From: Artemia franciscana
Taxonomy: Eukaryota; Arthropoda; Branchiopoda; Anostraca; Artemiidae
Length of the DNA: 64,000 bases
Reading direction: 5' to 3'
Assembly (NCBI RefSeq): GCF_032884065.1
Contig: NC_088865.1
Location: forward strand, 48,830,868-48,894,867
The notes under the pieces are model-generated. The model did no database searches. It was not told where the DNA came from and was given only the letters and a program-made list of their open reading frames with translations. Below are positions 1 through 64,000 of this stretch, piece after piece (positions within the stretch are counted from its first letter, which is position 1; each line of letters begins with the position of its first letter). The position numbers and the translations under genes are program-made.

Positions 1-709
1 AGTAAAATAACCTTCCCAATAACCATTACTATATGTAAGCACTGGTCAAAGTTTGTAACTTTTAGCCCCTCCCACGGGGACTGTGGGGGAGTAAGTCGTC
101 CCCAAAGACATAGTTATAAGGTTTTTCGACTACGCTGAATAAAATGGCTCTCTCAGAATTTTGATCCGTTGACTTTGGGGAAATAATTAGCGTGGGAGGG
201 GGCCTTGGTGCCCTCCAATTGTTTTGGTCACTTAAAAAGGGCACTAGAACTTTTCATTTCCGTTAGAATGAGCCCTCTCGCAACATTCTAGGACAACTGG
301 GTCGATACGATCACCCCTGGGAAAAAAAACAAACAAAAAAACAAATAAACACGCATCCGTGATCTGCCTTCTGACAAAAAATACAAAATTCCACATTTTT
401 GTAGATAGGAGCTTGAAACTTCTTCAGCAGGGTTATCTGATACGCTGAATCTGATGGTGTGATTTTCGGTGTGATTAAGATTCTATGACTTTTAGGGGGT
501 GTTTCCCCCTATTTTCTAAAATAACGCAAATTTTCTCAGGCTTGTAACGTTTGATGGGTAAGACTAAACTTGATGAAACTTATATATTTAAAATCAGCAT
601 TAAAATGCAATTCTTTTGATGTAGCTATTGGTATCAAAATTCCATTTTTTAGAGTTTTGATTACTATTGAGCTGGGTCGCTCCTTACTACAGTTCGTTAC
701 CACGAACTG
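1..709 (-). repeat. Hairpin/foldback composite repeat, copy A (partial)
   Basis: This is the hairpin-end module of the main repeat family, cut by the window edge. It ends with the 20-bp hairpin at 690-709 (arms CAGTTCG/CGAACTG), next to TCGCTCCTTACTA. The body has the family's landmarks: a GTGGGAGGGGGCC stretch, AAAGGGCACTAGAAC, an A-rich tract before AAACACGCATCCGTGATC, and TTTTCTCAGGCTTGTAAC. The 60-80 aa open frames here recur in other copies with shifted frames, so they are not genes. Confidence 0.85.
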
Positions 710-1206
710 TTTGATTACATACTGGTTCCTCGAGTTTTGTCTGACATACTGCAACGTCTTTGTAAACGCAGACAAAAACGCACATCATTATGATAGAACT
801 CTGGTCATAAAAGCAAATTAAACCTTATTTATACCACCCAACATTCACAGTTATGCTATTGATGAATTATAACTGGTATGAATATAATTACAACCGTAGC
901 AATACCATGGGACAGTTGAATATTAATTTGTAAATTACAAAACATGTTAGGCTTCTGAACCAATTGACTAGTTTCACTGTCAATAACTCTGACCAAACAA
1001 AGCAAAATGGATGATATCAAGACCAATTAGGGTTTTTGAACACAAGCTTGAAAATTTGAAGGCGGTCCTAATATAAGGACGACTGATCATTGTTGGAAAA
1101 ATTTTTTAAAAATACGAATTACCATTAATATTAATTTACGAATTACCAAGAATTACGAATTAATGAGGAAATAGATAATCTAACCAACTAAATGGAAACA
1201 AACTAA
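710..1206. other. No recognisable gene
   Basis: AT-rich sequence with no convincing ORF, RNA gene or named repeat. It runs from the terminal hairpin of the preceding repeat to the small tandem duplication that follows. Confidence 0.5.
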
Positions 1207-1350
1207 ACACTGAGATGGGACAGACAAGCCTTGAAAAAGCTCTCGTTGGAGATGGGACAGAGGTTGGAGATGGGAAAGCTCTCGTTGGAGATGGGACACT
1301 GAGATGGTACAGACAAGCCTTGAAAAAGCTTTCTCGTTGGAGGCTTTCAA
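1207..1350 (+). repeat. Short local tandem duplication
   Basis: The words ACAGACAAGCCTTGAAAAAG and CTCGTTGGAGATGGGA each occur twice in this stretch, giving an imperfect tandem of about 95 bp with a smaller internal repeat. The overlapping small ORFs on both strands are by-products of the repeat and match no family I know. Confidence 0.6.
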
Positions 1351-2526
1351 AAAATGTCAACTGTGTTACAGCAAAATCTCCAAAAGGATCATATACTTGT
1401 TTAAAAGTTTTAGTTTTCAGTTGAATGCCTTGTGGTTCAATTTCGATCCAAGAGATAGGTTCAAAATGTTCAGCGTTTACACCAATTTTCACCGTCACCG
1501 TTTTTAAAAATTTTCATTGGTTTTATAATTTTTTTCAAACATGAAATAGGTATTGTTGATATAGGTATTTAGGCATATACAGAATATATTGTTCATAATA
1601 TTTTTTTTATTAGGAACCCCCTCCCATTGTTCTGTATCCCCTGGACACAAAGAGTGTCCAAAATAAACATTTAAAGCGAAGAGCTAAACTAGGATAAAGG
1701 ATTGTTTCTCCACTTCTTCTTGTTTGGAAGCCCTTGCATCGATTTTCATGTCAACTCAATCTAATTTTCTAAATAGTTGTAATCAAGTTCAATTCAGCAG
1801 TAAAGGAAAAAGATAATAGTAAATATTTGGCACTTGATCAGGGTTCAATTAGCTAGAAATTCTGGAATGGATCAATTAATTCTAAGTGATTTGCAGTTTC
1901 TCTTGTGTAGCCAACGTTCTTTCTTTTCGTATTTCTGGAATCAATCCAAATTTCTAGAAATGGAGAATACCCAATGGAAGTTTCACAATAGTACTTCGAT
2001 TGTTACAACTATAAAAATGCAAATTACTACAATCAGCAAAAGTGCTTGAGTTTCAGAATAGGATCTTTGTATCTTTCTAATCAAGTCGTTTAAGATTTTC
2101 TACTTAGAAATGACCCAGAAACTCTAAGGAATTAACGTTTGATCGAGGAAAAAAAGAAACTAAATATGTAGGTGTAAAGAAGTATCTCAGCTAGGTTCTG
2201 TATTCGGTTTTACTTTACAAAATGGTTTTTATTTCATATACATTTTATTATGGATATTTCGTTTATTGTATCCGTGAATATGGCCTAAGATAAGACCATT
2301 AAACATAACAAATGACAAGTGTCCAAATTTCAAGCAAAAAACTGGGTAAACCGTGGTTTCTGTGTACTTTTAAAGACCCTTTGCCCCCCCCCCCCTGAAT
2401 AATTCTCCAAAGAAAATGAAAGCTAGGTTCCATAAAAGAGTTTAAATTTCTCTTCCCCCCACCCTCATATAGATAACATTAATCATTTTAATTAATACCC
2501 ACGTATACAAACATATGTATTAAAAA
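1351..2526. other. Unassigned AT-rich sequence
   Basis: No gene, RNA or clear mobile element is visible. A C-rich run at about 2383-2395 is the only local feature. Confidence 0.5.
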
Positions 2527-2640
<114 letters not shown>

Positions 2641-3057
2641 GTAGTAAAGACATGACTAATTATATAAAACTACAAAAATAAGTAGGCTGCAATAGAAGAA
2701 TTCACATAAATAGTCATTTTGATACTGCCCATGATATTTGTCTCTAACGCTGAGAATGGTATCATTGATTTTAGGTGCAGTAATAGCTGTCTCCTAAAGA
2801 TTAGCGTCTAGTAAAGATTCAACCATAGTCCACTGCAATCAAAAATTCTAAAACAAGTTTCTCAATGAATTTTTAAATGTAAAAAAATTCCACTTGAATA
2901 TGATTCAGGAACGGTAACTATTGTCCGTGTTAAACTTCAAAGTAAAAAGTATAACGAGAACGGAGTTATTGGAATTTTGAGCAAGACCTAAGAGAAGAAG
3001 AAAGACCTGACCTCTACCTCGAAGTTAAAAAAAAATCCATTTCAGCGTGTGTTTCAC
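2641..3057. other. Unassigned sequence
   Basis: No ORF, RNA or repeat that I can support. Confidence 0.5.
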
Positions 3058-3249
3058 CAGGGTTGTATCCAAGATTTAGTTGTTGTTTTTTGGGGGGAGG
3101 GGGGGGTCTAAAAGGATTACTCAGGCTGGTTACAAACAACTTTAAAACGCATCACAAATTTGTTTATATTCATTTTTGTCATATTTTATGAGTCGGGTAA
3201 AAAATTCAGGGAGGGGGTCAATCCTTCCCTCCCCCTGGATACGGCCTTG
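3058..3249. mobile_element. Small TIR element (MITE-like)
   Basis: The ends are imperfect inverted repeats: CAGGGTTGTATCCA on the left and TGGATACGGCCTTG on the right, whose reverse complement is CAAGGCCGTATCCA. A G-rich inner stretch on the left faces a C-rich one on the right (CCTTCCCTCCCCC). The 192-bp length and lack of coding capacity fit a non-autonomous DNA transposon. A similar end (TGGATACGGCCCTGC) appears near 43731. The superfamily is not identified. Confidence 0.5.
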
Positions 3250-4161
3250 TGTCCGATTTTCTTTCCTTTTTTTTATTAAGGAGTGCATCGAATGGTTTTC
3301 ACTCTCGCTTTGTCAGCATCTTCTCTAAAGTATCGTGACCCGAGTAATCATATTAAAGCAAAGGAATTTGCCAAAATGAAATGTCCAGTACAAACTAATT
3401 GCCGAATGTCGTGCCAAAAAGTCAATTGTCTCAACAATCAATAATTTAGTTATTGGCTCCCAGTCTTGCGGGAAAAAATGACGTCTTTGAGATAAACCAA
3501 TTAAAAGTTAAAAATGATTGCTTTTGAAATACCAAGATGGCAGAAGTGCTTTTTTCAAACTTTAATCGATTGTTATGAGACAGCGAATGAATGTCTTGAA
3601 TAGTATACTAGAAAATGATTTTTTTATATCATACTATGTATAATATATATAATATATTCTCATATCTATTTTAATTTTTATCATCTGTTTAACCCTGGAA
3701 TGCTGTCGCTTCGTAAGTTTTACGACCGCCAAACTATTTTTCGGGATTCCCGTTTCGACAGTATCACATCGGCTGGCCATCTCCGAATTTTCAATCGCAT
3801 GAGCAACTTCTATCGCTACTACTCGTAAGGTTGAGCATTAAGATGAAAATTTCAAGAATTATAGGAATATACAGGTTATCGAAAGGGCATATTGACAATG
3901 TAACGGCAGTGGCAAATTATATTAAGTTCAGTAGTAATACCACTGCTGTGACTAATATTACAGATATGCCTAGGGATATGAAGGTGAAATTTTCAGAGAA
4001 CAATTTCCGAAAATATCTGTTGTACGGATGGCAACCTGCCATCCATATGCAGGTTGTCAAAAGGCCATATCAGCAATATCTTAAGAACAGTTACGTGTTT
4101 GAAATTAAAACTTACATCCCTTGTTCTGGGGATGTTGAACTAACCAAAAGATAATATTTGC
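3250..4161 (+). other. Unrecognised segment with a 107-aa open frame
   Basis: An ATG-to-stop frame of 107 codons lies at 3831-4154. I recognise no domain in it. It is basic, with no clear signal peptide or membrane segment, and runs directly into a trinucleotide-rich tract, which suggests an interspersed repeat rather than a gene. The rest of the segment shows nothing I can name. Confidence 0.3.
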
Positions 4162-4310
4162 ATCATAATACTACTTCTTCTACTACCACAACTACAACTT
4201 ACTGCTATTACTACTTCTGCTATGAAAGCTAAGACTGTTACTACTAACTCTACTTCTACTGCTACTACTATAACCACTGGTGCCACAACTACTGCTAATA
4301 AACCTAATAG
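4162..4310. repeat. Imperfect ACT/TAC trinucleotide tract
   Basis: Degenerate runs of TACTAC, ACTTCT and ACAACT triplets fill this stretch. They give threonine-rich or valine-rich open frames that are artefacts of composition. Confidence 0.7.
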
Positions 4311-4472
4311 TATTAAGGCGAAATTTTGTGGCACTATTAAATCTGTACCGACAAACACACTATGTCCACATAAGTTGTCAAGAGGACGTATCAGCAATGC
4401 TTCAGGACCAGTTTAGGGTATTAAGTTGAAAATTTTATCGTGTGTTGAATGGGATGTTGAAAACAAAACAAA

Positions 4473-4564
4473 TGTGCTATGTGCATACATAGCACAACAA
4501 CGATTGAATCGTAGTTCTACGATTCAATCGTACCTTGAACTACGATTGAATCGTAGTTCAAGGT
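4473..4564. other. Cluster of three consecutive hairpins
   Basis: Three inverted repeats sit side by side. 4473-4496 has 10-bp arms (TGTGCTATGT/ACATAGCACA) around GCAT. 4500-4531 has perfect 15-bp arms (ACGATTGAATCGTAG/CTACGATTCAATCGT) around TT. 4532-4564 is an almost perfect 33-bp palindrome starting ACCTTGAACTACGATT. The second and third share the core ACGATTGAATCGT. Function is unknown; it may be the end of the repeat that includes the trinucleotide tract. Confidence 0.8.
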
Positions 4565-4796
4565 GAAAACATCTGTCTAGAATTAGATACCATAAATTTC
4601 AAACCAGTAAGCTTTTTCAGTGAATTTAATTCCTGCGAAGCTAGTTAGATTTCGCAATACCTGGCAAAGGATTAAAGTTCGTGATCTTGAGTAAAATTAT
4701 TACTCAGCATTTCAGTAAGTGAGAGATAATCCTATGGTCATAATTATCAAATCATATAGACTCATTTAACCGGCTTGGATACGGACTTAGATAAGA

Positions 4797-5093
4797 TTAA
4801 ATAAAAAAAACTAGTTTTTTTAACTGAAAGTAAGGAGCGACATTAAAACTTAAAACGAACAGAAATTACTCCGTATATGAAATGGGTTGTCCCCTCCGCA
4901 GTCCCTCGCTCTTTACGCTAAAGTTTGACTCTTTGCCACAGTTCTACTTTTTAAAACAATTAAAAACTTTAGCGTAAAGAGCGAGGGACTGTGGAGGGGA
5001 CAACCCATTTCATATACGGAGTAATTTCTGTTCGTTTTAAGTTTTAATGTCGCTCCTTACTTTCAGTTAAAAAAACTAGTTTTTTTTATTTAA
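4797..5093. repeat. Long near-perfect palindrome, copy P1
   Basis: Two arms of about 130 bp flank a spacer of about 38 bp. The arms run from TTAAATAAAAAAAACTAG through CTGAAAGTAAGGAGCGACAT to CTCGCTCTTTACGCTAAAG, then back in reverse complement. I see one mismatch in the inner 105 bp (CCGCAG against CCACAG). The copy-specific AGTCCCTCGC is present in both arms. As single strand or RNA it would fold into a very long hairpin. Confidence 0.92.
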
Positions 5094-6523
5094 TTTCTGA
5101 ACGTTTTTGAATTAATGCATGTTTGATTTTGCCTCTCCGCACATAAATCATTGAAATGAAATTAGTATATTAATTTTTTTTTTGGCTAAATGGCTTTCTC
5201 TTAGTTTTGATCAGACGATTTTGAGAAATAAGGGGTGGGGAAGGAGGCCTAGCTGCCCTCCAATTTTTCGGTTACTTAAAAAGGCTACTAAAACTTTTAA
5301 TATTCAACGAACGTTTTTATTAGTAAAAAATATACGTAACTTAAGAATTAACTTACATAACAAACTTTTATATTCTTATATTTTTATTATGTGTGCGAGG
5401 GGGTTTGTACCCTCGTTAATACCTCGCTCTTTACACTAAATCGTAAGTTTTGTCCCAATTCTTTAAGAATGACCCCTGAATCAAAAAGGCCGTAGAATAA
5501 ATAGTTGAAATCACTAAAAATATTTTAGCATAAAGAGCGAGGTATTTATCTCCTCCTAAATACCTCGCTCTTTATGCTAAAGTATTTTTAGAACCCCTCA
5601 TATGCGTAATAATCTCTGTTCGTTTTAAATTTCAATGCTATTCCTTACTTTCATTTGAAAAAACGTTTTCATATTTTTTTTTTCATTGTTTTTTTATAGT
5701 AATGCTAGAAAATCCTGTGCCCTTTTCATTGAATTTTTCTTCCCCCATGACATATTCCTCAAAGGAAAGATCCTCCCACAAAGCCCTCTCCCATCAACCC
5801 CGCCCCCAAACCAAAAAATCCCCATGAAAACGTCTGTACACTTCCCAATAACCATTACTATATGTAAACACTGGTCAAAGTTTGTAACTTGCAGCCCCTC
5901 CCTCAGGGATTGTGGGGGAGTAAGTCATTCCCAAAGACATAGTTATTATGGTTTTCGACTATGCTGAACAAAATGGCTATCTTAAAATTTTAATCTGTTG
6001 ACTTTTGGAAAAAATTAGCATGGGAGGGGGCCTATTTGCCCTCCAATTTTTTGGTCACTTAAAAAGGGCACTAGAACTTTTCATTTCCGTTAGAATGAGC
6101 CCTCTCGCGACATTCTAGGACCACTTGGTCGATAAGATGACCCCTGGGGAAAAAAAAACAAACAAATAAACACGCACCCGTGATTTGTCTTCTGGCAAAA
6201 AATACAAAATTCCACATTTTTTTGATAGGAGCTTGAAATTTTTGCTATAGAGTTCTCTGATATACCGAATGCGATAGTGTGATTTTTGTTAAGATTCTAT
6301 GACTTTTAGGGGATGTTTCCCCCCTTTTTCCAAAATAGGGCAAATTTTCTCAGGCTCGTAACTTTTGATGACAAAGACTAAATTAATTGAAACTTATATA
6401 TTTAGAATCAGCGCAAAAATTCGATTCTTTTGATGTATCTTTTAGCATCAAAATTCCGTTTTTTAGAGTTTCGTTTACTATTGAGCCGGGTCGCCCCTTA
6501 CTACAGTTCCTTACCACGAACTG
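4797..6523 (-). repeat. Hairpin/foldback composite repeat, copy B (full length)
   Basis: A complete unit in reverse orientation: the long palindrome (4797-5093), then a middle module whose own start is an imperfect foldback (about 5395-5640, CCTCGCTCTTTA in opposite orientations), then the hairpin module ending at 6504-6523. One hairpin arm has a substitution (CAGTTCC). No ORF is conserved between copies, so the element appears non-autonomous. Confidence 0.85.
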
Positions 6524-6857
6524 TTTGAAAAGAAAATAATTTGGTATTTCGGGGCTTCTGACATTATTACTGCTTTGTGGAAGTTAGGCTCAAAATTGAA
6601 AAAGGATTATATTTTTTCTCTGGGCCCCTTCCACCTCTTAGTTCGTTTATTTTCCCGTTAGTTTTCACCTGTTTTCGCTTTATAGTTGTGTTATCTCTTA
6701 GCAGTTCTTTCGTTAGTTGAGTTATGGCTGTGGTATATATGTTTTATCGCTCGTATAGTTGTGTTATTTTCAAATTATACTCCATAATAGAGAGGCTCCG
6801 AACACCCAGTATTGTATATTAAGCACTTAATTTGACGTTTTTTTCTAACGTGACCAG
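6524..6857. repeat. Linker segment duplicated at 52721-53065
   Basis: This stretch, which starts AAAGAAAATAATTTGGTATT and contains CTCTTAGCAGTTCTTTCGTT, is nearly identical to the segment between copies H and I near 52.7-53.1 kb. Palindrome, composite unit, linker and next unit therefore form one larger repeat of at least 2.4 kb. Confidence 0.85.
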
Positions 6858-7683
6858 ATTCGTCCTGCGACCTTTTCATTGAATTTTTTTCCCCCATGGC
6901 ATATTTCTCCAAGGAAAGATCCTCCCACATAGCCCCCTCCCTCAACCCTACCCCCAAAACCAAAAAAATCCCCCTGAAAACGTCTGTACACTTCCCAATA
7001 ACCATTATTATATGTAAACACTGGTTGAAGTTTGTAACTTGCAACCCCTCCCCCAGGGACTGTGGGGGAGTAAGTCATCCCCAAAAACATAGTTATTATG
7101 ATTTTCGACTATGCTAAACAAAATGGCTATCTCAAAATTTTGATCCGTTGACTTTGGGAAAAAAATTACCGTGGGAGGGGGCCTAGATGCCCTCCAATTT
7201 TTTTGGTCACTTAAAAAGGGCACAAGAACTTTTCATTTCCGTTAGAATGAGCCCTCTTGTGACATTCTAGGACCACTTGGTCGATACGATGACCCCTGGG
7301 GAAAAAAAAAAAAAAAACAAACAAATAAACACGCACCCGTGATTTGTCTTCTGGCAAAAAATGCAAAATTCCACATTTTTGTAGATAGGAGCTTGAAACT
7401 TCTACAGTAGGGTTCTCTGATACGCTGAATCTGATGGTGTCATTTTCGTTAAGATCCTACGACTTTTAGGGGGTGTTTCCCCCTATTTTCCTAAATAAGG
7501 CAAATTTTCTCAGGCTCGTAACTTTTGATGGCTAAGACTAAACTTGATTAAACTTATATATTTAAAATCAGCATTAAAATGCGATTCTTTTGATGTTGCT
7601 ATTGATATCAAAATTCAATTTTTTAGAGTTTTGGTTACTATTGAGCCGGATCGCTCCTTACTACAGTTCGTTACCACGAACTG
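6858..7683 (-). repeat. Hairpin/foldback composite repeat, copy C (hairpin module only)
   Basis: The hairpin module in reverse orientation, beginning with the CCTTTTCATTGAATTTTTTT stretch and ending with the perfect 20-bp hairpin at 7664-7683, followed by TTGATAAG. The palindrome and middle modules are absent. Confidence 0.85.
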
Positions 7684-7780
7684 TTTGATAAGACTAATTT
7701 CTGCCTGTGATAATTGTGTGTAACGTTATGCATTCGGGAAAGGATTATTCAAACGGACATTGTGCAATCGCTCTGGAAAA

Positions 7781-8854
7781 ATGGCGAGCGGAGAACTTGT
7801 TTATTTGCCAGTTTTGAACTTTTTGCAGTTTAGCCGAAATAATGGTGTTGATGATGATCTTATTATTCGGCATGCCTTGGAATTCTCCGATGCAGCTGCT
7901 GTTGCGGCTGCAAAATCTGCTTTATGGAACAAAGTTTTGCCTGGAGAAATTTGCCCAAGACCTGCTGGAAATAAGGCTACACAGAGTCATTTACGTGATA
8001 TTCTTGAGCTATTGGCGAAATGTGATTCTGAAGATTTAACCGTACCTACGTATGTTATCTTGTCAGCTAACGAAGTTCCTTCGGTTCTTGACCTGACGTT
8101 TTCACATCTATCCTCGAAGCTCACGCGAATGGAAAAAGTCCTTAATGCTGTTGCGTCTCGTGCGGAAGTTTATGATAACCATTTTCCGCCCCTTCCTCAA
8201 CCTATTGAACCAAATGCCCTAGCTACTATTGTGGTTACCAAGATCCCTGCTTCACTTGACAATCCAATCAAAAGAAAAGAAATGCTGGATAAAGTTACTG
8301 GTCATGAATGTGTTTGTAGTGCAAAAGCAAAAAAAAGACCAACTGATCGTTCATATAGACAAATCTGCAGTGAATGACTTTTGCTCTTTGATTAAAAATA
8401 CGGTAACATCTTGTGCGACTAAGATTGTCACAAAAAAATACTTGGAATTGCTAAAGGAATTCCTCTTGACTTTGATGTTGACCAATTCTGCAGTGAGCCA
8501 GGCATAGCATCAGCTAGTCGTCTTGGTGCCTCTACAGTTGTCAAGACTGAGTTTACAGATCTATTGTCAAAGGCTCGGCTGCTAAAAACAGGTCTAAAAA
8601 TCGGCTATGAACTTGTTCGAGTTTCTGAGTTTTTGACCCTACCTAGATGCTGTCACAAGTGTAGATGCCCCAGCCATATCCAGTCCGCCTGTTCCAGTTC
8701 AAATCCAAAGTGTGCAATCTGCTCAGGGCCTCATGTCTCTACGAAAGACTCTCCCTGTAAACTCCCTGCGAAATGTGCGAATTGTGGTGGTCCGCCTGTG
8801 TCGTTTATCCTAAAATGTCAAGTCCTTAAAAAAGTGATTTTTGCTGCCAAGTGA
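7781..8854 (+). pseudogene. LINE ORF1 (gag-like, zinc-knuckle protein), frameshifted
   Basis: I chose the ATG at 7781 (protein starts MASGELVYLP). An in-frame ATG at 7760 is possible, but the sequence before 7781 looks untranslated. The first about 198 residues are open to 8377; the frame then shifts and the C-terminus continues to the TGA at 8852-8854. The C-terminal part has three zinc-knuckle-like motifs: CX2CX4HX4C from CHKC, then CX2CX3HX7C (CAICSGPH), then a third (CANCGGPP) that has lost its histidine. Such ORF1 proteins bind the element's own RNA with the knuckles. The stop codon shares its last base with the ORF2 start, TGATG, the layout used for termination-reinitiation. At least one frameshift makes it a pseudogene. 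Confidence 0.8.
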
Positions 8855-11008
8855 TGGCTCGCTCGATATCCCTACTCTCTTTTAATATTAATTGCACTAA
8901 GGATAAAGCCTCTGTGATCGACGAGTTCATAAATGACTACGATATAGTTTGCTTACAAGAACACCTGCTCTCTTCCACCAGTTCCAGTTTCCTACAACGA
9001 AGTACATCGCGTCAGTTATTTCTTATAAATGCCCGCAAAACTTTTGGCAGGCCCTCTGGAGGGCTTGCATGTTTTTGTGAAGCGGAGTTTAAGTGATCTA
9101 AATCCGCTTGCTTATGCTCGAACGATCATTTTCTTGCCATCCAGTTAGGCAATACTTTTATAATTAACACTTATTTGCCACATAATGCACGTGGAATTGA
9201 TTCTATGACTCGGTTCCCTAAAGCTTGCTCCTCGTTATGCTCAGCTGTGAAGCAATTTGCTGATTCCAAACTTACATATCTGATTGTTGGCGACTTGAAC
9301 TGCAATGTTTTAGATAACTCGGTCAGAACTGACTGCTTGTTAGATTTAGTTCCTGATTATAAAATTGTGCCAAAGGATCAGTCCTATACTTACATTCATC
9401 ATTCAGGAAGTGTATCAAATATTGACCATGTAATCTGTTCGCCAAGTCTCAGTATTTCTGAAGTGCATGTCCTTACGGATGAACAAGACATTGATCATAT
9501 GCCGATGTCATTTACGTTTTCCCTATCTGATGTTCCTGCGTATTCCTCTATTCCTAATCCCTCACGGTGTTTCGACAAGTATAATTGGAATCGTGGAAAT
9601 ATTGCCCTTTACAGTGTGACGCTTGCTACACTACTTAGTTCTATTCTTATTCCGTTCATTTGCTCCAGACGTGGGTGCCTATGAAAAATGTGGTTGCCGA
9701 TATTAACCTGCACTATTCACAAATTATTTCGTGTTTGAAAAACGCTGAGTATTGTGCTGTCCCTTGTGAACGAGTTAGGCTAGGGACTCGTCAACCTATG
9801 TGGAATAATGATTCAGAGTTGAAGTCGATTAAGAACCGTGCAAAGTTATGGTTGCGTATATGGTCAGAATCCGGAAGGCCTGCTTCTGGTATTGTTTTCA
9901 GTATTAAAAATCGCACTAAATCTGCTTATAAGAAATACATTCGTGCAGTCCGATTTCGGGGTCTTGATTTTCCATCAAATCCAAGTGATTGGAAGAAAGT
10001 TTAAAATTCTAGTAGAATTAGTAGTGATGGTCCTAGCAATTATATTTCTAAGTCAGCTTGGGAATCGCATTATACTGCTATTTTTTCCCGGATTAACTAT
10101 GCAGTTCATTCACATTTTTCAGCTGTTTTGAAACGTATGCTACCGTCTGCTCTATCTTAGTAGGATATATTACCGGTATCCGCTGATTCAATTTACCTGG
10201 CTATTAAAAGGCTTAAGTCTAAGTCAGTTGACACCGATGGAATATCAGTGAATCATTTAAAACCTTATTGCCCCCCTTTAATATCGCATTTTCAACTACT
10301 TTTTCGAATGTGTTTGCTTTGTGCTGTCGTGCCGGACAGTTTCTTGTGTGGCAAAGTTACTTCTATTTTAAAAAGGGGGAAAGATCCATTTTCATGTTTA
10401 TCTTATCGTCCTATCACTGTTTCTTGTACCTTAAGCAAAGTCCTTGAGTATTTACTTCTCCCTTCTATAACAGATGATATAAATTTTTGAGTTAACCAAT
10501 TTGGTTTTCAGCGTGGTCTGGGATGTCAGTATGTCCATAAAGTTCTTTCTACTCTGCTTTCTCATGTTTCCGGGAAGAGCTATGATCTTTATTTTTGTTC
10601 TTTAGATCTATCTAAGGCTTTTGATTCTGTAGTTCACTCCCAAGCCCTGTTTTCTTTGCTTAAATGTGGAGTTAATGTTTCTATTGTTTCTTTATTAAAA
10701 TTTTGGTACAGTCATTCTTTCCTTCATATTAGATTTTCTCCTTCTGATTCTTCTATGTTAAAGATCTCCGTAAGACAAGGTGTGAGACAAGGTGGAGTTT
10801 TATCTCCATTAATTTTCAAAATCTGTAGTGTTGATATTTTAAATAGTCTTCCAACAACTTACCTTTTAGGTAGTTCCAATGTCTCATATCTTGCTTATGC
10901 AGAGGATATTCTTCTCATTAGTAGAACTAAATCTGGGCTTTCCGCTTCTGTTCGTTCTATCTCTACTGCTTTCTCGAATGTAGGTCTAATCCTTAACCTG
11001 AAACTTAG
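8854..11008 (+). pseudogene. LINE ORF2 endonuclease-reverse transcriptase, broken and truncated
   Basis: The endonuclease part is visible as SLLSFNINCTKD, VCLQEHLL (E of the active site), VGDLNCNVLD (D and N) and SNIDHVICS. Next comes the linker with a basic stretch (LKSIKNRAKLWLRIW). The RT follows with LSYRPITV, LDLSKAFDSV (first catalytic Asp), RQGGVLSP and then SYLAYAEDILL where YADD is expected, so one catalytic Asp is changed to Glu. The RQGV/RQGG pair is a small duplication. Breaks: an in-frame TGA at 9094-9096, a frameshift near 9655, and stops at about 10004, 10158 and 10490. Translation ends in LILNLKL where a foldback element begins. It cannot make an active enzyme. Confidence 0.85.
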
Positions 11009-11010
11009 AA

Positions 11011-11470
11011 CGTGCAGAAATCAACATGAGTAGGGGTCAAAACCCTATGCATTCCCAAGGCCAGAGCACGATTTGCACGTTACTGAACAAAAATTAATGT
11101 TATCACTTTTATAACTTAAATCACGTATTATTAACATTTTAAGGAATAAATATCAGAATATGTACATTAAACTGACTATACCCATTCATTTGTATTTTTT
11201 TTAAGTAAAGTGCAAATTATGTTCTGACCTTGGGAAGGCATAGGGGTTTTGAGCGCTACCAATGTTGATTTCTGCTTGTTTTAAGTTTGACTCGGTTATT
11301 TATTGTAATTTCTGTTCGTTTTGGGCTTTATCGTACCCAAACATTTATTCATCGAGGCTAACTTGTGGAAGTTTTCGCTTCGTAGATTATTTGATTCTGT
11401 TTTCGCTCATTTTTTATTTAAAGCAGTTTCTAACTTTTCTTTGAAAAACTTATTTTGTGGAGCAATATTT
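11011..11470. repeat. Second foldback family, copy 1
   Basis: An inverted-repeat element whose arms pair GCAGAAATCAACATGAGTAG (about 11014) with the stretch ending GTTGATTTCTGCTTG (about 11276). Inside them, ACCCTATGCATTCCCAAGG pairs with CCTTGGGAAGGCATAGGGG. A sister copy lies at 31620-32105 and shares the right flank to CTTATTTTGTGGA. It interrupts the LINE ORF2. No coding capacity. Confidence 0.8.
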
Positions 11471-12227
11471 TTGACTGATCTAAAGTAAATACAATACGAC
11501 TAACTTGAACAAATTAATAACAAAACAAACACAAGGGAAAAAAACAATTGAAATACTTTAAACATTTTGCACATTTGAACAATAAAACATATCTGAGATT
11601 ATCTGACATATCTGACAATATCTGACAACTGAACCCAATCATGAATAAACTTCCTCCTCAAAACTCCAAATGCAACTTTTTATGAGAATTCAATATATAC
11701 GGTTACACCAACATTGTAAAAAATCTTGCGGTTGTTTTACTAGAAAGATAGATACAATCGAAATATCAAATTATCTCTCGAACAAGAATCGAAGATGAAC
11801 AAATCCAATAAGAAAATTGAATGTAAAATAAGAAAAGATCAAAAATCGCATATGAACCAAATAAGAATAATAAAAAAAAACTATATTTCTTATATCAATA
11901 GCATTCAAAATGGACATAAACTTGACAGATAAAGTTGGATTTTATATCCTTCCATATCAATATTTCTTATTCACTAAAAAGGCAAATTTTGTTTTTGTTA
12001 CCGTATAAAAGTAAGATGCGTACTAAAATGATTTTTCAAAATTACAATCTATTGATTCGAAATAAGAATCGAAAAATCCTCTAATATTTCTTATACCAAT
12101 AGCATTCAAATTGGGGATAAACTTGACAGAAAAGGTACTTTATTTCGTTTCATTTTATTCCATAAAAAGGAATTTATTTTTCTTTCCATTTTTTTGTCAC
12201 GTATTTATTTTTTCCTTTTTATCTTAG
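11471..12227. other. Upstream flank or intron of the KChIP-like gene, with an internal duplication
   Basis: No further exon is recognisable here. ATTTCTTATAYCAATAGCAT...AAACTTGACAGA occurs twice, at about 11885 and 12085, a tandem duplication with about 200-bp spacing. The stretch ends in a T-rich tract and TTATCTTAG, which I take as the acceptor of the first visible exon. Confidence 0.5.
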
Positions 12228-12428
12228 TTGCATTGGTTGTGGAAGAGCTTGAATTAACTCCCACGCAGTATAGACCATCAGAATCCCCCCAAAAACTAGC
12301 TGAGATGACAGGATTCACGCCAAAACAAATTAAAGAAATGTACCGGGCATTCAAGAGTGAATGTCCTAGTGGAGTTGTCACGGAAGCAAAATTTGCGGAA
12401 GCTTTTTCCAAATTTTATCCAACAACTG
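12228..12428 (+). CDS. KChIP-like EF-hand calcium sensor, exon (N-terminal half)
   Basis: This internal exon has 66 full codons plus partial ones, between acceptor TTATCTTAG and donor ACTG|GTAATT. It encodes ...EELELTPTQYRP, a helix KLAEMTGFTPKQIKEMYRAF and KSECPSGVVTEAKFAEAFSK, ending FYPTT. From what I know of Kv channel-interacting proteins, this matches the segment before and through the degenerate first EF hand, whose loop there also starts with CPSG. That loop is not expected to bind calcium. It joins the exon at 20924 in phase 1 (G + AT = Asp), giving FYPTTDSTLF, as in FFPxGDxSxY of the family. The protein would be a cytoplasmic or membrane-associated calcium sensor that modulates A-type K+ channels. 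The true 5' exon with the start codon is not found. An ATG-initiated frame from 12194 is open but runs through the acceptor, so I do not use it. The exon end seeds the tandem array that follows. Confidence 0.82.
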
Positions 12429-14456
12429 GTAATTTAAGTTCAATTATTATATAACAGTGAAAGATTTTGGTAATTAGAGGAGAATTTTCGGAAGCTTTTT
12501 CTAAATTTTATCCAACTACTGGTAATTTAAGTTTAATTATTATATAACAGTCAAAGATTCTGGTAATTGAAGGAAAATTTGCGGAAGCTTTTTCCAAATT
12601 TTATCCAACTACTGGTAATTTAAGTTCAATTACTATATAACAGTCAAAGATTCTGGTAATTGAAGGAAAATTTGCGGAAGCTTTTTCTAAATTTTATCCA
12701 ATTACTAGTAATTTAAGTTCAATTATTATATAACAGTAAAATATTCTGGTAACTGAAGGAAAATTTGCGGAAGCTTTTTCCAAATTTTATTCAACTGCTG
12801 GTAATTTAAGTTCAATTACCATATAACAACCAAAGATTCCGGTAATTGAAGGGAAATTTGCGGAAGCTTTTTCTAAATTTTATCCAACTACTGGTAATTT
12901 AAGCTCAATTATTATATAACAGTCAAAGATTCTGGCAATTGAAGGAAAATTTGCGTAAGCTTTTTCCAAATTTTATCCAACTACTGGTAATTTAAGTTCA
13001 ATTATTATATAACAGTCAAAGAATCTTGTAATTGAAGGAGAATTTGCGGAAGCTTTTTCCAAATTTTGTCCAACTACTGGTAATTTAAGTTCAATTATTA
13101 TGTAACAGTGAAAGATTTTGGTAATTAAAGGAGAATTTTCGGAAGCTTTTTCTAAATTTTATCCAACTACTGGTAATTTAAGTTTAATTATTATATAACA
13201 GTCAAAGATTCTGGTAATTGAAGGAAAATTTGCGGAAGCTTTTTCCAAATTTTATCCAACTACTGGTAATTTAAGTTCAATTATTATATAACAGTCAAAG
13301 AATCTTGTAATTGAAGGAGAATTTGCGGAAGCTTTTTCCAAATTTTGTCCAACTACTGGTAATTTAAGTTCAATTATTATATAACAGTGAAAGATTTTGG
13401 TAATTAAAGGAGAATTTTCGGAAGCTTTTTCTAAATTTTATCCAACTACTGGTAATTTAAGTTTAATTATTATATAACAGTCAAAGATTCTGGTAATTGA
13501 AGGAAAATTTGCGGAAGCTTTTTCCAAATTTTATCCAACAACTGGTAATTTAAGTTCAATTATTATATAACAGTGAAAGATTTTGGTAATTAAAGGAGAA
13601 TTTTCGGAAGCTTTTTCTAAATTTTATCCAACTACTGGTAATTTAAGTTCAATTATTATATAACAGTAAAAGATTCTGGTAACTGAAGGAAAATTTGCGG
13701 AAGCTTTTTCCAAATTTTATTCAACTGCTGGTAATTTAAGTTCAATTACCATATAACAACCAAAGATTCCGGTAATTGAAGGAAAATTTGCGGAAGCTTT
13801 TTCTAAATTTTATCCAATTACTAGTAATTTAAGTTCAATTATTATATAACAGTAAAAGATTCTGGTAACTGAAGGAAAATTTGCGGAAGCTTTTTCCAAA
13901 TTTTATTCAACTGCTGGTAATTTAAGTTCAATTACCATATAACAACCAAAGATTCCGGTAATTGAAGGGAAATTTGCGGAAGCTTTTTCTAAATTTTATC
14001 CAACTACTGGTAATTTAAGCTCAATTATTATATAACAGTCAAAGATTCTGGCAATTGAAGGAAAATTTGCGTAAGCTTTTTCCAAATTTTATCCAACTAC
14101 TGGTAATTTAAGTTCGATTATTATATAATAGTCAAAGATTCTGGTAAACGAAGGAGAATTTGCGGAAGCTTTTTCCAAATTTTATCCAACTACTTGTAAT
14201 TTAAGTTCAATTATTATATAACAGTCAAAGAATCTTGTAATTGAAGGAGAATTTGCGGAAGCTTTTTCCAAATTTTATCCAACTACTGGTAATTTAAGTT
14301 CGATTATTATATAACAGTCAAAGATTCTGGTGATTGAAGGAAAATTTGCGGAAGCTTTTTCCAAATTTTATCCAACTACTAGTAATTTAAGCTCAATTAT
14401 TATATAACAGTCAAAGATAGTGGTAATTTAAGTTCAATTATTATATAACAGTCAAA
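12397..14456 (+). repeat. 93-bp tandem array (22 units) seeded by an exon end and its splice donor
   Basis: GGAAGC recurs at 12397, 12490, 12583, 12676 and onward to 14350, exactly 21 steps of 93 bp, so there is no net indel. The first unit is the end of the coding exon itself. Each unit has the exon tail (GAAGCTTTTTCCAAATTTTA), a copy of the donor CTG|GTAATTTAAG and the intron's TATATAACAG. Unit variants recur in blocks: TTTTCGGAAGC types at 12490, 13141 and later; the GCGTAAGC variant at about 12953 and 14069, which is 12 units apart. This points to amplification of multi-unit blocks. The array ends with a fragment at 14419-14456. Confidence 0.95.
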
Positions 14457-16129
14457 TATTATTAGAAACATCAAGGGCATCGGCAGAAAATTTTCCAGGG
14501 GAGAGAGCAAACGCCAAAATATCAGTGGTGGTTGGGTTACAGGGAATATATTTCAGGATTTCCTTTTCCTTGGAATAAGTTTATTTTTTAATACTTTTAG
14601 GAAAAAACTCTCAAATAAAAATAGCAATTAAACTGCATGCAAAATGAAATAAAATACAGTAAATTTTAAACTACAAGGATTCCTCGCAAAGGGATTTATT
14701 TATTTAGCCAATAATATATTTAATTATTATGCATTTAAACTTAAAAGAAAATCAAACACAAACCAAAATTACAGAAAGATTTATTGCTTCCGTAGATTAT
14801 AACAGATGAAAACTTGTCTTCATGCAATTTCCTACGCCTCAGAGTAGTTTACAGAATTTATTTCTTTCATAACAGGACAATTCTCCCTCTCGAACGTAAA
14901 TCCCTCATAAAACTTACTTATTTAAACTTACTATCCAGCTATTAAATTAACCCTCTTTCTTTTTATTGTCCTATTCAACTAAATAAAATAAACAGGTTCA
15001 AAAGAATTTCGCCATAGGAAAATCTTTTCAAATAGTTTGTGATAAAAAACTGGAAGTAAAAAGTTATTTGGATCAATATTGACCAAAACTAAAAATCTCA
15101 TGAGATGTAGATGTAGATTTTAAATAATTCTCATGAGAATTATTTCAGCGGCAGTATTGGCTTTTCATACTAATTTTAAATACGTAAAATTCTTTCACTT
15201 TATTGTTACCCACCCAAAACCAAAAATTTGAGAGAATGTGCCCGATTTTTGAAAAAAGAGGAAACACCCCGAAAATGCAAGTGACCTTATTTTTAATCTA
15301 TTTATTTGATACATCATATCAGGGAACCTTACCATAGATTTTTTAAGCTCTAATCTTCTAAGTGTGAAATTTCGCATTTTTTTCAGAAAAGAAGCATAAA
15401 TTTTAGGTCTTTTTAAGTGACCACATAGATTGGCCCAGGGGACAGTCTTGTTTTCTTGCTATTTTAGGGTGCTACACTACGGCTATACCTCGAATATGTC
15501 GAATTTGCAATCAATTTAAAATTCTGAGAAGCTAATTGATTTAAAAGTATCAACAACTATACTTTAGGCTTTCCAGTTGCAGAAGAAGTAATGCCACATG
15601 GTGGCAGCACTGGATTCAACCAAGTTGATTCACTTTATTTGCAATGAAATTAGGCTACGTTTGGTGATCCGTAATTGCGTATCAGCTATAGTGAGGAGGG
15701 GGATCATTGTTCAGATGGGTGTAGGATAGATTCCTAAAAAAACTTATTTTAATGGACAAACTGCTTACTCTTCATCAGGCCTCGGATAAATGTTGAAAGA
15801 GGTAGGGGGAGGAGAAATTAATTAAATGTTTCCCTATACATCTAAAATGTTACATTCCCATATCTACCAGTACAGAGGCAAGGCATCATCAGCCCCGCAA
15901 GGAAATTTCTTTGGGATGGCAAATACTGCTGGGAACTTAGTTCTCAGCAATCTTAGATGGCGTTATCTTCTTTTTCTTTTTGTATGAAGTACTTCAACGT
16001 ATAAAAGGAATTGCATGTAATGTATTTATCGATAAGAAAATCTTATTGTGGAGGTTGTGATGGCTTCAGTTATGTAGTTATGTCAGTTATCAAAAGTCTC
16101 ACAAAATTTCATCCATACAAACAATAATG
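14457..16129. other. Intronic sequence with a very diverged composite repeat
   Basis: No exon is recognised. Around 15195-15450 the order of landmarks (GAAACACCCCGAAAATGCAA, ATCAGGGAACCTTACCATAG, CTTTTTAAGTGACC) matches the hairpin module at low identity, suggesting an old copy on the + strand. The rest is unassigned. Confidence 0.45.
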
Positions 16130-17020
16130 CTCCTTTTCATCCTGTAAGTTTCACTAAGTTTAGTCTTAGCCATCAAAAGCTACGAGCATGAGAATATTTG
16201 TCTGATTTTCGAAAAAAAGGAGAAAGACTCCCTCGAAGTCATAAAATTTTAACGAAAACCATACCGTTAGATTCAGTGTATCAAAGAACCCTACTGTAGA
16301 GGTTTCAAGCTCGTATCTGCAAAAATATTGAATTCTGTAATTTTGCCGGAAAGACATCACGGATGTGTGTTTATTTGTTTGTTTTTTCCACAGGGGTGAA
16401 CTTATTGACCCAATAGGCCTAAACCGTCGAGAGAGGGCTCATTCTAACGAAAATGAAAAGTTCTAGTGCCCTTTGTGAGTGACCAAAAGATTGGAGGGCA
16501 ACTAGGCCCTCTCCCACGTCACCTTTTTCCCAAAATCGTCATATCAAAATTTTGAGTTAGTGTTTTTCTTTAGCTTAGTTGAAAGGCCCAATAACTAAGT
16601 CTTTAGAGATAAAATGACCCCCTGGGGAAAAGTTTTTAAGTTATACTGTAAAATTTACACATTGTTTTGTTTATTATTGGACAGTATGCAAACATTTTTC
16701 AGGTGGGGTCGGGAAGACGAATTTTCTGCTGGGAGAATTTCGAACGGGGATAATTTTCTATGGAGAGGTAAGTTTCCAGGGGTGAACTTTTCATGGAAAA
16801 TGTTAGACTGGGTAAATGTTCAGAATTCCTATATGGTGCGAAATTTCTTTATATGCCTTGTTTTCTCTTTAGCGATTCAATTTTGAAAGTGAAGATGTTA
16901 ATGGTAATTGGCCGGGATAAATTGTCTCCAGGATTGAATTGCTCGGATTATCCTTCAGTGGGGAGCGGGATTTTTCCCTGAAGGTGGAGCTATGTATCCT
17001 GGTGTTATTTAAAAGACGAC
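16130..17020 (+). repeat. Diverged composite repeat, hairpin module without its hairpin
   Basis: Family landmarks are present in the + order: AAGTTTAGTCTTAGCCATCA, ATCACGGATGTGTGTTTATT, GAGGGCTCATTCTAACGAAA, GGAGGGCAACTAGGCCCTCT. It is clearly older than copies K or N. The terminal hairpin is missing and the region after 16650 is only loosely similar. The 90-codon frame at 16614 is not supported as a gene. Confidence 0.7.
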
Positions 17021-17670
17021 CAGAAATTAAATAAAAAACACATTTTTCAACTGAAAGTTAGGAGCAACGTTAAACCTTAAAACGCGCAGAAAATATTACG
17101 TATATGAGGGGGTAGCCCCCTCCTCAACACCTTGTTATTTACATGAAAGTTTAAATTTTGTCCCAATTCTTGAAAAAGCAACTCCTGAAACACAAGGGTC
17201 ATTTAATTAGAACAATAAATAACTTTCCAGTAGGTGGAACAAGGCATCCTGGTGCTGTTTAAAAAAAATCAGAAATTAGATAAGAAAAACAAGTTTTTCA
17301 ACTGAAAGAACGAACAGAAATTATCACGAATCTGAGGGGATTGGCCCCTTCTCAACACCTTGTTATTGATGCTAAAGTTCAAATTTTCTCCCAATTGTCT
17401 AAAAACAACTCCTGACACACAAAGGTGGTTTAATTAGAACAACAAGCAACTCTTTTTAAAGTCCCAAGAAATATAGTGTGAAGAGCGAGGTGCTGAGGAG
17501 AGGGGACCATCATCAGCCCCGCAAGGAAATTTATTTGGGATGGCAACTTAGTCCTCAGCAATCTTAGATGGCGTTATTTCTCCTCCGTTATTTCTCCCGT
17601 CATGTGTGTAATAATTTCTGTTTGTTTTAAGCTTTAATGTTGCTCCTTACTTTCAGTGTAAAAAACTTAT
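17021..17670 (+). repeat. Two partial middle/palindrome modules of the composite family
   Basis: TTTTTCAACTGAAAGTTAGG at about 17045 starts one fragment with TATGAGGGGGTAGCCCCCTC. A second begins near 17290 (TTTTTCAACTGAAAGAACG) and ends with GTTGCTCCTTACTTTCAGTG at about 17640. Between them CATCAGCCCCGCAAGGAAAT duplicates a stretch at about 15887. No coding sequence. Confidence 0.65.
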
Positions 17671-17876
17671 TTTTTTTCCTTCATTTAATGAAGCTTAGAG
17701 ACAAACATTTTTCTAAAGGCAATGAAAAAAGTAAGCCAAATAAAGTGATAGGATACAAAAATAAAAAAGTAATTAATTACAAAAAATATGCAAAATAACA
17801 GCCTACTTACAGAAACTAAGATATAAACTCCAAGCAGTCAGTTCTGTTGTGCGATGCCAAAGCGTTGCATGGATAC
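17671..17876. other. Short unassigned spacer
   Basis: A-rich sequence with no feature, leading to the next hairpin. Confidence 0.5.
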
Positions 17877-19078
17877 CAAACAGTTCATGGTAACGAACTG
17901 TAGTAAGGAGCGATCCGGCTCAATAGTAATCGAAACTCTAAGAAATGGAATTTTGATACAAATAGTTGCATCAAAAGAACTGTATTTTAACGCTGATTTC
18001 CAAGTATATTTGTTTCACCAAGTTTACTTTTACCTATCAAGAGTTAGAGCCTGAGAAAATTTGCCTTATATTAGAAAATATGATTTTTATCAAAAGATCT
18101 TAACGAAAATCACACCATCAGATCCAGCGTATCAGAAAACCCTACTATAGAAGTTTCAAGCTCCTATCTACAAAAATGTGGAATTTTGTATTTTTTCCCA
18201 GAAGACAGAACACGGATGCGTGTTAATATCGACCCAGTGGCCCCAGAACGTCACAAGAGGGCTGAATCTAATGGAAATTAAAAGTTCTAGTTCCGTTTTT
18301 AAGTGACCGAAAAACTGGAGGGCACATAGGCCCCCTCCCACGCTCATTTTTTTCCAAAGTCACTGGATAAAAATTTGGGATAGCCATTTTGTTCAGCATA
18401 GTCAAAAAACTTAATAATTATGTCTTTCGGGACGATTTAATCCCTGAAGTCCCCGATGGAGGGGCTGGAAGTTACAAACTTTGACCATTGTTTACATATA
18501 GTAATGGTTATTGGGACATGCACAGACATTTTCAGGAGAAGTTTTTCACATTAAAGGGAGGTCGAGGAGGGGGTTAAGTAGGAGGATCTTTCCATCGAGG
18601 AGTTTATCATGAGGGAAGAAAATTTCCATGAAAGGGCCGCAGGACTTTCTTGCATTATTTATAAAAAATGAGAAAATAAGTAAAAAAAAAGTTTTTTCAG
18701 GTGGAAGTAACGAACAGCATTAGAACCTAAAACGAACAGAAATTATTACGTATATAAGGGGGTTCGTCTCCTCCGCAATACCTCACTCTTTACACTAAAT
18801 TATCTTCGTAATTTCACGGCCTTTGTGATTCAGGGGTCATTTAAAAAAATTAGGACCAAATTGAAGCTTTAGTGTAAAGAGCAAGGTATTGACAAGGGGG
18901 AAAACCCCCTCATATACGTAATAAAAATATAAATATAGAATTTCGTTACGTGAGATAACTCGTATGTTACGTATATTTATTATTAATGAAAACGTTCGTA
19001 AAAAAAATAAAAATTCTAGTTGCCTTTCTAGGTAACAAAAAATTAGTATGCAACTAGGCCTCCTCCCCCACCCCTTTT
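17877..19078 (+). repeat. Hairpin/foldback composite repeat, copy D
   Basis: Starts CCAAACAG with the hairpin at 17881-17900; one arm has a change (CAGTTCATGG). Hairpin and middle modules are present; the terminal palindrome is absent. The middle module keeps its imperfect foldback (CCTCACTCTTTACACTAAAT against TTAGTGTAAAGAGCAAGGTA). The copy is moderately diverged. Confidence 0.85.
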
Positions 19079-19440
19079 AGTGTTGCTTTTTTGTGTTGCG
19101 AGAGCAACACTTTGGTTTTGTCCCGTTTTTTTTTTTCTATGTCGCCGATCTCAGCTTATTCCTGGAAACTGGTAAGGGTTTAACCTGTGCGGTTTTTACG
19201 GAAAGTGTGGACCTCAGGCCGGATTGATGAATATGATATTAAATTTTGGAAAGATCTGCAGAACTCTTGCCTGGGGCAAAAGGGATTGTTTTTGCTTGTC
19301 CACAAGGGATAACTCCTTAATGCATGCTCCTCAATGCATAGCACTTCATGCTAATGTTTCTTTTTGCTTTCAAAAAGCTTCTTATTCCAATTAACTGAAT
19401 CTTGTGTTGCAGGAGTTGTTCTCACAGAATTGAGACAGAA
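19079..19440. other. Unassigned segment opening with a short hairpin
   Basis: GTGTTGCGAGAGCAACAC at about 19096-19113 forms a 7-bp stem with a GAGA loop. A second GTGTTGC lies 18 bp before it. The sequence is less AT-rich than its flanks and may be another repeat; I cannot name it. Confidence 0.4.
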
Positions 19441-20020
19441 AGGTAAACTTTAGCATAAAGCGCGTGGTATTGGTTAGGGGTGAAAGAAATAGCTATTTTA
19501 AAATTTTAATTGGATGACTTTGGGGAAGCAGAGCATGGGAGGGGGGCTAGCTGCCATGTAATCTTTTTGTTCACTTTAATAGGGCAATGGAAATTTTAAT
19601 TTCCATTCAAATGACCCTCTCTCGATCTCTTAGGATCATTAGTTTAATTTGATCACGTCTGAGAAAAGTAAAATATCTTTCCTCTGGCCTAGCAATACAA
19701 AATTCCACATTTGTGCTAATGGGAGCATGGAACCTCTATAGTAGGGTTCTGAAGTGTTGAATCGGACAAGGCTTTTTTTTATTAAACTTTTTTGAATTTT
19801 GGGGGGTATTTCATCCCGTTTTTCGAAAATTGCACAAATTTTCTTAAGCTCGTGACTCTTTGACGGGCAGCATTAACTTGAGGGATTTTGAGCCTTTGGA
19901 ATCAAATATCAGAATAATAAGCCATTTTTTATTTATCTATTGGTTTCTTCATTCTGTTTTTCAGAGTTTCAGTTACTATTGGGCAGAGTCACTCTTTAAT
20001 TGCTGTTCGATACCATGGTA
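19441..20020 (-). repeat. Diverged composite repeat, hairpin module in reverse
   Basis: Reverse-order landmarks: GCATGGGAGGGGGGCTAGCT, AATTTCCATTCAAATGACCC, CAATACAAAATTCCACATTT, GTAGGGTTCTGAAGTGTTGA, GTCACTCTTTAATTGCTGTT. The hairpin itself has decayed (CTGTTCGATACCATGGTAGC). Confidence 0.65.
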
Positions 20021-20520
20021 GCTTAATATTCAAGACCTTACCATTAGCTTATAAGACAATGCATTGAACAATTTCTAATTCCTACATTTTCATTAAGTCT
20101 CGAAGCACGGCTGATATGCCATCAATACAGTAACATAAATTAAACGTAGTTGGTATCTAATGCAGAAGTGGAATAAAATGCGGAATAAATCTCGTTAGCG
20201 CTGTTGTCAATATCAGAGGGAACCAAAGTTTGACCTTGAGTGTGGGCCTACATACTCCTTAGACCTCAGACTACTGGACCTCGAATTTAGACCAAAATTT
20301 AAGTGGGAACATAGTGTAGTTATCAGAACTAAATAGTTTTGAATAATTATATATTCCTGGGCTTAGATCCAACTTATTGTGGGTAAGAAATATAACAACA
20401 AAAAATCATCATTTTCTTAATAAGAGGAACTTAGAAGTCATTTTCCTCAGTGTCAGGACAACAAATATGGCTCTGTTTCAAGAGAACATTCAAAATTTCA
20501 CCACTAGTTGTAAAATAGCA
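20021..20520. other. Intronic sequence, nothing recognised
   Basis: No ORF, RNA or repeat that I can support. Confidence 0.5.
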
Positions 20521-20908
20521 TAGATAGATAGATAGATAGATAGATAAGTGTATTTCAAAAACCCGTGGGCCATATACACAAAAATATAAATAAATAACAA
20601 ACAAGCAAGGAAATTAACAACAGTACGAACACGCACAAAAAAACAGAATTCAACGCAAAAGTACCTAATCTAACTACAAAAGAAATTAATCATATAAAAC
20701 TTTTTCTTCTTATTAAAGATTTATCTATATATACTCCCACTCGAAATATTGTGGTTGGGTTACTATTTTGCAGAATACCCGGAAGCATCAAATTAATCCC
20801 ATGCAAATAAATTTCCCGTAAATCCAAGAGCACCGGGCATTTCCGGAGAAAATGATCCAAGTCTTCATCATCATCTTTACAATTATTACATATTAAGCAG
20901 TTTCTTTT
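20521..20908 (-). mobile_element. 5'-truncated LINE 3' end, next to an exon
   Basis: Read on the - strand, a frame ending at about 20695 encodes NCLICNNCKDDDEDLDHFL followed by RKCPVLLDLRE. This is the C-x2-C...H-x4-C zinc motif found at the C-terminus of many LINE ORF2 proteins. It is followed by a 3' untranslated part and a terminal (TATC)n tail, seen on the + strand as TAGATAGATAGA at 20521-20547. The 5' end is truncated about 15 bp before the acceptor of the next exon. Confidence 0.8.
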
Positions 20909-20923
20909 TGTCTAAATTTCCAG

Positions 20924-21062
20924 ATTCAACCCTGTTTGCTCAATATGTATTCCTGACCTTGGATCCAACTTGCAGTGGTTCAGCCACATTCGGAGCATAC
21001 TTGCAGCTGTTAGCGGTTTTACTTCGTGGGTCAGCACAAGAACGACTAAATTGGACATTCAA
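20924..21062 (+). CDS. KChIP-like EF-hand calcium sensor, exon (EF2)
   Basis: Internal exon between acceptor TTTCTTTTTGTCTAAATTTCCAG and donor CAA|GTATGT. It enters in phase 1 and leaves in phase 2. It encodes DSTLFAQYVFLTLDPTCSGS then ATFGAYLQLLAVLLRGSAQE then RLNWTF. The family has the same order: AHYxFxxFD, an EF2 loop, then LLRGSxxEKLxWTF. In the EF2 loop (DPTCSGSATFGA) position 12 is Ala rather than Glu or Asp, so calcium binding at this site is probably weak or lost. Its last two bases AA join C of the next exon to make Asn, giving WTFNLFDVDKDG, a perfect family match across the junction. A frame reading past the donor adds YVSMKEFPFL and then stops; that part is intron. Confidence 0.88.
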
Positions 21063-21439
21063 GTATGTATCTATGAAAGAATTTCCTTTTCTAAAGAGGA
21101 AATAATTCTTTTTATGATCCAACATGTTTATCATCATTTGGTAATTAATTATATTAGCTATAATTTTTCTGCTAGCTTGTGGAAACATGTGCTACTAAAC
21201 AAAAACTGTTAGCTCATAACAATTCTCATAATTCTCATATTCTCAAATTCTCATAACAATTCTCAGAGAATAAAAATTCTCAGAAACATATTAATTGGGC
21301 AGGAAATTAAAAAAAAATCAAAGCTAGGGAAAAAAAATTTAGCATGATCTTTGAGGCTAACTTACCTATGAAGATACCTGTAGGAAACCAGCAAAATACT
21401 TCATTCTGCATTTAGTTGTTTCTGGAAAGCGTCTCTTAA
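21063..21439. other. Intron, no recognised element
   Basis: Begins with the donor GTATGT. Local repeats of the word AATTCTCA lie at 21220-21290. No gene. Confidence 0.5.
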
Positions 21440-21948
21440 AATCTCCTCCTGGAGTCCACCAACGCCATAGCTCCCCGGAAGGGTGCTACATTTAATAAAT
21501 TTCAGCTTAAAATTAATCCTAGACGCTAGTAAATGGTGATCTTTACTTTTAACATAAATAAGAGCCCTCCTTTGCATCCAATTATCTTGTACAATCCTGC
21601 CGGTTTTTTTATTTACGGCAACATATTCAATAAGGCTACCTGTCTTACCATTAAGTGTATACCTTGTTAACTTATTGGTGATTTTATAGACTGGTTGTAA
21701 CTAGATTGTTATACCAATAAAGTTGCAACAGTTTGAAACCATTACTAGTTTCCTTTCCTATACCAAATTTACCCAGGATTGGATACTATCTATCCGTATT
21801 TCCATCAACCTGAGCATGAAAATTCCCTAATGAAAATACGATGTTTCCACCTGGGACCCTATCTATTTTTTTCTTTAGCTTTATAGCTGAGTCACTACTA
21901 TTTATATCAGTTGGTTCTTTAGACATACACTACTATAATAATAACAAT
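21440..21948 (-). mobile_element. Outer LINE of the nest (RTE-like endonuclease), second part
   Basis: On the - strand the decayed reading KEPTDINSSDSAIKLKKKID, then GGNIVFSLGNFHAQVDGN, then ILGKFGIGKETSNGFKLLQL, matches the middle of RTE-type endonucleases (YAPTxDs..., VxLGDFNAxVG, GxxGxGxxNxNGxxLL). The catalytic Asp of GDFN is changed to Asn. Several stops follow, so it is dead. The N-terminal half is at 25553-25757, displaced by the insertion of another LINE. Confidence 0.72.
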
Positions 21949-24900
21949 TTATCTATAACCCACTATTATGCAAAACAAGAGTAGTAAATTACACTAAAAA
22001 GGAAAAAAATTAAATACAAACATGGATAACTTAAACCTAAATCACAGACAGAAATACACGGATATTATTATGGTTTGGGCTTAGGGATACAAAGGCATGT
22101 CTTGTTAAATTAGTACTAATCAATTCAAACAATTGAATAGTGTCGGTTGCACCATACTTCTCAACAATGCGTGTATCACGATGTGAAGTGGGAAGGTACA
22201 GTAAAAATTTGTAATATCTAAAATAAGAAATACGGATCTGGAGCAAATCATCCTTATTTAATAACGAGTACACTTAAAAACAAGGCAGAATGGTCACAAT
22301 ATGTGGAACTACACTTTAGCTAAAGCTCAGCATGAATATTTTCCACGGTTTGGTACAGTTTTCGCAAATCCAATCTTCAACTTTTCCTTAACATTTCTCA
22401 GAACCTGAAGTCGTATAAAAGGGAGTGTAGAACAAATACTAATCCCTAACCACCGTAAACTCGCAACATTGAGAATTACTGAGGATCCACAGGACAAATT
22501 ACGAGCTGATGACTTGGGATTGAAAAATAAATATTCGCATTTACTGACTGCACTATGCGAGGCCATTGTGACGTGTGTCCCAAAATTGAATAAGGACCCT
22601 CAATCTTGTGATTCTTATTGTCTAATTACAGTTTGTTCGGTTATTGCAAAATTATTTGAGAAAAATTCTTCTTTTGAAAATCTCGAATAGGTGTGACCAT
22701 GGAGATCATCAGTTTGCTTTTCGTGCGGGTCTTGGCGTTGGAAATGCACATGCAGTTTTCTTGTCTATTTTAGAGAGGTATGAAAGAATGAAGAAAACTT
22801 CATTTTTTTAGGAAATAGATATTTCTAAAGCATTAGATTCGATCCTACACTCCCAAGCTATTTTAGCGCTTTTAAGGAGTGGTGTAAATCAATTCATTTG
22901 TGCCTCCCTTTGGTAATGGTATCAAAACTCTTCTATGCGTGTCCGCATCGAAAATATTTATAGCAGCCAAATTTCTGTGCGTCATGGAGCAAAACAGGGC
23001 TCAGTGTTAAGTCCTGCAATATTTAACAATGCCGTCCGTTGGGCGACCCGCAGAATACCGCATTTTCTTATCGAACCATCTATTGAAGCAAGTCGCCTTT
23101 CGTATGCAGATGACATTCTTGCAATCTCTGCAGGCTGCTATGAACAGCCTTTAGGCCAGGTTGTCTGATATTGGGCTGTCAGTCGCTTCTGTTAAAACTG
23201 AATTTCTTGTTTTTGGTTGTCATCACCCTCTCCATTCAAGAACTCAGGCTGGCCCTGATACAATTTTTGCCAGTGCGTCTCTCAAGTGCCTTGGACTTGC
23301 GTTCGGGACCTCGATTCGAGCACCAAGGTCACTAACAATAAATGTATTAAGAGAGAAGTTGAGAAAGTCCTATGGACATTTCTCTAGAGTTAAAGGTCAA
23401 ATTGACAAAAAAATACACTTGGTTGGCTTTATAACTCACTTTTTGCTCCTCATGTATTTTTTCTGGTGTCACTATGGATTTTTTTTTCTACCTCGTCAGA
23501 ACGTCAACAGATTTGGTCTGCCTTTTTCAAATTTTGTAAGTATTTTCTGCTTGTTCCTATTTGGTCCTGTAACAGTTATATCTCCAAACGTTATTCAGTT
23601 TTTGAAACATGATAAGATTCAGACAGCGACCTGAGTCAGTCATAGATTTTCCGTTGGGGGGTATTAACCGTTTGTAAGTTATTGTTAGTGTATTATAGTG
23701 TTTATAGTTATTTTAGTGTTTGTAATGATTAATTAAGTGTTTTTATTATGTATATTTCTTTTCAATACTCCTCTAAGTACATTTTTGTATGTATAGAGGG
23801 TTCAAATAAATTATTATTATTATTATTGTTTATCAAAATTCAAAAAAAGACCAACATCCCGAAACATTATAGAAATACGTTGCACAGATAATGCCAAAAT
23901 AGACATGGTTCGGCTTAACACTAGCAGGCTGTCTGCGTACGCAATATAAGACAGATCAGATAAATTATAAAAATACGAAGGCTTGATTACTGATAACACA
24001 TTTTGAATGCAAGTATTAAATAGATGCGATGATAGCACTCCACCATGTTGTACTTCAGATTGAACTGGTATATTACCGTAGTACCCTGTGCCAGAAATTA
24101 AACGGAGAAACGAATTACTATACGAAAATTTAACTACTTGTATGACAGAAAGTTTCACTCCAAACTCTGACAAAGAGGCACTTGTGCATGGCAAAGACTA
24201 TCGAAAGCTTTAGACAAATCCAAAGCGCAAATATGTAATTCATAACTTTTAGACTGGACATCGTAAAGAATTGAAGAAAAACCTTATGCGCGTGTTGGCA
24301 CCCAATACTAGGTTGAAACTCAAATTGTTTTGAGTCTTTCGCAGTTCATTCAGTAATATATGGGAGCAGAACATATTCAAAAATATTACTAATATTGCAA
24401 GCAACAGTGATGGGCCTATATGAACTGCAATCAAAATCGCCTCTTCCCTATTTAAGAATAGAAGTTGCCATTTCGCAAAGGAAGGAACCAGGCACCATTG
24501 ACAAACATAAACAGAACTGAAAAAGTAACTGGAGCTGAGAGACAAGTGCTGGACAATCACAACGTAAATGATGAGCGCTAATCCCATCAAGATAACTGGA
24601 TTTAGACTTGAGTTTAAGCATATAATTAACAATGCTTTTGGTTGATACCGGAATATTGTGACGTTACAAAACTTTAAGTGGCAAAAATTTAGAAACTAAG
24701 CACTGAAAATGATAAATGAATACTATACTCAATTTTACAAAAAATCTTTTTATAATGCCTAAGCCAAGACTAATCTGGGATAACATCACTGGTCCCTAAT
24801 GAATCTGATTTAGACGCATTAATAACTTCTTTCCTCTTTAATGCATTTTTAGGGAGTTCAGCGCCGTTATATCGAACCAAACAAAGATACCGTTTAAGCT

Positions 24901-25550
24901 CCGCTTTTGTCTTACTTTTTATGTCTAACACTTGGCCTCGCAAGGGCCGCCCACACGTAATCCATATGCGAATCCAGGATTTAGCACGGTTTTTGACCAC
25001 TTTAAGACACAGGTCTTCTTTTCAAATTGGACTTCGAGTTTTTAGTTTAATCCGGTCAAGGGGGACAGCCATATTTTCAGCTTGCTTTTTGCACTCAACT
25101 CAGCGAAGGTACATTCAGTTGCACTCTGGCTCGTGGTAAAAAAAAAAACACGTACACTGTAGATTAAAAGGGATCTTGATGGAGGACAACAGAGCTGTTA
25201 GGGTAGAAATATATAAAGGCCAATTGGCTTTTCTCCACTCTCGTTTCATACACCATTTGTTATAAGTAGTAACACAAGGATTATGAGATGGATCAGCGGT
25301 TAATGTATCAGTAAGGGAGAGGAGAAGGTGGTCAAAATCACGCTCATCTTCGTCAACATGAACGAGAGAACAGGGAACATGGCGGAGCAGATACAATGGT
25401 GAATATTGATCACAGTATTACTATTATGAATATAACTATAATTAAGAGCTTTGGGTGCTAAACGGTGACCAATTGGCAACGAATACCAAAACTAAGATGG
25501 TACGACTGTTACAATGACTGAAATTATGACTGATGCCCTGCACTTTTTAG
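21938..25550 (-). mobile_element. Middle LINE of the nest, same family as the 7.7-kb LINE, itself interrupted
   Basis: On the - strand, from 25550 downward: endonuclease end (NYSYIHNSNTVIN, then DERDFDHLLLSL), linker (KNRAKSWIRIW, against KNRAKLWLRIW in the 7.7-kb copy), and RT (VQHGGVLSSHLF; SYIAYADSLLVLSR with the second catalytic Asp changed to Ser). It breaks at LFLNFDK (23833) and resumes on the other side of an inserted LINE at 22543 with KCEYLFFNPKSS, NVASLRWLGISIC and YYKFLLYLPTSHRDTRIVEK. It ends with a short TTATTATTA tail at about 21940. Many stops and frameshifts. Confidence 0.8.
22544..23828 (+). mobile_element. Inner LINE of the nest (+), 5'-truncated, with (ATT)n tail
   Basis: A reverse-transcriptase fragment of the same family on the opposite strand. 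It reads VTCVPKLNKDPQSCDSYCLI, FAFRAGLGVGNAHAVF, ISVRHGAKQGSVLSPAIF, RLSYADDILAISAG (catalytic YADD kept), ASLKCLGLAFG and a C-terminal part near 23500. It contains several stops and frameshifts. It ends in ATTATTATTATTATTATTG. TTTA occurs at both junctions (22540-22543 and 23829-23832), a likely target-site duplication. Removing the insert rejoins the middle LINE at LNFDK|CEYLFFN. Confidence 0.85.
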
Positions 25551-25552
25551 TC

Positions 25553-25757
25553 ATAAATGAAGGACTTGTATTCTATTATTAATATTTTCCCAACCTAAAC
25601 AAAACATGGCAACTTCCATATTCATCATGAGCCCTACTCCCTGTCTGTGCACCCAGTCCTTTTTGCCTGAGTAAATAAATTTTATATCGCCTAATTTTAT
25701 GTTTCCTGTCCCTGGAATATGAGTTTCTGAAACACCAAATAAGTCTAGTCCAAATGG
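25553..25757 (-). mobile_element. Outer LINE of the nest (RTE-like endonuclease), first part
   Basis: An open - strand frame encodes PFGLDLFGVSETHIPGTGNI then KLGDIKFIYSGKKD, VHRQGVGLMMNMEVAMF and ENINNRIQVLH. RTE-type endonucleases have this order: LSExxxxGxGxxxLGDYxxxYSG, then GVGLMxxxxxxxxLxxxxxxNxRI. The Glu of SET is the expected active-site residue. The element resumes at 21948 with the YAPT-like region after the inserted LINE. Confidence 0.75.
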
Positions 25758-26084
25758 CTTATGGCCTCAGGAAAAGCATTGGCCTCAGAGCCGGTGCGGG
25801 ACATATCTTTTCAATTGTACACGAAGCATTTAAGCCGGCTTAGAACTGGACAGCAAGACGTCCCTGGGACCTCTGGGGTAATGAAGGCTTTATACAATCG
25901 TTGGCCAATCTTGGTCACACCATGGTTTTCCACGCTGGGGAATGATGTTCCTCAATCAACAAGAGACACAGATAATCTCAAGTCAATTACTTCCGGCTCA
26001 TTATATATTCATGCCTACAAAAACTATGCTACTAGGGGAGGCAACCCATAATAGATAACTAATCTAGGAAGAAATTTTACAACT
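25758..26084. other. Unassigned, possibly more of the outer LINE
   Basis: Relatively GC-rich for the window. A 96-codon + strand frame at 25761-26051 resembles no family I know. Its position next to the RTE-like fragment suggests element sequence, but I cannot show this. Confidence 0.35.
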
Positions 26085-26299
26085 TAACTAGGAAGAGGGT
26101 TGTAAGTTATGCCCTGGGGGCTTATATGGTTTATATAAAAGGGGTGATCGTATAAATTTCTGAGGATGCTCATTGGATTACTAATAAGAAGTTTTAGTGT
26201 CTTTAGAGATTCAGAGTTATGGGAGGGTTGATGCCCCCCCCCCATCCCACCTCGTATTTTCTTGAAATGGATCTGATAGAAATTTTGAGATGGCCATTT

Positions 26300-28408
26300 A
26301 TTTAGACAGACAGACATAGACATTTTTTATTTTCATCCATAACATATAAATTAAACAAAGAATTTACCATTAACAGCCACTCTTAAGACAAAAGAGTCCT
26401 GACTGTGGCCGCAATTCTAACCACCGTGAATCTGCTAAATCATTTCTTCAAATGATTTTGAAGAAAGAAAAAAAAATCCTTGGGGGGGGGAAACAAAATA
26501 TTTAATATTAAATACTAAATAAATAAATACCCTTTCCTCTTATCACACTTCTCTCCTTTTTAAAAAATGGAATTTAACCATTCTTTTGAATGATGCCAGA
26601 CTTACTGCCGCTCTGACCGATTCTGGAAGGTCATTCCAGACGCTGACACCTATGTTCCTGAGAACAAATCCTGCTCTCGTTGCATTTCTTTTCTCGTGAG
26701 TCAAATCCTCCGAATTCTGGGTAAAATAAGGGTGATAAAACGAGTTAGTCTTAAAAAAATCATAAAAGTACTCAGGGCTTACCTTCTTTACACTTTGAAA
26801 AACAAAAATCGCTAGCTGGCAATCACGTAGCTCGCCTATGTTCAAAATATCATTCTTTCTAAAACACTCCGCAGTATTCTGACAGTTTTGAAATTCTCCT
26901 ATCAGACGCAGTGCTTTGTTTTGTATTATTTGAGTTCTTTTATAATTCTTCACGGAATTGCTTGCCCAAACAGAACAACCGTACGTGATGTAAGGGTGCA
27001 CAATAGCACTGTATAACAATTTGACAACTGCTACCGGGAACACTTTTTTCAGCCTCCTCATCACTCCCGATCCTCTAGCTGCTTTTGCCGACACTATTTC
27101 ACCATGCTTCTTCCAAGACAAATTACAATCAATATAAAATCCGAGATATTTACAAAAAAACACCTGTGTTATGCTAACACCGTTATAAAGCACATTTTCA
27201 AGAAGTTCAGGTACACCAGTTCTACCAAACACCATAAAATTTGTTTTTCTTGGATTTACTGCAAGGAAGCTTAGAGCTGTAAAAACATGAAGCCAACTAA
27301 GGACGTGGTTCGCTTTTTGCACAACCTCTTTTGAAGTCCGGGCAAACACTGTGATAGCTGTATCATCGGCGAAAGAGGTTAAAACTGAATCATTTAGGTA
27401 AAATCGAAGAGTATCCACATATACAAAGAAGAGTAACGGACCAAGGACTGATCCTTGGGAAACACCGCAATTTATAGGCATAGCTGCGCTAGATATATCA
27501 CTCATCACCACCTTCATTGTTCTTCCACGCAGATAAGACCGAAACAAACTTTATGCTGTATCTTTAATTCCAAGGTTCCGCAGTCTTTTCAGTAGAACTT
27601 CAAAATCCACAGTGTCAAACGCCTTCTTCAAATCAATAAAAATAGTTAGAGGGATCAAATTATTTTCTAACGCACTATTTACACAATCTAAAAGGTGATG
27701 AACGGCATGCACTGTAGAATGACCTTTTCTTAAACCAAACTGCGAATCTGACAAAAACCCAAGCGAATTCATGTACTCGTATATTTTCTTATACACTACT
27801 TTTTCATAAAATTTTTGAGAAGAGCGGTAGAATAGATATTGGTCTCCAGTTGGAAATATCTCTTTTATCGCCTCCTTTATGGAGGGGTATAAATTTTGCC
27901 CGCTTTAGTTCGTCAGGAAACACACCTTTTTGAACAGATAAATTGACTAGATATAATATCACAGGTAAGAGATACGCAGCAACTGCTTTAAATGCTTTAA
28001 TGGTTAGGCCATCAACACCAGCTGCATTAGATTTGATCGGTTTCACTGCTTGGGTAATGTCATCCATGGTACATTCGGTAAAGTAAAATGAGTGATGAAG
28101 ACCGCGGTTATGGTCAAACTGCTCAGTATCTAGCTATCCGCTTTGATCTTTTGCCTCTTGGTTTATTTGCGATGCTATTTTGGTAAAAAACTTACAAAAC
28201 TCTTCACTAACTTCTTGCCTCCCACTCACAGTTTTTTCACCTATGGCTAACTGTTCAGTTGATGCTGAATCCTTACCATTACCGAGAACGCTTTTAATAG
28301 TCAGCCAGGTCCCTCTAATGTCTCCTTTCTGCGACTTTAATTTCTCCCCGAAATACTCCCTCATTGCAGCTCGTCGTGCAGAATTCACCCTATTTCTTGC
28401 CTATTGTC
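26300..28408 (-). mobile_element. 5'-truncated LINE, nearly readable
   Basis: A LINE inserted in a tandem-repeat unit. From its 5' (high-coordinate) end it holds the linker, the whole RT and the C-terminal region, then a 3' untranslated part and an ATGAAAATAAAAAATGTC-like end near 26320. The 5' end with the endonuclease is missing. It has only two in-frame stops and one frameshift over about 600 codons, far fewer than the other LINEs here, so it is the youngest. Confidence 0.88.
26543..28408 (-). pseudogene. LINE ORF2 reverse transcriptase, lightly damaged
   Basis: Order from the N-terminal side: basic linker (RNRVNSARRAAMREYFGEKL), RT start (NAAGVDGLTIKAFK), KFIPLHKGGDKRDISNWRPI, SQFGLRKGHSTVHAV, FIDLKKAFDTVDF (first catalytic Asp), GVSQGSVLGPLLFFVYVD, TSFADDTAITVF (catalytic FADD intact), CKYLGFYIDCNLSW thumb region, and a C-terminal end VWNDLPESVRAAVSLASFKR. 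The end and FADD box are of the Jockey/CR1 type. Breaks: a TAG at about 28132-28134, a one-base frameshift at about 27800-27830 (FSKIL to YEKVVYKK), and a TAA at about 27548-27550 (DTA*SLFRSY). All catalytic boxes are otherwise well kept. Confidence 0.9.
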
Positions 28409-29720
28409 GTAGAAACTTAAAAAAAAAATGCTTATTCGGAAGGTTATTGAAAGGGCTACTGCCCTTCTTAATAGTCGAAAGCGATTAGAGGGCAACTAAC
28501 ACCCCTCCCACGCCCACCGTTTCCCAAACACATCCAATCAATATTTTGAGATAGTCATTTTGTTCAATGTAAATTAAAGGTCTGGAAAAAAATCTCTGAG
28601 GTAGACAACTCCCCAGAGTCCTCGGAGTAAGGGTTGTAAGCTATGCCTTTGGGGCATATAAGTTATATATAGAAACAATGATTTTATAAACTTTGGAAGG
28701 GGCTCATTGGATCGGAAAGTAGAAGTTCTAGTGCCCTCTTTAAGATTCAAATTGATTGAAGGGTGGATACCCCCCCCAAAAAAAACACACAAACTCCTCT
28801 TAATTTTCCGAAATACATCTGATAGAAATTTTGAGATGGTTATTTGTTTTCGTAGAAACTTCTAAAAGAGCTCATGCGATTGAAAATTGAAAGGGTTAGT
28901 GCCCTTTTTGATATTCAAAAGTGATTAGAGGGCAATTAACACCCCTCCCATGCCCACCATTTCCCAAATACTTCCAATCAAAATTTTGAAATAACCATTT
29001 TCATCAATGTAAATGAAAGGTCTGGGAACTTTAACTTTAAGTTAGACAACTCCCTGGAGTCTTCGGGGTAAGGATTGTAAGTTATGCCCTGGGGGCAAAT
29101 AAGTTATATACAGAAACGGTGATCGTAAAAACTTTGGAGGGGGCTCATTGGATTGGAAAGCAGAAGCTCTAGTGCCCTCTTTAAGATTCATAATGATTGG
29201 AGGGTGGATATCCCCCCACAAACACACACTCACAGCTCTTATTTTCCAGAAATACATCTGATAGAAATTTTGACAGGGTCATTTTTTGTCGTGAAACTTC
29301 AAAAACAGCTCATTTGATTGAAAATTGAGAGGGCTAGTGCAGTTTTTAATAGTGAAAAGTGAGTGGAGGACAACTAACCTCCGTCCCACGCCCACCACTT
29401 CCCGAAACACATTGAATCAAAATTTTGAAATAGCCATTTCGTTCAACGTAAATGAAACATCCCGAAATTATGTCTTTGAGTTTGGCAACTCTCCCCCACT
29501 ATACTCCTCAGGGCAGGGGTTGTAAATTATGCCCTTGAGGCATATAAGGTAAAAATAGAAAGGGTGATTGTTTAAACTTTGGAAGGGGCTCTTGTTTTTG
29601 GGGCGCTATTCTTTGTCCTAAAAACTTCAAAAGAGCTCATTCGATTGTAAATTGAAAGGCTAGTGTACTCTTAAATAGTCAAAAGTGATCGAAAAGCAAC
29701 TACCCCACATTGTCAACTTA

Positions 29721-30003
29721 TATTATGTCAACTTATACTATTAATTTAGGCTTGTAAGGGTAAGTTGTGGGTTATTGTGAACAAGCCAGAAGGCACTATT
29801 AGTATGCTTTCAATGCTACCACTACAGTTAATGTAACTAATAACATTAACATAATGTAACTAAGACAAAAATCTATTATTAAGAAAAGGGAACATTTAGG
29901 AGTTCCTATTAACGGAAAAAACTGTATGCATGCAGGTCTTCAAAAGCACATATACGCTATATCATAGGCAGCGACACTCTATAATAGCTAGAAATATAAT
30001 TGT
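29721..30003. other. Short unassigned intronic spacer
   Basis: No feature beyond two local GTAACTAA repeats. Confidence 0.5.
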
Positions 30004-31613
30004 CAAACAGTTCGTGGTAACGAACTGTAGTAAGGAGCGACCCGGCTCAATAGTAACCGAAACTCTAAAAAATGGAATATTGATTCCAATAGTTACATCA
30101 AAAGAATCGCATTTTAATGCTGATTTTAAATATATAAGTTTTATCAAGGTCAGTTATACCCATCGAAAGTTACGAGCCTGAGAAAATTTGCCTCATTTTA
30201 GAAAATAGGGAGAAACACCCCCAAAAGTCATACAATCTTAATGAAAATCAAATTATCAGATGCAGCGTATCAGAGAACCTTATCGTAGAAGTTTCAAGCC
30301 CCTATCTACAAAAATGTGAGATTTTGCATTTTTTGCCAGAAGACAGATCACGGATGCGTGTTTATTGGTTTTTTGTTTGTTTTTTTGTTTGTTTTTTTGT
30401 CCCAGGGGTGATTGTACTGACTTAGTAGTCCTAGAATGTCTCGAAAGGGCTCATTCTAACGGAAATGAAAAGATCTAGTGTCCTTTTTAAGTAACCAAAA
30501 AATTGGAGGGCACCTAGGCCCCCTCCCACGCTCATTTTTCCCAGAAGTCACCCGATCAAAATTCTGAGATAGCCATTTTATTCATTATAGTCGAAAAACC
30601 TAATACCTATGTCTTTAGGGACGACTTGCTCCCCCAAAGTCAAACGACTTACTCCCCCACAGGTCAAAGTTACAAACTTTGACCTGTGTTTACATATAAT
30701 AATGGTTACTGGGAAGTGTACAGACATTTCAGGGGGATTTTTTGGTTTAGGGGGGAGATTCGAGGGGGGGTTACGTGGGAGGATATTTATATGGAGGAAC
30801 TTTTCATGGGGGAAGAGAATTTCAATGAAGGGGCGTGGATTTTCTAGCATTAATTGAAAAAACAATGAAAAAATAAATATGAAAAGTTTTTTTCTACTGA
30901 AAGTGAGGAGCAGCATTAAAATTTAAAACGAGCACAAATTATTGCGCATATGAGGGGTTTACCTCCTCGTAATACCTCGCTCTTCACGCTGAAGTATTTT
31001 TAGTAATTTCAACTATTTATTCTACGGCCTTTGTTATTCAAGGGACATTGGGACAGAATTTAAGCCTTAGTTTAAAGAGCAAGGTATCGACGAGGGGTGA
31101 ACTCCCTCATATACGTAATAAAACATACGAATATAGAAGTTTGTTACGTAAGTTAATTCGTAAATTACGCATATTTTTTACTAATGAAAATGTTCGTAAA
31201 AAAATTAAAAGTTCTAGTTGCCTTTTTAAGTAATCAAAAAATTGGAGGGCAACTAGGCTTCCTCCCTCTCTTCTTTTTTCTCAAAATCTTCCGATTAAAA
31301 CTATGAGAAAGCCATTTAGCCAAAAAAAAATAATATGAAAATTTCATTTTAATTATTTATGTGTGGAGAGCCAAGATCAAAACATGCATTAATTAAAAAA
31401 CGTCCAGAAATTAAATAAAAAAACAAGTTTTTTTTAAATGAAAGTAAGAAGCGACATCAAAACTTAAAACGAACAGAAATTAATCCGTATATGAAAAGGA
31501 CTTTTCCTCCTCAACGGCCCGCTCTTACGCTAAAGTTTTTTACCGTTTTAAGAAGTAGAGTTAAGAGAAAGAGTCTTACTTTCCTTTAAAAAAAACTTGT
31601 TTTTTTTATTTAA
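30004..31613 (+). repeat. Hairpin/foldback composite repeat, copy E (near full length)
   Basis: Starts TCAAACAG with the perfect hairpin at 30008-30027. It has the hairpin module, the middle module with its foldback (about 30940-31110) and the terminal palindrome at 31411-31613, whose right arm has lost about 90 bp. It lies in the second intron of the KChIP-like gene, in the same orientation as the gene. Confidence 0.88.
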
Positions 31614-31619
31614 TTACAA

Positions 31620-32105
31620 TAAATAGCCGAGTCAAAATCAAAACGAGTAAAACTTAGCCTGAGTAGGGCCGATAACCCCCATGCCTTCTCAAGACCAGAA
31701 CACAATTTGCGCTTTACTGAAAACAAAATATGTTTGAAATATTTCAACTTTTCTTACTTTCACAAATAAAAACTATCAAAACTTTAAGGAATAAATATCA
31801 ATGTATGGCAATTAAACTGAAAATCCATGGTCATTTTGTTGTTTTTTTTTTTTCAGTAAAGCGCGAATTTTGTTCTGTTCTTGAGAAGGCATGGGGGTTA
31901 TCGGTCCTACTCATGTTAGTTTTTCTCGTTTGAGTTTGACTTGGCTATTTATTGTAATTTCTGTTCGTTTTGAGTTTAATTTAGTTATTGATAGTGATTT
32001 GTGGTAATTTTACACTTGGAAGATTATTTTATCTTATGTTTGCTTATTCTTGGCTTAGTGGAGCTCTTTCGTTTTCTTAGAAAAACTTATTTTGTGGAAT
32101 TTTTT
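31620..32105. repeat. Second foldback family, copy 2
   Basis: Arms of about 105 bp pair AAATAGCCGAGTCAAAATCA and GTAGGGCCGATAACCCCCAT on the left with ATGGGGGTTATCGGTCCTAC and GTTTGACTTGGCTATTT (ending near 31951) on the right. The spacer is about 115 bp. The right flank to CTTATTTTGTGGAA is shared with copy 1 at 11.0-11.5 kb. The copy follows directly on a composite-family palindrome. Confidence 0.85.
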
Positions 32106-33029
32106 AAATTAATACAGACAAAGAGACAGACAGACAGTCTATGACACACTACTTTTTCAACACAACTTTAGAGACGACAGCAACAAGAGAAACAAGTCAG
32201 TAATTTGAAATTAAAGAGGAACTACCTCTGAAAAGCCAATGATTAGCCAACATTAGGAACTTTAAACAAACCAGGGAATACCCCGGAAGAAAGAGTAAGG
32301 CTAGTTATATGTAATATGCAGAAGGGCTACTCGGAAGCTGAGAAATAACACTAAAAATTTCAATATCACTGTATGGGGAAAGTAAAAATACTTTTCTACT
32401 AAGGGGAATGCTGCTTATCCTACCCTGAGGAGGAATAGGAACCAAAGGAAGCATGGTGAAATATGAATATCTTGCTGTTGAATTTTGTCATATTTCATGT
32501 AAAGATATAATTAAGACTGTTTGTGTTTCTTGTGAGAAAGAGCCACATTAACTGCAGTCCAATCTTTGAACAAATTCCCTTATGATTTACTTATTTACTT
32601 TACTATTTACTTGTTTACTTTATATGATTTACTATTATATAAAGAATTGAATGCTATACAATTTAAGCCTACTTTATATTTAAAATACAAATAATAGCCT
32701 TAATTTATGCATACTAGTGCCTTAAAATTCTAGATTAAGGTATCAAAATATAATCCGTTTTTAATTACTTAATTTGCTCAAAGTTAGAGATTTGTCTCTA
32801 GAAGGATTTTTTTTTGAAAGTCTATTTTATTTTGATATAGTGCTCTACTGCTCACGCAGTTTTCGTGTCGATTTTGGAAAATATAAAAAAAAGAAATAAC
32901 TCTATATATTTACGCCATCAATATATCCAAACTTTCTTATTCACTTTTTCACTTTTTGAACAGCTTCCCCTTATGCTCTTATCAATTTGACGCGAATCAC
33001 GAATCAAACACATTATTCATTGTTTATGC
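32106..33029. other. Intronic sequence, nothing recognised
   Basis: Contains only short low-complexity words, such as GACAGACAGACAG near 32125 and TTTACTTATTTACTTT near 32590. These could be LINE tails. No gene. Confidence 0.45.
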
Positions 33030-33735
33030 TTCAAATGATCATCTTGTTTTTACTTTTACGTGCAGCCGTGCACAAAGACGCTTTCATGCGTGTAGCAGTG
33101 ATGAGATCTCTAGACATCCATAGACATTTGGGTGTTGAATTCCTCTGCCTTTTTCTAAGAGGAAAATACTTATCCAACAAAGTTTCTGTATGGCACAAAA
33201 ATAAACTCGTCGTACATTCAACATCATTAGCTTCAAGAACACTAGACCAATCATCACTCTGAAGACTATGTATCAAATTAGAATCAATATTTTTTTTGTA
33301 AAAGTTCTAAAAGAAGTCCTTACTCATCCACAGCAATCTCAGTTTTAGGCACGCATAAAAATAGATAAATAGGAAGCTGATCGAAGAATAAAATTGAAAG
33401 AATTAGCCCCGAAGAAGAAATTTCAATAGAAAGATGGTCACATTCCTCACTCGATCCAACATATAACGTATTACAGCTAAAATCTTCCAAACCACAAAGA
33501 CGCTTCTTAGAGAAAGCCCCCACACAAGAAAGCTGATAGGGCAAATCGCAGAACATATGTGTTGGAAAAGGAGGAGGCTTATAAAACAAGCAAGCAGTAT
33601 CATATGCACACTGGCTCTTTAGATTAATGACAAATGAGTAAACTGCCCTACTAAAGACAAAAGAATGTAATAAATATTCAAGGTTAGTCTGTCTACCAAA
33701 TTTAATATGAGAACTAGTAGACAATCAGACCGTCT
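33030..33735 (-). mobile_element. LINE fragment: endonuclease end and linker
   Basis: On the - strand, a frame ending at about 33320 reads CVGAFSKKRLCGLEDFSCNT and EECDHLSIEISSSGLILSIL. This is like the stretch after the GG(V/I)A step of LINE endonucleases, which runs ...ExxxxxIEI. The next frame reads LQSDDWSSVLEANDVE, FLCHTETLLDKYFPLRKR and PKCLWMSRDLITATRMK, like the linker before RT (DWxxVL, FPxxxxxxxxxxKxxWMTxxL). The GDFN part between them is missing, and RT is absent. Confidence 0.65.
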
Positions 33736-34720
33736 TTTAAATTCAATACAAAGTTCAACGAACTAATGAATTTTTCTTCGGAACCATTCACGCTTGATCG
33801 GAGCCTGGGTGTCCACTCCACCTTTGTCTTGAATAAGTTGTTGAATAGTTTGTTTGTGACTATTGTGATATTTAAGATGATGATTATGATGGCCTTGTAG
33901 ATTTTTAAGTTAGTCTGATGTGAAACGACTTGTTTAGTATGAAAGGCTATACATTATATTACAGAGCTTAACTACTTTGCGTACAAAAATACCTACATAG
34001 TCTGTAACCTCCTTTAATTTCAATGCAGAAAATGCTGTTTGTTATTAAATTATGTTTAAATACATTAACCTATGCATTTATTTAACACCCCAGTACGCAT
34101 TACACAGGGATTTATTATGATACCTTTAGATCAGAGACGGATCAAGAGGAAAATCTAGGGGGGCAGGGAATTTTACAAGGATGCCAATAAGCAAAACCTT
34201 GGGGTGGCCCAATGTGACAAGGGAGCCAATAATTGACAAAATTGACAAATTTATTTTTGAAAAAAGAGTGAAAAACAGAAAAAACGAGGAAAGGGCACTA
34301 GAAAAAATCTTGGGGGAGTCCGGGGTCTCTCCCCAGTCCCCCTGAACCCACCAGTGCTTTAGATTTTTGGGATATTCGTCAGGTAAATTATAGAATACAT
34401 TATAAGCTATTGGTTATTGCAGGCTAGTTTTCATGGAACTACATTTATTTTGTTGCTAAAATGTTCATTTATTTATTATTTTGATTGTTTTTTCCTTGTC
34501 ATTGCCCGGTGGCCATTTTTTTCACTAAATATCACACCATTGATGACTAGACTATATAAACAGGCATAAATAATTTAGATGAGCAGTTGTATCTCCGAAC
34601 CAAGCTCGAGGAACTAAACCGGGACAAGGGCTATGCAAAATCTTGAATCGAAAATCGAGTCCAGATTCTGCATTTTACCCAGCTTAGAAATGAAGGTTCT
34701 ACTATGTATACTTATTACAG
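33736..34720. other. Intron, mostly unassigned
   Basis: A stretch near 34130-34360 (GAGACGGATCAAGAGGAAAA to CCCCAGTCCCCCTGAACC) has the look of an interspersed element with G-rich and C-rich ends, but its borders are unclear. The acceptor CTTATTACAG ends the intron. Confidence 0.4.
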
Positions 34721-34871
34721 CTTATTTGATGTTGATAAAGATGGACGGATAACACTGGAAGATGTTTACGATGTTACGAGGTCAATTTTAGAACTAGCTG
34801 GGAGTACAAATTCTAACAATGCTAACATTTTAGAATCAACGCTTCAATCCAGGACTTTACTATTTTTTCAG
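34721..34871 (+). CDS. KChIP-like EF-hand calcium sensor, exon (EF3)
   Basis: Internal exon between acceptor CTTATTACAG and donor CAG|GTAGAT, entered in phase 2 and left in phase 0. With AA from the previous exon it reads NLFDVDKDGRITLEDVYDVT then RSILELAGSTNSNNANILES then TLQSRTLLFFQ. The EF3 loop DVDKDGRITLED has Asp at 1, 3 and 5, Gly at 6 and Asp at 12, so it should bind calcium. The end LLFFQ matches the family's VDVFFQKMD, where the fourth EF hand begins in the next exon. That exon, with EF4 and the C-terminus, is not found; it may lie in the N gap just downstream or beyond the window. The loop between EF3 and EF4 differs strongly from vertebrate KChIPs (no KYTYP), which fits a diverged invertebrate member. 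Confidence 0.85.
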
Positions 34872-35053
34872 GTAGATAATAGTGCTTTTTATTCTTTGGA
34901 GCTTGATCATTTTACTGCTTCAAAATGATTTTTAATTTAGAATATTTTAGAATTCCTATTTTAATCCGCATTTTGCCTTGTACTTTTATAGTCATTTAAT
35001 TAATAAATAACTAGAATTAAGTAAATATAGTTAATGAATTAAATACAGTTAAT

Positions 35054-35153
35054 NNNNNNNNNNNNNNNNNNNNNNNNNNNNNNNNNNNNNNNNNNNNNNN
35101 NNNNNNNNNNNNNNNNNNNNNNNNNNNNNNNNNNNNNNNNNNNNNNNNNNNNN
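35054..35153. other. Assembly gap (100 N)
   Basis: Exactly 100 N, the usual placeholder for a gap of unknown size. It lies 182 bp after the EF3 exon, so the missing last exon could be here. Confidence 0.99.
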
Positions 35154-35268
35154 AAATAAATATTTTATATATAGAGGTGTTTGGGTTAGGTTAGGCTAGG
35201 TATTTGATATAAAACCAGCATTAAATGAAATGAACTGCAGTAATAAATGGTATTCTACTGTCAGCAAA

Positions 35269-35475
35269 CTATGTATTTACACGCAAATTGACTTTTTTCA
35301 AACATGGCCCATTGTTACACTTCCAAAAATGTTCCTTCTCGTAAGAGTATAAGGTCATGTTGTGTCCATTGACGCACTGTTTTGTTGTGGGTAACAACCC
35401 CTTATCCTGGAAAAATATAACTGCCTCTTTTTTAGTCTTTGGCGAATCCCAAATCTTCATTTCAAAATCCATGCT
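35269..35475 (-). mobile_element. Merlin/IS1595-like transposase fragment (N-terminal zinc ribbon)
   Basis: A 67-codon frame ends at the TAG of 35269-35271. It encodes AVIFFQDKGLLPTTKQCVNG, HNMTLYSYEKEHFWKCNNGP and CLKKVNLRVNT. The pattern CxxGHxMxL, then WKCxxxxCxxxxxLRxxT, is the zinc ribbon that opens Merlin-type (ISXO2/IS1595-like) transposases, where it recognises DNA ends. The DDE catalytic domain is absent, so this is a truncated copy. It has a start, but there is no sign of an expressed gene. Another zinc-ribbon protein is possible. Confidence 0.55.
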
Positions 35476-35584
35476 CAGACACTATCTTCTATCACTATAC
35501 GTGGCAAACTAGGTTGAGTTCTGTCTTTATGGCTATGAAACCGGATTTTTGCATCGTAGTTTGTTTCACGAAAAAACCTAAATG

Positions 35585-35965
35585 AATGAACTCTCTTTAT
35601 TAACTACTAAATTACAAAAACTATAAATACACACAACCGCCCGGGGGAAGGCTCAAACAGCCTGATGTTGGACGGCTGCAATCCTCTGATTCTCAACCTA
35701 ATTTAATAAAAAAAAAAAATTAAAGAAGGACAAAAACACACTCACTCAATTACTCTCAATACCAGAATATACATAAATAAAGGCTAACAATAATTAAAAA
35801 AAATGAAAAAAATAAAATAAACTACCGACTACAAATAAATGTTTTTTTTAATTTTACTTTAAACGACCCAATATGTACTGCCTCCCTAATGCCAGCCGGG
35901 ATATCACTCCAAATAGCCGGAGCTAAATACCTAATTCCGAAAGCTGCATCTAACTTCACTTATTG
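35585..35965 (-). mobile_element. LINE 3' end
   Basis: On the - strand, a frame ends KLDAAFGIRYLAPAIWSDIP then AGIREAVHIGSFKVKLKK and TFICSR-stop (about 35831). The WSDIPxxIRxxxxxxSFKxxLKK ending is typical of Jockey/CR1-type LINE ORF2 proteins. A 3' untranslated part of about 250 bp ends in TTCATTCATT at 35585. Its 5' side is truncated. Confidence 0.78.
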
Positions 35966-36599
35966 AGTGTGTTCTGAATAATACACAAGTACCGCTTTTT
36001 TATCAAGTGAGAACGAGCTACTGTACTTTTGATTTATTTTTATATCAGTATTAAAAAGGATTCACACCATCTTCTAAAGTTTCGGTTTTTTACTTTAGCT
36101 TTCGTTTCAATGATGGAAGAACCTCTTGGTGAAGTTAAACCTTTTTTAAGCATTTTCTTATTTGTATTCATTCCTAATTTTTACTATTCTTTTTTTTAAC
36201 AATGAAGGAGATTAGTGAATTTATTCTCTAATCCAAAAGCTTTCACGCTTCAAGAAGTTGTATTTCCCTTCAAGGGGATTCAATGCAATAAAGAATCAAC
36301 CTATCTTGTTCATTATACACTGTTTTAGCTTGTTGCTATTTTCTGCTATAAAAGGCTTTTTCTTGGCCTTACATAAAAATTGGTAACAAAATAAACAAAA
36401 GCTAGGTATAAAAAATTTTTAAAAATTAAAAATTTGTTTTAACTATTTTGAATTGATTGAGTCGTCTTACCATAGCCTGTAGAGCTTGGATAAGCGATAC
36501 GAATAGGCGGCAGAAAACTAAAAGCCGACAACACTTTCTCCCAAATCTTTGAAAAGCCTTGCAACTTCTCTTGTTTTGTGGTGTGGATAACTATATATG
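35966..36599. other. Unassigned sequence
   Basis: No gene, RNA or clear element. ATTGAGTGTGTTCTGAATAA at about 35963 resembles TTCGAGTGTGTTCTGTATAA near 44118, so a shared repeat is likely. Confidence 0.4.
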
Positions 36600-37025
36600 T
36601 AGTTTTAGTGAAACTTATATCATTGGAAATTATAAATTTTGTTTTCTCGATCCAACGGAGCAATATTTTCTTTTAAAATTCAGGAAAGGGCTGTCCCCAA
36701 AAACGATCTAGCATACCTGCTAGGAAAATGCCAAAAATCACCTCAAAAGAAATGCCATTTGAAGAATTTGAAAGGTCTTCGAATTTTCTGTTGTGCAACC
36801 CACTTTGATTGAAAACTCGGCCGACACAATTGCATTGTCTTTTCAATAAAATTTCATCGTCATATCGCAAAGTCTCAGTAGGTATCAGAGATGAGTAGTA
36901 TAGAAACTTCTATCCTTAGAGAGTGTAAATTTTGTTTTTTCGATGAAACGGAGCAGGATTTTCTTTTTAAAATTCAGGAAAGGGCTGTCCCCAAAAACGT
37001 TCTAGTATACCTGCTCCTAAAATGC
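36600..37025. repeat. Direct duplication, 293-bp spacing
   Basis: A block of about 100-130 bp occurs twice, at about 36630-36730 and 36925-37025. Both contain TTAAAATTCAGGAAAGGGCT and GTCCCCAAAAACG, then CTAGYATACCTGCT. It is a decayed two-copy tandem or two copies of a short repeat. The - strand ORFs here span the repeat and are not supported as genes. Confidence 0.7.
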
Positions 37026-37315
37026 CCGTTGTAATGTTTGGAAACGACTTCAGAGACATTATATATTCAACAATTTTTATACAGTAATCATTTAACCCTT
37101 ATGTATTCTCATTGCGAAAATCAGGCTTACATCCAGCAACGCGGTAAAACTAAAATGAAATCTTCGGTGGTTAAGTCAAGCCCCTTCAGATTAAAGCTAG
37201 TGTAGCAGCTAGCTAATTTCTTTACCCAAGAAATTTTAAGGGATCTAAACTGTTGGTCACTAATTTGGTACTCAGAGAATCCTTTAAGTAGAGTAGGAGA
37301 TGATTGGAAAGGCTG
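37026..37315. other. Unassigned sequence
   Basis: Nothing recognised. Confidence 0.45.
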
Positions 37316-38170
37316 TTCTTGGCGTTTACCCCCCCCCCCCCCGCCGAAAATACTCCTCAGAAAATAATCCCCGTGGAAAACAATCCCCATGTAGTGTCTA
37401 CCCCCCTCCCCAGAAATACTCCTCGGGAAAAAAACTGGAAAATACCCCTGCAGAAAATACGCCCCCAGAAAATAAACCCCGCGGAAACTACCCCCAAAAG
37501 TTATCTTGAAAGAAAATTATTTCCAAAAATTTACACCCCAAAGAAAATTCTCTCAGACAATCCTCACGCAGAAAACTACCCCGTGAAAATTGTCCCCATG
37601 TTTCCCAATAACAAAGGCTACGTGTAAGCAATGGACAAGTTACAAAACTTAAAAAGGCACTTAAACTTCTTCAATGGGTTCTCTGATTGTTTTGTAGTTC
37701 GGTAGGGAAGGAGATACGTCAAAGGTGCATTTTAATTCCAAAATATCCCAGCTCTCATTGAACCATCATATAATTAGATAATTAGTTCTAAGGGAGAGAA
37801 GGGGGTGCAGTTAAAAATTGATATATAATCCCCAGGACCGTGGCCGTAGTTTTTTTAGGGGGAGGGAGTACAAAAAATTTCAAAAAACTATCAAAAATAC
37901 GAAATTTATATTTATTTCCTTATGATTTCAGGGAATATTTCTGGTCTACGCTGTTCTCATCCACATCTCCACCTCCTGTTCGTAGAAACTTCAGAGGGTG
38001 ATCATTAGATCAGAAATTGAGACTTCAAGTCCTTTTTATATATCGAAAATGATTGGAAACCCACCAGCCAGGATTGTTTTACAGGGAGGTATTTTCCAAG
38101 GGAGGTTTATCCACGGGGACATTTTTAGCAGGGGTACTTTCCGGGGGATATTTACTGGAGGGTAAACACC
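37316..38170. repeat. Inverted element with degenerate AAAATACYCCC repeats
   Basis: The left part (37328-37600) is a string of degenerate units GAAAATAMYCCCC (CCGAAAATACTCC, CAGAAAATAATCC, CAGAAAATACGCCCCCAG). The right part (38088-38170) has the reverse complement theme (GGGAGGTATTTTCCAAGGGA, GGGGGATATTTACTGGAGGG). The two face each other across about 500 bp. The proline-rich frames on the left are compositional. Confidence 0.6.
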
Positions 38171-38998
38171 GGCCACCGGACAGGCACAGTACGTACAGAA
38201 GGTATCGATAGAATTATTAAAGGGTGAAAACCGTAAAGCTAGTAAAAACCTGAGTAAGAAAATTGAGAACCAATCGTCGTTGACGTTTCACCCCCGATCT
38301 TCCCATTCCCTGTGCAGGGAGATACTATTAAACAATTTTTTTTATTTATGGGCTTGTTTAAGGTGAAAAAATTAAAAAGCTACTATCAAAAGTATAGATC
38401 ACTTTGCGTTTCCAAGTTAGCATGTTGATACTCCGATTCTAGATCCGTAGGAGCGCCAGCCGAGGTACTAAAGGCCCATTTTAGTGAGAACCACGCCAGA
38501 TGCAGAAATTTGGTATCTATAGTTGTAATAGTTTTCTAAGGCAAAATTTGCCATACAAGTTTAAGTTGGTGCATCACTTTAATGTAAATCAAAAAGCAAG
38601 CTGCCATGTGCCTTGGATTATTTATTCTGAGATGTGAGCTATTTATTTATTTTTTGTATTTTTGACCATAGTTATTTAGTAGTCTTTCTACTAGCTTAGA
38701 TAAAGAGGGGGAGGGCCAAGGGAAAACACTTTTCCCTGAACGCAGCGCCAGTTTGGTTGCTATTTAAGTACATTTCATGAAAGTCAGCCCCCACTTATGC
38801 TGTTAAGAAGACGGGGTGTGAAAATGGGTGTTGCCTCGAGTGCTAAAAAACTTAAATACGCCTCAGCTGACTTAATACTGTTGTTTTTTATGCTGCTTTT
38901 TCTAGTAAGAAAAAAAATACAAGGCATTAGTTCTTTTCCTGTTATTCTTTATTTTGTTTTTACGAAAATACAAATAAATAAGTAGTTCATTCCGAGTC
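38171..38998. other. 3' flank of the cuticle gene, unassigned
   Basis: No gene recognised. AATAAA-like signals for the - strand gene are not distinct; TTTATTTGTATTTTCG just before 38980 gives CAAATAAA on the - strand, a possible polyadenylation signal about 25 bp after the stop. Confidence 0.4.
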
Positions 38999-39400
38999 TC
39001 AGTATGCAATTTGGTAGCCATGTTGTTCAACTGGTTCGTATACAGATTCAACCTTAGTGCCAGTCTGGACGACACTTGGTGCCACAGGGGCCTCAATCTT
39101 CACAGCAGGGGATGCATATGCAATAGGACCTGAATAGACTGGGGCAGCAACTGATGCATGAGCGGCATAGGCCAAAGGAGCTTGAGCAGCATAGGCAACT
39201 GGTGCTGGATGAGCATAAGCAATTGGTGCAGGAGCAGCATAAGAAATAGGTGCCACGGCTGGAGCACTGTAAGCTAGAGGTGAAACATAGGCAGTGGGTG
39301 CTGCATAGGCTACAGCTCCATGAGTATGGACAAAGGGTGCGCTGTAAGTTAGAGTTGTTGGGGCACTGTAGGCAATTGAAACGAGAGCCAGGAGAGCGAT
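38999..39400 (-). CDS. Alanine-rich arthropod cuticle protein, last exon
   Basis: The exon starts after the acceptor TTACATTTGTAG and is open in phase 0 for 133 codons to a TGA at 38999-39001. It begins IALLALVSIAYS, the hydrophobic core of a signal peptide whose first residues must lie in a short upstream exon, a common layout in arthropod cuticle genes. Residues about 13-100 are low-complexity AYAAP, AYAHP and YSAP repeats. The C-terminus is IEAPVAPSVVQTGTKVESVY then EPVEQHGYQIAY. There is no Rebers-Riddiford chitin-binding consensus, so it belongs to the low-complexity, AYA/AAP-rich cuticular proteins, secreted into the exoskeleton. A first exon, expected at higher coordinates, was not identified. 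The internal ATG at 39256 is not the start, since the signal peptide lies before it. The frame is intact and looks functional. Confidence 0.88.
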   Translation of the reverse strand: MALLALVSIAYSAPTTLTYSAPFVHTHGAVAYAAPTAYVSPLAYSAPAVAPISYAAPAPIAYAHPAPVAYAAQAPLAYAAHASVAAPVYSGPIAYASPAVKIEAPVAPSVVQTGTKVESVYEPVEQHGYQIAY

Positions 39401-41558
39401 CTACAAATGTAAAAATATTTAGTTAATTGCTTCCGTGTGCTGTCAAGAGAGTTTTGTAAATCATTTAGAAGCCGCGACAGATTTTTCCGGCCTTGAGCTA
39501 AAAAAGAATGTTTCTTCAACTTTCAAACCCGGCCTTGGGTTTTCCCCTTAATAACCAAGTTTCTCCTTGGTTATGCAGCACGAATAAATGATTAACTAGA
39601 CAACTCTTCTATTATACGGGGCTAGAGTCTAAGGTCCCAGTACCCAATTATTTGGTTTAGGAAGGGGGTCAGTGGCGTAACTCCGTGAGCTCTGCCAAGG
39701 TCTAATTGGGGACCTTGAGAAATCTGGGGAAGGTAAACAGGAAGGGTCTGTGAAAGCACAGGATGGTTGGCCCCCAGCCCCCCCTTGCACTTCCTGACTG
39801 ATGGGCCAAGAGACGGAGATCAACACCGCCGGTAGGGACTGTAAAGTCCATTGCCGTATTCTTTACCTTTTATAGTCTAAGGTCATAAGGGTTTCTGAGA
39901 AATATGAATTATTTATATTCAAAAAACATACTCTATTAACAAAATTGAAAGTACAATACATTGAATTTGGCAATGGGTTGATTAAATCAAAGGAAAATTA
40001 GTGAATCACAATTTTTTAGCATCGAATTTTACTTTTCTAGAAAAAAAACACAGTGATTTCTTTGTGTATGGATTCAGTTTCCCCAAAATTTGACAAAGAT
40101 TTAGGTATATCATTTTGTATCCCATGATGGGCTTTTATATTGTTTTAATTATCAAAAAATATTCTTGTAGGAACAGGGATGAAAAAATGTTTTAATCACG
40201 TATTTTAGACGCGAGGTTTGAGAGATACTGCTTATAAAATATTTTTTATAAGTTATTTCCAAAAGTTTTTAATAAGATTAGTGTCCAGAAACTATTTTCT
40301 ATTGTTTTCTATTATATGGGACTATGATCTATGGTTGTCATGATTTCTGATAGAAATTATTATTCTTATTTAAAATGTATAATAGAAATAAATTAGAAAT
40401 AAAAAATATAAAATCAAATAACCGGTCTAAGTAGAAATAACATTGAAATAAACATTAAGTTAAAAATAAAATCCATAAACATGGAAGAAACGTTCTAGAT
40501 TGACAAAAAAAGAAAGTAACACGGAATAAAAAAGAAAGAGAAATTTGTAACGAGGAATTAAGATGTATAGTCCAATTTGCACAATTCAAACACACGCCTT
40601 AAGTAAGAAAAATTACAGCAGAAATCTAGCTACATGGAAGCTTAAACCACCAAAATAAATAATCAGGAACTAATAACCTAAAAAAATAAATACAATATTC
40701 TAGGAATTTCAAAAGTCATGCCTGGTCAACAATGATCTATTTTTAGGTAATTATTGGTAATTAAAAAAGCTAATATTGATCTATTTTTATATTTTATAAG
40801 TACATAAATTTGTATATATTATCTAAATTATTGGAAACAGTGAAATTAAATATCTAATATTCTATTTTATACTTAATTGTAATTACTGGTTTCCTCAAAA
40901 TATAATTTAATGACAGAAATCGAATAGAACGCTCATCAGCAGAAACGAATTAGGCAGGTAAAAAGCAATAACGTCCCCACAGCTCAGTTTTTCCAGAATG
41001 ATCTTTCTATGTACTTGTAGAATCTTAATTTAAATTAATGTCATTGTCAATCAAGTCAAGATTAACGTCACGCCAGCCCTCAGCAATCTGGTAAATAGAA
41101 ACATCCAAGTAAATAAATAGGTAAATAAATTTTACACAACCAGGTAAATAAATAGAAACGATAGAACTGGTAAATAAAAATGGTAAATATGGAACAAGAA
41201 ACAAGTGCAGTTTCATTCATTTGACACATATTTGAATTGCAAATTCCAAAACAAACGTTATCAGAGACGGCAACTTCATGGGGTTCTGGTGATTTTCCCC
41301 TCCCCTCTACATTTAATTTTTTTTATTTCCATAGAAAAAATCGCAAACACGATAAAATTCCCCTCCCCCGCCATATCTTTTTGAAAATTACATTTACTTC
41401 CCCATCCCCCAGTTCTTATAAATCGGAGCGTTGCAAGCGGTAAATCTGAGCGTTACAAAGGAGAAAAAGTACAAATTCAACGTTATACAGCATGAAAACA
41501 AAGAAAGGCATCAGTACTTATTCCAAAGCATTTTGACAAACAAATAAATGGTCTGGTG
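39401..41558. other. Upstream region of the cuticle gene, unassigned
   Basis: It should contain the first exon and promoter of the - strand cuticle gene, but I could not place either. At 41090-41190 the words GGTAAATAAAT and GTAAATAAATAG recur as a minor local repeat. No other gene or element is supported. Confidence 0.4.
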
Positions 41559-41760
41559 TACAAATTAAATAAAATAGTTTTTTCAACTGAAAGTAAGGAG
41601 CAACATAAAAATTGAAAATGAACAGAAATTATTACGTATATGAGGGGTTTTACCCCTTGTCAATTCCTCGCTCTTATGCTAAAGTTCGAATTTTGTTCGA
41701 ATTTTTTAAGAATGACCTCTGAATCACAAAGGCCGTTTAATTGACTCTTTTGAAAGTACT
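41559..41760 (+). repeat. Composite repeat, middle module fragment
   Basis: Begins AAATTAAATAAAATAGTTTT with CAACTGAAAGTAAGGAGCAA, then TATGAGGGGTTTTACCCC and CCTCGCTCTTATGCTAAAG, and ends near GAATCACAAAGGCCGTTTAA. Short isolated fragment. Confidence 0.75.
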
Positions 41761-42640
41761 GAAAAAAAACCTCTACCGATGACGTGGAAAAGATAATAGC
41801 GTAAAATCTACCCTTTTTAATTTCTGGGATCTGAAAAGCAAACATTACTATACATAGGTTATATTAAGTTTTGTAGAAGAAATATTTTTCATCAAAGGAA
41901 AAGTTTTTGCTATATTTTTTAATGCACTTTCAGCATCAAGCGTAAGTTAAGCTGTTGACAGTAAAGCAAAATATTTTTTGTATATGCAGTCTAAAATTCG
42001 TGTTAATAACGTGATATTTTGGGACTACTCTCTTATCAACGTGGTCCGAAAGTCCCGAGCTAAAAAGAAGGCCTCCAAAACTGAGTATAGGTTACCAGAT
42101 TTTTTATACTGGATGGATTTTAAAAATAATTGTATAGCTTAATAAAAATATATATTAATAATATTAATAATATTGTATAGCTTAATAATAATAAATAAAC
42201 TCTTTGTTTCACATAAAATCTTTTTCTGTTAAAAAAAAAATCTAGTAAGGCCTAAGTTCATTAAATTTTGTATCATACATAACTTTAAACTTCAAACGGT
42301 AGATTTTATGTTGTTTTTTGCGTTATACTGGATTATTTACGTAATTATACCGTCACATCCGAGGAGCAAGGTAAACTTGAGCAAGCCTCTCTTATCTAAC
42401 CAAGTATATTGCTACCGACTGGACTCAGCTTATGAAACATGAAGCGTTATCCTCCTTCGGCTTCCTAAATGGCACCAAAGCAGAAAAATAATTGCTTGAT
42501 TTGGTTTACTAGACGTGCCCTCTCGGATTCGGTCTTCCATTGACGATTTATGTAAAAAGACTATCAACTTTGTTCACGTTTACGACCCTCTGCAGCCTAA
42601 TTTCCATATTGATACTGGTTTTAATTAGTTCATGTTGTCT
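41761..42640. other. Unassigned sequence
   Basis: AT-rich with small AATAATATT repeats near 42150-42195. The part after about 42400 may be the body of the LINE whose tail follows, but no frame is convincing. Confidence 0.4.
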
Positions 42641-42752
42641 TTGTTAGTTTGATTTTTCGCTGTTTATCGTTTTTGTTTTTGTTTGTTTTTAATACTCCAT
42701 ACTTTGTATTTTTTATACTTTTACGGGTAATAAAATTCATTCATTCCCTCTT
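42641..42752 (+). mobile_element. Likely LINE 3' untranslated end with (ATTC)n tail
   Basis: TTAATACTCCATACTTTGTATTTTT, then GGGTAATAAAATTCATTCAT, is the usual form of a LINE 3' end: an untranslated part, AATAAA and a short tandem tail. No RT frame is readable upstream, so this rests on the tail alone. Confidence 0.4.
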
Positions 42753-45604
42753 CGGTGCAGTATGAAAATGAAACATCAATTACGATTCTATAGCAAAATT
42801 ATATATTCAAAAAAGAAAGAGATCGGTTTTGTTTCGTTTTCTAAATATATTTCATTAATTTTTGAAAGTAATTGCGGGTCATTGGTTGTCTTCATTGTAA
42901 ATCAAAAGTTTGAGTATGATTTCTTAATCGGGTTTGCTATTAGTTTAGAGCACGTCCAAGCCAATTGATCGACTCGATCTACGCTCTGGGTTGTTATCCT
43001 TTCCAAAAATTATTATAAATAATAACTTGTCAACTTGGTCTTTGCTAATTAAATGATTTTCATGCACATTTTTTTGCAGTTTTTGCAAAAACATTTCAAT
43101 TCTCCAAATGTATTTTGCTTGAACATACATATTGACGCATTATGTCAAATGTATGGGTTTATATTTAACTAACATTTTATCAATAACTTAAAGCCAGAGC
43201 CCCAGCAGAGGTTGGGGATGGGGAAGGACGTAAAGTTACTTTTTAGAGCCGTTTATGGCAATGAACGGTAAGTAGAGAATGACCGATTTCAACCTTAACA
43301 AAAAATAAATAAAAAATGATGGGAGTACAGAAACAACATAAATTGAACATCCTCTAAATTAAATAAGTTGAAAAAGCTTTTGGAATAAAAATAAAGAGTA
43401 ACACTGAAATATGAAATGAAAAAAAGAATCATGTGTATAAATGAGGAGGGCTATCGCCCCCTTTAGCTCTTCCCACCAGTATTTAGAATTTTTTCAGTTC
43501 TTCAACATTGAATTATTTTAACGTAATACTAATGCAGGTAGGGTTTCCTACAGGTAGGGTAGGGGTTAATCCAGGGGGTTTGGGCTTTTGAACCCTCCCC
43601 CTCCCGACATGTTTGTCTGATTCGTAAAAACGTAAAAAAATGAATATAAATAACCTTTTGATGGGTTAAAAAAAAAATTTGTAATCCCCCCTAAAAAAAA
43701 TCCTAGGATTAACCCCCCGAAAATAAATCCTGGATACGGCCCTGCTATTGTAAAAATCACAAAGTTTCCAGGATGAAAATATAGCATAGATAGAATTCTT
43801 CGGAGAGAATATTGCTTAACAAGATAATGAATAAACAATATTCTAACTCGCGTACTCGGCAAGCTTCTGAAGCCTTACAGCAGCCTTTATGTCCAAGCTC
43901 TAACTACACTGTAGTTACTAAATCTCACATTATCTAGATCTCAGATATTATAAAAATTACACAAAGCCAGAGCAATTAAACTTCTTATGGATGCCTCTTA
44001 TGGCGGCCTGCTTTCCACAGTTTTCCTTTGTAGTACCCATAGTTTTTTCAATAAAATGTATATTTTCATCATATGTTGGTATATTTCATTAGAATTAAAC
44101 TAATTTTACTTTTCGAGTGTGTTCTGTATAACCTATAAGTACCGAAAATAGTGTCACTTGGTCTCTACATAAAGACTTTGGGGTCTTAACCTAGCCAGGG
44201 TCAGTCACTGTAATACTTCGCTGGGGCCTAATGAAAATTGAGAATTGAATTTTCCAATTTTTGCCTAAAGCTTCTGAAATTGCAATGCACCCGCTTACCT
44301 TAGAGCAGGTTTGCCACTCGTTGAAAAAAAAAATCACTATATTTCAGTGATTTCTTGGTTGATTTAGCAATTGTCTTCAATAATCTAGTGAATTGTGTGC
44401 GGATTTAGTGATTTTTTGCTTAGGCAATAAAAAAATCACTAGGAATAGTTACAAATCACTAGGGGTGGCAACTTTGCCTCACAGACATTTAAGTGATAGA
44501 ACAGCAAACAAAACTTTGTTTGTTTGAACATAAATTAGATCCAATCAGGTAATGCAGCTAGCTAAAAGATCTGGATAAGGCATCCCCCTCCCTTTCTCTG
44601 TCTTGGAAAGAATAAACTTGTGTTACTGTACGTGTATCTTACGAGTGTGCACATCACTTAATTCTTTAAAATCAAAATTAATCTGTGCCAACCCCTTACT
44701 ATTCAGTTATAATTTTGCTAATGACACCCCCTATAGATCAACCCTGTCTAGGAAAGTATCCCTAAATATAAGCAGTCATTCAACGAGGTCAGAGAGAGGG
44801 CTGAGGAGAAAACTAAGTTGAGAAACAAAAGGGATAGCAAATGTCTCCTAAATTAAGAAAATGTATTTTTTTGTTACTTTCGTTTAAAAATTTAAAAATA
44901 CAACATCAGCCTCCCCCCAAATCAGCCTCAACATATTTTCGCCCGGCTCCACATTAATCGTGAATTCGCAACCCTAGGAGGAGGGTTCGAACCCTTATCT
45001 TGATGCATGAGTGATATTATTAATACAAATATTCTATTGCATAATATAATAGAAATTTATCACAGTTTTAACATTTTAGCTTTCTCCTCTCCCTGTCCCA
45101 GAAACAAAATCCTTGCTATGGCCGTAACTAAAAATCTTAATTAAAAAGGTTCATACCATGCACTTCATCTTTGCTAGACTAAAGTTGAGCTTGGAAATCA
45201 CAGAAGAGCTAGAAAACGAATGATGTTTGAGTGAATAATTCCCATCTGTTATATACTAGAATCTAATCAAACAAGTAACCACACCCAAAGTCTTAATGTT
45301 AAGAACCCATCAAGAAAGCGGAACTATAGCAAAGGCAAGGACCTCTGAAACTGTTAATAGTCCGTTATTGATGACGTTATTTTTTTATAAAGAAGAATAT
45401 TGCATAAAATTCTTGGGGCTCTATGATGCACTTGGGGGAAAATAAACTAAACCAATAGTATAGAAAATATACAAAGAAAATTTTTGTCTTCAAACGAAAC
45501 TAAAAAACGACATAATACTTAGAAAGAACTGACATGAAGGGAGCTGACACCCCTAACTTTACCCTCTTCATTCCAAATTTTGACTAATGCTATTCTGAAA
45601 GCAT
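42753..45604. other. Mostly unassigned region with a MITE-like end
   Basis: A TGGATACGGCCCTGC end at 43731-43745, with a pyrimidine-rich inner part and a possible partner near 43540, resembles the TIR element at 3058-3249. ATCACTA words recur at 44330-44465. No coding gene, tRNA or rRNA is supported. Confidence 0.4.
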
Positions 45605-47290
45605 CAAACAGTTCGTGATAACGGACTGTAGTAAGGAGCGACCCGGCTCAATAGTAACCGAAACTTTTAAAAATGGAATTTTAATATCAATAGTTACATC
45701 AAAAGGATTGTATTTTAATGCTGATTTTAAATATATAAGTTTCATCAAGTTAAGCTTTACCCATCAAAAAATACGAGTCTGAGAAAATTTGCCTTACTTT
45801 AGAAAACAAGAAGAAACACCCCTTAAAAGTGCTAAAAATCTTAGCGGAAATCACACCATCAGATTCAGCATATCAGAGAACCCTACAGTAGAAGTTTCAA
45901 GCTCTTATCCAAAAATATGGAATTTTGCATTTTTTGCCACAAGACAGATCATGGATGCGTGTTTATTTGTTTGTTTGTTTTTTCCCAGGGGTTATCATAT
46001 CAACCCAGTGGTCCTAGAGTGTCACGAAAGGGCTCATTCTGACGGAAATTAAAAGTTCTAGTGCCCTTTTTAAATTACCGAAAAATTGAAAGGCACCTAG
46101 GCCCCCTCCCACGCTCATTTTTCCCAAAGTCACTGGATCAAAATTTTGAGATAGCCATTTTATTCAGCATATTCAAAAACCAAATAACTATGTATTTGGG
46201 GACGACTTACTCCCCCACAGTTCCCGTGGGAGGCGCTGCAAGTTACAAACTTTGACCAGTGTTTACATATGGTAATGGTTATTGGGAAGTGTACAGACGT
46301 TTTCAGGGGGATTTTTTTGGTTGGGGGGAGGGGTTGAGGGGAGGGGGTTTAGTGGGGGAAATTTCCATGGAAGAATCTGTCATAGGGGAAGAGAATTTCC
46401 ATGAAAGGAGCGCAAGATTTTCTAGCATTAAAAAAAATGAAAAATAAATATGAAAAAGTTTTTTCAACTAAAAGTAAGGAGCAGCATTAATACTTAAAAC
46501 GAACCAATATTATTACGCATATGAGGGGCTCATCTCCTCCTAATACCTTGATCTTTACGCTAATGTATTTTTAGTAATTTCAACTATTTATTCTACGGAC
46601 TTTGTGATTCGGGGGTCATTCTTAAGGAATTGGGACAAAATTTAAGCTTTAGTGTAAAAAGCGAGGTATTGAAGAGGGGGTGAACCCCCCCCCCATATAC
46701 GTAGTAAAAACATACGCATATAGAATGTCGTTACGCGAGTTAATTCGTAAGTTAAGTATATTTTTACTAATAAAAACGTTCGTAAAAAATCAAAGTTCTG
46801 GTTGCCTTTTTAAATAACCAAGAAATTGGAGGGTAACTAGGCCTATTCTCGCTCTTTTTTCTCAAAATCGTCCGATCAAAACCATTTAGCCATTTAGCCA
46901 AAAAAAAAAAAAATCATATGCAAATTTCGTTTTAATTATTCATGTGAGGAGAGCCAAAATCAAAACATGGATTAATTTAAAAACGTTCAGAAAATAATAA
47001 AATAACAAGTTTTTTAAACTGAAAGTAAGGAGCGATATTAAAACTTAAAAACGAACAGAAATCACTCCGTTTATGAAAGTTGCTGTTCCCTCCTCAACGC
47101 CCCCTCTTTGCGCTAAAGTTTTTAATGTTTTAAAAAGTAGAGTTGAGAGAAAGAGTCAAACTTTAGCGTAAAGAGCGAGGCGTTGAAGAGGGAACAGTCC
47201 CTTTCATAAACGTTGTAATTTCTGTTCGTTTTTAAGTTTTAATATCGCTCCTTACTTTCAGTTTAAAAAACTTGTTTTTTTATTTTATTT
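45605..47290 (+). repeat. Hairpin/foldback composite repeat, copy F (full length)
   Basis: Begins TCAAACAG with the hairpin at 45609-45628 (one mismatch, GTGATAACGGACTG). The hairpin module, middle foldback (about 46500-46705) and terminal palindrome (about 46995-47290) are all present in order. It is the clearest complete + strand unit. Confidence 0.9.
46995..47290. repeat. Long palindrome, copy P2
   Basis: Terminal palindrome of copy F. Both arms carry the same changes not seen in other copies: GCGATATT instead of GCGACATT, one extra A in CTTAAAAACGAAC, and GTTTATGAAA instead of GTATATGAAA. Arms differ at several other positions. Confidence 0.88.
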
Positions 47291-47841
<551 letters not shown>

Positions 47842-47971
47842 TTCTCTTTGAGTGTTTTTTTTTAGTTTTTTTTTAGTTTTTTACCTTTTTTCTTTTTTCA
47901 GTTTTCTTTTTCTTCTTTATTTTTCAGCGTCACTATGAAGTACATATCGACGAACCTTTGTTTTTTTTAAC

Positions 47972-48427
47972 TTAAATCTGGTAGGCATTAATGACCTTAT
48001 CCAAGTCAAAATCCCAAACCCAATCATCATCGCTATCATTTTCAGTTTTGATATGTTTTGACTCTCGCTGTCCAGGTGGATTTTCATCTAACTGCGCGGT
48101 TTTGCGTTCTTTAGCCGCAAGCCTGTTTTCTTGCTGTTCTTGTGATTCCCCGGCACGCTTTCTTTTCTTACTTTCTCTATCAGCTGCAAGCCTGTTTTCT
48201 TGCTGTTCTTGTGATTCCTCGGAACGCTTTCTTTTCTTACTTTCTCTATCAGCAGCAAGTTTTTTGGCATAAACTCTTTGAGCAGCTTCCTCGGCTGTTG
48301 CCATTGTAGGTTCTTCAGTCATTTTACAATTAAACATTTTTCCGTGAACAAATGTCTTAAATACCGTTAATGACGTCACCGTCATAGCAAAAATGACGAC
48401 AACTAACTTCATGACGTCAGTCGACAC
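47972..48427 (-). CDS. Basic repeat protein, possibly the N-terminal part of a Helitron protein
   Basis: An intact 151-codon frame. Residues 6-23 are hydrophobic. Residues 57-79 and 80-102 are a tandem pair of a 23-residue unit (LAADRESKKRKRSEESQEQQ), very basic, and a third partial copy starts at 103. The tail is acidic (NDSDDDWVWDFDLDKV). Runs of such RLAxxRExxxxxRxxExxEQxxxR units are known at the N-terminus of arthropod Helitron Rep-helicase proteins, but no Rep or helicase motif is present here, so this would be a deletion derivative. Translation could instead start at Met36 (MTEEPTMATA). Before the ORF, the - strand reads TCTATATATATAAAAATAAG then TTGTCTGTCTGTGTGTCTGT, compatible with a Helitron 5' TC end. 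A host gene is less likely but not excluded. Confidence 0.5.
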   Translation of the reverse strand: MSTDVMKLVVVIFAMTVTSLTVFKTFVHGKMFNCKMTEEPTMATAEEAAQRVYAKKLAADRESKKRKRSEESQEQQENRLAADRESKKRKRAGESQEQQENRLAAKERKTAQLDENPPGQRESKHIKTENDSDDDWVWDFDLDKVINAYQI

Positions 48428-48477
48428 AGAAACATGACGTCACCTGACAGACAGACACACAGACAGACAACTTATTT

Positions 48478-48487
48478 TTATATATAT

Positions 48488-48533
<46 letters not shown>
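48478..48533. repeat. (TA)n microsatellite
   Basis: A TA tract broken by TAGATA near its start. It abuts the CAGACAGACAACTTATTTTT stretch that may mark the end of a Helitron-like element. Confidence 0.95.
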
Positions 48534-48537
<4 letters not shown>

Positions 48538-49245
48538 TGATGTCAATGACGCTTTATGTCATTGATGAATCAAATGATGTTGGGGGGAGAAGTAGCACTT
48601 AGCATGACGTAGAATACAAATTATGAGAAAAATAGTACCGGATAATTAAAATATCAAGACTGAATGTCTTACCTGTAAGGCCAAAATTTTCAAATAATCT
48701 AGCGTTTTTTTAGTAAATTTTTGCTCTTAGGCAATGTCCCCACCTCATTCCAGGTAAATAGTGAAAATTGACTTTTATTCTAACTCCTTGTATAACATTT
48801 GCATGATAAAATGGGACATATCACCTCCCCAATACTCATATTGCTAAAATTGTCCAAATATACTTCTCAAAAGGAACAAAGGTTAGGCGGTCACTTCTCC
48901 CTTTCTCTATTGAGCTGAAGTATATTCCAGTTGTCAATGGAGGCTGGATGGGAAGGGGCAGCTCCATTGTAATTTGAAAGTTAACAATTGAAAACAACTG
49001 AAAAAAACACAGGTATATCCCCTCCTGTAGATTTTGAAACGTTCCTCTTTTGGCAGCTCCATTACAAAAAAAAAACGAAAAAATTTCCTTACTCTCCTCC
49101 AACAAGCACACACATTTTCATGAATTGACACCACGGAAGAATAGCTGGCACATAGCCATACAGCCGCTATGTAGCTGGTACACAGATTTAACAAAAACTC
49201 TAAAAAAAATAGCTATCAATTAACATTTCAAAAGAATTGCTCTTT
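48534..49245. other. Unassigned sequence
   Basis: Small ORFs only, on the - strand, with no recognisable domain and no conserved start. Confidence 0.45.
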
Positions 49246-49990
49246 ACGTTGATTCTAAATAGTTATTTTTTCCATGTTTTTCTCAGGGGTGATCGTGTCA
49301 AACCAACGGTCCTAGATGACCAGGAGTGGCTAGTTCGAACGGAAATAAAAATTTCTAGTACTCTTTTTAAGGAATCACTAGCCCCTCGCACGCCCTTTTT
49401 TATCAAAATATATCTCATCGAAATTTGAGACAGAAATTTGGTCCACCTTAGTTGAAAGGTCAATAACTATGCCTCTGGGAATAGCATGGCCCCCAAAGCC
49501 CTTAGAGAAAGGGCTTAAATTGGTGTAATTTGCCCGTTTTTACATATAGTACTTGTTATTGGGAAATATGTGTGTTTTTTTTGGGGGGGGGAGAGAATTT
49601 CCTACATGAAGAAACTTTTCAAGGATAATTTTCCATGGAGGGAGGAGGGGATTTTCCAATCTTATTTGAAAAGCGATCAGAAATTAAACGTAAAAAACAA
49701 TTTTTTTCAACTTAGAGTAAGGAACGACATTAAAACTTAAAACAAGCGGAAATTATTCAATGTATGAGGGGGATGCCCCCCTCAATACCTCACTCTTTAT
49801 ACGAAAGTTTGGATTTTTATCATATTTTTTAAGCGACAAGGGTTGTTGAATTTGAAATAGAAATATTTTTAGAAAACTTTAGCGTAAGAATCAAGGGATT
49901 GACGATGGGGCAGCCCCCCCCCCCCCCATATTTGGAATCATTTTGTTCGTTTTCAGTTTTAGTGTTGCTATTTACTTTCATTTGAAAACA
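49246..49990 (+). repeat. Diverged composite repeat
   Basis: Landmarks of the hairpin module in + order (TCAGGGGTGATCGTGTCAAA, CGAACGGAAATAAAAATTTC, CATATAGTACTTGTTATTGG), then CAACTTAGAGTAAGGAACGA, and CCTCACTCTTTATACGAAAG against CTTTAGCGTAAGAATCAAGG as a weak foldback. An old copy without the terminal hairpin. Confidence 0.7.
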
Positions 49991-50503
49991 CTTGCTATTT
50001 ACCACTTAGTGCATAAGGGAATAAAGTCTCAGACAGATAAACTCATGAGAATGAAGCTTGCAAATAATCGTCTATAACAAACATTCATTTTGTATTGCTG
50101 CATATAATTAGAGAAAAAATATTATATATAATCGTATTAAAAAAAAAAAACTGCGCCATAAAACAAGCATAGGGCTCTGAAACTTGAAGGTTATCGACAT
50201 AGCTATTTGATTAATATCAATTGTTTTTCTACAAAATAATTGTTGTTTGAAACTCAAAGGAAGAATTGGCACTTTTTTAGGGTTCACAAAAATGTAGGGA
50301 GACAAGGATTTTTTTTCTATTTTTAAAGTTGAAAATACAAAAAGAAAAATATTTAGCAAATTTACCTAAAATAAGACGTAGTGGCGACTTCATTGCTAGG
50401 AAAAATTCTCAGCGAAACTATCCAAGTAATGGGGGAAGAGTTAATGATGGAAATACCTACCCTTCCCCCAAAAAAATTGGTGGCATTGGCTCAGTTTTTC
50501 AAA
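49991..50503. other. Unassigned sequence
   Basis: No feature recognised. Confidence 0.45.
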
Positions 50504-51041
50504 CAGTTCGTGGTAACAGAACAAAGACACAGTTATTAGGTTTTTCGACTATGGTGAATAAAATGGCTATATCAAAATTTTGATTTGGTGACTTTTGGGG
50601 AAAAATGAGCGTGGGAGGGGGTCTAGGTGCCCTCCAATTTTGTTGTTCACTTTAAAAGGGCACTAGAACTTTTAATTTCCGTTAGAATGAGCCCTTTCGC
50701 AAGATTCTAGGACCACTGAGTCGATACGGTCACCCCTGGGAAAAAAAAACAAAAAAAAAAAAAATAAATAAACACGCATCCGTGATCTGTCTTCTGGCAA
50801 AAAAACGCGAAATTCCACATTTTTGTAGATAGGAGCCTGAAACTTCTACAATAAAGTTCTCTGATACGTTGAATCTGATGGTGTGATTTTCGTTAAGACT
50901 GTATGACTTTTAGGGGGTGTTTCCTCCTATTTTCTAAAACGAGGCAAATTTTCTCAGGCTCGTAGCTTTTGATGGGTATAACTGATCTTGATGAAACTTG
51001 TATATTTAAAATCAGCATTAAAATGTGATTCTTTTGATGTA
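50504..51041 (-). repeat. Composite repeat, copy G, rearranged
   Basis: Fourteen bases of a + strand hairpin end (CAGTTCGTGGTAAC at 50504-50517) join directly to reverse-orientation hairpin-module sequence. That sequence runs to TTCTTTTGATGTAA, where the next unit's palindrome begins. The reverse copy lacks its own hairpin. The join implies an inversion or a template switch between copies. Confidence 0.8.
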
Positions 51042-51340
51042 ATTACATAAAAAAAACTAGTTTTTCTAACTGAAAGTAAGGAGCGACATTAAAACTTAAA
51101 ACGAACAAAAATTACTCCGTATATGAAATGGGCTGTCCCCTCCGCAATCCCTCGCTCTTTACGATAAAGTTGGACTTTTTGCCACAATTCTACTTTTTAA
51201 AACAATTAAAAGCTTTAGCGTAAAGAGCGAGGAATTGCGGAGGGGACAACCCATTTCATATACGGAGTAATTTCTGCTCGTTTTAAGTTTTAATGTCGCT
51301 CCTTACTTTCAGTTAGAAAAACTAGTTTTTTTTATGTAAT
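51042..51340. repeat. Long palindrome, copy P3
   Basis: Both arms share two private features: the outermost bases are ATTACATAAA/TTTATGTAAT where other copies have TTAAATAAA, and TTCTAACTG/CAGTTAGAA where others have TTTAACTG. Arms are otherwise near-identical, with a few differences such as GGGCTGTC against GACAACCC. Confidence 0.9.
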
Positions 51341-52720
51341 TTCTGAAAGTTTTTGAATTAATGCATGTTTGATTTTGGCTCTCCACACATAAATTATGTG
51401 TACATTTTAATTCCTTTTTTGGCTAAATGGCTTTCTCTTAGTTCTGATCAGACGATTTTGAGAAATAAGGTATGGGGAAGGAGGCCTAGTTGCCATGCAA
51501 TTTTTCGGTTACTCAAAAAGGCAACTATAATTCTTTTATTAGTAAAAAATATACGTAACTTAAGAATTAACTTACGTAACAAACTTTTATATTCTTAAAT
51601 TTTTATTATGTATATGAGGGGGTTTGTACCCTCGTTAATACCTCGCTCTTTACACTAAATCGTAAGTTTTGTGCCGATTCTTTAAGAATGACCCCTGAAT
51701 CAGAAAGGCCGTAGAATAAATAGTTGAAATTACTAAAAATACTATAGCATAAAGCGCGAGGTATTTATCTCCTCCTGAATACCTCGCTCTTTATGCTAAA
51801 GTATTTTTAGAACCCCTCATATGCGTAATAATCTCTGTTAAGTTTCAATGCTACTCCTTGCTTTCAATGGAAAAAACTTTTCCATGTTTATTTTTTCATT
51901 GTTTTTTTTTATAGTAATTTTAGAAAATCCTGCGCCCTTTTCATTGAATTTCTGTTCCCCCATGACATATTTCTCCAGGGAAAGATCCTCCCACATAGCC
52001 CCCTCTCCTCAACCCCACCCCCAAAACAAAAAAAAATCCCCTGAAAACGACTGTACACTTCCCAATAACCATTATTATATTTAAACACTGGTCGAAGTTT
52101 GTAACTTGCAGCCCCTCCCTCAGGGACTGTGGGGGAGTAAGTCATTCCCAAAGACATAGTTATTATGGTTTTTGACTATGCGGAACAAAATGGCTATCTC
52201 AAAATTTTGATCTGTTGACTTTGGAGAAAAATGAGCGTGGGAGGGGGCCTAGGTGCCCTCCAATTTTTTTGGTCACTTAAAAAGGGCACTAGAACTTTTT
52301 ATTTCCGTTAGAATGAGCCCTCTTGCAACATTCTAGGATCACTTGGTCGACACGATGACCCCTGGGGAAAAGAAAAAAAACAAAACAAATAAACACGCAG
52401 CCGTGATTTGTCTTCTGGCAAAAAATACGAAATTCCATATTTTTATAGATAGGAGTTTGAAAATTTTGCTATAGGGTTCTCTGATACGCCGAATGTGATG
52501 GTGTGACTTTCGTTAAGCTTGTAAGACTCTTAGGGGGTGTTTTCCCCTATTTTCTAAAATAAGACAAATTTTCTCAGGCTCGTAACTTTTGATGACAAAG
52601 ACCAATTTTGATGAAACTTATATATTTTGATGTATATTTTAGCATCAAAATTCTATTATTTAGAGTTTCGTTTACTATTGAGCCGGGTCGCTCCTTACGA
52701 CAGTTCGTTACCACGAACTG
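51042..52720 (-). repeat. Hairpin/foldback composite repeat, copy H (full length)
   Basis: Palindrome at 51042-51340, middle module with its foldback (about 51610-51840), and hairpin module ending with the perfect hairpin at 52701-52720. It is the counterpart of copy B in a larger duplicated block. About 55 bp of the hairpin module near 52628 are missing relative to copy B. Confidence 0.9.
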
Positions 52721-53065
52721 TTTTAAAGAAAATAATTCGGTATTTCGGGGCTTCTGACATTATTACTCCTTTGCGGAAGTTAGGCTCAAAATTCGAAAAG
52801 GATTATATTTTTTCTCTGGGTCCCTTCCACCTCTTAGTTCGTTTATTTTCCCGTTAGTTTTCACCTGTTTTCGCTTTATAGTTGTGTTATCTCTTAGCAG
52901 TTCTTTCGTTAGTTGAGTTATGGTTGTGGTATATATGTTTTATCGCTCGTATAGTTGTGTTATTTTCAAATTATACTCCATAATAGAGAGGCTCCGAACA
53001 CCCAGCATTGTATATTAAGCTCTGAATTTGACGTTTTTTCTAACGTGACCAGATTTGTTCTGCGC
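52721..53065. repeat. Linker segment duplicated at 6524-6857
   Basis: Near-identical to the linker between copies B and C, including TTAGTTCGTTTATTTTCCCG and GAGAGGCTCCGAACACCCAG. It follows the hairpin of a full unit in both places. Confidence 0.9.
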
Positions 53066-53525
53066 CTTGCGCCCTTTTCATTGAATTTTTCTTCCCCCAT
53101 GACATATTTCTCCAAGGAAAGATCCTCCCACATAGCCCCCTCCCCTCAACCCTACCCCCAAAACCAAAAAAAAATCCCCCTGAAAACGTCTGTACACTTC
53201 CCAATAACCATTATTATATGTAAACACTGGTCGAAGTTTGTAACTTGCAGCCCCTCCCCCAGGGACTGTGGGGGAGTAAGTCATCCCCAAAGACATAGTT
53301 ATCATGATTTTCAACTATGCTGAATAAAATGGCTATCTCAAAATTTTGATCCGTTGACTTTGGGAAAAAAATGAGTGTGGGAGGGGGCCTAGATGCCCTC
53401 TAATTTTTTTGGTCACTTAAAAAGGGCACTAGAACTTTTCATTTCCATTAGAATGAGCCCTCTTGCGACATTCTAGGACCACTCGGTCAATACGATGACC
53501 CCTGGGGAAAAGAAAAAAAATAAAA
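53066..53525 (-). repeat. Composite repeat, copy I (truncated hairpin module)
   Basis: Reverse hairpin module, corresponding to the first part of copy C. It is cut at the A-rich tract (GGGGAAAAGAAAAAAAATAA), where a forward copy starts. Confidence 0.85.
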
Positions 53526-53530
53526 ATAAT

Positions 53531-53899
53531 CAAACAGTTCGTGGTAACGAACTGTAGTAAGGAGCGACCCGGCTCAATAGTAACCAAAACTCTAAAAAAT
53601 TGAATTTTGATATCAATAGCTACATCAAAAGAATCGCATTTTAATGCTGATTTTAAATATATAAGTTTTAACAAGTTTAGTGTTACCCATCAAAAGTTAC
53701 GAGCCTGAGAAAATTTGCCTTATTTAGGAAAATAGGGGGAAACACCCCCTAAAAGTCGTAGGATCTTAACGAAAATGACACCATCAGATTCAGCGTATCA
53801 GAGAACCCTACTGTAGAAGTTTCAAGCTCTTATCTACAAAAATGTGGAATTTTCTATTTTTTGCCAAAAGAAAAATCACGGGTGCGTATTTATTTGTTT

Positions 53900-53931
<32 letters not shown>

Positions 53932-54380
53932 CCCCAGGGGTCATCGTATCGACCAAGTGGTCCTAGAATGTTGCAAGAGGGCTCACTCTAACGGAAATGA
54001 AAAGTTCTAGTGCCCTTTTTAAGTGACCAAAAAAATTGGAGGGCATCTAGGCCCCCTCCCACGCTCATTTTTTCCCAAAGTCAACGGATCAAAATTTTGA
54101 GATAGCCATTTTGTTCAACATAGTCGAAAACCATAAAAACTATGTCTTTGGGGATGACTTACTCCCCCACAATCCCTGGGGGAGGGGCTGCAAGTTACAA
54201 ACTTTGACCAGTGTTTACATATAGTAATGGTTATTGGGAAGTGTACAGACGTTTTCAGGGGGATTTTATTTTGCTTGGGGGTGGTGCTGAGGAGAGGGGG
54301 CTATGTTGGAGGATCTTTCCTTGGAGGAATCTGTCATGGGGAAAGAAAAATTCAATGAAAAGGGCGCAGGATTCTCAAGC
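53531..54380 (+). repeat. Composite repeat, copy J (hairpin module)
   Basis: Starts TCAAACAG with a perfect hairpin at 53535-53554 and includes a T run of about 29 at 53902-53930. It ends abruptly at the next unit's TCAAACAG, so hairpin-ended units are placed head to tail here. Confidence 0.88.
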
Positions 54381-54382
54381 AT

Positions 54383-56009
54383 CAAACAGTTCGTGGTAAC
54401 GAACTGTAGTAAGGAGCGACCCGGCTCAATAGTAACCAAAACTCTAAAAAATGGAATTTTGATACCAATAGCTACATCAAAAGAATCGCATTTTAATGCT
54501 GGTTTTAAATATATAAGTTTCATCAAGTTTAGTCTTACCCATCAAAAGTTACGAGCCTGAGAAAATTTGCGAAAAGTTTCGAGCTCCTATCTACAAAAAT
54601 GTGGAATTTTGCATTTTTTGCCAGAAGGCAGATCACGGATGCGTGTTTATTTGTTTTTTTGTTTTTTTGTTTTTTTGTTGTTTTTTTTTCCCCAGGGGTG
54701 ATCGTATCGACCCAGTTGTCCTAGAATGTTGCAAGAGGGCTCATTCTAACGGAAATGAAAAGTTCTAGTGCCCTTTTTAAGTGACCAAAAAAATTGGAGG
54801 GCACCTAGGCCCCCTCCCACGCTAATTATTTTCCCAAAGTCAACGGATCAAAATTCTGAGATAGCCATTTTATTCAGCGTAGTCAAAAAACCTTATAACT
54901 ATGTCTTTGGGGACGACTTACTCCCCCACAGTCCCCGTGGGAGGGGCAACAAGTTACAAACTTTGACCTGTGCTTACATATAGTAATGGTTATTGGGAAG
55001 TATACAGGCGTTTTCAGGAGGATTTTTTTGGTTTGGGGGAGGGGTTGAGAAGAGGGGGATATGCTGGGGGAACTTTCCTTCGAGAATTTGTAATGGGAGA
55101 AGAAAATTTCCATGAAGGGAGAGCAGGATTTACTAGCATTATTAAAAAAAAAACAATTAAAAAATAAAAGTGAAAAAGCTTTTTCAGCTGGAAGTAAGGA
55201 ACAGCAATAAAACTTAAAACAAACAGAAATTATTACCCATATGAGGGGCTCACCTCCTTCTAATACCTCGCTCTTTACGCTAAAGTATTTTCGGTAATTT
55301 CAACTACTTATTCTACGGCTTTTGTGATTCAGGGGGTCATTCTTAATGAATTGGGATAAAATTTAAGCTTTCGTGTAAAGAGCGAGGTACTGACGATGGG
55401 GCGAATCCCCTCATATATGTAATAAAAACATGAGAATACAAAAGTTCTTTACGTAAGCTAATTTATAAGTTACGTAAATCTTTTACCAATAAAAAGATTC
55501 GTAAAAAATTAAAAGTTCTAGTTGCCTTTTTAATTAACCAAAAAATCGGGGGGCAACTAGGCTTCGTCCCCCGCTCTTTTTTTCTCAAAATCATTCGATC
55601 AAAATTATGAGAAAGCCATTGAGCCCAAAAAAAAATATGCAAATTTCGTTTTGATCATTCCTCTGCGGAGAGCCAAAATCAAAACATGCATTGATTCAAA
55701 AACGTTCAGAAATTAAATAAAAAAAACAAGTTTTTTCAACTGAAAGTAAGGAGTGACATCAAAACTTAAAACGCACAGAAATTACTTCGTATATGAAAGA
55801 GGCTGCTTCCTCATCAACGCCCCGCTCTTTACGCTAAAGTTTTTTACTGTTTTAGAAAGAAGAATTGAGAGAAAGAGTCAAACTTTAGCGTAAAGAGCGG
55901 GGCGTTGATGAGGAAGCAGCCTCTTTCATATACGAAGTAATTTCTGTGCGTTTTAAGTTTTGATGTCACTCCTTACTTTCAGTTGAAAAAACTTGTTTTT
56001 TTTATTTAA
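54383..56009 (+). repeat. Hairpin/foldback composite repeat, copy K (full length)
   Basis: Starts TCAAACAG, hairpin at 54387-54406. A deletion in the hairpin module (after GAGAAAATTTGC, 54570) removes about 70-110 bp. The middle module's foldback is at about 55240-55420 and the palindrome at 55713-56009. Confidence 0.9.
55713..56009. repeat. Long palindrome, copy P4
   Basis: Both arms share private changes: GAGTGACATC against GATGTCACTC, AAAACGCACAG against CTGTGCGTTTT, TTACTTCGTA against TACGAAGTAA, and GCTTCCTCATCAACG against CGTTGATGAGGAAGC. Apart from the spacer the two arms look identical, though they differ from other copies at about ten positions. Confidence 0.93.
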
Positions 56010-56024
56010 TTACTATAAGAAAAC

Positions 56025-56919
56025 AATGAAAAATAAACATGAAAACGTTTTTTCAAATGAAAGGAAGAAGTAGCATTGAAACTTAAAACGAACAGAGATT
56101 ATTCCGCATATGAGGGGTTCTAAAAATACTTTAGCATAAAGAGTGAGGTATTTAGGAGGAGATAAATACCTTGCTCTTTATGCTAAAGTATTTTTAGTAA
56201 TTTAAACTATTTATTCTACGGCCTTTCTGATTCAGGGGTCATTGTTAAAGAATTGGGACAAAACTTACGATTTAGTGTAAAGAGCGAGGTATTAACGAGG
56301 GTACAAACCCCCTCGTATACATATTAAAAATATAAGGTTATGAAAGTTTGTTACGTAAGTTAATTGTTAAGTTACGTATATTTTTTACTAATAAAAACGT
56401 TCGTTAAATATTAAAAGTTCTAGTTGCCTTTTTAAGTAACCGAAAAATTGGAGGGCAACTAGGCCTCCTTCTCCACCCCTTATTTCTCAAAATCGTCTGA
56501 TCAAAACTAAGAGAAAGCCATTTAGCAAAGAAAAAAGAATTATTATACAAATTTCATTTTAATAATTTATGTGCGGAGAGCCAAAACCAAACATGCATTA
56601 ATTCAAAAACGTTCAGAAATTAAATAAAAAAAAAATAATTTTTTTAGCTGAAAGTAAGGAGCGACATTAAAACTTAAAACGAACAGAAATTACTCCGTAT
56701 ATGAAATGAGTTGTCCCCTCCGCAATCCCTCGCTCTTTACGCTAAAGTTTGACTCTTTGCCACAATTCTACTTTTTAAAAAAAATTAAAAGCTTTAGCGT
56801 AAAGAGCGAGGGATTGCGGAGGGGACAACTCATTTCATATACGGAGTAATTTCTGTTCGTTTTAAGTTTTAATGTCGCTCCTTACTTTCAGCTAAAAAAA
56901 TTATTTTTTTTTTATTTAA
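56025..56919 (+). repeat. Composite repeat, copy L (middle module and palindrome)
   Basis: Lacks the hairpin module. The middle module carries an extra foldback (CTTTAGCATAAAGAGTGAGG against CCTTGCTCTTTATGCTAAAG at 56133-56190). Palindrome P5 is at 56620-56919; its arms share GAGTTGTCCCC/GGGGACAACTC and AGCTGAAAG/CTTTCAGCT, both private to this copy. Confidence 0.9.
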
Positions 56920-57376
56920 TAATAAATAAACACGCACCCGTGATTTGTCCTCTGGCAAAAAATACAAAATTCCACATTTTAGTAGATAGGAGCTTGAAAC
57001 TTCTACAATAGGGTTCTCTGATACGCTGAATCTGATGGTGTGATTTTCGTTAAGATCCTACGACTTTTATGGGGTGTGTTTCCCCCTATTTGACTAAATA
57101 AGGCAAATTTTCTCAGGCTCGTAACTTTTGATGGGTAAGATTAAACTTGATGAAACTTGAATATTTAAAATCAACTTTAAAATGCGATTCTTTTGATGTA
57201 GCTATTTATATCAAAATTCAATTTTTTAGAGTTTTGGTTACTATTGAGCCGGATCGCTCCTTACTACAGTTCGTTACCACGAACTGTTTGACTATTGGTA
57301 TCAAAATTCCATTTTTTAGAGTTTCGGTTACTATTGAGCCGGGTCGCTCCTTACTACAGTTCGTTACCACGAACTG
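56920..57376 (-). repeat. Composite repeat, hairpin end with a duplicated terminus
   Basis: A truncated reverse hairpin module ends with a hairpin at 57267-57286. The last about 90 bp of the end then occur a second time, with another hairpin at 57357-57376. The second end has GGGTCGCTCC where the first has GGATCGCTCC, so it came from a different copy or diverged afterwards. Confidence 0.88.
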
Positions 57377-57967
57377 TTTGATAAGTTACATTAAGTTTAG
57401 ACTTACCCATCAAAAGTTACAAGCCTGAGAAAATTTGCCTTATTTTAGAAAATAGGGAAACATCCCTTAAAAGTCATAGAACCTAAACGAAAATCCCACC
57501 ATTGGAGTGTCACTAGGCCTACTCCCTCGCTCCTTTTTTCCCAAAATCGTCCGACCAAAACTATGAGAAAGCCATTTAACCATAAAAATAAATTAATATG
57601 CAAATTTCGTTTTAATTATTATCCATGTGCGGAGAGCCAAAATCAACACATGCATTAAATCAAAAACGTTCAGAAATTAAATATAAAAAAGTTTAAAGTT
57701 TTTTTTAAGGAGCGATATTAAAAATTAAAACGAACAGAAATTACTCCATATATGAAAGAGGCTGTTCCCTCCTCAACGCCCCGCTCTTTACGCTAAATTT
57801 TTTTACTATTTTAAAAAGTAGAGTTGAGAGAAAGAGTCAAACTTTAGCGTAAAGAGCAAGACGTTGAGGAGGGAACAGCCCCTTTCATATACAGAGTAAT
57901 TTCTGTTCGTTTTAAGTTTTAACATCGCTCCTTACTTTCAGTTAAAAAAACTTATTTTTTTATTTAA
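57377..57967 (+). repeat. Composite repeat, internally deleted copy with palindrome P6
   Basis: A piece of forward hairpin module (to AAATCCCACCATT, about 57500) joins the end of the middle module and a palindrome at 57677-57967. The palindrome's left arm has lost part of the CTGAAAG segment. The arms are less alike than in P4 or P5. Confidence 0.85.
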
Positions 57968-58512
57968 TTATGGTTTAAAATGATGCTGGGAATTTAAATT
58001 TCTTCTAGAAAAGGCAGCAATTATTGGACCAACTGTTTGATACATTCTTCCCTGATTAACAAAAAAAAAATGAAAAACAAACAAACATGTATCCATTGCC
58101 AAATATTTTCATGCTACCCACTTTTGACGGGAAACCATAATTTTAATGAACTTTAAAACCTTTGACTCAACATAATAACTTGTGTCAGCAATTTTAAAAA
58201 ATTTTTAATTTTTTCTACTGTTTCAATCGCTATTAACAAGAGTTGCTCTTTACTGAATGTCCACAAACATTAACGATTTGATAACCTTCGTTGAACTTTC
58301 CTCGAGATATCAAAAATAAAAATAATTTAAAGTCGTCTCAACGTGGCATAACCGGAGAATAGAAGGAGTTCTGAGGCTCATGAATGTGAGGCTCATTAAG
58401 CTCACGGATGGGACGTTGGGCCTATTTTATACCCCTTGACTTATTCTTTCACATTTCAAAATAGTTAGAGCAAAAATATTTTGAACAGTATGAGTTTAGT
58501 CTCTGAATTTTA
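57968..58512. other. Unassigned sequence
   Basis: No gene or named repeat seen. CTTTAAAACCTTTGACTCAA and GAGTTGCTCTTTACTGAAT hint at a very old composite copy, but I cannot support it. Confidence 0.4.
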
Positions 58513-58690
58513 TTAAATAAAAAAAAACGAGTTTTTTTTTAACTGAAAGTAAGGAGCGACATCAAAACTTAAAATAAACTGAAACTACTCCGTATATGAA
58601 AGGGGCTGTCCCCTCCTCAACGTCCCGCTCTTTACGCTAAAGATTGACTCTTTTCCTCAACTCTACTTTTTTAAAATGTAAAAAAGGGAA
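58513..58690 (+). repeat. Half palindrome (left arm and spacer)
   Basis: Starts TTAAATAAAAAAAAACGAG and reads through CTGAAAGTAAGGAGCGACAT to GCTCTTTACGCTAAAG and the spacer. The right arm is missing; LINE-like sequence follows directly. Confidence 0.85.
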
Positions 58691-59317
58691 GATGATAGAG
58701 GTAGGCTTATAGCAGTTATAATACAAGCAAAAGAAGGTCAGTCAAACGTTAAGTTGAGGGGTGTGAAACTTCTTCTTGGGAATCATTTATTTGTGTACGA
58801 TAAGATAAACGACAAAATGAAAGAAATAAAAAGATTGACGAAGCTATAGTCCCTGAGTCAGGGAATTTGGAGGAGAGTAGAAGTGATGTTAGCATAGTGG
58901 ACAGAGAAAAAAATGAATCAATATCATCCCAGGAATCAGGCTCTACTATCACACCTAAAACCATGATGAAAAGAAGCTGTGGGATGGCGGTGAGCCTAAA
59001 TGACCAGAATAGTCAGCCTAATACAGCATAAATTAGACAGAATAGTGGGAGAGATAAAAGGAGAGTTTGTATTCGTGAGGGTTTTTATGAGAGTGCGCTG
59101 GACGGGCGGCCGTCGTGCGTTGCAGTTTGGAGACCGGGGCCCTGGTGTTAGAAAGCGTTCTGTTGATTGAAGTTTCTCTGGTGGACATTTTGAGGGTAAT
59201 TTCAGTGCTAATAATGGTCAATAGCGGGAGCTAGCCCATGGGTAAAGTAGTAAGTGCATTAAGTTGTTGCAGTAGAATATCCGAGGTCATAATGATGATA
59301 GAATGAATGAACTGTTT

Positions 59318-59878
59318 AGGCTTGACAATTATGATTTGATGAGCTTAGTTGAGACATGGTAGGATGTGCCAGTATTTGGAAAAGGTTTTTTTAAGTTTTC
59401 ATGTTTTAAGAAAGAGAAGTAAAAATGATCGAATTTATGGTGGTGGTAAAGTGTTGATTTGAAACATATATTTAGTACATGTGATAGGTTAAAATCACAA
59501 TCAGAGAATGTGATTTGGTTGAAAATTATTATAGGAATGGTTATGATTTGTGCGATGTATATCCCTCCAGAATCAAGTAGTTATAGTTGGCAGGAGGATA
59601 CGTGCGAAATTTTGTATTCAGAGGCGTTTAAGCATAAGAGGTTGTATAAAGATTACAAGTGTACATTTTTAGGTGACTTCAATGCAAACACAAGCGATAT
59701 TTTGGAGAATTGGATTGATTCTTTGTAGGCTGAGGAAGAGGATGATGGTATGAATGATGACAATATGCAAGGAGATTTGGATATGTATGGAAAAAGGACA
59801 AGTAAGGACCGGTTGTGGAGGAAAAATAATTGGGGAACTAAACTTTTGGATTTTTGTGGAATTAAGAAGCTAGTAATC
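59318..59878 (+). pseudogene. LINE endonuclease domain, truncated
   Basis: Reading NELFRLDNYDLMSLVETW ends at a TAG (59358-59360) just after the Trp. Several stops follow, then an open frame from 59459 gives VIWLKIIIGMVMICAMYIPP and CTFLGDFNANTSDILENW with the conserved GDFN. It reaches KLLDFCGIKKLV before the insertion. The last third of the domain (the SDH box) is missing. Confidence 0.72.
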
Positions 59879-61371
59879 AAACAGTTCGTGATAACGAACT
59901 GTAGTAAGGAGCGACCCGGCCCAATAGTGACCAAAACTCTAAAAAATAGAATTTTATAACCAATAGCTGCATCAAAAAAATTGTATTTTAATGCTGATTT
60001 AAATATATAAGTTTCATTAAGTTTAGTCTTACCCATCAAAATTTACAAGCCTGAGAAAATTTGCCTTATTTTAGAAAATAGGGGAAACAACCCCCTAAAA
60101 GTCATAGAATCTTAACGAAAATCAAACTATCAGATTCAGCGTATCAGAGAACCGTATTGTAGAAATTTCAAGCTCCTATCTACAAAAATGTGGAATTCTG
60201 TATTTTTTGCCAGAAGGCAGATCACCGATGCGTGTTTATTTGTTGTTTTTTTTCCCCCAAGGGTGATCGTATCGACCCAGTGGTCCTAGAATCTTGTGAG
60301 AGGGCTCATTCTAACGGAAATGGAAAGTTCTAATGCCCTTTTTAAGTGACCAAAAAAATTGGAGGGCACCTTCCACGCTAATTATTTTCCCAAAATCACC
60401 GGATCAAAATTTTGAGATAGCCATTTTATTCAACGTAGTCGAAACCTTATGACTATGTCTTTGGGGACGACTTACTCCCCAACAGTCCCCGTGGGAGGGG
60501 CTACAAGTTACAAACTTTGATCAGTGCTTACATATAGTAATGGTTATTTGGAAGTGTACAGACGTTTTCAGGGGGATTTTTTGGTATGGGGGGGGGGGGG
60601 TTGAGAAGAGGGGGACATGTTTGGAAACTTTCCTTGGAGGAATTTATTATGAAGGAAGAAAATTTCCATTAAGGGAGCGCAGAAAAAAAAATGAAAAAAT
60701 AAATATGAAAAAGTTTTTTCAACTGAAAGTAAGGAGCAGAATTAAAACTTAATACGAACAAAAATTATTACGCATATGATGGGATTACCTCCTCCCAATA
60801 CCTCGCTCTTTACGCTAAAGTATTTTTAGTAATTTCAACTATTTATTCCACGGCATTTGTGATTCAGGGGCCATTCTTAAGAAATTGGGACAAAATTTAA
60901 GCTTTAATGCAAAGAGCGAGGTACTGACGAGGGGGTGAACCCCCTCATATACATAATAAAAACATGAGAATACAGAAGTTTGTTACGTAAGCTAATTTAT
61001 AAGTTACGTATATCTTTTACTAATAAAAATATTCTTAAAAAATTAAAAGTTCTAGTTACCTTTCTAAGTAACAAAAAAATCGAAGGGCAACTAGGCCTCC
61101 TCACCCGCTCCTTTTTTCTCAAAATCATTCGATCAAAACTATGAGAAGTCGATTTAGCCAGAAAAATAAATATGCATATTTCGTTTTAATTATTCATCTG
61201 CGGAGAGCCAAAATCAAAACATGCATTGATTCAAAAATGTTCAGAAATTAAATTAAAAAAACAAGTTTTTTAACGGAAAGTAAGGAGCGACATTAAAACT
61301 TAAAACGAACAGAAATTACTTGGTATGTGAAAGGGGCTGCTTCCTCATCAAAGCCCCGCTCTTTACGCTAT
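59879..61371 (+). repeat. Hairpin/foldback composite repeat, copy N, inside a LINE
   Basis: Starts TCAAACAG, hairpin at 59882-59901 (GTGATAACG loop). Hairpin and middle modules are complete. At the far end only the left arm of the palindrome (61248-61371, ending CCCGCTCTTTACGCTA) is present before LINE coding sequence resumes. Confidence 0.88.
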
Positions 61372-63540
61372 CTCTATCGTTTTTAGAGCAGAAGGAATAC
61401 AAACAGTCACTTCGAAGTAGGAAGAGAGAACAAGATAAAGTCAGAAACTTGGAAATTGAGAAACATTTTGTATTAAAGGAACAGAAAAAAATTCTGGCAA
61501 CTAGTACGAGGTTCTATTAATCCTTCTACTACAGAGCAAATAGTTGGGACTGATACCTGGCCCAAATACCTTGAATCCCTGGATAACTCAAAGGATGGTG
61601 CACTGGAGGATTTATCACAGACTTTAAGCCAACAGGTGTGCTACCCACTGAGAGAGGTTGATTACAAACTTATCTCACCGTTTATACATGAGGAGATCGG
61701 TAAAGCCCTGGAGTCTATGGAGAGGGGATATGCACCGGGAGCATTTTTGAAGTGGGGAAAAACAAATTTTTCTGCAATTTTGGTTAGTTTATTTTCAGCT
61801 TTGGTAAGTTCGTGTAAGTGGCCTGAAGAGTCGGGTTTGTCAGTTACGATACTATTATTTAAGAAGGGGGATAGGTCTCATCATAATAATTATAAAGGAA
61901 TTCATTTAGGGAATAGTTTACCGAATCTTTTTTGTAAGGTGATAGACTTTGGACTATGGAGGTGGATAGAGAATAGGGATGTTTTGGATAAGGGCCAGAC
62001 GGGTTTTAGAGAAGATCTTGGGACGACTGATGACATATTTAGTCTGCAGGCTTTAATTAATACATATGCTAGTGCTAAAAAAGAAAGGTTATATAAGGCA
62101 TTTATAGATATTAAAGGAACATATGATAATGTTTGTAGGTTTTTATTAATGGTAAAATTTGTTTGAGATAGGTCTCCCGATCTCATTTGTGCTAGTTTTA
62201 GTTCAAATGTATAGATTTACTAAAGTAGTTGTGAGAGTTGGCAGGCGAGTTTAAAGGATAATGAGATGATATAAAGGTGTTAAACAGGAATGCACATTGT
62301 CTCCTAAATTATTCGCCCTATTCATAAATTCTGTAGTGGTGTTTTGAAAAAAAAAGGAGGCGCCTACGGTGAGTCTAGATATTGTATCCATTTGCACGAT
62401 GTTGTTCGCAGATGATACTGTTTTGGTTGCCGATTCACAAAGGAACCTTCAGAAGTTACTTGATATTTTAGGCGATTATTTGGATAGGAGAAAGCTAGAA
62501 CTTAATTTGGATAAAACCTTAATGTTAGTTTTCGCTAAATGTGATAGACTTGAAGAGGATGTTAAACTTAGTTTTAAGGGTAGAAGGGTTAGATTAGTGG
62601 AGGAATGGTCATATTTAGATTTTAAGTTTAAGGCGAGAGGAAATTTATTTAGAAGTCATATAGAAAATAGGATCAAAAAAGGTAAGGTTACATGATATAA
62701 CATGCTATTAAGAAGTCACCTTAGGGATATTAAAAAGATCCATGTAATTTAAGAGATTTTATGGGCCAGAATTTTAGGTGTGATGCACTATGGATCTGAG
62801 ATTTGAGGGTATGCAAAGGGAGATTGGCAAGAAACAGAGCATTTAGGACATTATAAGAGGTGGCTAGGGATAAGTAAGCTTAGAAGTTTAGTAGTAAGCT
62901 AAGTTTACTAGTAAGCTAAATAGTTTAGTAGTTAGTGGTGATTTAGTTTTTTTTTTCTTTAAGAAGTCGTAGGCTGATTAATATGGTTAGGCTTTTGGAG
63001 AAAAATTTAATGATGCCAAGGATGCGGGTGATGAAAGCGGCTTATTTAGAAATGTTGAAGGGCAAATCTGGTAGGGGGTGGGCATACCAAATTAAGAATG
63101 TACTCGATCAGTGTGGACTAAGCCACATGTGGGGGGATGGCTTAGGGCTCTTGGATATGGGGGTCAAGAAAGGGGATTAGTTGAAAGGATCTTGTAGGAC
63201 CAAGAAACACATGCATGGTAAGCCCAGCGTTCGCTTTCGAATTCACTGGGTCTTTATTGTGTGTCGAAGGAGATTTGGGGTGAAGTTTTATTTTGTAAGC
63301 TGAGTTTAAATAAAAATGCAATAAAGTTATCAATAGAAATGAGGGCTGACAGTTTGCCACTTGGCCAAAGAAGAAAGTTTATCAAAGGCCGGTCCTTACT
63401 ATTGTCATATGTGTGGAAGTTTATATGAGAACGTATATCACTTGATGCGTGAGTGTGAGGAGCTGAGTGATTGGAGACTTGAAGTGTTTTGTAGGGGGAT
63501 TATGATTTTGAGAGGTTGGTGAGAAAGTGTGCGGATCAGT
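61372..63540 (+). pseudogene. LINE reverse transcriptase and C-terminal domain, decayed
   Basis: The linker FLEQKEYKQSLRSRKREQDK runs to a frameshift in an A-run near 61488; the corrected reading is KFWQLVRGSINPSTTE. RT then reads REVDYKLISPFIHEEIGKAL, GYAPGAFLKWG, SVTILLFKKGDRSHHNNYKG, GQTGFREDLGTTDDIF, and FIDIKGTYDNV, where the first catalytic Asp is kept but AFD has become TYD. After a stop at 62164-62166 comes QECTLSPKLFALFINSV, then TMLFADDTVLVADSQ with an intact catalytic FADD. The thumb reads EEWSYLDFKFKARG. The C-terminus has YYCHMCGSLYENVYHLMREC, a CX2C...HX4C motif. At least four stops or shifts. Confidence 0.8.
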
Positions 63541-63724
63541 ATTTTATGGATATTTGAAGCTTGGCACGAGTTCTTCATTCCGCGGTGAATCATAGAAATA
63601 TATTCTGTATGATAATGCCAGGATTTGTGCAATTTCTTTGTAATTGTTCTTTGTTTTTTCTGTTTTTTTTTTTTTGTTTTTTTGCCATGGCTTTTAGTGC
63701 AAATAAATTCTGTTCTATTCTATT

Positions 63725-63851
63725 CTATATTCGGCCTGGCTGTGACTGTGGGGCGTGTTTGGAACTTGGTTCCTGCTGAGATCCGGCAGTCACGAACACT
63801 TGGCTCCTCTAAGAGACAGATGAAAAGTTTCTTATTAAAGGCTTGTAATTA
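63725..63851 (+). mobile_element. C-terminal fragment of another LINE ORF2
   Basis: Right after the tail of the previous LINE, a frame ending at a TAA (63849-63851) reads VGRVWNLVPAEIRQSRTLGS then SKRQMKSFLLKACN. The VWNxxPxxIRxxxxxxxFKxxxKxxL pattern is the ORF2 end of Jockey/CR1-type LINEs, like the 26-kb and 35.8-kb copies. It is followed by T-rich and G-rich sequence to the window end. Confidence 0.65.
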
Positions 63852-64000
63852 AATGTTTCTTATGGTTTATTTATTATTATTTTTTTGGGGGGGGTTGTTG
63901 TTTTGTTGGTGTTGTATCCTCGATGACGCGAGAATTTTAACTTGTGTTTTATTGTCGGGTGATGTGAGGGTCGCTGTTTCGTGGGGACTGCCGGTGAGTT
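63852..64000. other. Window end, unassigned
   Basis: Probably 3' untranslated sequence of the LINE fragment before it, to judge by position. No feature otherwise. Confidence 0.4.

Follow-up and report, generated by a model that had tools for sequence, protein, structure and literature searches.

When both arms of a long palindrome carry the same changes, either the arms have corrected each other or each copy was given two like arms when it was made. This question is raised by P4, a palindrome at positions 55712-56010 of the window, by which we mean the whole stretch of 64,000 nucleotides of the Artemia franciscana genome that was analysed. P4 consists of a proximal, body-side arm (55712..55839, + strand), an asymmetric 43-nt spacer (55840..55882, + strand) whose orientation to the body differs among copies, and a distal arm (55883..56010, - strand) that is also the 3' end of an element. 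The two 128-base arms are inverted copies of each other and identical at 128/128 positions, which bears out the observation of an earlier note that the same listed changes occur in both arms. Folded as single-stranded DNA, P4 has an energy of -161 kcal/mol, where 100 shuffled sequences average -29 (sd 3.9), and the inverted repeat far exceeds chance. The earlier note had also described mirrored changes in every copy. Related arms are present in the other palindromes of the window, namely those forming the 3' ends of two full minus-strand copies (4795..5095 in the copy at 4797-6529, arm divergence 1.5%; 51041..51341 in the copy at 51043-52725, 5.3%) and of a full copy on the + strand (46990..47290 in 45602-47287, 9.9%), a neighbouring + strand palindrome of another arm subfamily with its spacer inverted relative to its body (56619..56920, 0.8%) and an older one, also on the + strand (57679..57970, 19.7%). 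As a rule for each copy the description failed, one-arm differences being present in all sampled copies except P4.

The earlier note had spoken of an unnamed foldback element; the palindrome is not free-standing, and proved to be the 3' end of a longer element. Comparison of copies gave an element of ~1.6-1.7 kb that has TCAAACAGTTCGTGGTAACGAACTGT as its 5' end, contains a diverged hairpin, B, in its interior and is closed on the 3' side by the palindrome, A. The element ending in P4 occupies 54382..56010 on the + strand, starts with TCAAACAGTTCGTGG... at 54382 and is matched by the element profile at 54380-54570 and 54572-56009. Four nucleotides from its 5' end lies a perfect 9-bp inverted repeat with a 4-nt loop (ACAGTTCGT GGTA ACGAACTGT; 54386..54407, + strand), followed by AGTAAGGAGCGAC, which returns inverted near the 3' end of the element; 29 such 5' ends were found by a motif search of the window and loci. 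Its B hairpin (55172..55424, + strand; arm-profile matches 55172-55286 and 55365-55424), whose arms differ by 25%, served us as an internal control. The 3' border is backed by 37 of the 40 fetched palindromes, in which unrelated sequence follows ...ATTTAAT or a close variant, the exceptions being a truncated copy (L030) and two palindromes with body flank on both sides (L031 and L044). In 24 ten-kb loci distant from the window the element profile, short partial matches included, covers 37,022 of 240,000 bases, and a 36-base body flank of the element has 6,074 exact occurrences genome-wide, this and the other genome-wide counts of the element having been made with exact patterns or with patterns allowing the mismatches stated. 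The window's ORF list holds no ORF of at least 100 aa within 54382..56010. We take the palindrome to be the hairpin that terminates, on the 3' side, a transposable element which is abundant in A. franciscana and apparently non-coding.

Several further features of the element and its surroundings were noted. The flanks of 36 P4 insertions (L029-L068, leaving out L030, which has no distal end, L031, L033, L044 and the window copy) are A/G-rich at positions +7 to +11 past the 3' end, with 91% A or G at +11, which suggests a target preference. One group of copies has a second short, near-perfect hairpin within the B region (window 5514-5591, 51733-51810 and 56120-56197) that the other aligned B units do not have. 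Elsewhere in the window there are a tandem array of about 22 copies of a 93-bp unit (12291-14543) and reverse transcriptase fragments (Pfam RVT_1; 10656-11033 and 26543-27547), the remains of retroelements.

The earlier note had asked for a tree of arms, in which arms pairing by copy would speak for homogenisation and arms pairing by side would speak against it. The comparison took in 23 palindromes, each oriented by its body, which were drawn from the window and from 28 loci of ten kb, four of these loci adjoining the window; a low-scoring pair with an unlike spacer (L002_3249) had been dropped before the comparison of spacers and arms. Divergence between the arms of one copy ranged from 0 (P4) to 27%, and for 14 of the 46 arms the nearest arm was its own partner. 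After leaving out L008_2351 and L008_3115, which are duplicates of L007, the within-copy divergence of the remaining 21 copies was 13.1%, against 18.9% with partners permuted, a value as low being reached in 0/20,000 permutations. Between copies, arms of the same side and arms of opposite sides were equally distant (19.23% and 19.23%), i.e. there is no side signal. The tree therefore supports pairing by copy, with sister arms in 8/21 copies and no clustering by side, yet 13 of the 21 copies were not paired; these are compatible with decay after insertion and weaken the tree as a test. The B hairpin behaved differently: in 26 units, which still contain the L008 duplicates, arms differed by 27.0% within a copy, by 21.9% between copies on the same side and by 27.2% between copies on opposite sides. 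In P4's own element the arms of B differ by 25% and those of A by 0. Since B pairs by side and A by copy, homogenisation belongs to the A palindrome and is not shared by every inverted repeat of the element. Compared with A, the spacer of B is longer (about 80) and its arms have diverged further.

The changes in the two arms of P4 had been described as private to that copy, a description that did not survive a search of the genome. A diagnostic 29-mer of P4 occurs 2,045 times, and the 149-base junction comprising body flank, arm and spacer start has 765 matches at <=3 mismatches, all those listed being exact. Among the first 100 places listed for the 29-mer 43 palindromes have the sequence in both arms and 14 have it in a single arm, the partner of the last of these possibly falling beyond the places listed. 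The changes are thus common to a subfamily of roughly a thousand palindromes and mark a young subfamily in whose source they were already present. A mirrored change is consequently no proof of conversion in place in the copy that carries it, since a source whose arms were already symmetric can hand it down, as happened in P4 and in L062, described below, and mirrored differences should not be taken as evidence private to a copy.

One-arm and mirrored states of the same change coexist in the genome. For an unselected view we used the first 21 palindromes of the 29-mer list minus L029, which is inverted and had already been fetched. In these 20 consecutive young palindromes (L049-L068) there are 28 one-arm and 2 mirrored substitutions, and 16 one-arm and 3 mirrored indel positions, largely in an A-run. 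From these counts coincidence alone would give about 0.03 mirrored substitutions; mirrored substitutions are nevertheless few, so that conversion must be rare in any one copy. Exact genome-wide searches returned 54 one-arm and 11 mirrored palindromes for the P103 variant, 50 and 1 for the L053 type, 1 and 3 for the L048 type, and 11 and 28 for the L062 type, where a one-arm match may hide a mirrored copy with a further change in the searched stretch of the other arm (the other arm was read in L050, L056 and L065 only) and some may be recurrent mutations. The single-arm matches were proximal in 11/20 for the L053 type, with one undecided, and in 14/20 for P103. The mirrored change of L062, one of the two mirrored substitutions just mentioned, was rejected as a single-copy event, since 28 mirrored palindromes form a sublineage to which it belongs. 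Conversion within a single copy has its best candidate in L053, because its change is found in one arm only at 50 other places; we caught no pair of ancestral and derived alleles at one locus in this one assembly of one species, and the lone mirrored L053 comes nearest to it. In one region (C303, 28432 to 53215) four P103 one-arm matches lie about 8.25 kb apart, a likely tandem array.

A rare marker in the body flank, present at 60 places compared with 6,074 for the standard form, allowed us to ask whether a one-arm state is passed on. Scored by arm match, with the opposite arms left unread, ten of the 60 marker elements match P103, where about 0.6 would be expected (probability 8e-10); nine have it in the proximal arm, one in the distal arm (C1:24756528) and none in both. 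The nine proximal matches sit on eight contigs. Among the 20 consecutive palindromes P103 is proximal in three, with the distal arm unchanged at the site in L050 and L065 and another base there in L056; L042 and L043 have another one-arm change in common. Taken together, the tagged copies strongly indicate that a one-arm state has passed through several insertions, and nine of ten on one side would be unlikely for a mirrored lineage in decay.

The spacer provides evidence of a different kind. It is inverted relative to the body in 7 of the 23 mixed-age copies (6 of 21 without the L008 duplicates), and at 33 of 798 P4-type junctions, the other 765 being those found at <=3 mismatches. Among the first 21 palindromes listed by the 29-mer three are inverted (L029, L057 and L063), two of which (L057 and L063) the strict inversion pattern missed owing to small differences. 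We fetched 20 of the 33 inverted places, ten of them exact and ten chosen by the letters shown, so that frequencies within this set have no meaning; it includes L031 and L044, where body flank lies on both sides and the orientation depends on the side of reading. In these two, two bodies sit on one common terminal palindrome. Inversions are present on both spacer haplotypes of P4 and hence arose at least twice there, and inverted spacers are also found in other arm subfamilies. As inversion of the spacer needs an interaction of the arms, it is independent evidence of arm exchange. Two of the 11 mirrored P103 palindromes and none of the 54 one-arm ones are among the 33 inversions (p 0.026), a link that is post hoc and small and to which we give no weight. 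The claim that the arms convert each other is thus supported by pairing by copy with no side effect, by both spacer orientations and by one-arm and both-arm versions of the same change.

What happens to a palindrome after insertion could be followed in a segmental duplication (L007/L008; 3.3 kb, 94%) with two palindromes in each duplicate. Since the duplication there have been 0 mirrored and 19 one-arm changes, 14 older side differences have been kept in both duplicates, and 1 column belongs to neither class; the arms are 6-17% apart, so that this comparison covers two palindromes that had already diverged. The lack of detectable conversion in these diverged arms, together with mirrored change in near-identical ones, suggests, from few loci, that exchange needs similar arms and that it is arm similarity which permits it. 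A second pair, the window copies at 4795 and 51041, was set aside as a segmental duplicate with mirrored changes because the two copies do not agree in their 3' flanks and resemble each other less in the body than in the 5' flank; they have a 5' flank in common and three mirrored differences, which could be due to conversion in place. In one palindrome (L022:8888-9187) the arms, 26.5% apart, look like those of different subfamilies, possibly a chimera between elements.

We believe that these observations are probably best explained by occasional templated repair from arm to arm, multiplied by transposition. A mutation would arise in a single arm and, as long as the arms are nearly identical, one arm would occasionally serve as template for the other, either because replication switches templates (quasipalindrome correction) or because repair proceeds with gene conversion, whereby the mutation would be erased or written into both arms. 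Where the exchange ran through the loop, the spacer would be inverted. Transposition would then copy the state of the source, be it one-arm or mirrored, and a mirrored state reaching an active source would become a subfamily marker, such as that of P4. After insertion the arms would drift until, several percent apart, exchange would no longer be seen. Template switching is the route that we infer for the exchange, in preference to the repair of breaks; gene conversion accompanied now and again by a crossover would have identical consequences, and the two are not separable here.

The alternative put forward in the earlier note, that new copies come about when a single arm is copied into a hairpin, would have each transposition fold the 3' end and resynthesise one arm on the other, so that new copies start perfect. 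This would agree with the small arm differences of the youngest copies (0-1.5%), with the mirrored sublineages of 3 and 28 palindromes and with the snap-back structure at L069. There (L069:563-1542; C3 about 1,155,960-1,156,940), a 940-bp inverted structure holds two palindromes with opposite spacers, ~200 bp of body between them copied both ways and other sequence outside, and the arrangement shows copying that turned back at a palindrome and then again about 200 bases into the body, an accident of a kind also to be expected from templated repair between arms. As an obligatory step, however, such rebuilding is improbable: among elements with the rare body marker P103 matches the proximal arm in nine and the distal arm in one, in L050 and L065 it sits in a single arm and the opposite arm was read as unchanged, L042 and L043 have their common one-arm change, and plain snap-back would not produce spacer inversion. 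The tagged one-arm copies make obligatory rebuilding of the hairpin unlikely, and leave occasional rebuilding unopposed.

Transfer of the terminal hairpin in the element's replication, as in parvovirus flip/flop, would have the end opened, copied and inverted during transposition, for which the occurrence of both spacer orientations in several arm subfamilies, the body flank on both sides in L031 and L044 and the inverted structure at L069 can be cited. The two orientations are not near 50:50, however, but about 96:4 in the youngest subfamily (strict pattern) and 18:3 among the first 21 palindromes listed, and hairpin transfer alone swaps the arms without equalising them; we regard it as improbable, and as somewhat less probable than obligatory snap-back. 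Still less probable, to the point of being very doubtful, is selection for a perfect stem, whereby only copies with paired arms would transpose and compensating changes would be kept: the young and numerous subfamily here is indeed symmetric, but a one-arm variant is found in nine tagged elements, selection gives no reason for the inversion of spacers, and single mismatches in a 128-bp stem should matter little. That one arm was collapsed and then copied by the assembler is scarcely credible, even if the evidence comes from one assembly only and some assemblers have difficulty with near-perfect palindromes whose loops are short, given that one and the same mirrored variant can be found at many places (28 palindromes of the L062 type), that the fetched palindromes have unrelated flanks and that the assembly preserved single-base one-arm differences (28 in 20 palindromes).

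Occasional arm-to-arm repair has known counterparts. In yeast, template switching between the arms of inverted repeats gives both homogenisation and spacer inversion (PMC8604942), and RNA hairpins show compensating changes and rare loop inversions (PMC8794818). As in the template switching and quasipalindrome correction described in these reports, the arms become identical and inversion of the loop or spacer is a second outcome; arms that are alike within a copy and not by side, and inverted spacers, are what we found. The inversion examples given there have arms of about 10-16 bp and spacers of 2-5 bases (PMC8604942, PMC8794818), whereas the Artemia element has arms of 128 bp and a spacer of 43, and, unlike in those examples, transposition has spread its outcomes through families whose size ranges from several to about a thousand palindromes. 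A further case is that of the mitochondrial inverted repeats of Nematomorpha, whose arms are identical and differ between individuals and for which template switching has been proposed (PMC6649704), although the repeats described are coding, organellar and non-mobile, unlike the Artemia element.

Among mobile elements, Galileo, a foldback-like transposon of the P superfamily in Drosophila, resembles the Artemia element in that its repeats are similar within a copy and different between copies: in two copies the terminal repeats are >99% identical within and about 7% different between copies (PMC2775673), and exchange and conversion among copies have been proposed (PMC3573991). The repeats of Galileo flank the whole element, whereas in Artemia the two arms are found together on the 3' side and the sequence of the 5' end is another one. 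Long inverted repeats forming both ends, as in foldback elements, are absent, the 5' end beginning with TCAAACAGTTCG and other sequence; no transposase was found in the ORF list of the element, and no target-site duplication was apparent by eye in the flanks of nine copies, at least two of which are without a true end (w59 on the 3' side and L8 on the 5' side).

The element also resembles in part the Helentron-associated HINE / DINE-1 elements and Helitron2 as described in PMC4067079: it is apparently non-coding and of very high copy number, has an inverted repeat at a distance of 4 nt from its 5' end and a palindrome at the 3' end, and its two ends have a subterminal motif in common, in inverted orientation. 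The 9-bp repeat at 4 nt falls within the 2-4 nt given for the palindromic subterminal repeat of HINEs at the 5' end (PMC4067079). The HINE palindrome, in contrast, is defined there as 5-10 bp long and lies inside the 3' end, about 8-35 bp away; no such palindrome was found in the Artemia element, whose palindrome of 300 bp is the end itself, with 128-bp arms reaching it. Nor did we find insertion within TT, the base before the 5' end being A in 66% and T in 21% (n=29) and the first base past the 3' end T in 47% (n=36). With a 3' end and an insertion site that disagree with those of HINEs, we have not filed the element among them. Canonical Helitrons are defined in PMC4067079 by a 3' CTRR and, about 11 bp upstream of it, a hairpin of 16-20 nt; such an end was not found either, the fetched copies ending in ...TTTATTTAAT. 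For the canonical Helitron insertion with 5' TC between A and T, the preceding base is A in 66% of the 29 ends, while TC itself is part of the motif by which these were found and hence gives no independent test.

Genome-wide, 150 of 7,436 candidate matches to Helitron_like_N were scored, and the shortest distance between a Helitron Rep match and P4 palindrome was 23.8 kb, with eight matches listed on C1 below 49 Mb compared with the 57 P4 palindromes listed there. Intact Helitron Rep domains are many; they lie in open frames that extend to about 1,700 aa, one reaching 2,091, and their scores are near-equal among the 150 scored, which suggests recent Helitron activity. Helitrons are reported to make up 8.81% of the A. 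franciscana assembly (PMC11492255), and the element described here may be among those annotated as such. We found no description of an element of this kind from Artemia in the open-access literature searched, which is not proof of absence.

The process by which the arms would be corrected is already known, and what is new is its scale and the natural tags that accompany it. It is unlikely that the element replicates via its 3' hairpin, with a single-stranded or hairpin-ended intermediate copied round the terminal palindrome; if it did, this would give mirrored arms, both spacer orientations and two-sided bodies and, on failure, giant inverted dimers, and the element would be a eukaryotic mobile element with parvovirus-like replication of its end, whose life cycle would include the equalising of the arms, if not in every round. 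Correction between the arms of long palindromes is difficult to measure under natural conditions. The present genome alone offers natural replicates by the thousand, which bear subfamily tags, occur in the one-arm as well as the mirrored state and have the spacer in either orientation. From these replicates the rate of conversion per mutation and of inversion per conversion could be estimated directly, and any dating of such copies by the divergence of their arms must allow for conversion.
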